Both the position numbers and the translations under genes were made by a program. Below are positions 1 through 64,000 of a stretch of 64,000 nucleotides of DNA, one piece after another. The notes beneath the pieces are model-generated. The model saw only the letters and a program-made list of their open reading frames with translations. It did no database searches and had not been told where the DNA came from. Position 1 is the first letter of the stretch. The number at the start of each line of letters is the position of its first letter. Source of the stretch: Dactylellina haptotyla (Eukaryota; Ascomycota; Orbiliomycetes; Orbiliales; Orbiliaceae); NCBI GenBank assembly GCA_031310005.1, contig CM062388.1:2594697-2658696 (forward strand), read 5' to 3'.

Positions 1-254
1 CACACTTGATAGCGAATTTCCTCTACACAGAATCCCACTACTCCAACCTCGTACCCAGGATTTACATTCAACCGGCTTGTCTCGAGAACAGCATTATAGT
101 AACTACAAGAGGAAGAAACTAAATTTCTGTTCAACCAGCTTGGCACTGGGCAGAATATATCATGGTTCTGCCGAAGTTCCATAACCATCTTGTCGCCATT
201 CATCCGAATATCAACACATACTCCACAGTAGCGAGCGGTGACAGGCAGTGTCAT
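1..254 (-). CDS. Partial unrecognised protein, cut by left window edge
   Basis: On the minus strand an uninterrupted frame of about 84 codons runs from an ATG at 254 to the window edge. Its composition looks coding: balanced residues, several Cys, and segments such as ELRQNHDIFCPVPSW and NPGYEVGVVGF. I do not recognise the family. A second open frame on the same strand (507-211) also looks protein-like (IEAFVGLPHLAYG) and could be an upstream exon joined by an intron near 250-300, but I found no convincing splice pair. The start is therefore provisional and the 3' end lies outside the window. Confidence 0.35.
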   Translation of the reverse strand, partial: MTLPVTARYCGVCVDIRMNGDKMVMELRQNHDIFCPVPSWLNRNLVSSSCSYYNAVLETSRLNVNPGYEVGVVGFCVEEIRYQV

Positions 255-863
255 GGTCACGGAGAACCCCGGTCAATTTCAAGATTGGTAACTTCAAGTT
301 GATCTTTCTCCGCAAGCCACTGCCGCAAGCCAAGTAGCTGGGTAGATAGAGTCCGAAAGCTTGTTCGTCAGGATAAAAGGGAAAGTGGATAAAAATTAAA
401 AGTCCATGGCGTCCATAGGCTAAATGTGGAAGCCCCACAAAAGCTTCGATTCGAACGTAACACCAACTAACCGGACCCAGGATCATCTTGATTAGAAGGT
501 GGACCACCCGATTTTTAAGAGCGTTATCGATATTCGCTCAGAGCAACTTTTAGGCAGCGACAGCCAAATGTCACCAATAGTTGTGGTGTCTGCGATTTCA
601 TCCGACAAGGAATTAGCCATAGGCTAAAATCGGAAGGTTATGTTGGCGGAGACCTTCGTATCGAGAAATCTCGACAGAATTGAATAGGCGTGATAAGTTG
701 CTTCGGAGAATTCTCGACCACATCTTTCCAATAAAAGCCTGTATTAGCCCGCGATTTACCATTTTCAGCAAGCGCTTCTTTTGGACAACACAATTCTCCT
801 TTGTTGCATCTTGCGCAATTGCTACCTTCATAATTCGACAACTTGAAGTAAAACCGGAACAGA
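255..863. other. Intergenic, possible upstream exon of the left-edge gene
   Basis: Apart from the minus-strand open frame 507-211 described with the left-edge gene, I see no gene. The right end must hold the promoter of the DUF2264 gene that starts at 864. I see no clear TATA element. Confidence 0.4.
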
Positions 864-2943
864 ATGAAGCCATTCAACCCTCTAGCTAATAATCCTTTAA
901 CATCAAGAGATGATTTTGCGAGAGCGTGTATATCATTGCTTGATCCTCTTATCCCAAACTTGAGCCCTGGATGCAGCGCTGTCAAACTCGGCGAAACGGG
1001 AACGCGATATGATGAAACCGCTGCCCAAATCGAAGGCTATGCTCGACCTCTGTGGGCTCTTGCGGCCCTCTTGGCGGGAGGCTACGAGTGGAAAGGAACT
1101 GAGTTATTCATAGAGGGACTCGCAAATGGTACTGATCCGGACCATGAGGAGTACTGGGGCGTTGCTGAAGATACCGACCAGCGGATGGTGGAAATGTGTC
1201 CAATGGGGTTCACCCTAGCGATGGCTGGCGACCATTTTTGGGAAAAGTTGAACGAGAGACAAAAAGGAAATGTCGCGAAGTATTTCGATATTACAGATAA
1301 AGAAGTCAGTGCTTCGTTCTGACTTACAGGTCTAGATATTCTCAAGTCCACTAATGTCGGAACTATTCCAGATGCCCAATACGAACTGGTAACTCAAACC
1401 ATCCGCCAAGGATAATACAGAAACTGATCGAGATAAGGCTATGGTTTAGAGTATTTGCGAATCTTGGGTTGTCAAAAAACGGGTATAGATATGATCATGA
1501 GCGTATGGAGAAAGATATGAACCATCTTGACACGTTTTACCGAGGGGAAGGTTGGTCGAACGACGGGCCTGATGACTATACTCAAATGGACTACTACTCA
1601 GGTTCATTTGCAATACAATATCTACAGCTTCTTTATGCCCGGATCGCTGGAGAAACGGACCCCGTACGAGCAGAAAAGTTCAAAGAGAGAGCTCGAATTT
1701 ACGCGCTCGATTTCATACATTATTTCCACGATGACGGTATGCTTAACACAAGACAAGCCCCATTATTTCTCATAGAATATGCTAATCTTAAATTTCAGGA
1801 CGCGCGATTGCATTTGGCCGTTCTTTAACATATAAATTTGCTATGGTAGGGTTTTGGGCAGCTGTTGCGTTCGCTAACGTAGAACTGCCAGCACCCCTTA
1901 CCTGGGGTGTAGTCAAAGGCGTGCTCCTGCGGAATCTGAGATGGTGGTCGCAGCAGCCAGGGGCTTTCACTCCAGCAGGAACACTTACCATCGGTTACAC
2001 ATATCCAAATCAATTCATGTCGGACAACTATAATTCTCCTGGGTCACCTTATTGGGCAATGTTGTCATTCGCGCCCTTGACTTTATCGCCAGACCATCCT
2101 TTCTGGGTGTGTAGAGAAGAGCCCTTTCCCACCACATCGATTCCACAAACAATTTCAATTGCGCATCCAGGTCATATCGTCAGTCGGCTAGGCGGGCACA
2201 CATTTTTACTCTCAAGCAAGCAAAGATGCCACTATCCTCTACGTGCTGCGGACGCCAAGTATGGGAAATTTGCCTACAGTAGCGCTTTCGCTTACTCGGT
2301 GCCTACAGGGGCATACTCGCTCTGGAGTTCTGCTCCGGATTCGACTCTATCAGTGACTTACGGAGATGACGCGGAATGGAGGACTCGGAGAAAATGCGAC
2401 ACGAGTAATATAATAATATATGAGGGTATCCCAGTTTTATCATCTACGTGGAAACCTTTGGAAGGCGTAGAAGTTAAAACATGGCTTATTCCACCGCAAG
2501 AAAAAGCTTTAAATTGGCATATCAGGGCACACCATATCACTACAACTCGGCCAATTAAAACGGCCGAAGGTTCCTTCACAGTCAGTAACGAACGAGAATA
2601 TGATAACAGGGAGCTTTCTACGTACATCGAGGGACAAGAGGGGAGATACAGTATCGAAGGAGAAGCATTTGCAGTTTCAAGGAGTGGCTGCGTTGGCATA
2701 TTGGACGCAGGTCCTACGAAAAGGATCGGCGAGACAATGAACATGGACTCCAATAGCAATCTGCTACTTAATAGGACTGTTTGTCCCCTATTGCTCGGGG
2801 ATGTGGAGAGCGAGGCTTGGTATATTACTTTTGTTTTCGCCCTGCCGGCAAGACATGAAAGCGCTGAATGGAAGGAAACATGGAGAAACGAATACAATAA
2901 TCGACCAAGTGTTCCGAGTTGGCTAAAACAAGAAGGATTTTGA
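864..2943 (+). CDS. DUF2264 domain protein
   Basis: Four exons, 864-1304, 1372-1388, 1438-1736 and 1799-2943, join in phase to a protein of about 633 residues. The N-terminal half matches the DUF2264 family along its length: the start NPLTSRDDF, then [36 protein letters not shown] across the tiny second exon, [19 protein letters not shown], and [12 protein letters not shown]. No signal peptide is visible. DUF2264 proteins are predicted alpha/alpha-toroid, glycoside-hydrolase-like proteins; the reaction is not established for this gene. The 17-base exon 2 is required to rebuild the conserved MPNTNW segment. The first donor is GTCAGT, weaker than consensus. The gene converges on the F-box gene, whose stop is only about 50 bases downstream. 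AA9 and CE12 genes nearby suggest a role with plant polysaccharides, which is inference. Confidence 0.85.
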
Positions 2944-2996
2944 TTAGAAAGGATAGCAATTCACATAAATCAAGAGGCATTTCTGCATCAGTACTG

Positions 2997-4492
2997 TCAA
3001 ATGCGAGTCAGAATTCCGGGTATGTCTTTTTTGAACTGGTCAACGTCTCGGAACGCAGTCCCTTGAGCCATATAATTACTGTAGGCAGTATTTGTATAAC
3101 CCCACGCGAATAAAACTTTCAAGTTGAAGTGTTTCCGAAGAACATATTCGAAGAAACCGAGCTCAAACGGAAGATCGGTGTACCCGCCTATAGCCCCATA
3201 AGAAGAATCTCGACGGTAAAAGATCTGGAACAGGCGCAAAAGCCGAAGTTGTCTTAAGGGTTTATTATCCTGGCCATATCCAACCGGTCTGGAATCCAGC
3301 TGTATGTAGGGGTGGCGGAGAAGTTCAGGAAAACTTGCAGGGATATAAAGGTCCAAAGTTGCGTGTATACCAAGGAATATAACAGGTACCTTCTTATATC
3401 TGATACCAGTCTGGTGAACTGTAATCAACCTGTCCGACCAGTGGCCAGCGCGATTGAGTTCCCTTTCAGCTGCACACCAAAAGAACTCGTGACACGTAAT
3501 CAATGACATTATCAGTTGGACTGCACCAGCCGCCTGAGCATCGCGATCCACTTCGGCTTCACTCCGTATCTCCACTGGCACTGGTACCCCCGGATCTGGA
3601 GCAGCAGTCTTCCGCCCCATCTCGACTAGATATTCAGCCAAATTACCAAACACCTTGTCTAGGTCCGGCCGAGAGGCGTGTTTCTTGTTATAGCAGGTCC
3701 ACCGGCGAAAGTATGAGATATCGTCCTCGAACAATCGCCTTATTTCATGATTCGCGTAGATCGGGTCTTCTTCGATACCAAAGGGTAGGGGTCCCGCCAA
3801 GGCCCCTCTCAATCTTAGCGCCCTTGGATCCTCCGAAAAGAATGGCTCCCAATAAGGTCCTGACAGGACGGCCGATACCAAAAAGAAGCGATACATGCTC
3901 GCGTAAACGTTGCTGTCTGCGTTATTTTGGGGATATGCAGGGCGGTTGGGACAAAGTTGCGGAAGTTTCAAACTAGATGTAGTTTGCAAGCAGCCGAGAT
4001 GCAGTTGGTTTTTCTCATGGCCAATGTAGAGGATATAGTCGACGACATGCTTGAGGTCGAATACTCGGATAATTTCTTCAATGGAGGGATTCTTGGTCTC
4101 AGGTCCAAGAGTTCGAACATCGATAGCCCCAGGAGGCTCATCGCCAGCCACCGCCAATCCTAATTCAGCCCTCAAACACAATGCTTGGTACTGTCTTTCG
4201 GTGAGATCTGTAGCGCGAATCTAAAAGGCCGACATGGATCAGAATGCAACCTGTACTCCTTGGGGTTCTAAATTTCTCAACATACCGCAATAAGTGCATC
4301 ATCAAAGGCGGCTATTGAGTTTCTCCCTATGTGATAAAGTATTGTCTTTTGGTGCTTGTCCCATACTGAAGCAAGCTGCTTGCACGTCGCCACTAAGGCA
4401 AAGGATTGCGTAAAGTGGGTACAGCTTTTAAGTATATGCAGATGAATCTCGGTCGGAAGATCTAGGAGATTTAATCGGTCTCGCAGGCTCAT
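2997..4492 (-). CDS. F-box domain protein
   Basis: Two exons, 4492-4286 and 4220-2997, with a GTATGT donor and a TTTTAG acceptor, join in phase to about 476 residues. Residues 8-50 (LNLLDLPTEIHLHILKSC, then LVATCKQL) are a typical F-box, the motif that binds Skp1 in SCF ubiquitin ligases. The segment after it (IAAFDDALIA, then LTERQYQALCLRAELG) resembles a large fungal F-box family. The remaining 350 or so residues are globular, with no LRR, WD40 or other repeat I can name, so the substrate is unknown. Convergent with the DUF2264 gene. Confidence 0.75.
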
Positions 4493-5348
4493 TTTTGCGA
4501 TGTTCGAGGAGTATAGCTGCTGCTTGGCTGTGGCGTCTGGAGCGGAGTCAAGATGTGAGGCACTTCACAGGGTGTTGGAGCCACACAAAAGTTTTGCCTT
4601 TGTGTTGCGGCTGGTCATGCAAACAGCGAGACCACCAACGTTCGGATCTATACCGAATTCAAAAGCGACGCCGCGCCATCACTAGAGTTAAACTTTCGGT
4701 TAGTGATCCATGGGAGATTGTACCCTGGTACAGCCAGTATCGAACAAGCCCACAGGTTCTTTCAGGTGAGGTGAATTTGATACACACTAGATCTAGAATG
4801 GAGCAGGGTCAATCAGTGTAAATATTCAAAACTGGCCTCAATCTACATTCGGGAAGGTCCAGTAACTTTGATCTCTCTCATCTATAAGTTCCTTCGCGTA
4901 TGAACTCCTGAAACCCAAGGGATATTTATGCATCTAAAGGGAAACTCTAGACCCCCTACCTTGTTTCGGCCAACGCAACACCAAAGTTTCGACATTACGA
5001 GATAACCCTATAATACGATGTGGTTCCCATTGGAATCGATCTTTCATGCCATTTAAATTTATTAATAAGCCTTAAGGATCACAATGCACTACTTCAAAAA
5101 TGAAAAAAAAAAAATTTATACATATTTCTCGATTCCTACAATGAATTCTCTTGGTCTGTATCTCAACATTTACCAAATCCACAGAGTCAATCTTTCAATT
5201 CCGGCAAGATCAAAGGCAAGCTCTTTAGCCCGCCACTTATAATCATAATAACACACTCAATACAAATTTCAAGGAACCTAAACCCTTACCCAAGCTTAGT
5301 AGCTATTACCGAAGATAAGCTGGTCTTTCTCTGGCATAGTTGTCTAGT
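4493..5348. other. Intergenic between F-box and AA9 genes
   Basis: No gene recognised. The part after 4,820 is AT-rich and holds an A12 run near 5,101. It serves as the divergent promoter region of the F-box gene and the AA9 gene. I see no distinctive operator. Confidence 0.4.
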
Positions 5349-6725
5349 ATGAAGAGCTCAAAGTTAATATTACTTTTATTCACCGCAGCAACGGTCAAAG
5401 CACATGCTTATATCAAAGAATTCGTCGTAGATGGCAAAGAATACCCTGCATTTGATCCTTTTGAGGTACCCAAGCCTGGCATAATCAATCAACCTTGGGA
5501 TACCAAATTAAATAACTTCCACAATACCGATGCTTTTATGAGCGCCAGAGGCGGGCCTGATTTGGTTTGCAAAACATCGGCTAAAGGTGTTTCCAAAGTC
5601 GCCCCGGCTAGAGCCGGCAGTCGAGTTAAATTTCGCTGGAGCAGGTGGCAATTCAACCACGTTGGTCCGATCATTTCGTATCTTGCAGATTGCGGTGGCA
5701 GCTGTGCTAATGCTGTAGGTTCTCAAATGAAATGGTTCAAAATTGACGAAGCTGGGAAAAGGGGTAATGAGTGGGCTACAGAGATTCTCCGGAAGCAAGG
5801 CTTTGAGTGGACAATTATGCTACCTAAGAATATCAAAGATGGACAGTATCTTTTACGCCACGAGAACATTGCCTTGAGGATGGCTGGGATTCCATACCCC
5901 CAAATCTATCCGACCTGTTTAAATATACAAATTACTGGTGGTACTGCTCCGCAAACGCCTCCACCAGCGGTTTCAATACAGCAATCTTATACATTAGCTA
6001 ACCCTGGCCTCTCTGTAGGGGCCCAGGCTGTCGGGGGCGGCGCTTACCATTTCCCAGGACCTCCTCTTGCACAGAACCTCGGCAACACGCCAAGCACGGA
6101 GCTCAACCCAGGCGTGAATCGAAATCCAAAATATTCTGCGAGTCAACAATCCCTAACTGAACCTACAGACGAAAATGGCTCCCCAGTAAACGCCCACCTT
6201 GGTTACAGGGCTAAGGTCGGACTGTCTGCGGTAGGTAGTGTTGCAAATACTGGTGCCAAAGGTGGTTCTGGAACCAACAAAGGTCATGATCATTCCAGTC
6301 ATTCCGGTTCTAATGGTGCTAAAGGACAAGGTCAAGTCAGCCAGGCATCGAGGAATAGAGGTAAAGATTCTCAGTATCAAAAAACCCAATTCACAAAAGG
6401 TCAAAACACAAATAATCAGGGTGCAAATTCATATCAAATTGCGCAAAAACAGGGGCAACAGAGGGCCAATAACCAAATCCAAAACCTGCAGGTGGGTAAG
6501 CAACCAAATTTGAGTAATGGGCGGCTGGGCCAGAGGCCCGGAGGCCAAGTGAATAACCAAGGGCTTCCTCGAAAACAACTTCAGAATAGTAGACCTCATA
6601 CGGGATATGCGCAAGGGAGACCAGCTCAACGCGTCCAACAGAGACCAGCCCAACGAGTCCCACAAAGACAAAATATCGCTATGAACCAGAGAAAGCCAAT
6701 GCAGCGGCAGAGGCTAAAATTTTAA
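5349..6725 (+). CDS. AA9 lytic polysaccharide monooxygenase with Gln/Asn-rich tail
   Basis: A single exon of 458 residues; I take the ATG at 5349 because it gives a clean 18-residue signal peptide (MKSSKLILLLFTAATVKA) that ends just before His19. His19 would be the mature N-terminal histidine of the copper histidine brace. The catalytic domain runs to about residue 198: second copper ligand His104 in NHVGP, axial Tyr187 in PQIYPTC, and second-sphere Gln185. The usual second-sphere His in the ALH segment is Arg177 here (IALRMAG). AA9 enzymes oxidatively cleave cellulose and related glucans outside the cell. There is no CBM1. Instead residues 199-458 form a low-complexity tail rich in Gln, Asn, Gly, Arg and Pro, with tandem RPAQRV units near the end. 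Function is confident at family level; regiospecificity and activity are not predictable. Confidence 0.9.
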   Translation: MKSSKLILLLFTAATVKAHAYIKEFVVDGKEYPAFDPFEVPKPGIINQPWDTKLNNFHNTDAFMSARGGPDLVCKTSAKGVSKVAPARAGSRVKFRWSRWQFNHVGPIISYLADCGGSCANAVGSQMKWFKIDEAGKRGNEWATEILRKQGFEWTIMLPKNIKDGQYLLRHENIALRMAGIPYPQIYPTCLNIQITGGTAPQTPPPAVSIQQSYTLANPGLSVGAQAVGGGAYHFPGPPLAQNLGNTPSTELNPGVNRNPKYSASQQSLTEPTDENGSPVNAHLGYRAKVGLSAVGSVANTGAKGGSGTNKGHDHSSHSGSNGAKGQGQVSQASRNRGKDSQYQKTQFTKGQNTNNQGANSYQIAQKQGQQRANNQIQNLQVGKQPNLSNGRLGQRPGGQVNNQGLPRKQLQNSRPHTGYAQGRPAQRVQQRPAQRVPQRQNIAMNQRKPMQRQRLKF

Positions 6726-7663
6726 CAGCAGTTCCCTAGTGTGAAGACTGCCGTCTACGATTCCGGCGATCATCATGAACATTTCGATTCCTTATTAGAC
6801 GAAAGAATATGGTCTGCGAAACTTCAAATATATCCTGAAAGCGTTATAATTTTAGATTCAAATACAAATTCGATCTTCTATAGAAAATTCAATGCTGTTT
6901 TAATAATTTGTACTTGTAGTCCCTGCAATATTAATATCGACTCTTTTTATTTGCTATAAACTATTCCAAAGTTAAACTCAGATCTTAGGTTTGCGTTTCG
7001 AGAATGAAATTACTCTAATAAATAGTACTAGACAGGAATTAAAGGAGTGGTTCCTATTTCACCATCCTAGCGACCCGAAGAATGGACTCAGACAGATATA
7101 CATATGAACATGTTTCTCAACGAAAACAAATGAATATCTACAGGCTGCAAATGTTGGAAGCCAGCGGCTCCTAATCTCAGCGATTTGTTGCTCATTCTAG
7201 CCAATAGCTTGTATAGCCTTCCTTCTCGCGCTTAATATTTCTCCTCTTTTCTCCGTAAGTGCCTTTTAGGCAAGCTATGTTGTAACAATAAGACATATAA
7301 TGGATATATACTCTCCCTTATCTATTAATCATTGCTTACAAGGTGATTCAACTTAACTGGCAGACTTCTTTTAAAAATTGTTTCTCTACAAGATTTAGCA
7401 ATATTTTCTTTCTTTCAGTTATTTTCAAAAAATAGACACTCCACACCGGGCATCCAAGTAATATATTTATATCAACCTCGCATCACAGGATTACGCGAAA
7501 ATATCTTTATCACTTAGTGTTGGTAAATTTTCGGGTGAATTCGTCAACTTGAAACCCTAGTTCTGAAAGATTGGTTGGCCGGGCCGGTCCCTTGTTGAAC
7601 AGCAGCCAGCCTCTACCATAAAATATACGGTGCGAAGGTTAATTCAGCGAGAAGTTAAAGAAT

Positions 7664-7708
7664 GCAAGCCAAGACGGACGGCGCAAGCCAAGACGGACGG
7701 TGCAAGCC
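7664..7708. repeat. Short tandem repeat, 19-base period
   Basis: Two perfect 18-base copies of GCAAGCCAAGACGGACGG (7664-7681 and 7683-7700) are separated by one base. A truncated third copy begins at 7702. It lies about 280 bases upstream of the CE12 start codon. Simple duplication; a regulatory role is only a possibility. Confidence 0.8.
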
Positions 7709-7853
7709 CGTATACTAGCTAGCACCATTATATGCCAACCGACAGTTGTATTCCGACCCGACCGGAAAAATTGTCACTTTTTGCGATGAGTTACAATCCG
7801 GGGAAATTATAGATATTTTAGCACACCCATAGCCCTTCGACCGAGGTGATCAG

Positions 7854-7860
7854 TATATAA
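7854..7860 (+). promoter_or_regulatory. Probable TATA element of the CE12 gene
   Basis: TATATAA within CAGTATATAAGATCGC, about 120 bases upstream of the ATG at 7983. Position and sequence suit a fungal core promoter; inferred from sequence only. Confidence 0.4.
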
Positions 7861-7982
7861 GATCGCTGTAGCTGTAGATTCGATATTATCTTTTGGTGGA
7901 ATTTATCGCATGCCCGAATTCAGGTTTCTACCTCCTATGTAAAATATTAGTCTGCAAATATTGATTCCCTCTTCCATACCAA

Positions 7983-8838
7983 ATGAAGTTCACAGCCCTC
8001 GCGATTCTTTTACCCTTGGTCTGCGTTGCAACACCTTTAAATAAATTTGGCGAGAAAGGCCATGAAAACTGCGACCGTCATAGGAAACCACCAGCATTCT
8101 TCTTGGCAGGCGATTCAACCACTGCAGTACAGGCAACGAGTGGTGGCGGATGGGGTAACGGCTTCCTAAGCTTCCTGATACCTCCCTCCTGGGGCCTTAA
8201 CAAAGGGCACAACGGCGCAACAACTGTTTCTTTTAGGGAGGGTGGAGATTGGGATGTTGTACTCCAGCTGGTGAAAAATAATACCAAGAGATACGATTGC
8301 TATGTCACGATGCAGTTTGGTCACAATGATCAGGTAGTTTGACCCCCAATGGTAACAGATATGAGCTAAGTGGACTTGCTAATTTGATCAATCGGCGTTT
8401 CAGAAGCCAGCTAAAAACATCACAATGCCTCAATTCGAAGCAAATCTCATAAAGTTCACACAAGAAGTCAAACGGGCTGGAGGAACCCCTCTTCTTCTAA
8501 CGTCGTTGACAAGGCGAACTTTCAACACAACAACAGGTGAACTGATTGATAGTCTGGCAGATGTGGTGCCGGTTACACGCGACGCAGCGAGGAAGAGTGG
8601 CACGATTCTCTTGGACCTCAACGCTGCGTCTCGAAAGTATGTACAAGCGATTGGACAAGAAGCAGCCGATTCGTATAACCTGGTTACCGGCGACCGAACA
8701 CACTTGAATGACTGGGGTAGCGTGGTCTTTGGGCGGATTGTGGCGGATTTGCTATTGGATAAACAGAGATGCCTGAGGGAGTACATCCGACCAAACAGAA
8801 CGCTCAGTGCGTTAATTGCCCATGGGATACCAGTCTGA
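7983..8838 (+). CDS. CE12 rhamnogalacturonan acetylesterase-like SGNH hydrolase
   Basis: Two exons, 7983-8333 and 8404-8838, join in phase to 261 residues, a normal length for CE12. A signal peptide covers about residues 1-17 (MKFTALAILLPLVCVAT). SGNH blocks are all present: block I AGDSTT with nucleophile Ser45, the GHNGATTVSF segment carrying the oxyanion glycine/asparagine region, FGHND across the splice site, and the C-terminal Asp-x-x-His pair in DRTHLND. The enzyme is expected to remove acetyl groups from the rhamnogalacturonan backbone of pectin outside the cell. The next recognised gene upstream is the secreted AA9 enzyme, so the pair suits plant cell-wall breakdown. Confidence 0.88.
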
Positions 8839-9606
8839 CATACACAAGACTTGTTAGCTCTTGGTCGTGAAGTTCTGGAACCGACCTTGGGTATCAGCGG
8901 GCCGTGGCAGTGAATGATCTTCAAAACGTAAGGCACAACAATATAGGTACAATTTCTCGGATAAAATTAATATTATGGGATTCTATTAAGCCCAGATAGA
9001 AGGTTCATATAATTGATATGTGATTAGGGTCGGGCTTAAAAAAGAAATGGAACTGCCAGGAAGAGGATTCTAAAATCTTGTGAATATGATGACTAATCCC
9101 CGCTTACAGATCAATGTTTTATTTGTTCACGGTCAGGTGGGTGTGCATGTGTTGTTTGATTATAATCGTATTATTTTATTAACATTCATCTTTTGCGTAT
9201 TTTCAATATCACCATAACCACCACTATTATTATATATATATATGTATATCTATGTAAGTTCGTCTAGCAAGTCCAGTATACTAAGTGACTATCTTCGGAA
9301 GTTGCTATGCATATATGAAATGATGATTCCGATGAGTTTTCATAAAAATGATAAGAATTGAGGATTTGGCGATTTGGTAGGCTTAAGCTTCATTACAAAG
9401 AAAGATCTAAGAAAATCTAGGTATCTTACAGGCATACATCTTATTCATGAGCCAATGATTCGATGGACCTGCATGGTGATATCAAGATTTGAGTCTCAGA
9501 CGGTATATTAAAGCTCCATAGCCAGTATAGATATAGCCAACTCGATCGAGCAGGTGCCGGAGCGTCTGAACGAGTTTGCATTCAATAAAACCCAACCTTT
9601 GCTGTA
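8839..9606. other. Intergenic, 3' ends of CE12 and NLR genes
   Basis: AT-rich spacer between convergent genes. It contains a short TA microsatellite at about 9,230-9,243. No gene seen. Confidence 0.5.
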
Positions 9607-12600
9607 TCAGCGGCAATCTAACTGAACTAAACGGTCGAAATCATTGTCTGTCTCGTAAACCTTCCGAGGGATAGTTGTGGTGAATTTACTTATAAGCTTT
9701 TTCGCTTGGGCCTGAAACTCTTGCGATTCCTTTAACATAGTTGTGTCTTTATTTAGTTTCCCAAAATTCTCCAAGACAGATGATAATTTCAGCAATGTCC
9801 TTGGGAGTAGACCTTCCTCGCACACAGTTTTTTGAAATATTTCAAGCGCTTTCCTGAGATTTTCAAGAGCGGGTTCGGTATCGCCTTTGCGCTCAAGAAT
9901 ACAAGCATACTTGTGATATGAGCATCCGGTTAAGAAGTGAGTGACTCCTAGGAGACGGAGTCGCTCGTCCAAACACCGCTTATGGAAACTCTCTCCTTCG
10001 TCGAACCGGTTTTGTGCCAGTCTAAGATTACCAAGATGCCATAGTGTTTGCGCCGTGTAGATGCTTGGTAAGAAGCGACAGTGGAGGCTATATGCTCGCT
10101 CAAGGTTCTCTGCTGCTAAGTTGAGCTTTCCTCCTGCCGTATAGTTTCTTCCTAAATTTGAAAGTGTTTGCTCGAGTAATGCGGGACCAGAATCAGGTCC
10201 ATTTTCTCTAATCCATAGCGCTTTTTCGAACAAAACAGCTGCCTCCTCGAAGTTTTCTGCGTCATAGAAATCACCAGCACAGTTCATATAAGAAGTAGCC
10301 AAGTTCTGGTCGTCTGGTGCAAGCAACTGCTCTCGTTGATGTAGTGCTTTGGAGGAGTATTTTGCTGATTCTTGGAAACGCGCTTGGATAGAGTACAATT
10401 GGGAGATATTATTGTATATATAAGCAGCGGATAGGTGCGGTTTATCCCCAAGTAGCTCCTCCACAACATCTACAGCCGTTAGTAGAATTTCGAGTGCCAC
10501 GTCGTATTGTCCTCGCTCATAAAGGTACCATGCACAATGTCCAAGGAGTTCCGCAAATTCAACGGAGAGCTGGACTTTATGCCTGCTTTTCCGATAGTAT
10601 CTTTCAAAAGATAGTATATGTGGCGTATAAATCGCACAATCATCATAGTCCTCCACCATGGATTGTCCTTGAATTTGACGTGGATATACGGCCAAGAGAC
10701 CTTTTGAAGTAATGTCAAAAACTTCTTGGGTTCTTTGAGGGCTCCATCGTTTCCGCACCGCATCTTGAACAATTCGGTGGATTGAAAGGCTTTGGTTTGT
10801 TCGTGTTCGCTTAACAAGTGACGACCGTCGGAGCATCCCAAGTGCCGAAAAATAGAGACTGTGATTTGAAAGAACAAGTGGGTATAGGTCATCTCGTGAG
10901 TCGCGACGAATGATTTTTTCGCTAATTCTATCCGGATCTAATAGGGCGATGATGTCAATCAAAGTTGTTGCCTCGGGGGTGGGTCTAGAAAGTGGGATTT
11001 CGTAGACTGTGGCTAAGTTGTGCTCATATCCAAAGTGGGCAGCTGTCGCACTATGCTCTAAGATCACTGAACTAGTTTGTTCATATATTTCCAGGAATTC
11101 TGCAAGAGAACAGTCGGTCTCTTGGATATAGCTCGCCGTGTGTGAAAGGGCTAATGGAAGCCCGCCTACCTTTTCTGATATTTTCTGAGCAAGAGCATGG
11201 TTTTTCTCGTAATCGATGAGTTGGGCTAGAAGGTATTCGCCACCTTCATCTTTGAACGGAAGTACCTCTATTCCAAGCTTTACGAGGCGATTCTCTGCAG
11301 CTTCCGGGTTTCGCGATGTTAAAATAATGGCACCATCCTTGGAATTCACGGGCCAATACGGCTCTAAGATTTTGAGGTCATCGCCATTGTCAAATATAAT
11401 AAGCCAGTTGCCACAGTGAGGGGAGGCAAGCCAGGCTTTCAGGAGTAGTCTGCTCTCCGTTGCTGAAGTAAAAGCAGATACTGAGTCTTTGAGGTTAAGC
11501 CGTCTCGCAATATCGTCGCATTCTGCGTTGAGCTTAGTTTCTGAGTCACCGTAGAACCAGAAAATATTCGAATAATGTTGAGAATATGTGTAGGCGTACT
11601 TAAGCGCTACCTGTGTCTTCCCCACACCGCCTAACCCCCACAGTCCGCAGGTTCTTACAGAATTATCGCCTGGAATAGTCAATTGCGCATGAATCCGTTC
11701 TACTAGCTTCTCTATTTCTCCTTTAGCATACTATTCAACGGAGAATTCATAATATAACGATTATTTAATATTCAATGCTAGCACATACCTCGATCATTAC
11801 CAAAGAACGCAACATTTGAAAAGTACGGGAGATAGTGAGAATATACGGCTTTTTGTTCTGGAGGACTATCTGGAGATGGGGCATCCGAGCCTTCTGCATC
11901 ATCTATGGAGTCTGCAATATGCTCTGCTACCTTGATACTTTGGTGCTTGCGAGCTGAAAATTCGGATTTAGATTCTACGTAATATGATGATTGTTAAGTT
12001 CCTGGCCAGAGGATCGCTTTGCAGAAGGGAAGAGGTTTAGACATACCAATCCGACTCTCTCTCCAAAGTGTGGCCTCGGAAATGAGAATTACAAGCTGCT
12101 TCAGAATGCTTTTGTAGACCGGGTCTGTGGCTTGAGAAAATCTGCATATATTGATATGATCTGTGTTGAGACCTATTCGATGCCTCTCACTGGGATGCTC
12201 CATTTTCGCTGAATAGGATTCAACAACCTATCATTAAAAGGCTTTCAGTAAAATTTTTTTGTCATTTAAGCAGTAACCGGGGTTTCAAACGTACTATATT
12301 TCCCATAATCGACTTCTGTTCGAAGAAACTCACAATAGAGAAGTTACTGGCCGCATCTACGAAGTCACCGTTGATATCTTGGCATGTATGTGAAAATGCC
12401 GTGATTTCTTTGGCCGAACTGGTTGTCTTCGCTAATCGAACGATACTTGAAATCTTGCTGGCGATATGAGCATAGGTTGCCAAGCTAGCGCCTTGGTGCG
12501 GTGTTGCCAAGAAAATGATCGATCGCGTCCATTCCTTGATGTTTTTGCTATGAGATCGATTATTCGCTATAGTTAAAGCCTGAATTTTATTAGCAAATTT

Positions 12601-13292
12601 CGGAATAGTTTGAGTGCTGCTTCAGCTGGAAACTTAATTACCCTTTTGACCACAAGACCGCCCATACTATGACAAATAAAAATGATAGGTCTATCTTCGT
12701 GCTGAAGCATAATCGTCAGTGTCTAAGTTTTATCTTAGAGCTCGCGCCTTCGCGAACTTGAGAATATACGAACCGGGTATTCTCGTTCAGCTGTAAGCTC
12801 TGCAAGAAGCATCTCAGCGTATTCCGTTATCCTGCCTTTTGCTGTGTCGGCTAGTATATTGGCATTGTAACCAAATGTCATAATACGGGCATTGGGACAA
12901 CGCTTAGGAAGAAAATCTCTGAGCCAGAGTTTGCCATCTAAGGTCCATGTTCTCATTGAATCACCATTTATTCCATGCACAGCTACGATGCTAGATATAG
13001 AGTTCGAAATCGGGTCTTATTTTTTTTTACACTTAAAGCAGTATCTGGGAGGCTTACTCAACTGTTATTCCCTTCTCTTCTTCCTTCAACTTATCTCCAT
13101 CATTTTCCTGTGGCCAGAGGACAGTTATGCCTAAAGGGCCACGCGAACCTATCTGCGTGGTTGTAAGCAAATCTTCAAGCAGAGGATATAAAATAACCAA
13201 ATACGTACAGATCCAGATCTACTTGTTGATGGCTCATCATCCCCTTCATTTTCGTAGTCGTTTAGAGCACGGTTCCGTTTCTTAGTGAACAT
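9607..13292 (-). CDS. NLR-like protein: serine esterase (SesB-type) + NB-ARC + TPR
   Basis: Eight exons keep phase throughout: 13292-13209, 13152-13058, 12990-12774, 12722-12642, 12579-12295, 12227-12047, 11974-11789 and 11720-9607. They give about 1,080 residues. Residues 30-310 are an alpha/beta-hydrolase of the type seen at the N terminus of fungal NLRs: GPLGITVLWP, VAVHGINGDS, nucleophile elbow CHSMGG, FLATPHQG, and the His-containing MEHPSERHRIGLNTDHINICRF. A short linker with YFSNVAFFGNDRGEIE leads to NB-ARC, with P-loop GLGGVGKT (about residues 405-412), kinase-2 LIIFDNGDD and GGLPLALSH. The C-terminal part, roughly residues 700-1,050, consists of TPR repeats of the kind that bind ligands or partners. 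Such proteins act in fungal non-self recognition and regulated cell death; this one looks intact. Whether the hydrolase is active is inferred only from its motifs. Confidence 0.9.
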
Positions 13293-14398
13293 ATTTCGCG
13301 AATTTAAGATTTACTATGGTACCATTAGAAATCATGGCATTCTATCTATCCTCTGAATAGTCTACCTATGAAAAGATGAATGTGGAGGTGTTAAGAGTTT
13401 GCTAAATGACTTAATACTTTTAGGATTTGAAATGTCATGCGATATACTAGTGTGTTTGGTAATAGCACATCAAAACGCAAATCCGAGGCTTCTTGGTTTC
13501 GGATTTCGAGACATCTTTTCCAGGAAAAACTTGGGGCAATTGGCTTTCGGGAGAACTCTCGCAATTGGGCGAGGCTGACTGGCTTAATACAATATCAGTT
13601 TCTCATCCGTGACTTTGGACATCGTGCAATGCTTCTGCATTCATCCCGGATAAGACTGAACCCCCACATCAAGGATTTGGATTGTCATCGGAGCTGTTCT
13701 AGATAATTATAACATTACAAATGAAGGCATGTAAACTTGCGGGAAATATGATCAGGATCATGATCAACGCCAACGTCGACTGGCTTTGGAATGATGCAGG
13801 CATCACAAAGGAATTGGGAACATGGCAATACATGTGCATCTACTTTATTTGTAGCGTGTAAACTGAGGTTCTAATTGGTGAACCGAGTTCTGAACTCGTC
13901 AGAGATTGCCCATGCAGTGTGGGTACAACGGCGGTTGTATGGATATCCTTGCACTTGGCGGAATTTTTTTGAGCCTTGTTTAGATAGTCTGGCAAGATTT
14001 CTGCGTGTACGACCTGACTTTACCTCTTTGGATTTCTGCGTTTTTGGCGCTGAAAACTCTACCGAGTCAACCCGATATGCAGCCCCACTTCCCCCCGCTT
14101 TCTTTCCATATCCTTCAAGATAAGATGAGCCGCATCTTAAGACGTTCGGTGGCTCCGCAGAGGCGATGCTGTCTTTACGCGATCCTAGGTTTGTTCCGAC
14201 CTAATTATTAATGAGGCTCTGAGGTTTGAAAAACCTTTTATTCTCAATTAGGCAAGCCCATGCTTCTCTGAATGATCAAATAGCTGTTCACTTGTTTCCA
14301 AATGTTTCAGCCTCTCGAACTGTGATCGACCTACGGATTTAGTCTGGAAGAGATAGCAAATCGGTTCCTAAGACCAACTAGTAATCACTTCTACTGAT
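13293..14398. other. Intergenic between NLR and amidase genes
   Basis: Two open frames (13437-13706 and 13875-14123) are visible, but neither has recognisable protein character. It is the shared divergent promoter region of the NLR and amidase genes. Confidence 0.45.
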
Positions 14399-16650
14399 AT
14401 GATCCGCCTTGTCTACTTTGCCTTCTTTATTTTACCCTTCTCATTTTATCTTATAGGACCTTATACATATCTAATATCCTCATACCAGCACATCTTCACT
14501 AAGCTTCCATCCAGATTGCAACGCGACCGAGACCAGTTGCAACGCAACATGCCCTCCAGCGAAATCTTAGAGTCGCATGCCCTCCCGCTACTTATCGATT
14601 TAAATATCGATCAAATCAGTGCTGCCTTATCACAAGGCCTCTTTACAAGTGTTGAATTAACAGAGGTAATGAAGATTACTTACTATTGTTCATAAGCCCA
14701 GCACAGCTTCTCGATGTCTGCTCTTAGTGCTGATCACGTCCGAACTAGATCTACCTTGCACGTATAAATCAGGTGAACGGTCTTTTAAATGCGGTCTCGG
14801 AAATAAACCCGGATGCTGTAGATATTGCAAGGCAACTTGACGAAGAGCGCAGAAATGGCAAAGTCCGAGGGTTCGTGATATCTCTCACTCTTATTGGGCC
14901 CTGCTTCTCAAATTTTCTATAGTCCATTACACGGTGTCCCGATTGTATTGAAAGATGCGATTGTTACACTCGATAAGTTAAAAACCACTGGTGAGTCCAA
15001 AGCTTTGCCAAGGAAATCAAAGATATATACTTACTAGTGGAAACTTTGATAAAGGCGGGTCGAGTTTTCTTAACAACGCAACATATTCGTTCGAGTCCCC
15101 AATTGTCACTAAATTACGTGAAAGCGGCGCGATAATCCTGGGTAAAACAAACCTGACAGAGTTTTGCAACCACCGGACAACGAAAGCTCCTAACGGGAAA
15201 TCGGCAACCGGTGGTCAGTGCTACGGTGCCTATTATCCCAAACAAGATCCAGGAGGTTCTTCGTCTGGAAGCGCTGTAGTTACAGCTCTAGGTTTGGCAG
15301 CGGCCTCTGTCGGTACAGAAGTAAGTTATTGAACAGTCGGTTAGTATATTGCTTTAATACTAATTTATTTTCCTTAGACGTGGGGAAGCATAACCGTACC
15401 GTGTCAGAAATCGAGTCTTGTAGGCATTAAGCCAACCCCAGGACTGACCTCGAGACGCGGAGTTTTGCTAGTAAATGAGTATCAGGATACCATCGGGCCA
15501 ATAACTCGATGCGTTAAAGATGCTGCGATCATGCTGCAGGCAATGATTGGTTAGATATAACCCCTTTAAGCTTACAAGTACATCATCAGAATTAAACTAA
15601 AATGATCGAGTTAGACAAGGATTCGTTGGATTTCAAACCTTGGGGATACCCGGAAGTTCCAGTACCAGACTATGCAGCTGCGGCAAATAAAACTGACCTG
15701 ACAGGTTTAAGAATAGCTGTAAGACGTAAATCTCCGAGTCTTTTGTTTCGAGAATTCAAAAGCGTCATTCTAACAATATACACAGGCACCTTTGGAAGTC
15801 ATCAAACAAGATAGTGAGGTAACTGCCGCCTACCACAGTGCTCTCGATACTCTCCGTGAAATCGGAGCTACGGTTGTGGATGACGCAAAATTTCCTGAGT
15901 GGACCACAAATACTCGCAACGAAAACCAACCGGTCCTAGATTTGGCGTATCAAATTCTTATCAAGAAGAGTAAATAGCACAAACTCAAATGGTCTAGTCC
16001 TATTTTACGCTTCTAACTTTATTTTATTCTATCAGATCTCGAAGCTTTCCTTAAAGACCTCAAAACAAACCCGCTCGGAATCAAAACATTGGCGGATGTT
16101 ATCCGTTATCTTAAAGATGCTCCAGATGAAGAATACGATAAATGGAAAGCTACAGTCTTTGAAGATGCTGAAAATCAGCCTTACGATGTTTTATCGCCCG
16201 AATTTAAAGAGTCCCTGGCGTTGCGGAACCATTATGGAGAGGAGATTCAGAAGCTCCTAGATGAATATAGTTGCGATGTTCTCGTTGTACCGGGATCCGG
16301 CGATACCCCATCAGATATGGGAGGGAATCCCGCGATTGTGGTGCCTCTTGGCCACTACTCCAAGGAATGGCCAATAAAAATTTATCGTAATGAGATGGTC
16401 TATGTTGGCCCTCGAATTCCGTGAGTCCCAACTGATTTGAGCAATGACAATATTTTATTCTAACCAAAATGTTCTTCATAGTTTCGGTCTTATGTTCATC
16501 GGACGCAAATTCAGCGAAGAAAAGTTGATCGAGATCGCATACGCCTACGAACAGAAGACGATGACGAGACAAAAGGTGCGGCCATGTATTCAATCGAATA
16601 TCGAGCTTCCTCAAAAATCTCATTACATTCTCCAGAATGGGAAACTTTGA
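14399..16650 (+). CDS. Amidase signature enzyme
   Basis: Nine exons are legible: 14399-14665, 14749-14870, 14923 to about 14994, 15038-15320, 15378-15549, 15615-15718, 15786-15969, 16036-16420 and 16482-16650, giving about 585 residues. The N terminus has a hydrophobic segment (residues 2-25), so secretion or membrane anchoring is likely; a second Met (MPSSEILES) could start a cytosolic form. Amidase signature residues are present: catalytic Lys in PIVLKDAI, the GGSSSGSAV serine loop, and TWGSITVPCQKSSLVGIKPT. These enzymes hydrolyse amide bonds through a Ser-cisSer-Lys triad; the substrate is unknown. The exon 3/4 junction is uncertain: the strong GTGAGT donor at 14991 would be out of frame by one, so I used the weaker GTCC site at 14995. 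Confidence 0.82.
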
Positions 16651-17381
16651 AGAGAGTACATTTATTTTTGAATACGCTAATTGGCTTGCAAAATAAAGTC
16701 ATGGTGTATTTGTGTATTTAATGGTTTGGCCTGATAGCACCTTTTGCACTACACCACTAGATTCCTATGTATACAGCATAACTATGTCAGACTTGAAGCT
16801 GTTTGAAATAACCATATTTCTATTTTCTTCCGCATGCCAAAAAAATAGCGTATTGTGATACAATACCTTTTATCCATTTTGTTGTAAGATTGTACTTGAA
16901 GAACATCCGTTCGACTTAAACCTTCATGAGCTTCGATGGAATTGCCTTCAAATCCTTTGTTCATTCCTTTCATATACTACGTTCAATGTTATATTTTCCG
17001 CCTATAGATATCTGAAATGAGGTCAATACCACGATATCGAATAATTAATCGTGGTATGCGAACGTAAAAAGGATTAAACATCTTTTATAGCTCTAACAGT
17101 AACATGACAGCTATTGAGCGCAATGATAATCCCTGGTTTATCTTTAGCCAAACTTGGTCCGCAAAATTGTATCTATACGTTTTCACCACTTGTTGGGCAA
17201 GTGGGACTGCGTTTTAATCCAATAAACCGAAAACTCCCAAGGAGAACGATGCTATATTTGGATTATTTCACGTAGCGTAGGTGTATATATTAGATGGCAT
17301 CCATCCTTTCTCGGAGGGTACTTTTCTGATAGGTTTGAACACATTTTCTCATTCTAAAGTGGTCGAAGAAGGAATAACGCA
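16651..17381. other. Intergenic between amidase and AsaB-like genes
   Basis: No gene seen. It contains the inverted repeat at 17027-17056 listed separately. Confidence 0.5.
17027..17056. repeat. Inverted repeat able to form a hairpin
   Basis: TACCACGAT (17027-17035) and its exact complement ATCGTGGTA (17048-17056) are separated by 12 bases. It lies about 400 bases past the amidase stop. Function unknown; it could be a mobile-element scar or chance. Confidence 0.6.
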
Positions 17382-18642
17382 ATGCCGTCACCAAACTCGC
17401 TTCAATGTCAAATGGAATATCTAGCCCGGCTTGAGCTATGGGATAAAGTGAAACCATACAAGCTCGAAGGACACATTAACTCTGGTATCCCGCGATCTAA
17501 TATCGTCACTGAGACAGTCGATGTAGAAATCCGGGATATTCGCGAACACCGAGACGAAGTCGGCTTTGAAAAGAGTAGATTTGACTACTTTGAGAGCGAG
17601 TTTTCTGAAGAAGATGTTTCTACCGAGGAAAAGATTGAACAATACATTGCGAGTATGAGCAAACTTCTGAAGGACAGGACAGGCGCAAACCTGGTCCGCT
17701 GCTGGTCCTACGTGGTAAGTATCGATCTCTCATTTTTTTATGTACCAGTGCCGCTAACGACGAACATAACCCCCACCTATAGAAGCGGAAAAATTTGGCT
17801 AGTTTGAAAACCGACGAGATTGTTGACTTGGATCCTCGGATAAGACCACATAGCAATGTTGTACACATCGGTAGGTTCTTGATTGGCACCAATTGCATTA
17901 ATCGCTCATATCTGACCATTCGCTTCGCGTCAACAGACCAGACAGCCGTATCCGCGGCAGGATATGTTCATGCATATATGGGGGGTAGGCAGAAAGAGTG
18001 CTTACAGGGTCGGTATCAGACCATAAAGTCAGGCTGCCTCCAACATGTCTCACACACAGACACGCCCACTAAAGCATGTGGGTCTTCTAGTATCTGGAGA
18101 CCACTATTTGGACCCATCGAGGATCGACCGCTCGCGCTTTGTCATTCCGACAGCGTGCATGAAGATGACCTCGTCCCTGCCGACTACATATACCCAAACT
18201 TCGAATCAGAGAACGCCTTGGTCCTTCCGAACCCACTTCATCGTTGGTATTATCTCAAAAACCAAACCTCGCAGGAGGCATTCGTATTCAAGAACTATGA
18301 CAGTGGCTCAAATTTGCGTAGGATATCCCTTGCTAAAATTTGGCATCTGTTATTCCTTAGTCAATTGATATTTCGCAGCCTAATTGCCAGACAGCACCGG
18401 CGGGTCTTGAACCCAGACTCCACCAAGTCTAATTTGTGCGGTGGAGTTTGGCACGGGACACCAAACTCCTCTTTTCTATTTGTCATTTTTGCTAATTTAC
18501 GACATTTCTTCCAGGAACGGTACATAATTCTTTTGACAACCCAGAAGCGCCTAAGAATGCGAGAAGGCGAGAGAGCATTGAATTACGCTTTCTAGTATTC
18601 CATTTTGATGGAAATACGACATATACAGAGTTCAAATCTTGA
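17382..18642 (+). CDS. AsaB/CmcJ-family oxygenase-like protein
   Basis: Five exons, 17382-17714, 17783-17870, 17937-18027, 18091-18440 and 18515-18642, join in phase to about 329 residues. Family landmarks run in order: NIVTETVDVEIRDIREHRDE, the HSNVVHIDQT segment across the second intron, INIWRPLFGPIEDRPLALC across the third, PLHRWYYLKNQT, FKNYDS, and RRESIELRFLVF near the end. Members include AsaB-like hydroxylase/desaturases and CmcJ-like proteins found in many fungal secondary-metabolite clusters. The reaction here is unknown. The third donor (GTCAGG) is weak. About 45 residues between FKNYDSG and LCGTVHNSF have no counterpart I remember, and may be a missed intron or lineage-specific insert. 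No secondary-metabolite core enzyme is adjacent. Confidence 0.78.
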
Positions 18643-19924
18643 TTTTACAACTCTTTTTTAGGAAGCATGCATGGTGGGGGTAAGTTTCAAGTTTCAGCCT
18701 TGTCTTCGATGGTTTTAATTCAGCCTCCTCATCCGAGTTCTTCAACACTGGTACTACGTCTATCTGTTTATTTTCCTCACTCGCTCAGTTTGTAGGCTAC
18801 GCCAATTATACACATATAACGTAGTCGTTCTTTGTATTTTAGTAAGAATTATTATTATAATTCGCTATTGTTGCCTAAAGGTCATATTTTTTGTCCGTGC
18901 ATATATCCTGAGGAATTTCCGAATCTCAGCTGCTAGTTTCGTATCATCAATTATGCAGGCTGGGTGTATGTGACCTTCGAAAAATGAGGCGAGGAAAGGT
19001 AAACTTTGGGGGGAAATACGTTTCCAAGCGAAGCTTGGGGGCGTGTACATGTGAGTACGTCCTGATGCCATCGATAAGGTATCCTAGATAGGCATATACT
19101 GGTGCGGGAGAAAAAAGAAGCAAAAAGACCAATCCCACTGATTCAAGATATGAACTCGGGGGGCGACGAGCTGGTGGCAAAATGTAGATCGTCCCGCATC
19201 TCAGTTGATCTTTAATTCTTGGAACTATCAAGATCGATGTTTCTTTCACTATGCTCGTGACTATCTATGCACACAAGCACGGATTGGGAACTGGGCGAAC
19301 TGAGCTGAGGTGTATATGCAAATATGGTGCGTGGTTTCAGAATATCGACAACGCTTGCATAAATCAAGATCAGACGTTGCATAATGCAAAGCAGAGACGC
19401 ACGGGGAAGCTAGACCTAAGAAGTCTAATTCGCGGACCAATGCCTAGCCTGGTGCTCCTGTAAGGGGTTGTTTTTGGGGCCCTTTTGTCAACCGGTCTGA
19501 TATCCGCAACGAACGCGAACGCGAATCACTTGAGTACTCTCTTGGACTCAATATTCATATTGCCGTGTGTCTTCGCATGATAACGGCATATCCACTCGAG
19601 AGATCTAAAGAAATGCAGGAGTGGTATCTATAAAATGGTCCAAATTGGCCCATCGCCCTAGTGCTCACCTTAGGCTCTACTGTATAATAACTCCGCGCCC
19701 TTCCTTTGATATTCCTAACTGAGTGCTACTAGCTCAAAAACAACAGATTACCCAGTACTATATTTGCTAGGCTCCTAATATTTAGCCAGGCCGCTGAAAG
19801 TACTTCGTGTAAGTTTATTGTTTCTTTTACATCTTACCAATCCTCAATAGAGCAAATACAAAGATCTAACTTGTTAACTGCAATATAGGAGGACCAAAAA
19901 GCTTAAAATATTCTCTAGATCAAG
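18643..19924. other. Intergenic, no gene recognised
   Basis: Scattered short open frames on both strands show no domain or splice pattern I can support. Confidence 0.4.
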
Positions 19925-20176
19925 ATGGGCGCCTTCACCGACTCCGAGTCGGGTTCAACAAACTCTAGCTCCGATTCCACTTTCAATGAGGAGAGTCGCA
20001 TTCACGCATCCGTGATAGAAAAGAAGAACGGAAAATGCAAGAAGATTCAGCCGTGGAAGGGCATTCATGCTCCTTCTGATGCTGATAAGCCCAAAACCAA
20101 TTCACTCCACGACAAACCTTGGTATTATGCAGGAGAGCAATTGGAGGATGGATATAGCACTGGTGGGGGGGCGTGA
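19925..20176 (+). CDS. Small hydrophilic hypothetical protein
   Basis: An 83-codon frame opens with an ATG in a good fungal context (AAGATGG). The product is hydrophilic, with an acidic/Ser-rich start (DSESGSTNSSSDST), a Lys-rich middle and a Gly-rich end. It has no signal peptide or membrane segment and no known domain. An AT-rich leader precedes it. It may be a real short gene, the first exon of a longer one, or a chance frame. Confidence 0.3.
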   Translation: MGAFTDSESGSTNSSSDSTFNEESRIHASVIEKKNGKCKKIQPWKGIHAPSDADKPKTNSLHDKPWYYAGEQLEDGYSTGGGA

Positions 20177-21083
20177 GCATACGATCATTTCAATTATATC
20201 CTCGAATGGGCTCATTCCATCCTTTCCCCCCCGTCCTAACCAATAATTCAGTGTAATGCACCTAATCGCAAAGAAATTCGCAAAATTTTCACAAAAGATC
20301 CCCCCTTTTCATCCTGTAGGCAACTATGCCGTATCCTCGAGTTAGCTCAAAGAATGGGAATATGAAACTTGGCTTGTAGCTTAATTTTAACGCGTCTAAT
20401 GTGTTCTAATACTCTTCCCGATGCTTTATTACACTACAAGTATGATGACCAATCGCGGCGATTTAAATAATGAATCAATGTTTACTTAAATTCGCTCTGC
20501 ACAAACCCGCTTGAGACGAAAATCAATTTTGAAGGCAACAAATTTGATATGCAACCCACTTAGTGACCTTCGATCTCGTAACTATTCAAAATACTCTTAA
20601 TACAATATCGTGATCCGCGAGGTTGAAATGGCCGAATCTGTGCACCCGGAGATTTTTTGTTGATATTTCTAATAGGGACCGGATTGCTGGCCGAATTGTG
20701 CAGGTGTATCCCCGTTCCAAGGAAAACGCAGTTCTAGCCAGTATTCGGCAAGTGAGACCATCTTTCCTATTTTCTTTTTGTATCCCCCACAGACAGACGT
20801 GCACTTATGACAACTGTCTCTTCTAACACAACTCGAAGCCCTGGCAATCAGTATAACGAAATTAAGATGCATAGGTAGCAGACTGGCAAACACGTACAAA
20901 TTACAGAGCCTTGTTGAAAATTTCTTGCTCGGCATTCCTGACTCCCGCTCTCTCAAATGCGACTGCTATAGGCATCCATCTAGGGTTCCATTTGGGGCGG
21001 TTTTTGTATAAATTCAGGTTCCCTCGGCAGGATTTCAGTCGCCATCGCACCTTAATACCTCCTCAAGCATTGTAGAAGAAACC
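20177..21083. other. Intergenic upstream of DPP III
   Basis: No gene recognised. The final stretch should hold the DPP III promoter; TTTTGTATAAATTC near 21,001-21,014 is a possible TATA element about 75 bases upstream of the start codon. Confidence 0.4.
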
Positions 21084-23632
21084 ATGGCGAATGAAGAAAT
21101 ATCACTTTATTTTGCGGATGAAAAGGCCCCAGTGTGCCTACTTTCTGCAGCGCAACACTTCGAAGGCTTGACAACTCAAGAGAAGTTGTACGCACATTAT
21201 ATGAGCCGGTAAGTCACCACTATCTTTGGCAGCGAAAAGATACGCTCCATATTGTAAACTGACCTCTACAAAATGAAAGTGCTGCGTACCATGGCACTAG
21301 GATTATTCTTCGTCAAGTCTCTGAAGAATCAGAAGGCATTTTTGACTTCATAATCACACTGTACCATCACTGTCATGGCGATTTCAAGGGCATATTTGAG
21401 CAACTCGGATTATCCTCGAACAGCCTAACGGAATTTACGGACTATTTCGCTATGTTTTTGGACAACGTGGGTAACTACAAAGTAAGCAATCTCATTCGCT
21501 CAAGCTAGAGCCGAAGCCTGTACATATTCTAACTACTGGGCCCCAGTCTTTTGGCGATGTTAAATTCATTCCAAGAATTCCAAAGGATGAGATGACCTTG
21601 ATTGCCTCTTCTTCACCGAAAACAAAATCTCTCTTCGAGGAAATCGGCGAGAAGATGTATTCATTATCATCTCGCAATATTGGATTCCCTAGTGAGACAA
21701 CGCAAAGCAACTATTATCCAAAATCGCCAAGCATTACAAAGGAAGAAATCGAAGCAATCCACAAATATTTAACAAAGTCGAGTATTTTCTCTGAGAATAC
21801 ACGACTGAAGAAAGTAGAGGATTCCAACGGAATTCGGTTTGAACTGTGGGTAGCATGTGCCACTGAAACTGCTAGCCAGGCTACGGATGTCAAGCTTGAA
21901 GGGGTTGGCGACGATGTAGAGGGTATTCCTTTAAGGACTATTTATGGAGACCATGCTATCGAAATGAGAAAGATTATTGAGAATCTTCAGGAAGCTATTC
22001 AGTATGCTGCAAATGATAACCAAAAAAAAATGTTAGAGAATTACATCTCAAGCTTCGCAACAGGTAATATGGAGGCTTTCAAAGAATCTCAGCGCTACTG
22101 GATCAAAGATCAAAATCCCGCTGTTGAAACTAATATGGGGTTCGTAGAAACCTACCGCGATCCCCAAGGTAGTCGAGCGGAGTGGGATGGACTTGTAGCT
22201 TTAGTGAATAAAGTGCAGTCTGAAAAGTATGCAATAATGGTTGAGTTATCGTCTGAGTTTATCGTGCGTTTGCCTTGGAATGGACAAGCAGGAGGAGTAG
22301 CGGATGGACCAAAAGGCCCATTTGAGAAAGAAGTTTTTCAAAGACCCGATTTCAACAGTTTGGAGAGTTCGTGTCTCACCGTCCTTCTTTAAATAAATTT
22401 ATGCTCAGGCTAACATTCATAGTCCTCGCATACTCTAGTGCTCAAATTTGGTCCGGAATTAATATACCTAACGTAAGCTCTCTTGACACGGATCTAATAG
22501 CTTTAACATGCTGCTAAAGGTACAAAAAGTTCGATGATATTAGACAAACTCTCGGATTTAAGAATGTCAGTCTCGCAAATAGAATTTCGGCAAGTGCACC
22601 CAAAGAGCGGATCCCATTTATGACTGCCGCAGAGGCCGAAGCATATCGCCGTAGACGGCCACTCGCATTCGAAATTTCGGTCGCTATTCACGAGTTGCTC
22701 GGTCACGGCAGTGGTCTATTACTTCAAGAAACGTCCAAAGGCGAATTCAACTTTGATCCAAAAAATCCTCCCATTAGTCCCCTTACAAAGATGCCTGTGA
22801 CTAGTTGGTATGGCATTGGCCAAACCTTCTATAATGTGTTTGGCGGTATCGGGAACACAATTGAGGAGTGCAGAGCCGAATGCGTAGGAATGTTCCTCGC
22901 CACAGAGCCTAAGCTTCTCAAGTTATTTGGTTGTACAGATGAAACCGAGGATGATATTAGTTGCAATAACAGTAAGTAATAATTGTTGGAAATACTCCCA
23001 AATATAACTAAAAGGGAGACTGACATATCTAGTTCTATATACCATTTATCTTCAAATGGTGTATTTCGGTCTCAACGCACTCCAGATTTATAATCCAGAA
23101 TCAAAGGTACTTTCTAAAAACCTAAAATTTAATGAACCTGGCTAACGACCTAAAAAGAAATGGGGCCAAGCCCACGAACGCGTAAGGAAATTGGTACATA
23201 GTTTTAGCGAAAAGCCTTGATCAAGTGCTGAAATATCTCTAGGCGCGATTCGGAATACTAAAATGCTTGCTTGAAGCTGGGCCGGAGTTCCTGAAGCTCA
23301 GTTCCGACACAGAATCCCTCTCAGATTTAACGATAAATCTGGACCGCACAAAAATTATATCGCACGGTAAGCCAGCTGTGGCGACGTGTCTTCAAAAATT
23401 ACAAATATGGAGATCTACCGCCGATGTCAATGCAGCCACCGAATATTATGAAACACTGACGGCAGTCGATGAATACTGGGTCAAAGTAAGGGAAGTTGTA
23501 ATGGGTAACAAGCAGCCTAGAAAGCTATTCATACAAGGGAATACTATATATATGAATGGGAAAGTTAGCATTAAAGAATATGAGGCGAATACTCTGGGAT
23601 TGATTAGAAGCTGGGTTGATCGTGCGGTATAA
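21084..23632 (+). CDS. Dipeptidyl peptidase III (M49)
   Basis: Eight exons, 21084-21208, 21280-21481, 21547-22366, 22423-22472, 22530-22971, 23033-23106, 23158-23181 and 23243-23632, join in phase to 708 residues, the usual size of fungal DPP III. The M49 zinc site is intact: HELLGH in EISVAIHELLGHGSG, and the second motif EECRAE downstream. Other landmarks are SGINIPN-FDDIRQTLGFKN across an intron, NPKNPP-like NFDPKNPPISP, and KWGQAHER. No signal peptide is present, as expected for this cytosolic enzyme that releases dipeptides from the N terminus of short peptides. The seventh exon is only 24 bases and encodes KWGQAHER. A few residues (SCNN) before the exon 5 donor look like an insertion at the splice edge. 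Intact gene. Confidence 0.93.
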
Positions 23633-24550
23633 TTCCTTCTAAATAGCTTGGAATAAAGTTATACACTTGTTGTTAGATCTCCGTTCTCAAATATTTAGTC
23701 TACGAATTGTTGCATTGTCCTTCATTCCACCAAAATTGTAGTCATCAGTAATGAAGAATTTTATTTAAATCTTTCATGGTCGCTTTCCCTAGTACCTATC
23801 TTATAGGCTGCATGCCAGAGAAACCCACTGAATCTTGTGAACATTATAGATAGATATTCGCATCCGGACCTCTGAAAACCATATATTCAAGGAATAAGAG
23901 CAACCTACGCTTTAGATTTTACATGACGTGCAAGTTAATTACTTTTATAAGGCCAATGGAGATCCGTGATAGTAAAGAGAGCGTGACCTAGCTTGGGTTT
24001 CAATTAACACAGCAGATCAGTCGAACAACCAAATCATGGTATTACCATTCTTTCAAGGGGCCCTCCTTATTCCCCCAGTCTCACCACCGAGAAATATAAA
24101 GTGATATATCCAAGCCGGAACAGCATTTCCATCAATCAAAAGATTCCATCGCTGCCATCAACCCGCCAGCCAGTCATTGATTGACGGATATCACTAACCA
24201 CCTACCCCCATAGTCCATACCCAGGGCTAAGGGAAAAAGGCTGCCGAACCAACTGAATAGATTGGAAACCTTGGTGGATGTTGATTTGAGAATGTACAGT
24301 AGGATATTTGCGTTGGTAACCCATACCTGCTAGATTTTCGCTAAAGTCTGTATGGTATGTGCGTACCTATACATCTGATCCACAACCTCATGCTTGTTAC
24401 GTAAGGTACGGACTCTAGTTACTCGTAATTTTTAGTATTGAAAGTAGCAGACCGGGGCTCTCACGAGACTATCTGGCAACCAATAGATTGAAATCTAATA
24501 TTTCATACGCCTCTATATATTATAACAAAAATTGACCTGCTTGCCTAGAT
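23633..24550. other. Intergenic, no gene recognised
   Basis: AT-rich spacer with no coding signal that I can support. Confidence 0.5.
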
Positions 24551-26228
24551 TTACACCCTCGGAACATCATCGGCAGAGACGCAGTCAGGGTCCACGCTCT
24601 GTGGAACCTGGCAGAATACCGGGATCGGAATTCTCCCACCGTTCATGTAGACACCGCATGCTTGCATACAGATCTTGCCCTTGAGGACCCTCATATTGAA
24701 ACCGCACGCTGGTAGATTGTTCGGGTCGGCGGGCAGACCTTGGAACACGGGTTTCCCTACCTGGCCCGGGTTGGCGTTCTGACAGGCTTCGGCGTTGAGG
24801 TAAAACTTGACCACGTCGAGTTCGTACCCGGGGGTCATCGATCTTAATCACCGTATCGTGTGGAATATCGGTAAATTGTCCACCTTGGACGAGTTTATAG
24901 CAATTGCCGTTGATAAAACGCGAGCCGGCGGGCGTGCAACCTTCAAAGCTCGTGATGGACGTCTGCGTGGATACACTCATTAGTCTTCGACAAATACAAG
25001 TAGGCGCTCCCGTGAGTACTTACATCAATCCAGATGAAATATCCTTGGCTATTCAGAGCCTCGATTATCAGTGATTGTCTCTATCGATATCACCCTTGTT
25101 AGAAAACTCCCAGATACCTAAGCTGCGCAGTATTCATCCGAAAACGGAATTACAATCGAGAGAATCCCCCGTTTAACTATATTCCTCGTTATCATGCCAA
25201 AGTCCACCCCTCTAGCGAATAAAAAGCGCCCCTCGGAGAAGAACCTGCCAATATCAGTCTTCTCTCCATCTTTGAAACTCTTCGTCACTTGCGAGAGTAT
25301 CGACGTGTCCGATTGTCCTCCGAATATCGTCGACACCAACAAGTCAACCTGGTCAGTGGACGCCTTGAACGCATCCCTCAACCGCGCATCGACGCCGGCA
25401 CGGGGATCCGGCGGGGGCACCTTGGATGCAGTGGCTGATAGGATGCCGAAAATACCGCCTAGGACGCTCAGCGGGCCATTGATGGCCGGCTCGGCTGCAG
25501 CAAACCCCGCAGCGATGCTGAGCGAACTGCTGACTATAGTAAATATATCCGATGCGGCCGCCTGAGGCTGTCCAAAGTCGCTCACCAGTTGTCCGTTATC
25601 AAGAATCTGATCGATCACCGCGGTCTCAAGCGCTTGCTACCAGAATATTAGAATTTCAAACATACACGACTAACACCGGGAAATATAAGATGGGTACTCA
25701 GAAAAATCATACCTTATAAGCCGTGAACATTCCGTAACAATTCGCTACGGCGACGCGAAGGAAATAATACGCCGGCGGGGTGAACACCAAACAATTCAAC
25801 CCGGGCGGAGGACAAGAGTTCGTACCGAGGCTGAGGCAATTCAACGGCGAGCTGGGGATTGAGCCGCCGACTGTGGTCATCTGATCGAGGTCCTGGAGCC
25901 AATTTAATGGCTTATGTGCGGTTATAAAGGTGTCGAGAAGGGTCGAGGCGCCGCTGAGCGCCCAGCTGGCGCTGTTTTCGAACAGCAGATCGCATGCTTG
26001 CTGTGAGCTTTGCCTGCCGAATATTTGGCCTTGAGGTAGAGGTGAGGCGTGAATAGGTAGGTTGGGAAGCAGAGATAATAAGAGAGGTAGCGTAGCGTAA
26101 GGAGGACGGAGAACATCGTAGCCAAGATACCGCCGCTGACGACTAACGAATTCGTCGTCTAAATCAGAAATAAAATCGCCAGAGAAAACAAAATCAATGA
26201 ATCGAGAAGTACTAAAAGTAGTAACAAC
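24551..26228 (-). pseudogene. Broken secreted DUF7872-like gene
   Basis: Exons read on the minus strand: 26228-25713, 25636 to about 25118, a short exon ending in QGYFIWID at about 25,025, then 24979-24551. A hydrophobic, signal-like stretch (LPLLLSLLPNLPIHAS) is followed by a Cys-containing domain (NCLSLGTNSCPPPGLNC, TPPAYYFLRVAVANCYG), an Ala/Gly-rich hydrophobic middle, and a second Cys-rich part (ACGFNMRV, CMQACGVYMNGG). The layout resembles fungal secreted DUF7872 proteins; the assignment is by memory of the pattern and tentative. Two lesions are visible. A TAG replaces the last codon of the second exon, directly before a good GTATCT donor. A run of five C at about 24,832-24,836 shifts the frame by one. 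The 5' end is unresolved; upstream codons stay open to 26,228 behind a TTTTAG acceptor. Confidence 0.55.
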
Positions 26229-27109
26229 CTAAAATAAAATACAATAGCGATGTAAGAAATACGAGAGAACGCACAACCTTCTATAAGTTATACATACGCT
26301 ACATACTCACGTCGGCCTTTTATAACGGCCTCGCAGAATTGTTCGCTCGACACAACCGGCCAAACCCAGATGTGTTGCTGTTGTTACGTCCTCGGTCGCT
26401 AAGAGTAAGCTCAACCACGACTTTCAGAACTCTTATGATTACAATCCGCTTATACCGTATTCATAATGAATACGTCAAGCAGTTCAAATCAGAAAAAATA
26501 TATAGATAATGAAGTACTGCGCATTGAGCCCTTTATCCCTTTAAAGTATTCAGACAACTGGCTCTAGTTAACTAGCATAATCTACCTTTGCATTTTTGTG
26601 TTGTGGGAAGTATGGGTAAAGTAAACAAGCGCTTCGATCTGTTCTTCGAAGCGTCTATCTTACTGCTATAGAAAGCTATTTTTTTTATAGCTTACTAGCA
26701 ATGGCAATAAAGTATCCATGTATTCGAAACCACAAACCTTCAAGCACGAGGGTTTGTTGTTTTGATTATAATTTTTCGTGAACTAACCAGCGATTATTGA
26801 TTGGGGAGGGAAACGAGAGTGCGATGCAGCGCAATAAGCGCACGGATCGCAATGCCTTATTCTTTCCTGCATACTTGCTTGACCATGTTTGATACAGACT
26901 CGAGGCGCAAAGCTATTTTTAAACTTCTCTTTATAATCTTAGCTGAAGCTTTATAAGAGCCTGTAATAACTTAATCGGATCAGACATTCTATTGATTGTC
27001 AGGCATTATGATGGAATCTTCAGAATGTAACCTAGGAAGTCTGGTCACTCGTACCTAACGTGCAAGTGTTTCTTGATCAGGTGTCTAGATCGCAACACAC
27101 AATACAAAC
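26229..27109. other. Non-coding gap, no gene recognised
   Basis: AT-rich and mostly featureless. A short minus-strand stretch near 26,300-26,400 reads protein-like but carries a stop, so I do not call it. Confidence 0.4.
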
Positions 27110-27668
27110 CTTCGGGAAAATCCAACAAGCGGTAGCGAGCTTTACTACAGCTTGCGATGGGCCGGTGCCTGGAACGTAAGGTATCGTTGTCGATAGCGGT
27201 CGGGTGACCTCTTGCGTGAATGTTGTCTCTTCCGTGACCGTAGTTGTAACCGTCACGGTCGCAGTTAGTGGCACAGTCATCGTTGATGTTACGAATCCCG
27301 TTGTTGTTTCGTAGGAAGAGCTAGTTAAGAAAAAAAAATTTAAAAATTAGGGCCGCGGGACTCGGACTCTCACGAATGAGATTGAAAAGTCTTACAGCGT
27401 TGATGTAGCAATAGAGGTATCAGCTGCGAGAAAGCATGAGGAACAATCCACTAGCCCAGACCAGGTTGTATGCCTCGGATCTGTATTGAACATCTTCTTA
27501 GCTTTACCGACAAAATACAAAAAGATTAGTAAGTCTATGAGAATTATCCTACCTCGAAGACAGTTTCCAGCCTGGCAAGCACGCTTTTGTAGCTGGTTGC
27601 CTTGTGATAAGCCGGTGCGACCATATCGATATTCGGAATGACCGCTGCATCAGCTAGCGCAGCGAGGG
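27110..27668 (-). CDS. Putative exon chain, product unrecognised
   Basis: Three minus-strand segments with splice-like edges, 27668-27553, 27496-27396 and 27320-27110, join in phase. Their translations look coding: AALADAAVIPNIDMVAP, FNTDPRHTTWSGLVDCSSCF, then a Thr/Val-rich stretch (TATVTVTTTVTEETTF) typical of fungal extracellular proteins. No start or stop is fixed and no domain is recognised. It might be the 5' part of the DUF7872-like gene, but an 880-base gap would be unusual here. It may also be a separate decayed gene. Confidence 0.3.
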
Positions 27669-28530
27669 CTTTGAGCCCCGTGAAGTGGAATTATGATAGC
27701 ATGATTAGATTGTGAATTCGTTGTATGGAGTTATCCAGACACCTAGCACCGTAACTGCTTTTAGAACACCGAGTTCGGGAAGAGTATGAGAGACAAGAGC
27801 CTCTGAGAGTTTGCAAGGACCGCGTCTATACTTGAGAAACTGTGGAAGGTAGGAACGCGTCGTATGGATGTGACCGAGATTTAGATATTCATCCAGCAGA
27901 CTGTTATTTACTCGATATTCAATAAGCTACTGGACCACTCCCCCGAGCCATTTGCGCGTATTCAAAGGCTAGCGTACTTTAACATGCCATGGAGAGTATT
28001 TTGGGTTGTCCGCATTATCTTTATGTTCAGCTCTTCCTTGGCTCAGATGAGTTGTGAATGGCTTTCTTGAATCTGAGAGGCCCAGGTCTGCCTAGCTAGT
28101 CCTAGTTTGTGACGGTGTCCTCGAGTCCGCGCTGTAGTTTGACTTTATGTTCTTACGCTCTTGTATCAGTATGGTCAAGGTGATGAGGTAGCCAAGACAT
28201 ATGGGTGGATTTGCAATGTTAGGGTACTTAAGTGTCAAACAGCACTGTCCTCGTCCCCAAAGACCTGGCTGCCAAGACGTTTCGAACTTGTCATCTACAA
28301 ATATACCGCTTAACAGAGGTACCGGGATATCAATGTATACCGATTTAGTAATTACATAACTGTATTATACAATCAACTTAACTCAGGCTGAATATTAATT
28401 AGTTAACAAGTGTAGGCGGACCACTCAATCAATCATTCATTCCTCATCTTCTCAGACCCACGAATAGAACCTAGAATAGGAAGTAAAATGATACTCGCCC
28501 AGCAATACACATCACAACACATATTTTCTA
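27669..28530. other. Mostly non-coding region
   Basis: A further open minus-strand stretch (about 27,771-27,910, including LPELGVLKAVTVL) could be an additional exon of the preceding chain. Otherwise nothing is recognised. Confidence 0.35.
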
Positions 28531-29596
28531 TCACAAAGTCCCCCGATCAGACAGACTCGCAATCACATCCTTGACCCGAGGAATCTTCTCTTCAAGAACA
28601 TCGACAACCTCAGTCCACATTGCCTTTTGCAAGATCTTGCCTTCATCACTCGTAATGTACTCGCCAGATCTATTGTATTTGTCAGTGTAACTCCATTTTC
28701 TCTTCTTGGAAGTTAACTCACGGCCTGTAATTTCCATCTGCAGACCACCACCGTCCGTGTGAATCCCCCTTTAAAGTGGATGCGCCAACGAGCACGCGAG
28801 CACCATTTTCCGCAGGTCTTAAAACCAGAAAAGAGCCGATGCCCTTGGCAATGGCCCATAGAGTGGTGTTGAACTCTCTTGCAACGTCACTCCGGCATGA
28901 ACCAGGACACACATCATTAATAATCACAGATGGCTCGTTATTCGCATCGAGACAGCGAACTGCTAGCTCTCTTGTGATCCACATCATGAACAACTTAGAG
29001 GCGATATGCTGCTGATACGGTCCCACACCGAGGTCGGTGTTATATTTGTGGAGAAGCTGATCTTTATCTTGAGGTTTCAGCTGCACGTCGATGTGCCCCG
29101 TCGATGTGACTACAACCAGATGTGCCTGTGAATTTGCAATTCGGGACGCTTGCAGCTTTGGAGTGAGGAGGATCGCTAAGAGCGCAGTCCCGAGAGTATT
29201 GACTTGAAGATTGTTCTCCCATCCCTTCTCAGACAGCGTGAAAGTGCGAGGGAAGATACCTGCGTTAAGAACGACGACATCGACCTTTCTCAAGCTCTCA
29301 ACTCGCTTGGCGAATGTATCGATGCTTTCGAAGCTGGTCATGTCTATTTGCCATACTTGGACAACGCCTGCCCGCCCTGTCGCTTTTTCAATTTGTGCCT
29401 TTGCTATTTCTCCCTTCTGCAGACTCCTGACGCCCAGAATGACGGTCGACGCAACGAGTTGGACATATTTGAGGGCGGTTTCATAACCCACGCCGGTATT
29501 TGACCCTGTCACTATGACGGTCTTGCCTTCGAAAGTCGTCGTGATTTGCGTCGGCGGAAAAAACTTGCCCCTGAGAAGAAACAAGAGACCGGGCAT
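28531..29596 (-). CDS. Short-chain dehydrogenase/reductase, catalytic Tyr replaced by His
   Basis: Two exons, 29596-28722 and 28669-28531, join in phase to 337 residues, the size of fungal retinol-dehydrogenase-like SDRs. The Rossmann nucleotide site is clear: VTGSNTGVGYETA at residues 29-41, then an NAG motif in VVLNAGIF. The active-site YxxxK motif is altered. The stretch reads PYQQHIASKLF, so Lys201 is kept but the position four residues before it is His197 (codon CAT), not Tyr; the nearby Tyr194 is out of register. Ser/Thr in VVTSTGH may serve as the usual Ser. NAD(P)-dependent redox activity is therefore uncertain. It faces the Zn2Cys6 regulator across a shared promoter of about 410 bases, suggesting co-regulation (inference). 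Confidence 0.85.
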
Positions 29597-30009
29597 TTTG
29601 GAAGAGCTACTGAAGAGATCTTTTAAAGGAGTCTGATAAAAGAAAGAGTATGATATAATTATTATGATGGAAGTCTTTGTTCAAGGTGGATGGACTTTGT
29701 AATTGAGCTGCTCCATGGCAGCGATCGAGTTTTATATATAGCCATACGGGGCCGAGAGAAGACATGCGGAAAGGCAGAAATATAAATGGTACATCGATGT
29801 GATTGGGGAGTGTGGGAGGCACGGAAGGCACGGAAAACACGACATGCCCGATGTCTTGGCACTAGGCCTAAAATAGTTAAACCGTTTAATTTAAGGTGAC
29901 ATAAGCGAGGCTTATCACTTCGGGTCGGAATGGCCGATGCCGTCTCGTATTTTCCCAACATACCTCAAACATCAACCGATATCTTTTTAGGAAATTCCAG
30001 GTCACCGCG
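29597..30009. promoter_or_regulatory. Shared divergent promoter, SDR and Zn2Cys6 factor
   Basis: About 410 bases separate two divergent start codons. On the minus strand a TATATAAA element lies near 29,733-29,740, about 140 bases upstream of the SDR start. I could not pick out a convincing CGG-N-CCG pair for a Zn2Cys6 protein. Confidence 0.45.
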
Positions 30010-32339
30010 ATGGACGTCCTGGAACCTTCATCAATGATGAATCCGCGGGTAAGGAGGCGAGCGTGCCTCACCTGCACCAGTGCCAAGGTCAAGTGCACTT
30101 CTGTTTCGTTGGGCGCAGAATCATGCAGAAGATGTGAAAGATTAGGCAAAGAATGCGTCTACGCAAAACCCTCTTCAGAGGCAAGAGGAAATCGGAGAGA
30201 AACCTCGTGAGTATCATAATCCTATCTGCTGCCCTCATGGTCTTGTATGATTAGAGGGCTATGAGAGCGCTTTGGAATAGCGCGCACTCAAGAAGCCCCT
30301 TGAGTGCGTAATGACATGCTTCAATTCAATCACCGAACTCGGCCTAATGACCGATGTGAAGTCACTTAGCGCAGTGGACTGGACTCGGTGATTGAAGACA
30401 TCCTTTCATATACACTATGTATTTCATCAGCGTAGAACAAACTAATTCGGTCTCAGATCTGCCAAGAGGCTCGAGGAGAAGGTGGACCTGTTATCCACGC
30501 AAGTAGCTACTTTAACACAAAATATCCATACAGCCTCATCTCAAGGACCCCAAAGTAAACGCCCTACTACTGAGATTCTTTATTCCAGCTTTTCATCCTC
30601 ACAGGACCGAATAAGTGGAAGCCACTTTGCGTCTTCCGGATCCCTGCCCCGGCCCAGAGACGTTTATAATGATAGCTTGACCAACGCTATTTTACACGAT
30701 CTAGGTCTTGCAACTGCGGATCGTCGACTGGAGACTTTCCGACAAAGTTTCGTCAACTACTTTCCATTTGTGGTTGTGCCTCCTACAGTCAGCGTGGAAG
30801 CTCTTCGATACGACAATCCATTCCTTTTCTTGTGTATTATGGCCGTCACTTCTTTTGAGGATCCCATACTACAGCGCAGACTCGGACAGGAGATCAAGAA
30901 GCAAATTTGCGATCGCTTAGTAATGGGCCACGAAGTTAGTATGGATCTTTTACAAGGTCTTTTGGTATTCGTAGCTTGGTATCATTACTTCTGTGTGCCT
31001 GGGAAGCATCAATACTTCCTCATGTTACAGCTTTGTGTTAACATGTGCCATGAGTTGAGACTAGACTTGAATGAAAAGGGAAAGAGAGGTCTGGAGGAGG
31101 CTCAAACTCAGGAGAAAGCGCGAAGTCTGGCAGAGATGAGAGCTCTTCTTGGAACATATTTTTTATCATCTACGTATGCTCTACCTGCAAAATAGCAAGT
31201 GTTTGTTCTAAACGTCGAGCTGACTGTCAACTCTAATTAGATTATCAATGGTGTTGAGAAAACGGACAATCGTGCACTACACATCGTATATGAAGGATTG
31301 TTGCGCATCTCTCTCACAACGGAGGGACGTTCCCAGCGATCAATTGATCGCGCCATTCGTGGAAATCCAAGTCCTTCAGAGGAAGATTAGTGATACTTTC
31401 TGCTACCACGATATATCTACCTGCGACATAAGAGGGGAGAACGCACTCCAGATCACCGTTGATTCTTTCTCTCGGGAAATTGATGGACTTAGGAAGGGAG
31501 TTGGCTCAACAAACGGAAATGATATTTTGTTCCAACATTTTCACTTTCTGAAAGTCTGGATTCATGAAGTTGCGCTCTATAACGAGCTTTGGCAGAACAC
31601 TTTTGTGCCTACCCGACTCACTCAATCAGAGAGTTCCATTCAATTCTCAATGCAGCGGACTAATATGCTGTGGCGGCTCGTCTCAGCAACTGTCTCATTT
31701 CATGATTGGTGTCTGTCAGTTGACACCGCCGAGCTACTTCATTTTCCATTCTCTTGGTGGACAGAAACTTCTTACGTCTTTATCGTTCAAGTCAAAACCG
31801 TTTTCCTCAACTTTGGGGCTAGTATCACAGGAAAAGAACAGATAAATCTACGAGAACATGACCAAACAGAATCACTAGAAGCTGACTTCCGAAGAGCTGC
31901 CGAAAAAGAAGTCAAGATACCTCATATACTTGATGTGTATATGGGGAAGTTGGCCACGGTGACCACGCAGCTTGTTGATGATGAGGGTGACAGGGACATG
32001 GTATATAACTATGGGGTTTTGCTCAAAATGATACAATCTGGGTACGAAAGCCGAATTGGGGCTGGGACCAGACCTGTTCCGGCGCAATTTGAAATGCAGC
32101 AAAAGCAGTCATCCCCTTCACAGCTGTCGTATCTTGAAGTCGGTAATCCAGATATACAAAGACTGGTGTCACCAGCAGCCAGCACAAATCATGTGGAGCT
32201 AGAGATAGGTGACCTCCACAGTTCTTCTGGAAGTCAAGTGGACTTGCAATTTGATTTGGCTGAACCTGAATTTGTCGACTTCGTGTGGAACACGATGATG
32301 AACGATTTCTCATTCTTCACAGCCCAAAATGGACCATAA
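30010..32339 (+). CDS. Zn2Cys6 fungal transcription factor
   Basis: Three exons, 30010-30206, 30457-31173 and 31241-32339, join in phase to about 670 residues. The N-terminal binuclear zinc cluster is complete with six Cys: ACLTCTSAKVKC, then SCRRCERLGKEC, at about residues 18-50. After a 250-base intron, unusually long here, comes a short coiled-coil-like segment (AKRLEEKVDLLSTQVATL), as expected for dimerisation. The middle (ETFRQSFVNYFPFVVVP, FLCIMAVTSF, LLGTYFLSST) is the regulatory middle homology region of this class. The C terminus is acidic and may activate. It acts in the nucleus; its likely target is the adjacent divergent SDR gene. Confidence 0.88.
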
Positions 32340-33000
32340 CTTTAATGTTTTACCAAGGTTAGCTCACCCAAGCCGATAATTACATCGGCCACAATGCACG
32401 CAACCATCTGTCTTCGAATTCTTTCTTTTCCACTCTATTTGTTTTTTTTGGTATTGCCACGTTGCTGGCATTTGCGCGGAAATGAATGTTCGTTATCCCG
32501 ACTTTTCAGGAGGGCAAATTGAAAAGCGCATCTCCTTTCCATTTGGTCGCATGGGAAAGTTAAAAATGTGCACTGTCTTCAGCCGCACGGAGGCAAAATT
32601 GGTGTCCGAGTAGGTCTATTCCGAAGCGCGGGAGACTCTGACTGGCTAGAACTTCACGTGGCGTCGGCCTCATTTGCGCTGAACGTAACACCGTCTTGGC
32701 ACACCCCCAAATTGGCTGCTTTAACCACCTGGAAACTAGGCGACTTTTGGGTTGGAATAAAAAAGAAACCACTAGTGATAGACCTTGCCTAGACCTAGAT
32801 CTAGCCTCAAAAGCCCATATACTCCGTTCGGAACACTCCGTTCCAGGGGAATCCTAACCGGTAGTTTTAATGTCGATGACCCCCGGTGTCGATTTTGTGA
32901 TTGGTCGGGACCGGGGTGACCCTCCCGCTTTCGGAAATATATTGTGGTCAAACGCCCCATTGGATTGAAAATCAACACCGGATTTCTGCCAGTTAGGGTC
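32340..33000. other. Intergenic up to the AT-rich block
   Basis: Base composition is normal. No gene is recognised; open frames at 32568-32792 and on the minus strand lack protein character. Confidence 0.45.
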
Positions 33001-33713
33001 TCTTATTAAAAAGTTGGATTAACAGGTTAGGTTAACAGGTTGGATTATTATATTCGGTTTTTAATTGAATGGCTGGTTGGTTAACTAGCTGACCATTTGA
33101 CTGACAACCAAGGCAATATATTAACCCAGCCAGCTAGGACCAAACCGCAACCCCAGCATAGTTGGCAACTAACAAATTTGTCAACACTAAAAATCCGGAT
33201 TTGGTAATGCCTATTGATATTACCACCACCACTATCTACGTTATTAACATCACCATTAATGTTCAGTGTCGAGTGAACACAGCAAACACTGCTAAATCCA
33301 ACAGACCTGGCAAACAGCTGATTGTATTGCCAAACATAATATGGTACTAAATTAGCAAATACATTTGCTAATAGTCAGTTATCACATTTAGTAGTGACAG
33401 ATATTTTAGAGTTGATTCCTTTGTGCCCATCACTAATAATATATAAACAATTCTCCAACCATTTTTGCTGAGTTATATTCTCTTTTTTCTATAACTCATA
33501 CTTGCTTATTTTCTAATTTCTCAACCACAATTCTATTATTATAATGGGATAATTAATAATTATGGTATTATTAAAACCTTATATATATAAAAATAGATTA
33601 TAATTTATATATAGGTATTAAAATTATAGTTATGGTATTAAAATTGATATTATTATGCTTATTTTTAGTTTTTTTGGTTATTTTATCTGCTTTACCTACT
33701 AGTTTCGCTAGCT

Positions 33714-34770
33714 ATGTCTGTCGAGCAATTTTTAACTAAATGTTGCAAAGTCACACTTAGCGCTGAGTATCAAACGATCACGCCTAAGGCTACCACTATT
33801 TTAATTAAAAAAACTAAGATGGTTATTGTGCTCATCACCTAGCTCCACGCCCAAATGACCGAAAAGCTTTTGACCAATAATTTCTACTAAAAGAATAAGA
33901 TGGAGATCTTTTTCCACTTAGATTTTAATGTTGTTAGGCTTAAATATTGCCAATAAAATATGTTCATTAAAAAAGGTAAGCGATCTAGACCTTAAGCGAA
34001 TAATTAAAGATATATCCTGATTACAAACTACCACCCGATCACAATTTTAACCTAATTTAATATAAATATGACCTATTGATTTTGATATTTTCCTTTAATT
34101 ATACAGCTTAATCAATTTAAGCAGCCAAAATTAGAGCCCTCATTTTTTACATTGTTTATGCTTTAAATAAAAATCCATTCAACTTATGCAAAAACTTTTT
34201 TGAAGAGAATGAAATTGCTTGCACCAATTGTTTATATAATTACAAATAGTATTTGGGTGCCACCATGCGCGCTTTTATCTATCCCAGATTAAACATTTCT
34301 CGCCTGGGCAATAAGGTCAAGTATAGTGTTCAAATAGTGCCTAAACTGAAGATTAAGACCACGACCACCACCACCACTACCACCAAACTCACCACTATCA
34401 TTATTAGCAATAGCGATAACGACAACGACTCCAAATCCATTGAATCCAAATCCACCACCACTATTAGTAGTAGCAGCAGCAACAGTAGCAGCTTTAGTAG
34501 TAGCTCCAAGTCTAAATCTGGGTTCAAATCCAATTTGGGAAGCTTTATTGATGAATTGATTAACAATAATAATAATGTTAACAAAGAAGAAGAGCTGATC
34601 GAAGTGAAAGAATCTAACAACTTCTAATCATCAATTACCTTAAACAATAATGTTAATATTGTGAATACCGGTGCTAATACTAACATTAAAAAAAAGGAAG
34701 AAAAAGAGGAGGAGAAGGAGGAAAAAAAGAAGGAAAAGGAAGGACCATTCGCCTTATGTGGTTATAAGTA
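33714..34770 (+). pseudogene. Decayed ORF upstream of the helicase relic
   Basis: From an ATG at 33714 one frame reads as protein for about 350 codons, interrupted by TAG, TAA and TGA at places suiting former Gln, Trp or Arg codons: SVEQFLTKCCKVTLSAEYQT, later FFHLDFNVVRLKYC, YAKTFLKRMKLLAPIVYIIT, then a Pro-rich stretch and a Lys/Arg-rich end. I do not know the family. Same strand as the helicase relic, so it may be another ORF of the same element. The overlapping Thr/Ser-rich open frame at 34253-34627 is a frame-shifted shadow of the Pro-rich stretch. Confidence 0.5.
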
Positions 34771-34870
34771 GGAAATTTTTAAGCGATTAAAGTAGTACTT
34801 TGATTAGGATTAGAGTGAGAAATTAAAAAATAACTATTTTAATTATTATGAAGATAAAGAAGATTTAAAG

Positions 34871-37200
34871 CTAAGTGATGGGGAATAATTTTTTTTATAT
34901 TTTTTTTTAGAAATTTTAAAAATTTTGGTTTTTAATATTTAGTTTAAAAAAATTTTTAAGATATTTTTTCAATAATTAGGTTAAAATTTTTTAAAATTTA
35001 AATATGTTAAATTTACAATATTTTTTTTAGTTTAAAATAAAAAAAAAAAATAAAATTAATATTTATATTTTTAAAAAATAATAATAAATTTAGGTTAAAA
35101 ATAATATCAAAAACAAATGTAAAAATTTCAATTTTTCTAATTTTTAATTTTTGATTTTTAATTTTTTTCAATAAACATTAGTTTCCAAACACGAACAAAA
35201 TAACAATAATAAATAATATAAATAATTCAAAGTCCACCAAAGAAAAACTTCGATCATAGATATAGAAATCTCAACCAAATAATAAACATGGTAGGATGTA
35301 AACCAAAAAACTTATAGAAAGGAAGGAAGGAAGGAAGGAAAAAAAAAAGGAAGAGTAGCGAGAATATAACAATGTAATTAAAGTTAATATAAAAGAAGAA
35401 TAATAAATATAAATTAAAAAAATGAAAACAAAGGAATACAATAATATAAATATAAGATTATGATAAAAATTGTAATAGAAATTAATGATAAGAAGAAAAA
35501 TGATAAACAATCATGTTATAAAACAGAGAAATAACAAGAATAATGAAAAAACAAAAGATGGACTGAAAACCCAATATGGTAAGTTTTCCCAGAATGATTA
35601 AATCTTCAAACAAATATACGATAAAAATATATTAAGTGAGCATTAACAACAAAAATGATATTAACATGAATGAAATAATAAATTGTACTAAAGGTAAAAT
35701 GACAATACTTAAATGGAAAATAAAAATTATTAGATAAAAATGAAAAATGAAAGATGGAAAATTTTATGGTGAACCCAATTTTAATTAAATAATATTGATT
35801 GGGAATAAAAAAAGTTAATGGTTGAAAATTAGTTTAAAGGAACTAATATGGTGCAATGATAAAAAAAATCATATGCATAATAAAAAGATGAATAAATAAA
35901 ATATGGTAACAACAAAAATAATATAACAACAAAAAGCAGAGCATGATGATACAATAACGACGAATAGAATATAGCAATGGGGTAAATCAAACCGCTACTA
36001 ACAATATAATACAACCACGAATAAATATCTTAGAGGAGGCCTCAACCAAAAGACGGAGGTAATATAATGAAGAAAAGAATGATGATAATAATAATATGAT
36101 GACGAAGAAAAGAACAATGACAATAATATGACGACAAATAACGGAACACAATGGCAAAGTGAATTAAACAGTAGCCACTGACAATATAGCACGGCTACTA
36201 AAAGGAAACCAATAAAAAGATGATGGTTGAATGATTGAAAAATTAACAAATATAATATAACAATTTTATATTGAGGTAGAAGTTATCTTAAAAAACATTT
36301 TAATAGAAAGACGACCATCGAACAATTATAAAATAACAAATACAATATAATGATGATAATGATTAACAATTAAACCACCACCAACGATATGATACAAAGG
36401 CAGAAATTATTTTAAAAGATGTATCAACTTTAAAAAACAATTACGAATATCAAGAATAACAATAATATGATGGAGAAAAGAATGGATCAAAAAAGAACAA
36501 TAGAAACATCCAATCCAACTGAAAAAATCAAACGACCACCAATAATATAATATGATCTCAAAAAAAATCCCAACCAAAAAACAAACTTTGACAAAAGCCA
36601 TAAAACACAATATAAGATAAAATAATAATTAAGTAAAATATGTTGGTGCTATTTACAATTTAAATGGAATAAAAACGGCATAAAAACCATAAGATATTAA
36701 AGAGTACAAAAATAAATCCATAATTACTATAATAAAATTGATTTTATAAATGGTTATTTTTTATAGTTAGAATAAATATTAATATAGGAATAAAGCGAAT
36801 TGGATTATATTTACAACATTTTAAACAATAAATTAATATAAGTAAAAGTTTTAATAAAATATATAATATTAATGAATTATAAAAAAACAACATTGTGGGG
36901 GGTATTGATTATCATTATAAAATATTTACAATATTATTATAAAATTAATATTATTATTAATTACCTTTTTTAATTAAAAGTGGGAAAAAAAAAAATAAAA
37001 AAAAAGAAGATAGGATATATACAGATTACAAACTCCCAATTTAAAAATAAAAGATAAAATCTAATATACTCATTTATAATATATAATTCAACATTAAACA
37101 AATCAACAAACAATATTACTGTAAACGTCACAAACCAAACACAAAATTACCAATAATAATACTATAGTATATCGTCTTTTGGAATATTTACCATTTTTTT
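34871..37200. repeat. AT/purine-biased degenerate repeat region
   Basis: The top strand is strongly A-rich with little C or T. A GGAA microsatellite occurs at about 35,318-35,340. Between about 35.8 and 36.6 kb, phrases such as ATAATATGATGACGAAGAAAAG and ACTAACAATATAATAC versus ACTGACAATATAGCAC recur at irregular spacing, suggesting degenerate tandem copies. No protein frame could be read. Confidence 0.5.
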
Positions 37201-37224
37201 TAATTATTTTATTTTTTTTTAAAT

Positions 37225-40200
37225 TTGAAAATTAAATTGATACCACTGTTTGAATCAATCACAATAAATTACCCGCTCATATTCAACGATAAACTGTGTC
37301 AGATTGTATACACAATTTGTGATTACGCCATCATACCAAGTAACCTGGCTGATTACCTTAAGCTAATGAAAGCTCACGGTAAGATACCAGCCAACATCAA
37401 ACTACTGTAGTTAAAAGAGTGGAGGGAGAAGAAGACCAATAAACTTGAAAAAATGGTGAAGCAATTCAACAATCAACTCAAAATATTAATACTAAAAATT
37501 ATAAAGTACTTCCTATATAAAATTTGCACTATTAAATTTTTAAATAACCACATAGTAAAAAAATATAACACCACAAAGTATAAAATAAAGCAGAAATTCG
37601 GGCGACTTAATAAAATAACCGAAATTGTAGCACCAATCGAAAAAATCTAAATATAATCAATATTTAGTGCGAATAGCCCTAATCATCACTATTTCTTAAT
37701 CAGTAGAATACTAAATTTAAAAATAAAAGAAAAGAAAAGTTAATTAACTTTGGGTGGATTGATTAAAGAAGTAACCCTATATAATAACGTAACTTTCTTA
37801 TTTACTAAATCAACTTAGCAAAAGGAAAGGGATTGAGTTAATATAATAGTAAAAAGTGCTAGAAAGGAAAGAACATTATGGATAAACTTAATGGAATAGG
37901 CCAACCATTTGAAGAATCTGTGGTTGAACAAATTAGTTAAAACGGGCACCCTGCTGGAACATTAGTTGACCAAAATCAACCTACTGTCAGTTTATACAGC
38001 TGTACACATCATACTAGAGTGAACAATTGAACACCTAGACATCTTCGGCAGGGATCTAAGGTAGTAGTGGAAGAACCCTAAGCCCAAAAAGTATGTACTT
38101 AGATTGATGTAAAAAATAAGATCTGACTCAGGTTTCGCACACTATATTAACTACTAGTAGAGGTTAATTATATACTACTTATGATTATATTACATAATAT
38201 TGGCGAAATAACTTAGTGAATATAAAGTTACCTTTAGCAAAGAGATTAAAAAATGTTTGAGCGATATTGATAAGTTAATTGCAAACAAATCTTCAAAAAA
38301 AAACAAAATAAAAAATGAAAAACTGAATGAGGAATTTATCGACTGAGTTTTTAAATTTAACATTACCATTTTAAAATAAAAATTCATTAATAATAGTTAA
38401 CATAATTTTACAATCTATTTTATTATGATTTTAAATATTGATGAAAATAGTTTATAATTTAAAGAGTTTAAGGATTATATAACCATATTGATAGGCTTGA
38501 TATATTGCTTATGGTTGATACTCTTGTAGAACACCACCAATAATCTAGAGTTAAGCTTGCCACCGGCGACAAAAAAAGACAAATGAATCATCCCAATAGT
38601 CGAATACTATTAGAGGTATAGATAGAAATAATTGATAAATAGAAATTACATATTGGTAAGCTTAATGCTAAATAATTTGGCTTATAATTTAAAAAAAGCA
38701 ATATTTGTGCCCAATTAGGTGAATTTGCTATAGATGGATTTGAAGATGAAGATTGAATTTAAGTTTAAAAAATGGTTAATAATGGTTAATAATCTAAGGA
38801 AGATGGTGTACACGTTAATAGAAGAAGTAAACAAAATTCTATGATAAAACTTGCTATTTATTAAATCGAAAAACTGAAGATTTGCTGTAAAATTGGATTA
38901 TATCGATGATAATATGGTTTTTGGGGTTAAAAATATTAGTAACATCTTTTTTAATTTTAATAATTTTGTTGAGTTGGTAAAGGATGTGTAATTTATGTAG
39001 AACTAATTGTTTACAAATGAAAATGCCAAGCTGTATATATTAAACAATTTTAAATAATTAACCTTTAAGAATTTGGACTTTAAGTGATACAATAGATTGG
39101 TTGATAATTTTCTGGATAAGTTATTTGTACTGGTTTATATTATAGGGGATTTATTGGCTAGGAGTATTAAGATTAATTGTATTTATTACTAAGATGGGCT
39201 TTTAATAAATAGAAATGTTTTTATTATTAGTAATAAAATCATGTTTATTTTATAATACTATAAGGGGATAGTATTGATTGATTAAATGAAAATGGTATTT
39301 AAGATGTTATTGAAAAAAGTAGGAGAGCTGGTGGCAACATATTTATGATATATTAAATTATTTATTGATGTTTTAAATAAAATATACCATGAGGATAGAT
39401 TAAAATTAAACTACTTTTAGAAGAATAACAAAAATAAATACTGGTTTAATTATTGTATATATAAAGTACTCAAGGAGGTGATTAAAAGGAGCCTAGGTAT
39501 CAAATTAAATATATAATTGTATTGGTATGTCGCAATAACGTTTAATAAGAATATTATACATTATAATAAATTTATAAATAAATAGTTTAAAAACTTTAAT
39601 AGTAAAAATTTTATACTAAATGAGAAAGATAAGGTTGAGGGTAAGAATGTGGATTAAATAGTGGTAGCACTGCAAACCAATTATAATATATGTAATCAAA
39701 TAAATTATTATGGTATAACAGCAAACTTGGTGTTCAAGCTAACGTCTAATTTGTTGGAGCTATTTAATAGAGTAAACAAAGAATAACATTGATTTTTGGA
39801 ACTCAAATTAAAAAAAAAGTAGAATGTTAAAAAATATAAACAATAAAAATTTTTAATTAATATTAATTATATGGTGATGGAAGGTAAGATTATTTTAAAG
39901 CCAAAATAATTATACACCTTTAATAATTAAAAAAAAAATATCACCCAAAAAAAAGCACTGATATGAAAATGATTGGAAACAGGAATTGCATAAATTAATA
40001 TTATAAAGAGATAGTGATTGATGATGGAACTCAAAACAATAGGATTTAAAATGATGGTTGACGCTTATAGTGCAATTACCATTGTGGGGTATTAGATGAG
40101 TATTGATTTTAACGATAAGCTGGACTAGAAAATGGTGGCGTATGGTACCCTTAGGAAAAAATTCGGTTATTAAATTTTTAAATTAATAAAATAGTTTTAA

Positions 40201-41880
40201 GGTATAATGGTGGTTTTGGAATAATAGTTGCTAATGGTCACAATCCTATCTATAGGTGGGGGTAAGAGTCTGCTCTGAATACTATCAACGGTGCGGGATT
40301 GGGAGGGCATAACAGTTGTAATAGTACCATATATTAGCCTGGCTAGGAACCTTATTAAACAGTATAAAAAAATCAGGTTGAAAATAATTTTTTAACAATC
40401 TAGTAAGCAACTGATAACCAAATAGGTGATAATTATAATAGTGGAAAATACAGTAGACTTAATATAAAAAAAGATAAATTAGTTCTAAATGTTTTTCTAT
40501 TATCTTTTAATATTGAAAATCAACAATTTATTTAATTGTATAATTATTGATAAATGCTATATAGTGGTGATTGAACAAATGTTCCAAAAAATAATATACA
40601 ATTTGTACTATATTGTGGCGTTGGGAGTGCCTACACTATTTACAACAACAATACTGCCTCCACATATGAGATAGGCATTTAAGTAAATATTAAAGCTAAC
40701 CAAAAGGCTAGTTCAATATATCAAAGCTAGGAACATTTATATAAATATAAGTATAAATATAATAAACTACAAAAACGAACAGATTATCATAACAATATGC
40801 AAATTGGTTAGAAAACATACAATAAAACTCCAACTAAAATAAAAAATTGTGGTATATATGTAGACAAAAAGGGAAACTATCACATTAATTGGATTAAAAA
40901 TATTGAACTATAAAGGCTACTATAGTAAAATGATGGATACAAAAAAGGATTTAGCGCTGGAAAAATAGAAATGAACAAAATAAATTTTTTTAGTAGTGAT
41001 AATGGTTTTTGGTTGTGATATAGATTACTCAGGTATAGTAAAAATGATATATATTAGGATATTGTACAGCCTAATCAACTACGTGCAGGAAAGCAGTAAA
41101 GTGGAATAGCACAAAGCAATAATATAATTAATTATAATAGTGGAAGAATAAAAGTTAAAATTGGTTGAAGATTTAAAAAAAATGGTGGATGTAAAATTTT
41201 CAATATATAATAAATAGTACCTAAGCAAAATAATGTAAACAAAGGATTGCCAAATAGTACTTATCTCAAAATTCCTAAATGGGTGTGATAAAATGGACTG
41301 TGCAAAGCTGAAGGCTAATTTATATGATAATTATTCAATTATAGAGGTGGGATGGTAGAAAGACTGTACCAAAAAAAAATGACAATCAATGGAAACTTGC
41401 AAAAGCAGCATCCACAATATTAACATTAATGCCTTAATTATATGAAAATAAAAAATAACACTGTTGTTAAGGCCAGATTAAATAAAATTTATACTCAATT
41501 AATTAATTGAAAATTACATAATATACAAACTAAAAAATAAAAAGAAGGATAATTGGCAACAACATAAAATGATGCACTGCAGCAGATTGTAGAAGTGGAA
41601 CTTCAACGTAATCACAAAACTAAACTGATAGATTAAGTGGTTGAGTAATTGGGGCTACTGCTGGACATACAAACTACTGACGGACATCTGCAATAAAACG
41701 AACTTGAAGAGGGGGAAAAAAAAAAACTACAATTTCAAGTAAATACGGATTGTTCAGTAGAAGGGGTTCAACTACCCAAACTAACTAACAAAAAAAATAA
41801 GCGAACAATTATACAAACTATGGGCGATAAATGTATTTGACATAATAGATATATTCAGTTAAAAATTTATAATAATGTAA
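37225..41880 (+). pseudogene. RIP-decayed DUF3505-RecQ helicase (telomere-linked-helicase type)
   Basis: One frame is kept for about 1,550 codons; the landmark positions 37225, 39241, 40252, 41077 and 41761 differ by multiples of three. The N-terminal open part (SITINYPLIFNDKLCQIVYT, CDYAIIPSNLADYL) matches a DUF3505 domain. A middle part (YYKGIVLID, LLKKVGELVATYL) matches the region before the helicase in these proteins. Helicase motifs follow: I, SIGGGKSLL at 40,252-40,278; Ia, VVIVPYISLARNLI; II, IIIDKCY for DECH at 40,540-40,560; III, TTTILPP; V/VI, CDIDYSG and YVQESSKVE near 41,080-41,106. Stops sit where Gln or Trp is expected, and Glu codons have become Lys, as C-to-T/G-to-A mutation predicts. 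It cannot encode a working helicase. Related intact genes are multicopy, often subtelomeric. Confidence 0.8.
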
Positions 41881-41891
41881 TAACAAAAAAA

Positions 41892-41906
41892 GGGGGGGGG
41901 GGGGGG
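41892..41906. repeat. G15 homopolymer
   Basis: Fifteen consecutive G residues flanked by A runs, just past the end of the helicase frame, in DNA otherwise almost free of G runs. Confidence 0.9.
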
Positions 41907-43330
41907 AAAAAGCATTATCGTTTCTTATATTATTAATATTTTTGGTAGGAGTTTTGTTACATATTCACTTTGGGCATTTTAATATTTTATTTGAAATAAA
42001 AGTTTTGTTATATTTTTTTTATAATCAAGGCATTTTCAATAAAAGTTAACATATAATAAAATTTATTTTTTTAGACAAAAAGATTAAGAAAACAATAAAA
42101 AAATACAATGGGAGTAGGAAACAAAAATCAAAAATTTTTATTTTATTTTTTAAAAATTTACAATAATATTTTTTTTTTTTCTTTTTTAACCGTCACGAAT
42201 GTAAGAACGAAGTTATATCACAATAAAAAAAACAAAAACCCGATCAAAAAAATAATGATGGAAGATAAATTTGATTGTGCATACAACACAACGAAGAGCA
42301 AAAGCGATCAAAGAAACAATTCAATCAAAAAAAAAACCATAAAAAATAGGTTACAGACAAAAAACAAAAAAACAAAAATAAAAAAAAAAATAAAATAAAA
42401 GTATAAAATATAAGATACAATTGTAAATAAAAAAATAAAAATAAGGATATCCTAAAATGTAAGAAAAATACATTGCAATTAAAAAAAACGGAAAATAAAA
42501 AATGACCATAAAAAGCATACAGTAAAAGGAGGGATAAAAGATTTGGTAAAAACAAAGAGGAAAGCTGTTCAAAAAAAAAAAAAAAAATCAAAATAAAAAT
42601 TATGAAATAGAAATATTAAACATAAGAGTGAGATAATAGGATTGAATAATTAACGCAATAAAAAAAAGTTAAGATTAAATATAAAATATGGTAGCAAATG
42701 AGAACAAAAAACAAAACAAAAAAATAAAAAAATGGACAAAAATCACAATAAGAAAATGAAATTTTTTTTTACATTCAAAAAAAAAAATTTTTTTTTCTTT
42801 TTTGAAAAAAAATATAAAATTAATCGAAAAAAAAACAAAAATAAAAAAATAATATTCAAACAAAAACAAAAAATATATTAAAATGATAGCGAAAATAAAA
42901 AAGTGATATAAAAAATAAAAATAACACCGTAATACCATTACATTTTCAAAATAAATAAAAAAAAAAAAAAAAAAAAAAAGAAAGGTAAATTTAACTGTGC
43001 AAAATTAACAATGGGCGAAATAGATGGAGATGGTATTCACATAGATTTACTACAACAAAAGAAAAAGATGATATGGATTAAAGTAAAAATATGGTTGAAT
43101 TGTTAATTTCAAAAGGAAAAAAAAAAGAAAAAAAAAAAGGAAAAAAAAAAGGAAAAGAAAAAGGAAAAAAAAAAGAAAAAGGAAAAGGAAAAAAAAAAAA
43201 AAATAAAAATAAAATAAAATAAAATAAAAAGAAAAGAAGAAAAAAAGAGAGCGCAACAACATATAAACATTAACAATTAGAGAAAGAGAAAGGAACAAAA
43301 TAACATATAAGTGTTAGCAGTGAGAAAAAA
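41907..43330. repeat. A-rich simple sequence with homopurine tract
   Basis: Long A runs, T runs that can pair with them (about 42,765-42,810), and a 93-base stretch made only of A and G at 43,111-43,203. No supported gene; open frames here encode only Lys-, Asn- or Phe-rich low-complexity peptides. Confidence 0.7.
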
Positions 43331-46300
43331 AAAAAGTAGAAGTGTAGTGATATGTACCGACTAGTCGCCTCGAAATGCCCAAGTTGGTTAGCTGTAGCCC
43401 CATACGGTTGGAACAACACAACAAAATATGTGGCTCGAATAGCCCAGATAGCTCGGACGATGAGATTTTGGGGGCTTTGGAAGAGAGGCTCCGTGCGCGC
43501 TGCCCCAAGCTTCCTGGCTATCGGTTTGATAACCTTATTGATGATTGAGCCTGCCTTTCATGGCACGTAGATGTGACTTCGGTAAACCGGATAACTCTGA
43601 AGCTTTACCTATCTAGCTAACAATAGTGTCACATTGTGAGAATGGTACGAAGTTAGCGGCCGGAAGACCGCTCAGGGACGGTCGGGTTCGGCCTCTTTAT
43701 TTGAAAGGCTGACATCTTAATTAAGAAGGACAGCGGCGCCTGGTCTACTTGGTATTGCAGGTTTGGATAGCTGTCAAAGAAGTTTCGGGATCTGGCACAT
43801 ATGCATAGCTTCGAAGCTTCGACTTTTTCCCGAATAGGGAAGTACAACACTTTCAACACGGAGTGTTTACATCACGTCCGGCGGTTCTCCGTTTCCGCCG
43901 GCGTGCCTCGATTTGCGGGTTGGGTCTTTGTTTCTTTCCCAACTTTAGCACCGTAATGAAATACGAAATTTTCCGAGGTCTTATTACTCGCCCAAATTGT
44001 AGCGGCAGACTTTTGCAAGCTTTGCTATAGGAGGGGCCCCCGTATATCGGACAGGGTCAGAGTCCGATCTTTAGTATCCATGGTGACCTGCAGCCGGAAT
44101 AAATGATGACGGTGAATATTTTATGTTTATTAAATGTGGAGAAAGAGCAAATAGTGAAGATGCTTTCTCAAATTGTCATATTAGATGCATCGAGGAGTGC
44201 TGGGATTGGTTAGGCTCCAGGGTCGCGAGCCGAAAACCGATCTTCTTTTCTTATAGCCGTAATGCCTAACTAGGGGAATCTTAGAGCAGGGGTTAGACTG
44301 AGCGGCATATGCATATGCATACCTTGAGAAAAAAGTCCCAGGAAACTTGATAGGCAAAGTCAGATCGTCAAAATCGCCATATTTGCATATGCGCGAAAAT
44401 ACTGATAAAATATGGTATAATTTTGTCGTCAATGTCGCAAGACCACAAGACTCGAATGATCAAAAATTATGAAGGCATTTTACAGCACACAAGTTTCATT
44501 TTCGCCACCGCCTTTATTTCGAAGTCTAGTAAAAGATCTTTTTGCTGAGTGTATTATTCATACGTGGAAATTGTTGAAATCGGGTATTCCCAAAATAAAA
44601 TGGGATAAGTACGATCTTTTTTGGTAATATGGAGATTTAGGCCTCGCGTGATATGCTGCCCCCTTTTTTCGGAACTTCTTTGAACTTTAGGAGAGAGAAA
44701 CTCAACATTGGGACGTCTTATGTAATGACACCGGGTCTCGAGAGCCAAAACCCCCAGATCCGGCCTTTTGGTCGACCCTCGTATCTGAGACTAGAATCTC
44801 GTCAAGCTCAAGAAACTATTGGCTACCACGGTGGCATTTTCTCCACTTGCCAGGAGGAAAAAATGGACCCAAACGATGGAGGCTATTTGCAGAAGATAAT
44901 TAAACTCACCGGTGGATATTGTCTCATAAACAATCCGCGTCGTATGAAGAGTAGACAGGTTTTCGCCAGCAGACGGCCGGGTCTGGATCTGTCCTTTCGT
45001 CAAGAAATTTGTGGGTTTTCAGATCGACAACAGTACAGTAAGCAAAGCATAGACACCGAGGAAGAAAACTTTCGCGGTTTCTTCGATCGACGCCCAACAA
45101 GAGAGATCCCTGGCGGATCATGAGGCTAAGAAAGGCCTGCATGTTATTAAAACCGATATCCACAGGAGATCTGGCCCAGTTCCGGTTCGGATATCTTGCA
45201 CCTCTCCACTATGGTGCTAGTGTGCTCCCAGGGCGAATTAATTGTTAATTGTCGCGTCGTCTGCAAGGTATATCTGCGAATGAAACGCTTGTACGTATGT
45301 ATCTAGAAATCGGACGACCACCACGTGGAATACCGAGTTTGCATATACCCTGGAGGCAAAGGCTACCGTCTTTACAGGGAAAAAAATACCGAGAACCGCA
45401 AGTCCCCTTGGTGATCTTCCATTTTCCTTTACGAGGCTGTTCTCTTGTGAGCAATCACAGCACAGACGGTATTGGTACACTAATACCTACCTAAGAGATT
45501 TAGGTAAGCCTTGACAGATAGATTTTGCATAGCGGGATGAAATTAAAACCCTGATGGCAATGTCTCAACCTTAATGACTGGAGTGGAAAACGGCAGATGT
45601 AAGCGAAAGGAAAGATAATAACAAAGGTACAATTATACAAGCGGAGCAGGAGCGATAGGTTGAAGAAAAAAGAAAGAAAGAAAAGGCAGGCGCGTGGGCC
45701 AGTCTTTCGTTTTCTTTTTCGTTCTGAGTTTCCAACCTGCAGCCTACATGCAACCCCCATGTATGCATATTGGTGTAGAGAAAGAGGATTTATGCGACGT
45801 GTGTATAAAAAATCACTGGCCAAGACCGCGTTCTCGAAGAAATCGCACACCTTTCAGCCCCCAAATGATGTGATCGTTGCCAACACCTACGCGTTGGAGG
45901 GGAAAGGGCCACAAGACATGTTGGCAAATGCGTGCTCCCGTCTTGACTCTTTCTTGTCTGTCGTGATTTCATGGGATGGGCTTTGTTCAAGCAATTTGGA
46001 GAATGCATTGGCAAATGCTTGATATTGCTTGAAGATGCTTGACGACGGGACAAGACATGGACAAGAGATTTACGGTGCGAGACCTGGGACGGATTCAACG
46101 TCATTGCATATAAACTCGAGATTTGGTATGACTTTTGGAGGTATCATAGGAGGATGAAGGATATATCGATTTTACACGAGAAGGAAACATTGCGGCAGTG
46201 GAAGGTGGATCCCCCACGAGAAAGACGCCTTAATCAGCTAAAAGATGGTCATGGGAAGTTCCATTTCTAAGATTTTGTTTTTTGGTGCATGGAGACACGT

Positions 46301-47936
46301 CCTGCAGAAATGGAGTCGAGTTTTGCGACCACGGAATGTGAGTTTGGGTTATCCAAACAGGCCCTGAATTTTTATTTTAGCGAAAGTAACTCTCATTCAT
46401 CTTGGGCCGAATGCGACCCAGGCACACAGAAATACATAAGAGACGGTTTATATGATATTTGAACCCTGGCTGTCTCAGGAGCTAATGCAATGCGTGGAGG
46501 ATCACTACCCTTGAAGGGAAGAAGGCGTTGACTATTCAATTGTTTTCTCTTTATTCCATCCCACCATGGCTTTTATTACCCTGATACTCATATTTCTTGT
46601 GTGCATTTTGGCGTATTTTCTTGCAGGGTGAGATGGAACGCGAGAGCTCGCAGGTATTGTGAGATTACTTACAATAGTTTCCACGTCTCTAATGCCGGCA
46701 CTGTGATCATATGACTTGCTAGAGGTCTAGATGCGGGGAAGCCAAGACCGATGATAGTTCGGTTGAAGCAAGCTGTCCTGCTCCGGCCTTAGCGTTTGAC
46801 TAGTGGTGATACCGTGTTGTGGTGTTTATATCCGTCCACATTTTGGTGCCTCTCGACACTCGCAATGCGGAATGGGAAAAAAAGAAGCCTCGCAAACTGG
46901 CATCCCGCGAGTTCGGCGAGCAGGAGGGACGTGCATCGTCATTATCCAACCGGGTGGTGGTGATAAAATAGCTAATAGCAGGCCGCGGTAAGCAGGGGAC
47001 GATATCCTGTTGGCTCGCTCCTCCGCGCATCTCTCCGCGTGGGTGTTTGTGAGGAATGTCGTTGTCCTGGCCGGTTATTGCGTGCTCGACTGACACAATC
47101 ACGCGGCAAACTGATTGGATGCCCGGCGCAGGGATACCTCCACCCACACCGACGACTCGCCTTAACCGCACCTCGACTCTGCTCGACCGCACCTCGTCCA
47201 CCACCGAAAGTGCCCCCGCCAAGCCGCACTCAAGGCGCCGGGTCCGATGGGACCCTGTGGGGAATGCGTGTGTCCCAGCAGATATCTATCTCAATCGCTG
47301 ATGTCAAGTTGCCTTCCAGATGGCACCTTTCCGCTTCCAGAGGCCCGCAGGAAGAGCTCGCAGGTCGCTAACGATAGGCTGATTGATGCTTTGCAATATG
47401 AGCGAGTATTTCGGATCTGCTCAGGAGCGAAAGGGTTCCCCCGAGTTCTCGCTCGCTCCTTCTCGCTCACCACCACAATGGAGCATGTGGGATCCGTGGA
47501 TCCAGAACTCCGGGTGCACGCTAGTTCACAGATTCAAGCTTAGCAGCTACCTAGCGCGCATGCAATTGTTTCTCCACCAGAAGGACGGACGAAGGAAAAG
47601 CAAACTAAAAAACTTCCGCCGATTAGATAAAAAATTTTGCTGAACTGATTAGCAAGCGGGTCGGGACCTTGTCCCATCCCATCATACCGTGCATCACACA
47701 CCAGCTTAGGAAGCTCCGGATCGCAAATATATATAAACAGGATGTCTTCCCAAGAACCTCATGTGCATCTGCCCAGCTCTCTCACCCATTCCAGCACGCG
47801 ACTTTCTTCCAACTCTGCCTGCCTACATAACAGGAGAGGATTTTATATATATCATTTTTTTGATACATATATATAACCTCGACTAACAGAGCCAGCCCTC
47901 CGTTGCATTACCAACCCCCTCGAAAAAGCCGTCAAC
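43331..47936. other. Gene-poor region of normal composition
   Basis: After the AT-rich block, composition is normal but no gene could be supported. The longest open frame, 44653-45123 (+), encodes 156 residues with no recognised domain. Several overlapping frames at 45.2-46.1 and 46.8-47.6 kb are equally plausible on both strands, as in random GC-richer DNA. TATA-like stretches at 47,728-47,742 and 47,845-47,875 precede the SulP start. Confidence 0.4.
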
Positions 47937-50481
47937 ATGGCTTCGTGGCAGAGAGTGGCCGCCAAAGGGCTTGGTATCAAGCTCGATTCCGACGTGAACC
48001 AAGATGCTGTCACCAGAGGCGAATCTATCCAGTCAACTGATACCTACATCGAAGAGGAACCGACGGTTCAAGAATGGGTGCACGATCATATCCCAACTGG
48101 AAAGGAGTGGGTTGAGTTTTTCACCTCGCTCTTCCCTTTTCTTCAATGGATTGGAAACTACAACTTGCTTTGGCTCACCGGTGATCTTATCGCCGGTATC
48201 ACCGTTGGTTTCGTTGTCGTTCCACAAGGAAGTAAGCAAAGACCCTGTTCCAATGACGCAAGAAATAATCTAGAGATACAAGATCTCCCCAATGATACTA
48301 GATATTTTGGCGCCAAGGATGCATTTGCTGATTCTATACTCCGAATTATCTAGTGGCCTACGCTATACTCGCCCAGCTCCCAGCTGAATATGGTCTTTAC
48401 TCCTCTTTCGTTGGTGTCATGATCTACTGGTTTTTCGCCACCTCCAAGGATATCACAATCGGCCCTGTCGCTGTCATGTCTACCCTTGTCGGCACCATCG
48501 TCCTGAAGGCTGAAAAATCACACCCGGAATTCAGCAGGCCACAGGTCGCCAGTGCCCTAGCCGTCATTTGCGGTTGTATAGTGTTCGCCGTCGGTTTACT
48601 CAGGCTTGGTTTCATGGTCGACTACATTCCGTTGCCAGCTATTGCAGCCTTTATGACTGGTTCCGCGCTCAATATCGCGATGGGCCAGATCCCCGGTCTC
48701 TTCGGTATACCTAGCAGCGTGGTCAACAACCGTGCCGAGACATATAAAGTGTTTATCAACTTTTGGAAACACATTGGTTCGGCCAAACTTGATGCCGCTA
48801 TGGGCTTGACTGCCCTGTTCTTGCTCTATGCAATCCGTATCTTGGCCAATCGCATGGCCAAGAGGTTCCCTGCATACAAGAGAACATGGTTCTTCGTATC
48901 CACACTCAGAACTGCATTCGTTATCCTTCTATACACCATGATCTCATGGTTGGTCAACCGCCACAGGCGTTCAAAGCCAGCTTTCAGGATCTTGTCCAAC
49001 GTTCCAAAGGGCTTCCAGCATATGGGCGCCCCAACCTTGAACGCCGATATCGTTGATTCTTTCATTGGCGAGCTCCCCGCTGCCGTTATTGTTCTACTCA
49101 TCGAGCACATTGTAAGCCTTTGTCCACGCACATCATTTAAAGGGATCGAAATTAATGGATTTATATAGGCTATCTCCAAATCGTTCGGCCGTGTCAATGG
49201 TTATCAGATCAACCCTTCACAAGAACTTATTGCTATCGGCATTACCAACATCTTTGGTCCATTCTTTGGCGCTTATCCAGCTACCGGATCTTTCTCCAGA
49301 ACTGCTATCAAGGCAAAAGCAGGTGTCCGAACTCCAATTGCTGGTGTCATCACTGGTATCATCGTTTTGCTGGCAATCTACCTCCTCACAGCGGTTTTCT
49401 TCTACATCCCCAATGCGTCGCTAGCTGCCGTCATCATTCACGCCGTGGGAGACTTGATCACGCCCCCCAATGTTGTCTATAGATTCTGGCGTGTCTCTCC
49501 ACTAGAGGTCGTTATCTTCTTCGCTGGTGTTTTCGTTGCTGTCTTCAGCTCTATTGAGAATGGTATCTACACCACAATCACGACCTCCTTGCTCTCCTCC
49601 TGTTCAAGGGCCATTTCCTCGGCCGCATCCGCGTCCAAATCGTTCCACCAGAGAATTTCTCCACCGAAACTGTTCCCACTGGTTATGGTGCTACCAACAG
49701 GACCAAGGCCGATCCAGAAATCAAGGGCACAGGTGAATCAACTAACGAGGAGCTCACCGAAGCCAACTACCACGACGTCTTCCTCCCAATCGACCACAAG
49801 GACGGCAGCAACCCAGCCATCAATATCGAGTCTCCCTTCCCAGGAGTTTTCGTCTACCGATTCTCTGAGGGCTATATTTATCCAAATGCAGCTCATTATT
49901 GTGATCAACTCATAAATTACATCGAGCTTAAATGTCGTCGCACTTCCTTGGACAGCTTTGCGCGCCTTGGAGACCGCCCATGGAACGATAAGGGACCTCG
50001 TCACTTGAGCGTCGAGGAAGACCACCGCCCCACACTCAAAGCTGTCATTCTCGACTTCTCGGCTGTCAACAATGTTGACATCACATCCGTTCAGACCCTC
50101 ATTGACGCTCGCAACACCTTGGACAAGTATGCTTCGCCCGACAATGTCGACTGGCACTTCGCAGCTGTTAAGAACAGGTGGACCAAGCGCGCTCTCACTT
50201 CCGCTGGCTTTGGTTACCGCACTGAGGATGTCGAGACCAACGCGAAAAACGGCCGTGGTCCGTGGAAGCCATTGTACTCTGTTGCCGAGGTCAGTGCTCG
50301 CGTAGCTGGTATCGAGGACGTCGACGACAATGGCAGTGGCAGCAGCATCAAGAAGACTGATCTCGAAGTTGGTATCCCATCGCAAATACAAAAGAAGAGG
50401 GTGTTAGTGCACAGCATCGCGCGACCGTTGTTCCACGTTGATGTCAAAGCCGCCCTTTTGGCCGCGCAAGAAAATTTGTGA
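47937..50481 (+). CDS. SulP-family sulfate permease, one frame break
   Basis: Exons 47937-48231, 48354-49111 and 49169 onward join in phase. The product has the layout of fungal sulfate permeases (SUL/SLC26): a soluble N terminus, about 12 membrane segments starting at FFTSLFPFLQWIGNYNLLWL, the SulP signature at [31 protein letters not shown], the IFGPFFGAYPATGSFSRTAI segment, and a C-terminal STAS domain (AVILDFSAVNNVDITSVQTL). It would import sulfate with protons at the plasma membrane. The frame breaks once, between IENGIYTTI (about 49,580) and LLLFKGHFLGRIRV (about 49,595 on), where about five family residues also seem missing. The STAS part then stays open for about 290 codons. A 46-base GTATCT-CAAG intron was tested and does not restore phase. 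Confidence 0.85.
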
Positions 50482-51834
50482 TTTTTGGGAATTTGATTCA
50501 ATGATTTCGTTCAGGGATGGGGCTTATACATATGGGCGTTCGTCTTTTTATTTTTAATATATCATTTCATGCCCTTGGTTCATGTTTTGCAAGCGTATTT
50601 AACGCATGGATTACTCCGGCCAACGAGCCTGGATCATTTTTATCTCTATCATTTGAGCGGTGGGAACACAAAAAGCCACAATAATAATATATAATGGATC
50701 AACATGTATCCATGTTTTTACTGAACAAACTTTCAGCCAATTTCGTAGTTACTTTTCGTAGTGAGATCTTATATAACAGATCTTAGATTTAAACAGTTAG
50801 GAGTTTAGGCTCAATCCAAAGGAGGGATCTCGTCGTTCGGATTGATGTCTATCCGGCGCAGATGCCTATACAAAAGGAGCAGGGTTCCAGAATACGATCC
50901 GTTTGGGATTATGTAAACAGCCTGATAGTTGAAATCATGGAGGTGAATGGGCTCACGAATTCAGCCGCGGTCTTTTCTCACTAAGAATTTTGACCTTGAG
51001 CATGGTTGAGCATGGTATCAAACAAATTTGATATTTTGTGTGATTGAGAAGCCATCTACGCCATTGGGTGGTCCTTGCGTTCCGAATTATATGGTTCGCT
51101 TGGGCCGAGCAGGGCAGGGTGTCTAGGGTTGGAAACATGGTTTGAAACGAAATGTGTCTGTGCTTCTGAGGCACAGTTCAAGCTGCATTTAGGCGAACGT
51201 AGACATCATCGTAGAGCTCATAGAGTTTGGGATTGTACATGTATCCAGTCTAGTCTTGTAACTGTATTTCGGTTTTCTTTGAATGGTGGGTGCTAGTACT
51301 CCGTATGCGTTGCCCCTATCTTACATTTATCCCAAAGCTCAAATTTAAAGAAGCGTCTCAAACCATCCGCATCCTTATCGGCCCAACGCCACTTACTTGC
51401 TTATGTTCTTCTCGGAATCTTAACCATGTGGTGAAATCCCGCCAAGACAGGGCTTGAGCGCGCTCGTTCGGGCAATAATCTGGGCAACTCTTCGTCAGAG
51501 CGGCCGGTTCGGTAGCCAATCGTGCCCCGTTCCGCTTCACCAATATGAGCTGCGATGTTTTTGCCTTATCATTCAGGGGCAGGAAATGAGTTGATATTTG
51601 CGGGAGCCTCGGGTTGGCTGGAGACTGAATTGATTGGCGTTTTGCATCTTTATCTTCTGCTTGAGTTCGATTGAACCTGTCTATATACGGTCTACCTACT
51701 GCAACGATTTATCAAGTAAAACTCAGACCAGAGAGCCCTATCAGGTTAGGATAGCATACTATCAGGGATGGAATTTGTACGGTATCTTTTGGGGACGTCC
51801 CCGCCACAGCCGATAAACGAGACGTCCCCTTCAC
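50482..51834. other. Intergenic, no gene recognised
   Basis: No supported gene. It contains the perfect palindrome GGGGACGTCCCC at 51791-51802 close to the next gene. Confidence 0.45.
51791..51802. promoter_or_regulatory. Perfect 12-base palindrome GGGGACGTCCCC
   Basis: A perfect palindrome with an ACGT core. Part of it (GACGTCCCC) recurs at 51821-51829, just before the first usable ATG of the transferase gene. It could bind a bZIP-type regulator, or lie in the true 5' coding exon. Confidence 0.35.
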
Positions 51835-53305
51835 ATGTTGGACGACACCCAAACTTTGCGACAAATAATTGTCGGGTGGACATTGCATTTTAATGATGTG
51901 CTGGATGCCGACAAGCTGCATGCCTCCTTGTCGACCCTACTCGATATTGGAGACTGGCGAAAACTTGGAGGACGCCTTCGGCTGGTATTTATCCCTCTTT
52001 GGCATTCTGCTATTTATCCGAAAATCTAATACTGTTTTAGAAAAACGGGAAACTGGAAATACATGTTCCCCAGCGCTATACTGAGAGTCGCCCAGCCTTG
52101 ACATATTCTCACAAAACTTCCCTGGTAAACCTGAGGGATCACCCACTGGGAAGCAAATTGCCAAACCCTACCGACAAGGCAGCCGTTTCCATATACGATG
52201 ATCCCATGAGCTTTCGGCCTTTTGTGGCTCGGGACCATCACCCAGAGACATTCGAGGATTATCTCTGTCACGACACGCCAATACTATCTCTCCATATCAC
52301 ATCATTCAACGATGCAACTCTCGTGGCCCTCACGTGGCCACATTGCATCATGGACGTGCTCGGTCAACAGGCTCTCCTAACAGCCTGGTGTTTGGTTTTA
52401 GCTGGCCAGGAAAGTCAGCTCCCACCGCTACTTGGTGCCCGACAAGACACTATGGTTGCCCTAGCAGATGATCCATCCGAGCCGCCTGAAGAGTTCGCTT
52501 TGAAAAATAGCCTCCTCCAGGGCTTCGCTTTTGGGAACTTTGTGTTTCATTTGATGTGGGATAAATTCTGGAACCCACCTCTGGAGACTCATATTCTCTT
52601 CGTACCGAAGCAGTTCATGGATAAGTTGCAAACAGAGGCTCAAAATGATCTTAAGAGAGCCTCGAAGGAAGGCGATAAGGAAACACCGATATTTGTCAGT
52701 GAAGGAGATGTGATCACTGCTTGGATGAGTCGTTTGATTTCATCATCCCTTCTAGCTCCACGACCGATAACGGTGCTCCATGCTGTAAACACACGACTTC
52801 GGTTTCCCGCACTCAAGCAGGCCGCTGGCTTATATGTTCAGAATATGGCGCTAGGAGCATTCACTTTTCTGTCTCCTGAAACGGCTCAGAAACGACTTCA
52901 GGTCGCGCTGGAGAATCGGACGCATCTGATGGAGCAAGCGACAAAGGGTCAAATGCTAGCTTTCCTCCGCCATCTCAGATCATCTGGAGCAGCTGTAGAC
53001 CCGCTCATGTTCTGTGTGGCCCTTCAGATGGATTACTTCTGTTCACCAACTGGGAGAGAGCAGACTTCTTCAACGTGATTGACTTTGGTCCTGCTGTGAA
53101 GGCGGCCGGTGAGAAGAGCGAATTCAGAACCAACGCTCCTGGCAAGATGGTGCATCATCACGCACTGTCTCTCCAGCGTAACCAATCGAACATGAATGTC
53201 GTGGTGGTCCTTGGCAAAGAGCAACAAGGACATTACTGGCTATCAGCTTGTCTGCTACCATCAACCTGGGTCAAAATCAAGGAAAGCTTAACGGACACAG
53301 TTTGA
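51835..53305 (+). CDS. BAHD/trichothecene acetyltransferase-like protein, one frame break
   Basis: Exon 1 (from the first clear Met at 51835 to 51984) and exon 2 (52041 onward) join in phase. The PF02458-like transferase features are clear: LDIGDWRKLGGRLRL then GKLEIHVP at the splice, and catalytic HxxxD in WPHCIMDVLG. A C-terminal DFGPA stands in place of DFGWG. Such enzymes transfer acyl groups from acyl-CoA to alcohols or amines; the substrate is unknown. The frame breaks near 53,012-53,017, where TGTGTG seems to carry two extra bases. Before it the protein reads SSGAAVDPLMF; after it, in another frame, GPSDGLLLFTNWERADFF to the stop at 53305. The true start may lie in an upstream exon, since family members have a few residues before HMLDDTQTL. 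Confidence 0.75.
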
Positions 53306-55909
53306 ATTAAACTACGCTTGTAATAAATTCTTCGTTTTTTCTCTTCTTTTCAACTTTATTCAGATACTGGGCGCCGTTATTAAGGCAGGAAATGAGATCT
53401 TGTATCAATCCGTTGTATTTCTATACCCTCATTTCGCTCACGTCTTTGTTCCGTGGAATTGGATCCTAAGAAGAACCACAACTTTGTAATTATTTTATAG
53501 CTTTCGAACAGTACTATATTGACACATGTTTTATAAGAGATCTGCATGTACGGATTGATAATAAATGGAAATGTTTCTGCATGGGGTGCGGTTATTTGGA
53601 TTGCAGTACCCACAGACGCACTTTACTTTACCACTTGAATTTACCCGATGCAAGACGAACCGCGGGTCCGCATATTGAAACGTCTACAACGCACTACCGC
53701 ATGGGCCGTCTAAATTTTAAAATGTCTCTCTCGATTTCGCAATCTAAAGTCTGTGCACTCTGAGATCTCCGCCTCCCAGCATTGATGCACGTGCGCAAAG
53801 ACCGTAGATGCGAGCTGAATGGGAAAATTTTCTGAAGTTCTCAAAGTATCAAAACCGCACGATCCGCGAATTCAACGAAGCTCAAGGCGCACCTGGAACA
53901 GGTTTCTGACAACACCAGTGCCAAGTGTTTTTCTTTTGATCCGGCTGAAAGCATCGTAATTTATTGTATCGTGGCTATTTCTACGACAGGCTGATAGCAC
54001 GAATAAATTCCGATGTGGAAGAATGGTCTGAATCTTGATCCTGGCCCGAGATAAGACAAGATTCTTGGACCGTATTTCTAAACTGTTCCCTGCAGTGTTG
54101 TTGTCCAGTACTGGCCAGTGAAGGCAGCGCAACCACGAGGGTGCTTCACACCACCTGCATAAAATGTCCCTTGCTTCGTTGGGCATGAGCGATATTTTGT
54201 GCCGTAGCTTCAAAAATTTGGTTCTTTTTCTGCCCAGTAATACCACTCCGAAAATATTCCTTTCTTGGTTTTACGATACCACTATATTATCGAGATTCGT
54301 ATTTTTAACGCCTCTTTAATTTCGGGCTCTCTTGGATTCTCTTCGCCCTGACTGTCGAAATCATGGGCGGCCAACCAACGCCTCTACACACACGATCTCA
54401 GATCTTAGCGAAGAGAGGGGTTCATGCTATATCGCCAAAACCGTGATCCATCGGGCAAATGGCCAGCATACTAGCAGCTATATATTTTAGGTATAGGAAC
54501 TACAACTATAACGTAGATCTGGTACGACCTTGTTTTAAAAGCCACACACCCAATTGTAAAGTGGAGTAGTATGTCCCGCTCTTCCGCACGCCCTCGTCTT
54601 GCTGCCAGGGCTGTTTCCGTCTAATGTTGATACCCTCCCACGGAAATTTACAGCGCCCACATACACACGTCCTTTGGTTCTTTCGAATTTCGCCGAGAAA
54701 CATTCTAATGCATTTATCCAGTAATCTACCGGCTATATGTGATCGCGGCTAGCGGTATTGTTGTCTGTGTTATTCCATTTTATCCATGCGACATCTTGAT
54801 GCTGAGTTACATAAAACCCTTTTTCTTGTCTACCAAATATCAAAGTGAACTTGCAGCAGCTTGAATGCCAATGCACAAGAGAAACGCCACTCCCTTCAAA
54901 AAGCGATCGGTGCGTATACTAAAACGTAACCACGTTTCGCCCGGTATTCTTGAATTCAACTTGCCTCTGAGAGCCGAGGCATGCTAAGCCGGCTAAATGA
55001 TGAAGGGCGTATCAACCATATTGGGTAGGCATGAGAATACGAACGATAGGACAAAAACGAGGTTCGCGAAACTAGATTCATGAAATATCCAAGGGCGCAA
55101 CGCATTTTCCCACTTGCACGAGGTGTTCGGTGTAAATCTAGATCTTGCAAGATAAAATTTTCTGGTTTGTGGAAGAAGAACATCCTCTTTGCAAGCCAGG
55201 GAGGAGGAGGCGGCGTGTTACCCCTCCACTCCCCGTTCGCGGTTATAGAATCACAAACTATGATTCGCTTAGACGGGATGTCTCGTCGAATTTCCCTAGC
55301 TGAACAGACACCCTGGGCCGTTTCTCTCTTTCAACGAGAGTAATATGGGTGAAATGGGTGTATTGCGCACATGCTAGAGCTAGAACGGGAAGAAAATCGT
55401 CACAGGCGATTCAGAATCAAGGAGGTCCCCGGACCAACCTCAGCCTGTCGGGAAGCCAGGGCAGCAAGAGGAATGCACTCGCGGCATCGCTATACCGGAT
55501 TAGTGTGGCTGCATATATCCAACATATCGAAAAGGCCTGACCGACGGGCTCGGCCAAGAGGAAAGACATACTAAGCCCGCCTCCGTTCTACTTGATGTAG
55601 TACAATTTCTCAGAAGAGAAGAAGGGAGGGCGACTGGTCTTTAAAGATAAACTGGGTGGGATCCACCTAGTCGGGCCTCCAAGAACTTAAGCTTCCCTCT
55701 TCTCTTCGTCTCTTTTCATTCTCGGTTATGCAGTTTTAGCGTGGGCGTTCCTTCTGGAGTTTAAAGTGGGTACCTGGTATCTAAACCTTCGACAAAGTCG
55801 TCGATTTTCTATCTATCTACGATATAGTTAGTTGGTCGCAACTTAGACGCCTATATTAATAAATATACAGCCAACAAGGGCCAAATAACTGTGACCGACA
55901 TCGCAAGCT
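53306..55909. other. Intergenic, no gene recognised
   Basis: About 2.6 kb without a supported gene. Short open frames on both strands (for example 54246-53872 on the minus strand) show no domain. Confidence 0.4.
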
Positions 55910-57507
55910 ATGAGCGCTCCACAGCCTCCAGTTACTCCTTCGGGAGAAACGAAGGGTCCTATGACGGCTGCTATCGTCATAACCTTCACAGCTTTCGCAC
56001 TGGTCATTGTGACTCTGAGGGCGGTTACTCGATTCATCATTATTCGTCGGACCAGGCTTGGAAGATTATTTCTTGGTAATTGCAATGGTAGGTGTCCAGA
56101 TTTTTAATGACCAAATCTTAGTTAAATAAAACTAACGAATCCAAATATAGGCTGCATCGATAGTTACTGGCGTCTGCCAAGTCTTTCGTGAGTTCTAAAG
56201 AAACATCGGCGATAGATTCAATACTCATCATGAATTCTAACAATTTCGGGTGATTTAGAGGTACAATATGGTACAGGCAGGCATTTTGCAGAAGTTGATT
56301 TGGCCGATTGGAGTACTTCTCTCAAAGTTCGTATCTCTGGAGATCTCAGCTCCTAAGTCTAACTTGTTATTAACTATTGTCGTCCATAGTATCTCTTCGC
56401 TAGTATCGTCGCCTACAATTTCAGTTTGACTCTTACGAAGACTGCCATCTTACTGCAATATCTACGAATCTTTACAAGCAAGATTTTCAGGGTCGCTGCA
56501 TACGTAATGATGTTCATTGTGTTCGGATACGCCACAGAAGCCATATTGACGGCTATTTTCAATTGTGTTCCAGTCCAGGCATTCTGGACGGGTGATCCCG
56601 TGAGCAATATCCCAGCATCTAACTAAAAGATTGTATATCTGATATGTTTCAAAGACTGCCAAATGCATTCCTAGAGAAGCTTTATGGTTTGCCAATGCTG
56701 GCTTGAATATCTTCACAGATTTCAGCATCGCGTTGCTGCCATTGCCTGTCGTGATCAAACTTAACATGCCAAGACGGCAAAAGATCCCATTGATGATGAT
56801 TTTCGCACTCGGTTTTTTGTGAGTCTTGATCTGTCTAATTTCAAACCTAGGTCGCTTTGCAGAATAATTTTCTAACATCATATCGGGTAGCATTTGCATC
56901 GTTTCTATCTTGCGACTTCGGTTCCTCATCATCCTATCGAAATCGATGGATCCGACATGGATCAACCAGCAACCGCGTATTGGTCCGCAATTGAAATGAA
57001 CATCTCCATTGTTTGCGCCTGTCTTCCGGCCCTCAAACCTCTTTCGTCGCCCCATCGATCTTCGGTACGACTGCTACAGGGTCTCAGCCACCTAGCTACG
57101 GGGATTACAGACACGGCAGCAAGAAAATTAGCAGTGGTGGTGGACACGGTCGGAACTTCTCGGATAAAATCAGGAGAAGTAGAAACAGCCACGGAGTTAC
57201 CACTACTGACGAGGAGCTGGAGATGGGCTTCCAGGATATCGAGATATCGGGAGGCAGGGTGCAAAGGTATAGCGTCAATCAAGGCGAAGAAACATCCGCA
57301 TATTACAATAATTCGCTACACGGCAAACCCACATTGGTACATGTAGCTTCTGGCACGACTATGGGTGGGATCAAACAGACCACTGTCATCGAGCAAAATG
57401 TCATTATCACGCGAGAAGGTAGGGATAGTGGCAGTGAAAGTGAGAGCGTTAGAAAATTAGTCCACGTACCCACTGGCAAGGCTGGAGAAATACTTGGGAA
57501 GAGGTAA
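55910..57507 (+). CDS. Rhodopsin/PTH11-like seven-helix membrane protein, multiple frame breaks
   Basis: Exons can be read from 55910 to 57507, with introns at about 56,088-56,152, 56,191-56,258, 56,326-56,389, 56,599-56,653 and 56,820-56,890. The product matches the fungal rhodopsin-domain (PTH11-related) family: AAIVITFTAFALVIVTLRAVTR, EDYFLVIAM, QYGTGRHFAEVD, NFSLTLTKTAILLQYLRIF, ILTAIFNCVPVQAFW, LWFANAGLNIFTDFSIALLP, and a cytoplasmic Gly/Ser-rich tail. These integral membrane proteins are thought to sense the environment. The frame breaks three times: near 56,060 (before EDYFLVIAM), at 56,958-56,963 (TGGAT where TGGGAT is expected), and near 57,043-57,053. As given it cannot make the full protein. 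Confidence 0.7.
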
Positions 57508-60500
57508 CTTACATCTTTGAGACAAATTTTCTTTTCTTAGCTCTTTATGAACTTGTACCTGTACAACTCAAATATCGTAGTCTTCCTCATAGCATTCGTT
57601 TTGCTTATCGTTCTTCGGGAAGAATGATGACTCAATGTATTATTTATTTTTTACATTTACGAAAATGATATCACTTTATAAATTTTGTTACTATCAATCA
57701 AAAGCCAATGGAAACATCCAGAACCCAAATTTGTATCGAATCTCAAAGTTGTGAGCACGATCACAAAATGCTAGTGCTATTGCTTGTGGAAAGACTATGA
57801 TATCAGTTTTATACACACTTCAGCTGTACAGGGATCAAGATATGCAGATATAAACATGTGATTTTAGCCTAGTCTGGCCCAACAATGACCTGGTTACGAG
57901 TTTGGCCTGGCCTCTACCGTAAGCTCACCAGACTTCTTCCGAGTCAGTCCTGGCAACTGGTGCCATGTAGCTGGTAATCTGGTTTGTTCGCCCGTGCCTC
58001 CTCAACACAGAACGCGGTGTCCAGAAACGTAAATGCAACACGCATGCGCACACCCCGCTTCGTATATCAAAGCCTTTCGCCCCACCTTCAGATCATACTA
58101 TCATACTATGACGATGAAGATGACAAAGTCCATCCCTATATTGCAAAGTTTCGTTCGGATATTTAGCCAAATTTGTTGTCCTTGTCAAGCGGAGGCTTAA
58201 AATTGTAGCTTTTCTGGAATTTGTAGTGTAAGCTAGCCAGCCCCGGCTTCGAGAATAATACGAAAGCACAGAACCCAATGGCCAGTGTAGATCCGACAGA
58301 TGGTAAAGGACTAAACTTTATCCGATGCTCTATCTCATCCCGGGATATATGTGTGGCATATGCATGCACATCTAAGGATCGGGTTAAAAACCGAACCCCT
58401 ACTGCCTTACAGGAACCCCCCTTTGTGCCAATGAGGAGGCTCATGATATAGCGGCACAGTAAGAAGTAGCCTAACAAAGAGGGGTTATGCCGCCGCCGCA
58501 CTGCCTCAACCTTTCAGCTGGTATCAATCTAGGCTACTATCAACAAGCGATCGAAGAGGCGATGCCGAACACTCGCATTGAACGGTAATGTATAGCGCGT
58601 AGATAATGCACCTAAATGTCAATACCAAGACCTCGCCAATATCTACGCCCACATTTATAATTTAACCTCGTTGAGGCCACCTATCTATGTAGATTGGAGT
58701 TCTAGGCCCCCTAGAAGGTCAAAATGGCTCCTTCGTTAACATTCAATTTGCACCTTTGGTCACTCGTAATGATGACAATTTAGTTCACCGAAAATATCTT
58801 GGTTATAGCCTCTGAAGTTTTCAATTTTTACGAACAAAGAAGTAGAATATCGCTGATTGGGTAGAGCACAATTTATTTTAACTTTTCTGAGACAACTTCT
58901 AAGATCGACTCGATAGATTTCTTAAGGCTCGACCATATTATGAGGTCACCATGTGGTGAAGTCATCGGTGGGTTTTATCAAGTGAAGTTTTTTGCTTTTC
59001 TTATCTTATGCTGTCATTACCGAAATATGAGTCTTCTTTCAAAATTCAATAAATTCCTTCTTGACCTCTGCTGAATGCCATTACACGTGTATTCTATAGC
59101 CAAGTAGTATTGAGAATACAATCAGGTAATTGATATGACCACGCTAGGTATGGTAGGATCTATACGTGTATCACATTGCAATGCCTCTTTGTGGGTCCAT
59201 CTCATCCCGTTTCTCTTGACTATCGGACAGCGTCTACATCTACAAGCCACGTCATAGCAAAATCCAGATACGAGACGGAATATTCTATACATCAGAGTTA
59301 ATAAAGCAGCTCTGAATAATGCGTGGCTTTCTGACGCCAAAGGCGCATGCGATAGCGCATACTGACTAAATATTAGACACAAGGAGCTCAGCGGGATCAA
59401 AACACCAAAGAGGCGTATATCCGTGTCAGTGTGCATCGACGCAAGGCATCGGTTGAAAAGGGATCGATAACGCTACCCGCAGGCCAATCTATGGCCGTAA
59501 GTCTAGGTAGGCGTACATTGGCATGCAGACGCACTTCATTAGTTTTTTCTCGCAATTCCGTGAAGATGGATAAGTGGGATAACGCATTTGAATAATGCGT
59601 TGGCTCGAGACCGTCCAATCTAAAACGCAGAATTAAAAAGTGGGGATATACTAGATGGGATAGCAGAAGTGTAGATGTATGTCCTTAGATCAATGATTTC
59701 ACTTCGGCAACCCGGTTTGACTTGTTATAAGATAGGGGTCTATGAATTGAGAAATTGGACCTTCGGTAAGGGATGGTAAAGCTGATGTCCCGGGCAATTG
59801 TAGGCCTGGCATGTGTCTGTGCCACAACCTCGCAGAAAACATACATATACCAGGATCCTCCACAAAATGGGCGCAGGCTTTTGTAAAGAGGCTATTGGTG
59901 GTTTCATTTGATTTAGCGGCAGCTCTAAATTTTGAATTTGCATGCCTTTTGGATTTAGCTGCTTCTGTGCCGTCGAGATGAGCTCATGAGCTGAACCGAA
60001 CTAAGGATCAGCCATTTCACTTAAGTTTGTTGACATGGCCGATTGAAATCGATTAGCCAATATTGGTGGAATGGCTCTCACTCTTAAGATCCGAACGTTC
60101 AAACGCAGCGTCGAAATTAATTCAGTCCCAGGAGAGTATAATACTTGCAAAGAATAGCGAAAGTCTATAAACGCGAGCAAGTTGAACGAGAGCTATTGCA
60201 TCGGCTTTGCATTTCATATAGCACCTAACCGCCAGACGTGCTTCAGATATTTTGGAACCGTGATGCTCATTGGACAGCTCTCCCACCTACGTTCCATATT
60301 AGGAAACATTGCTGCAGTCCCCAGCAAACCCCGGCAGCGTTGTGCCTGTATCACGTGACGGTAGCGAAATGCGGCGCTTGCAACAAGGCACTGGCAGCTC
60401 TTGTGTTGGAGCCGGAGCAAAGGGAAGTGGGAACAAAGGCTATTGTTCGCCTTGCACTGTCCACAGCAAAACTCCGCCTGCCAGCGTCTGTGCGGTCCTG

Positions 60501-62395
60501 GGAGCTCCTGTATGGGCGCGGCAAACAGTATTGTTTGCTAATATGGACATCTCGCAGCTATAGTCGAGCGGTTGGTGCATGATGCGCCGATGCAACCGAT
60601 GCGTTCATCTCTCCTCTAGGCTGCACCAAGAACGCTTCTAGCCACCTGGACTTGACATCCATCCTTGAAATAAGTTTGGCATTGCGGTCTCCATATCCCG
60701 AGACGGGACGTGCCACCGCTTAGTCTCAGCTTCGTTTAGAGAGGCATATACAGGCATCTTAGCTCATCCCGTGTAAAAAGATTTTGAGTCCCGTGCCATA
60801 TCGTTTCTGACTAACTTGATCCGTTCGAAATCCCCCTTTATTGATATTATCTATCTCTGTTGTTCTCGATCTGCGAAATATCAGAAGGTCCCAAACTTTT
60901 GGACCCAACATATTTCTGACACATCATTTCTCGATCGAACCTAAGACTTTAGATGGCACAGAAGTTGAATTCGGTCTAAAAGCTCCACCTTAGCATTTAG
61001 CTTACTATATGGCTGTGTGCCTGAAATTTCATCCGTTGCCAGTCGCCCCAAACGCCTGGTGCCATGGCGAATGAAACTTTTCCACTGCGCGTGAGGCTTT
61101 GCGGCTCTCACTCGCTCTTAATCCTGGCACACATTGCCAAATCATAGTATCAGACCTGCCTCTTAAATCTTCCGAGGTCGTGAGACTTTACGATTCCAGT
61201 CCCGCATCGCCTGATCTAGTAATGCTTTCCAGGGTGATGAGCCTTCCAAGACCCGATAGTTTGGTTTTGATTGTTCATATAGCCCATGCTTTTACGGCAC
61301 CGACCAAAAGATTTATCCTGACCGTACGATTGTCACTGATTTACCTTATAAGTATCGATACTCCACATGTCGGCGCTGCTCAGATTATTGGAACACAGCC
61401 AATGATAGGCAGAGGAGACACAGGTGCCAAAAGTGGTACTCCAAGATTTTCTCACGCTACCTCCGCCCTTACGGCACAGTTGACTTTCAAGGCTCTGCGT
61501 GACCGATGATTCACGACTACGGGTGTACATTCCGAGAAATATCCGCCACTCCTGAAGCAAGGAGACACGTTTTACATCATCGCCAAATAGCAGATTACTC
61601 TAAAATGGTATATTCCTTGTCATCTTGCTAGCGTAACGGCTCCTGTTAGGCGGCGCGGACGCGAAAACTCTTTATTCGTTCGCTTGCCATGCGACTGGTA
61701 TCTATACTATTTACCAGAATTCCGAACACTTGGCACCTCAGTGTGCCTGACTACTCGTACGTACCCTGCCCCGTCTGGCCTGCCTCTTCTGCGCGGCTTT
61801 CACCACGGACTTGCGAGCTTTTCCATCCCTTTTCCAAATTCGGTGCCCGCCGTTACGACCAGAATTCTGTCGAAGCCTTCCACTGCCCGATGTCACTACT
61901 CAGAGGCAAAGTGACTCCACATGTAGAATATGTATTTACATAAAATGTGGCACGAAAGCGTCTATTGTTCTTGAACAATGGATATAAATTCTGCTCGATC
62001 CATGACCTACTCAAGTACGATTCATATCACTTTCCATCCTATCCTACAATTCATCAGCTTCAGCATCTAGCAAATCTGTTGTTATATCCATTTTTTGAAA
62101 TATATAAGTCTCAGTAATCAAATTCTATATAGTCCAAGCCCGGTATCGCAGTTTCTACAACAGTATAGTACCACTGCAAACAATACCTCGCCTAGGCTAC
62201 ACAAATTTAAGCACAGTATGTACCCTCTATCCACGGTACCAACGTACAATGAGTCTTTGTTTCTTTAGGCAATGCCAACTCATGCCTGCCACGGATTATT
62301 AACTTTGCCTCTCAAACGCAGGTGCAAATTCTTTAGCACTCGACTATTTCACTCACACCTTTCCAGTTTAGACAATACGGTTGTATCTTGACAAC
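57508..62395. other. Gene-poor region, nothing recognised
   Basis: About 4.9 kb without a supported gene, tRNA or repeat. Open frames at 60238-60582 and 61099-61509 (+) have fairly normal composition, but no domain or splice pattern. Confidence 0.4.
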
Positions 62396-63522
62396 ATGTA
62401 TACAAGCAGTAGCAGGTCGCCTCCTCAATCTCGATCTACTTCTCCATGGTACAGTAGATTCCCAGACTTGGACCCAGTTGAGTATCTATCACGAAATTGG
62501 CCACCAGCGATACTTGAAATTGTCGACCCTGAACTTCAAAGGATCGCGTTCTTGCCCAGAAATACTCGAAGTCCTTTGGAGTCTACAGACGTTAAACACA
62601 ATGGCAGAGCTGGATACCTGGGAGAAGGGCTTCTTACCGCGCTCGTCAGTGATTTCTTGTACACTGAATTTGTCGAGTACAGTGATGACGATCTTATGGT
62701 AAGTTCTTCCGCCGAACTCTTTATCTTAATACGCTCCTCCAGTCGTCGTCTCTATTTCTTCCCAGCGCAACAACCGCAGAAGCCCTGAGGGATTTGCGTT
62801 GCTCTTTGTGAACCCGTCTAACTTGTGCGACCAACCCCTAATAGGCAATGCGACAAGCACTACTAGATCCCGTAGCCATCTCGAATCTTTGCCAAAGAGT
62901 CGGTCTTCAATCATATCTTCCGGGTTCCCCTTCAGACCGCCGCCCTGATGACCATACTCTCGCGATGCTATTTGAGGCTTACATCGGCGGTGTTTACCAC
63001 GATCGCGGCCCCAGTTGTTATCAAGACCTAAGGGAGTGGTTCCATTTCCTGATCAGACCATACGCAATGATGTGCAAGAACAACTATGATACCTACGTTG
63101 ACTCTCATCGATCGGCACGCGACCCAGGGTACAGCCCTTCCTCCAGCTCGCGTCATGGACGGGGTTATGCGAGCGGGAACCCTGACTACGCTCTCGAGGA
63201 CCCTAGGATGATCGCGCGACCAGGAACTGCAGCTCCTGGCCTCGGGATGTACGCCACGGCGTCCGCTCTAGACGCACGCGGATCAAGAGCGAGAGGAGAT
63301 TACATCAAAGACCTAAAAGAATACTGCGAGAAACGTCGTTACAAAAACCTAGTGTATCACGATGAAGACAATGGCCAAAACGGCGATTTCATTAGATGGT
63401 GGAGCAAAGTTTACATTGACGGAAGTTTCGTAGGTGAATCAACCGACTGGGGTAATACTAAAAAGGAGGCAAGAGCTCAGGCCAGTAAAGTCGCTTTGAA
63501 CTTTCTGAGAAACCGTCCTTGA
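62396..63522 (+). CDS. RNase III-like protein with C-terminal dsRBM, catalytic residues mostly lost
   Basis: Two exons, 62396-62698 and 62845-63522, join in phase to 326 residues. A Ser/Pro/Arg-rich start is followed by an RNase III-like domain (about residues 35-175) with YLGEGLLTALVSDFLY and LAMLFEAYIGGVYHDRG. A low-complexity linker leads to a double-stranded-RNA-binding motif at about 250-323 (GDYIKDLKEYCEKRRYKN to KKEARAQASKVALNFL). Aligned to bacterial RNase III, the four metal-binding acids E38, D45, D114 and E117 correspond to Gly70, Glu77, Met142 and Glu145. Cleavage activity is therefore doubtful. Possible roles are dsRNA binding, or a structural part like the RNase III-like mitochondrial ribosomal proteins (mL44/mL57). 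No targeting peptide is obvious. Confidence 0.8.
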
Positions 63523-64000
63523 GAATGGTTTCCCTTGCGCTCTTAAACCCATTTAATCAATTAAATTATTTCATGTAACCCTTTTATTCATATGTTTTGT
63601 TTTATCTCTATTTCGTTCTTCAGATTGACAATTTTCTCGTTGATTTTATGGTTATATTGCAAGGTGTTTTGTTCTTTTACTTGTACCAACTCATAGAATT
63701 TGTTTATTACTTAGCATGTAAGCATTAGCATTAGTTATTCTAGCAAATCTCAAAGTCTATCTCCCCAAACTCTAATTTCACCGTCAAGCTAGGATCTAGA
63801 CTTCTCGTTGTGATCGTTTTGCTCGTGGTTGGCTGCCTCTGGGCTCAGAGACCTTGCTGCCTCGTATAGTGCTAAACAAATTTGAATTTTGGGTTTCCTA
63901 TTGGCCCTTTTCGGCATCTGGTGCTCTACAGGCTGTGTGGATCTAATACCAAGGCAGATTCAATTCCCCATGTAACTGCTGTGCCAAGATGCTGTGCCAG
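63523..64000. other. 3' flank to window end
   Basis: AT- and T-rich sequence after the RNase III-like gene. No further gene is recognised before the edge. Confidence 0.5.

Follow-up and report, generated by a model that had tools for sequence, protein, structure and literature searches.

A telomere-linked RecQ helicase block of Dactylellina haptotyla, decayed in every close copy found, probably by a RIP-like C-to-T process

Subtelomeric RecQ repeats mutated by RIP, a process that recognizes duplicated DNA and changes C:G pairs to T:A, are already in print, as are telomere-associated elements that combine a helicase with a DUF3505 domain. In Stagonospora (Parastagonospora) nodorum, the subtelomeric repeat X26 is described as showing relatively high RIP and as carrying a telomere-associated RecQ helicase, for which 26 putative functional gene models are given (PMC3017866). 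In Colletotrichum higginsianum, a long repeat is reported at every chromosome end, in one orientation and between unique DNA and the telomere; the families encode helicase C and DEAD domains together with DUF3505, their full-length copies are described as highly conserved, and the report classes them as telomere-directed transposable elements (PMC5576322). Mycosphaerella graminicola (Zymoseptoria tritici) is credited with a telomere-linked, low-GC RecQ family of 13 copies, 7 of them full length, with a putative 3,480-base coding sequence annotated (PMC4522978), and the helicase-bearing TLH-containing regions of Fusarium oxysporum are reported at many chromosome ends, full and truncated, and often paired with telomere retrotransposons (PMC12857005). 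T. reesei is reported to be without telomere-linked helicases (PMC4812632).

The locus described here is a telomere-linked helicase (TLH) block apparently killed by RIP and a clear case of this known kind. It resembles X26 in being a subtelomeric RecQ repeat with signs of RIP, the M. graminicola family in being telomere-linked and low in GC, the C. higginsianum families in its common orientation and its helicase C and DEAD domains, and the F. oxysporum regions in occurring at many ends in full and truncated form. Unlike X26, it has no undecayed close copy that we could find; unlike the C. higginsianum families, its copies are hypermutated and DUF3505 was not confirmed; and, in contrast to the annotated M. 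graminicola gene, its five helicase copies are all broken by stops. What sets the present case apart is the purity of the mutation pattern and the weak preference for neighboring bases.

The assembly comprises 39.8 Mb in 11 contigs, and the window, i.e., the whole 64,000-nucleotide stretch that was analyzed, forms the right end of contig C10 (2594697-2658696). GC content drops from approximately 0.45 to 0.18-0.31 between 33 and 43 kb of the window. The original prediction was a single decayed helicase gene at 37225..41880. The frame proved genuine, but the repeat unit is larger, an AT-rich, telomere-associated block on the forward strand at 32851..43340 with the 3′-end of the helicase towards the contig end. 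Its right limit is approximate, with homology to the copy on C1 reaching 43206 and a different sequence, the tail, starting at 43357. The left edge (32851..32880, forward strand) is sharp, and the four copies on C10 (the window copy), C8, C1, and C4 open alike with CTAACCGGTAG... after unrelated flanks. Directly outside this edge, GC content is 0.43-0.48 in three of the four copies, in line with mutation confined to the repeat; the C8 flank has 10-12%, which was counted against the RIP reading.

When we searched the genome with the DNA of the helicase region, five matches were found, all on the forward strand and no more than about 45 kb from a right contig end. The leftmost 1.55 kb of the block, used as the query, gave 13 places. 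Twelve lay no more than 50 kb from a contig end, and in 11 of the 12, at 10 distinct ends, the inner edge faced inwards. For independent places of random orientation, the probability of at least 11 of 12 in one orientation would be 0.003. Both outliers are short matches (126 and 61 bases), as is one of the agreeing matches (67 bases). The distal part of the block found only the copies on C10, C8, C1, and C4. A comparison by purine/pyrimidine words across 18 contig-end pieces gave 8,391 words at C8 right, 1,529 at C6 right, 410 at C9 left, and 58 at C1 left, and 3 to 4 words each at six further pieces; with the reversed block as a control, C8 right had 35 words and most pieces had 1 to 11.

The copies differ in extent. 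The C8 copy runs to its own contig end. The C4 and C6 copies end near the equivalents of 41242 and 40040, respectively, with TTAGGG repeats close behind each, and the C1 copy continues past 43206 and is then followed by TTAGGG-like repeats. The helicase copy on C6 starts at the equivalent of 36650. Repetition near telomeres, at several ends and in one orientation, as expected of a TLH block, is found here, together with telomere repeats behind the block on C6, C4, and C1.

The frame at 37225..41880 (forward strand) reads through 1,552 codons, stops included, as had been proposed. The C1 and C8 copies have homologous frames, as does the C4 copy as far as its truncation near the equivalent of 41242; the C6 copy has one that is shorter than that on C4 and differs by a one-base gap. 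Its assignment to a RecQ-type helicase is borne out by the C1 copy, which matches Pfam Helicase_C with 49.1 bits (cut-off, 23.5) and an E value of 7.7e-13 and whose best matches among solved structures are RecQ proteins: 4tmu (2.9e-10), 4q47 (3.5e-10), and then RECQ1 (3.5e-9), among the best 60 of 97 matches. The window copy alone is weak. Its Helicase_C region (40825..41094, forward strand) reaches an E value of 0.15, and its DEAD match over the motif I to Ia region (40243..40380, forward strand) one of 0.11, both under the cut-off. Pfam searches of single decayed copies returned no family in two of four and a subthreshold match in one of four. The predicted change at Walker B was seen, with IIIDK in the window copy against IIIDE in the C1 copy. 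With this DK and 25 stops in the aligned helicase part, the helicase at the window locus is dead. Its former role, by analogy with what has been proposed for other TLHs, was perhaps in chromosome-end maintenance.

The frame assignment is supported by the RecQ match, the stops being insufficient on their own. In the window frame, 79 stops fall between 37225 and 41240, compared with 158 and 168 in the other forward frames and 67, 90, and 123 in the minus frames; a stop count as proof of the frame was rejected, as one minus frame has fewer (67 versus 79). Stops had also been expected at Gln and Trp positions. Indeed, for 43 of the 79, one or more of three other copies has CAA, CAG, CGA, or TGG instead, but this share (54%) is not special. 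In the remaining frames, the corresponding counts are 91/158, 73/168, 26/67, 47/90, and 48/123, and the proportion of stops matched by Gln, Arg, or Trp codons elsewhere was likewise rejected as proof, being similar in other frames. At the other 36 stop positions of the window frame, all four copies have a stop, compared with approximately 23 expected by a hand estimate from the CpA rate, and this excess was counted against the RIP reading.

DUF3505 (PF12013, OrsD), which had been read into the N-terminal region, was not confirmed: Pfam gave no match in the first 125 codons of any of the five copies. The stretch at 37294..37380 (forward strand) has a C-x2-C...H-like spacing, as judged by eye and without Pfam support. 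A genome search for DUF3505 found none, with the control genomes equally silent. In the first 125 codons of one copy, there was an unrelated weak match to FAD_SOX (E = 0.14).

With the helicase part of the C1 copy as the query, 11 places were found in the genome. Seven carry 10 to 29 in-frame stops, among them decayed pieces at the additional ends C8 left and C2 right; each of the seven lies about 45 kb or less from a contig end and points outwards. The other four are stop-free, RecQ-like, and distant (19-29% identity). Stop-free RecQ-like frames are thus present in the genome, but no close undecayed copy was found in the assembly. Several contigs end before telomere repeats, so an intact copy could be absent from the assembly. 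One of the stop-free frames, C9:2373571-2374635, lies approximately 2.7 kb inside the left edge of a block remnant, in the opposite direction; the part of it that was searched matches RECQ5 (5.9e-15) and Pfam DEAD and Helicase_C, and an hhalign comparison with the decayed family gave an E value of 3.1e-12 over 337 columns.

To describe the mutations, we aligned the window, C8, C1, and C4 copies over 8,347 ungapped columns (32860-41240). Columns past 41240 were excluded: the C4 copy is cut off at that point, and forcing it into the alignment gave two 500-base bins with 23 and 4 spurious transversion columns. We found 3,634 columns with transitions only and 9 with transversions. Each of the six pairs shows 1,942 to 2,122 transitions versus 2 to 9 transversions, in line with the predicted C-to-T process and on both strands, the compared copies all being decayed. 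Pairwise identity is 74.5-76.7% and star-like. The near-absence of indels was also upheld: no gap was found in any of the six pairs over 2,816 columns (37225-40040), and a single frame-keeping gap exists in the window copy, at 41746..41747 (forward strand), where 69 bases present in the C1 and C8 copies are absent. The C6 copy shows an additional 162 to 163 transversions and five gaps over 2,800 columns and therefore represents an older, likewise decayed branch of the family.

We infer the C-to-T direction from the low GC content and the mixed states at the columns. Each copy has lost 43-58% of the recognizable C or G positions, and a truncated fit puts GC content before mutation at a model estimate of approximately 53%, compared with 20-26% today. 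Hit density is reduced in the first 500 bases of the block in all four copies (0.27-0.33). The preference for the next base is weak (CpG,.655; CpA,.631; CpT,.534; CpC,.453), and these context classes are blurred by the invisibility of columns mutated in all four copies. Hits in different copies are largely independent. The phi coefficient per pair ranges from -0.080 to 0.005, versus simulated means of -0.064 to -0.101 (standard deviation, approximately 0.015), and exceeds the simulation by more than 2 standard deviations in five of six pairs, suggesting some shared hits or differences among sites and thus imperfect independence.

The usual limits of the RIP indices are 0.89 for TpA/ApT and 1.03 for (CpA+TpG)/(ApC+GpT). 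In the helicase frame, the four other copies have indices of 1.09-1.17 and 0.80-1.00, respectively, so four of the five copies are RIP-like by these limits. The window copy is split, with 1.02 and 1.11, a mixed result that was counted against the RIP reading; the unmutated flanks of the window have 0.74-0.80 and 1.22-1.26. CpA-based indices can thus conflict on a single heavily mutated copy. The changes read as C:G to T:A on both strands and in repeats only, as expected of a RIP product, with the direction taken from composition as above. The observed order of contexts (CpG, CpA, CpT, CpC) differs from the classical CpA pattern and was counted against the RIP reading. A published context table lists CpG followed by CpA for truffle, both CpA and CpT for Botrytis and Sclerotinia, and for Blumeria a very weak CpG context (PMC4352252), and the same source cites CpG besides CpA in two Aspergilli; the CpG hits here are therefore not unprecedented.

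As for the machinery, three C5-methylase loci were found in the genome by searches that give lower bounds. One is a relative of DNMT5 (7r76, E = 8e-159), and both other candidates have Pfam DNA_methylase and look RID/Masc1-like by eye, a putative assignment from sequence. The C5 methylase match has one TAA. No separate DIM-2 was found in this methylase search, with the same lower-bound reading; this and the TAA were counted against the RIP reading.

Taken together, the block is very probably a telomere-associated, TLH-type RecQ repeat that spread to the ends and was then killed by RIP or an equivalent C-to-T process. The block, its inner edge fixed and its orientation constant, would have reached many chromosome ends, and four of the copies, given their near-zero transversions and indels, would have been practically identical before mutation. 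They would then have been mutated largely independently by premeiotic RIP or an equivalent, with about 43-58% of the recognizable C or G positions changed. RIP is described as acting on sequences of more than 400 bp with an identity of 80% or more (PMC4522978), and the identity of the copies fell just below the latter value, so the process may have stopped itself. The pattern is observed directly, and RIP is its probable agent. That methylated CpG was instead slowly deaminated over evolutionary time, with no part played by RIP, seems to us extremely unlikely: CpG is indeed among the most affected contexts, and a DNMT5 relative is present, but CpA is affected as often as CpG, CpT and CpC not much less, and a slow process should have added transversions and indels, whereas only the 9 transversion columns in 8,347 and no gap in the six pairs were seen. 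A separate question is whether to regard the block as a host TLH gene region or as a telomere-directed transposable element; the latter is possible, if on the doubtful side. The fixed inner edge at four unrelated flanks and the common orientation speak for an element, as does the resemblance to the C. higginsianum telomere-associated elements reported with helicase and DUF3505 domains (PMC5576322); against it, no transposition gene was identified in protein-family searches confined to the right half of the block. The two readings overlap, and both may be true.

If the RIP-killed TLH block is taken as such, its four copies are natural replicates of one 8.3-kb ancestor with almost no other mutation on top. 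They therefore provide a clean measure of the RIP-like spectrum on both strands and of its extent before identity drops below the reported threshold. Our results also suggest that TLH blocks, being multicopy at chromosome ends, are exposed to RIP, with no close copy having escaped in this assembly.

Distal to the block, and outside the element, the window continues with a 20.6-kb tail (43357..64000, no strand assigned) that is a copy of C2:587310-607998. The two were aligned at 43357-50488 and 58502-64000 (12.6 of the 20.6 kb); small indels account for most of the differences, with 34 indel events and 5 substitutions among 12,709 aligned columns. Similarly, the C4 tail is a copy from C5:493948 onwards (1 substitution and 10 indel events, 2,511 columns compared), and the C1 tail one from C6:1188046 onwards (1 substitution and 3 indel events, 4,285 columns compared). 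None of these duplicates shows a wave of transitions. We infer that the tails are most likely misjoins, made by single chimeric reads past chromosome ends; the block is therefore probably at a true chromosome end. Misjoins from single chimeric long reads are known from a fungal assembly, as described in PMC7500977. It is unlikely that the tails are instead real, i.e., that failing ends captured internal loci by alternative telomere maintenance and that the block and the telomere repeats are now internal. Three of the five helicase-copy ends do carry a tail, each from a different internal locus and two behind telomere repeats, and in Pyricularia such captures are on record, as are interstitial telomeres (PMC8381367); however, 7 substitutions versus 47 indel events in 19,505 aligned columns resemble unpolished long reads, and none of the three contig ends has telomere repeats. 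A comparison of open reading frames did not show the tail as an error-bearing copy, which was counted against the misjoin reading: the summed frames of at least 150 amino acids, tail versus source, are 1,533 versus 1,244 and 225 versus 225 for C10/C2, 665 versus 596 for C4/C5, and 0 versus 0 for C1/C6. A joint reading, in which RIP is nearly blind to the neighboring base (CpG about equal to CpA, CpC moderately less) and three ends recently failed and captured internal loci as real tails, we consider very unlikely; if it were true, the loss of every close helicase copy found would coincide with chromosome-end failure. Users of the assembly should not assign genes beyond 43357 to the C10 end without a check of the reads.

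Telomere-like repeats within the window numbered 3, compared with 4.0 expected by chance with two mismatches allowed, and an Rfam scan gave no match at gathering thresholds. Close to the distal edge of the block lies an A/G-rich tandem repeat (43111..43248, forward strand), and the inverted repeats of the block are AT-rich and 71-80% complementary.

Two RecQ-like helicase frames without stops were found elsewhere in the assembly. One lies on the minus strand of contig C9 (C9:2373550-2374700, sequence piece L041; an open frame of 655 amino acids), approximately 15 kb from the right end and just inside a remnant of the telomere-associated block, and the other, of 684 amino acids, is at C2:4451775-4452755, approximately 26 kb short of that contig's right-hand end.

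The genome contained three C5-methylase loci, at C4:1061393, C7:1112643, and C5:386181 (L038, L039, and L040), one of which is a DNMT5 relative; the other two resemble RID/Masc1 on visual inspection. This search, which gives lower bounds, reported no separate DIM-2. The match on C5 contains one in-frame TAA.

Distal to the block, tails were present at three contig ends: at 43357-64000 in the window, from position 7509 of L008 on C4, and from C1:7742725 onwards (L007/L029), with telomere repeats preceding the tail in the latter two. The three tails are copies of three different internal loci, differing from their sources mostly by indels, and they are probably misjoins of the assembly that arose from chimeric reads.

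At its inner edge, the block starts with CTAACC (window 32854-32860, with three equivalents in the other copies), a hexamer that resembles a telomere repeat and runs opposite to the orientation of the chromosome end. In its left half, one plus-strand frame at window 34351-34650 was nearly stop-free in the four copies, and its translation was low-complexity and rich in Thr, Ser, and Asn. The DNA upstream of the C8 copy (L026, upstream of C8:3368116) had a GC content of 9 to 12%, and part of it matched, in inverted orientation, the DNA upstream of the C6 copy (83.5% over 588 columns). A small contig of 249,811 bases, C11, has AT-rich sequence at its start (L025) and is possibly the mitochondrial genome.
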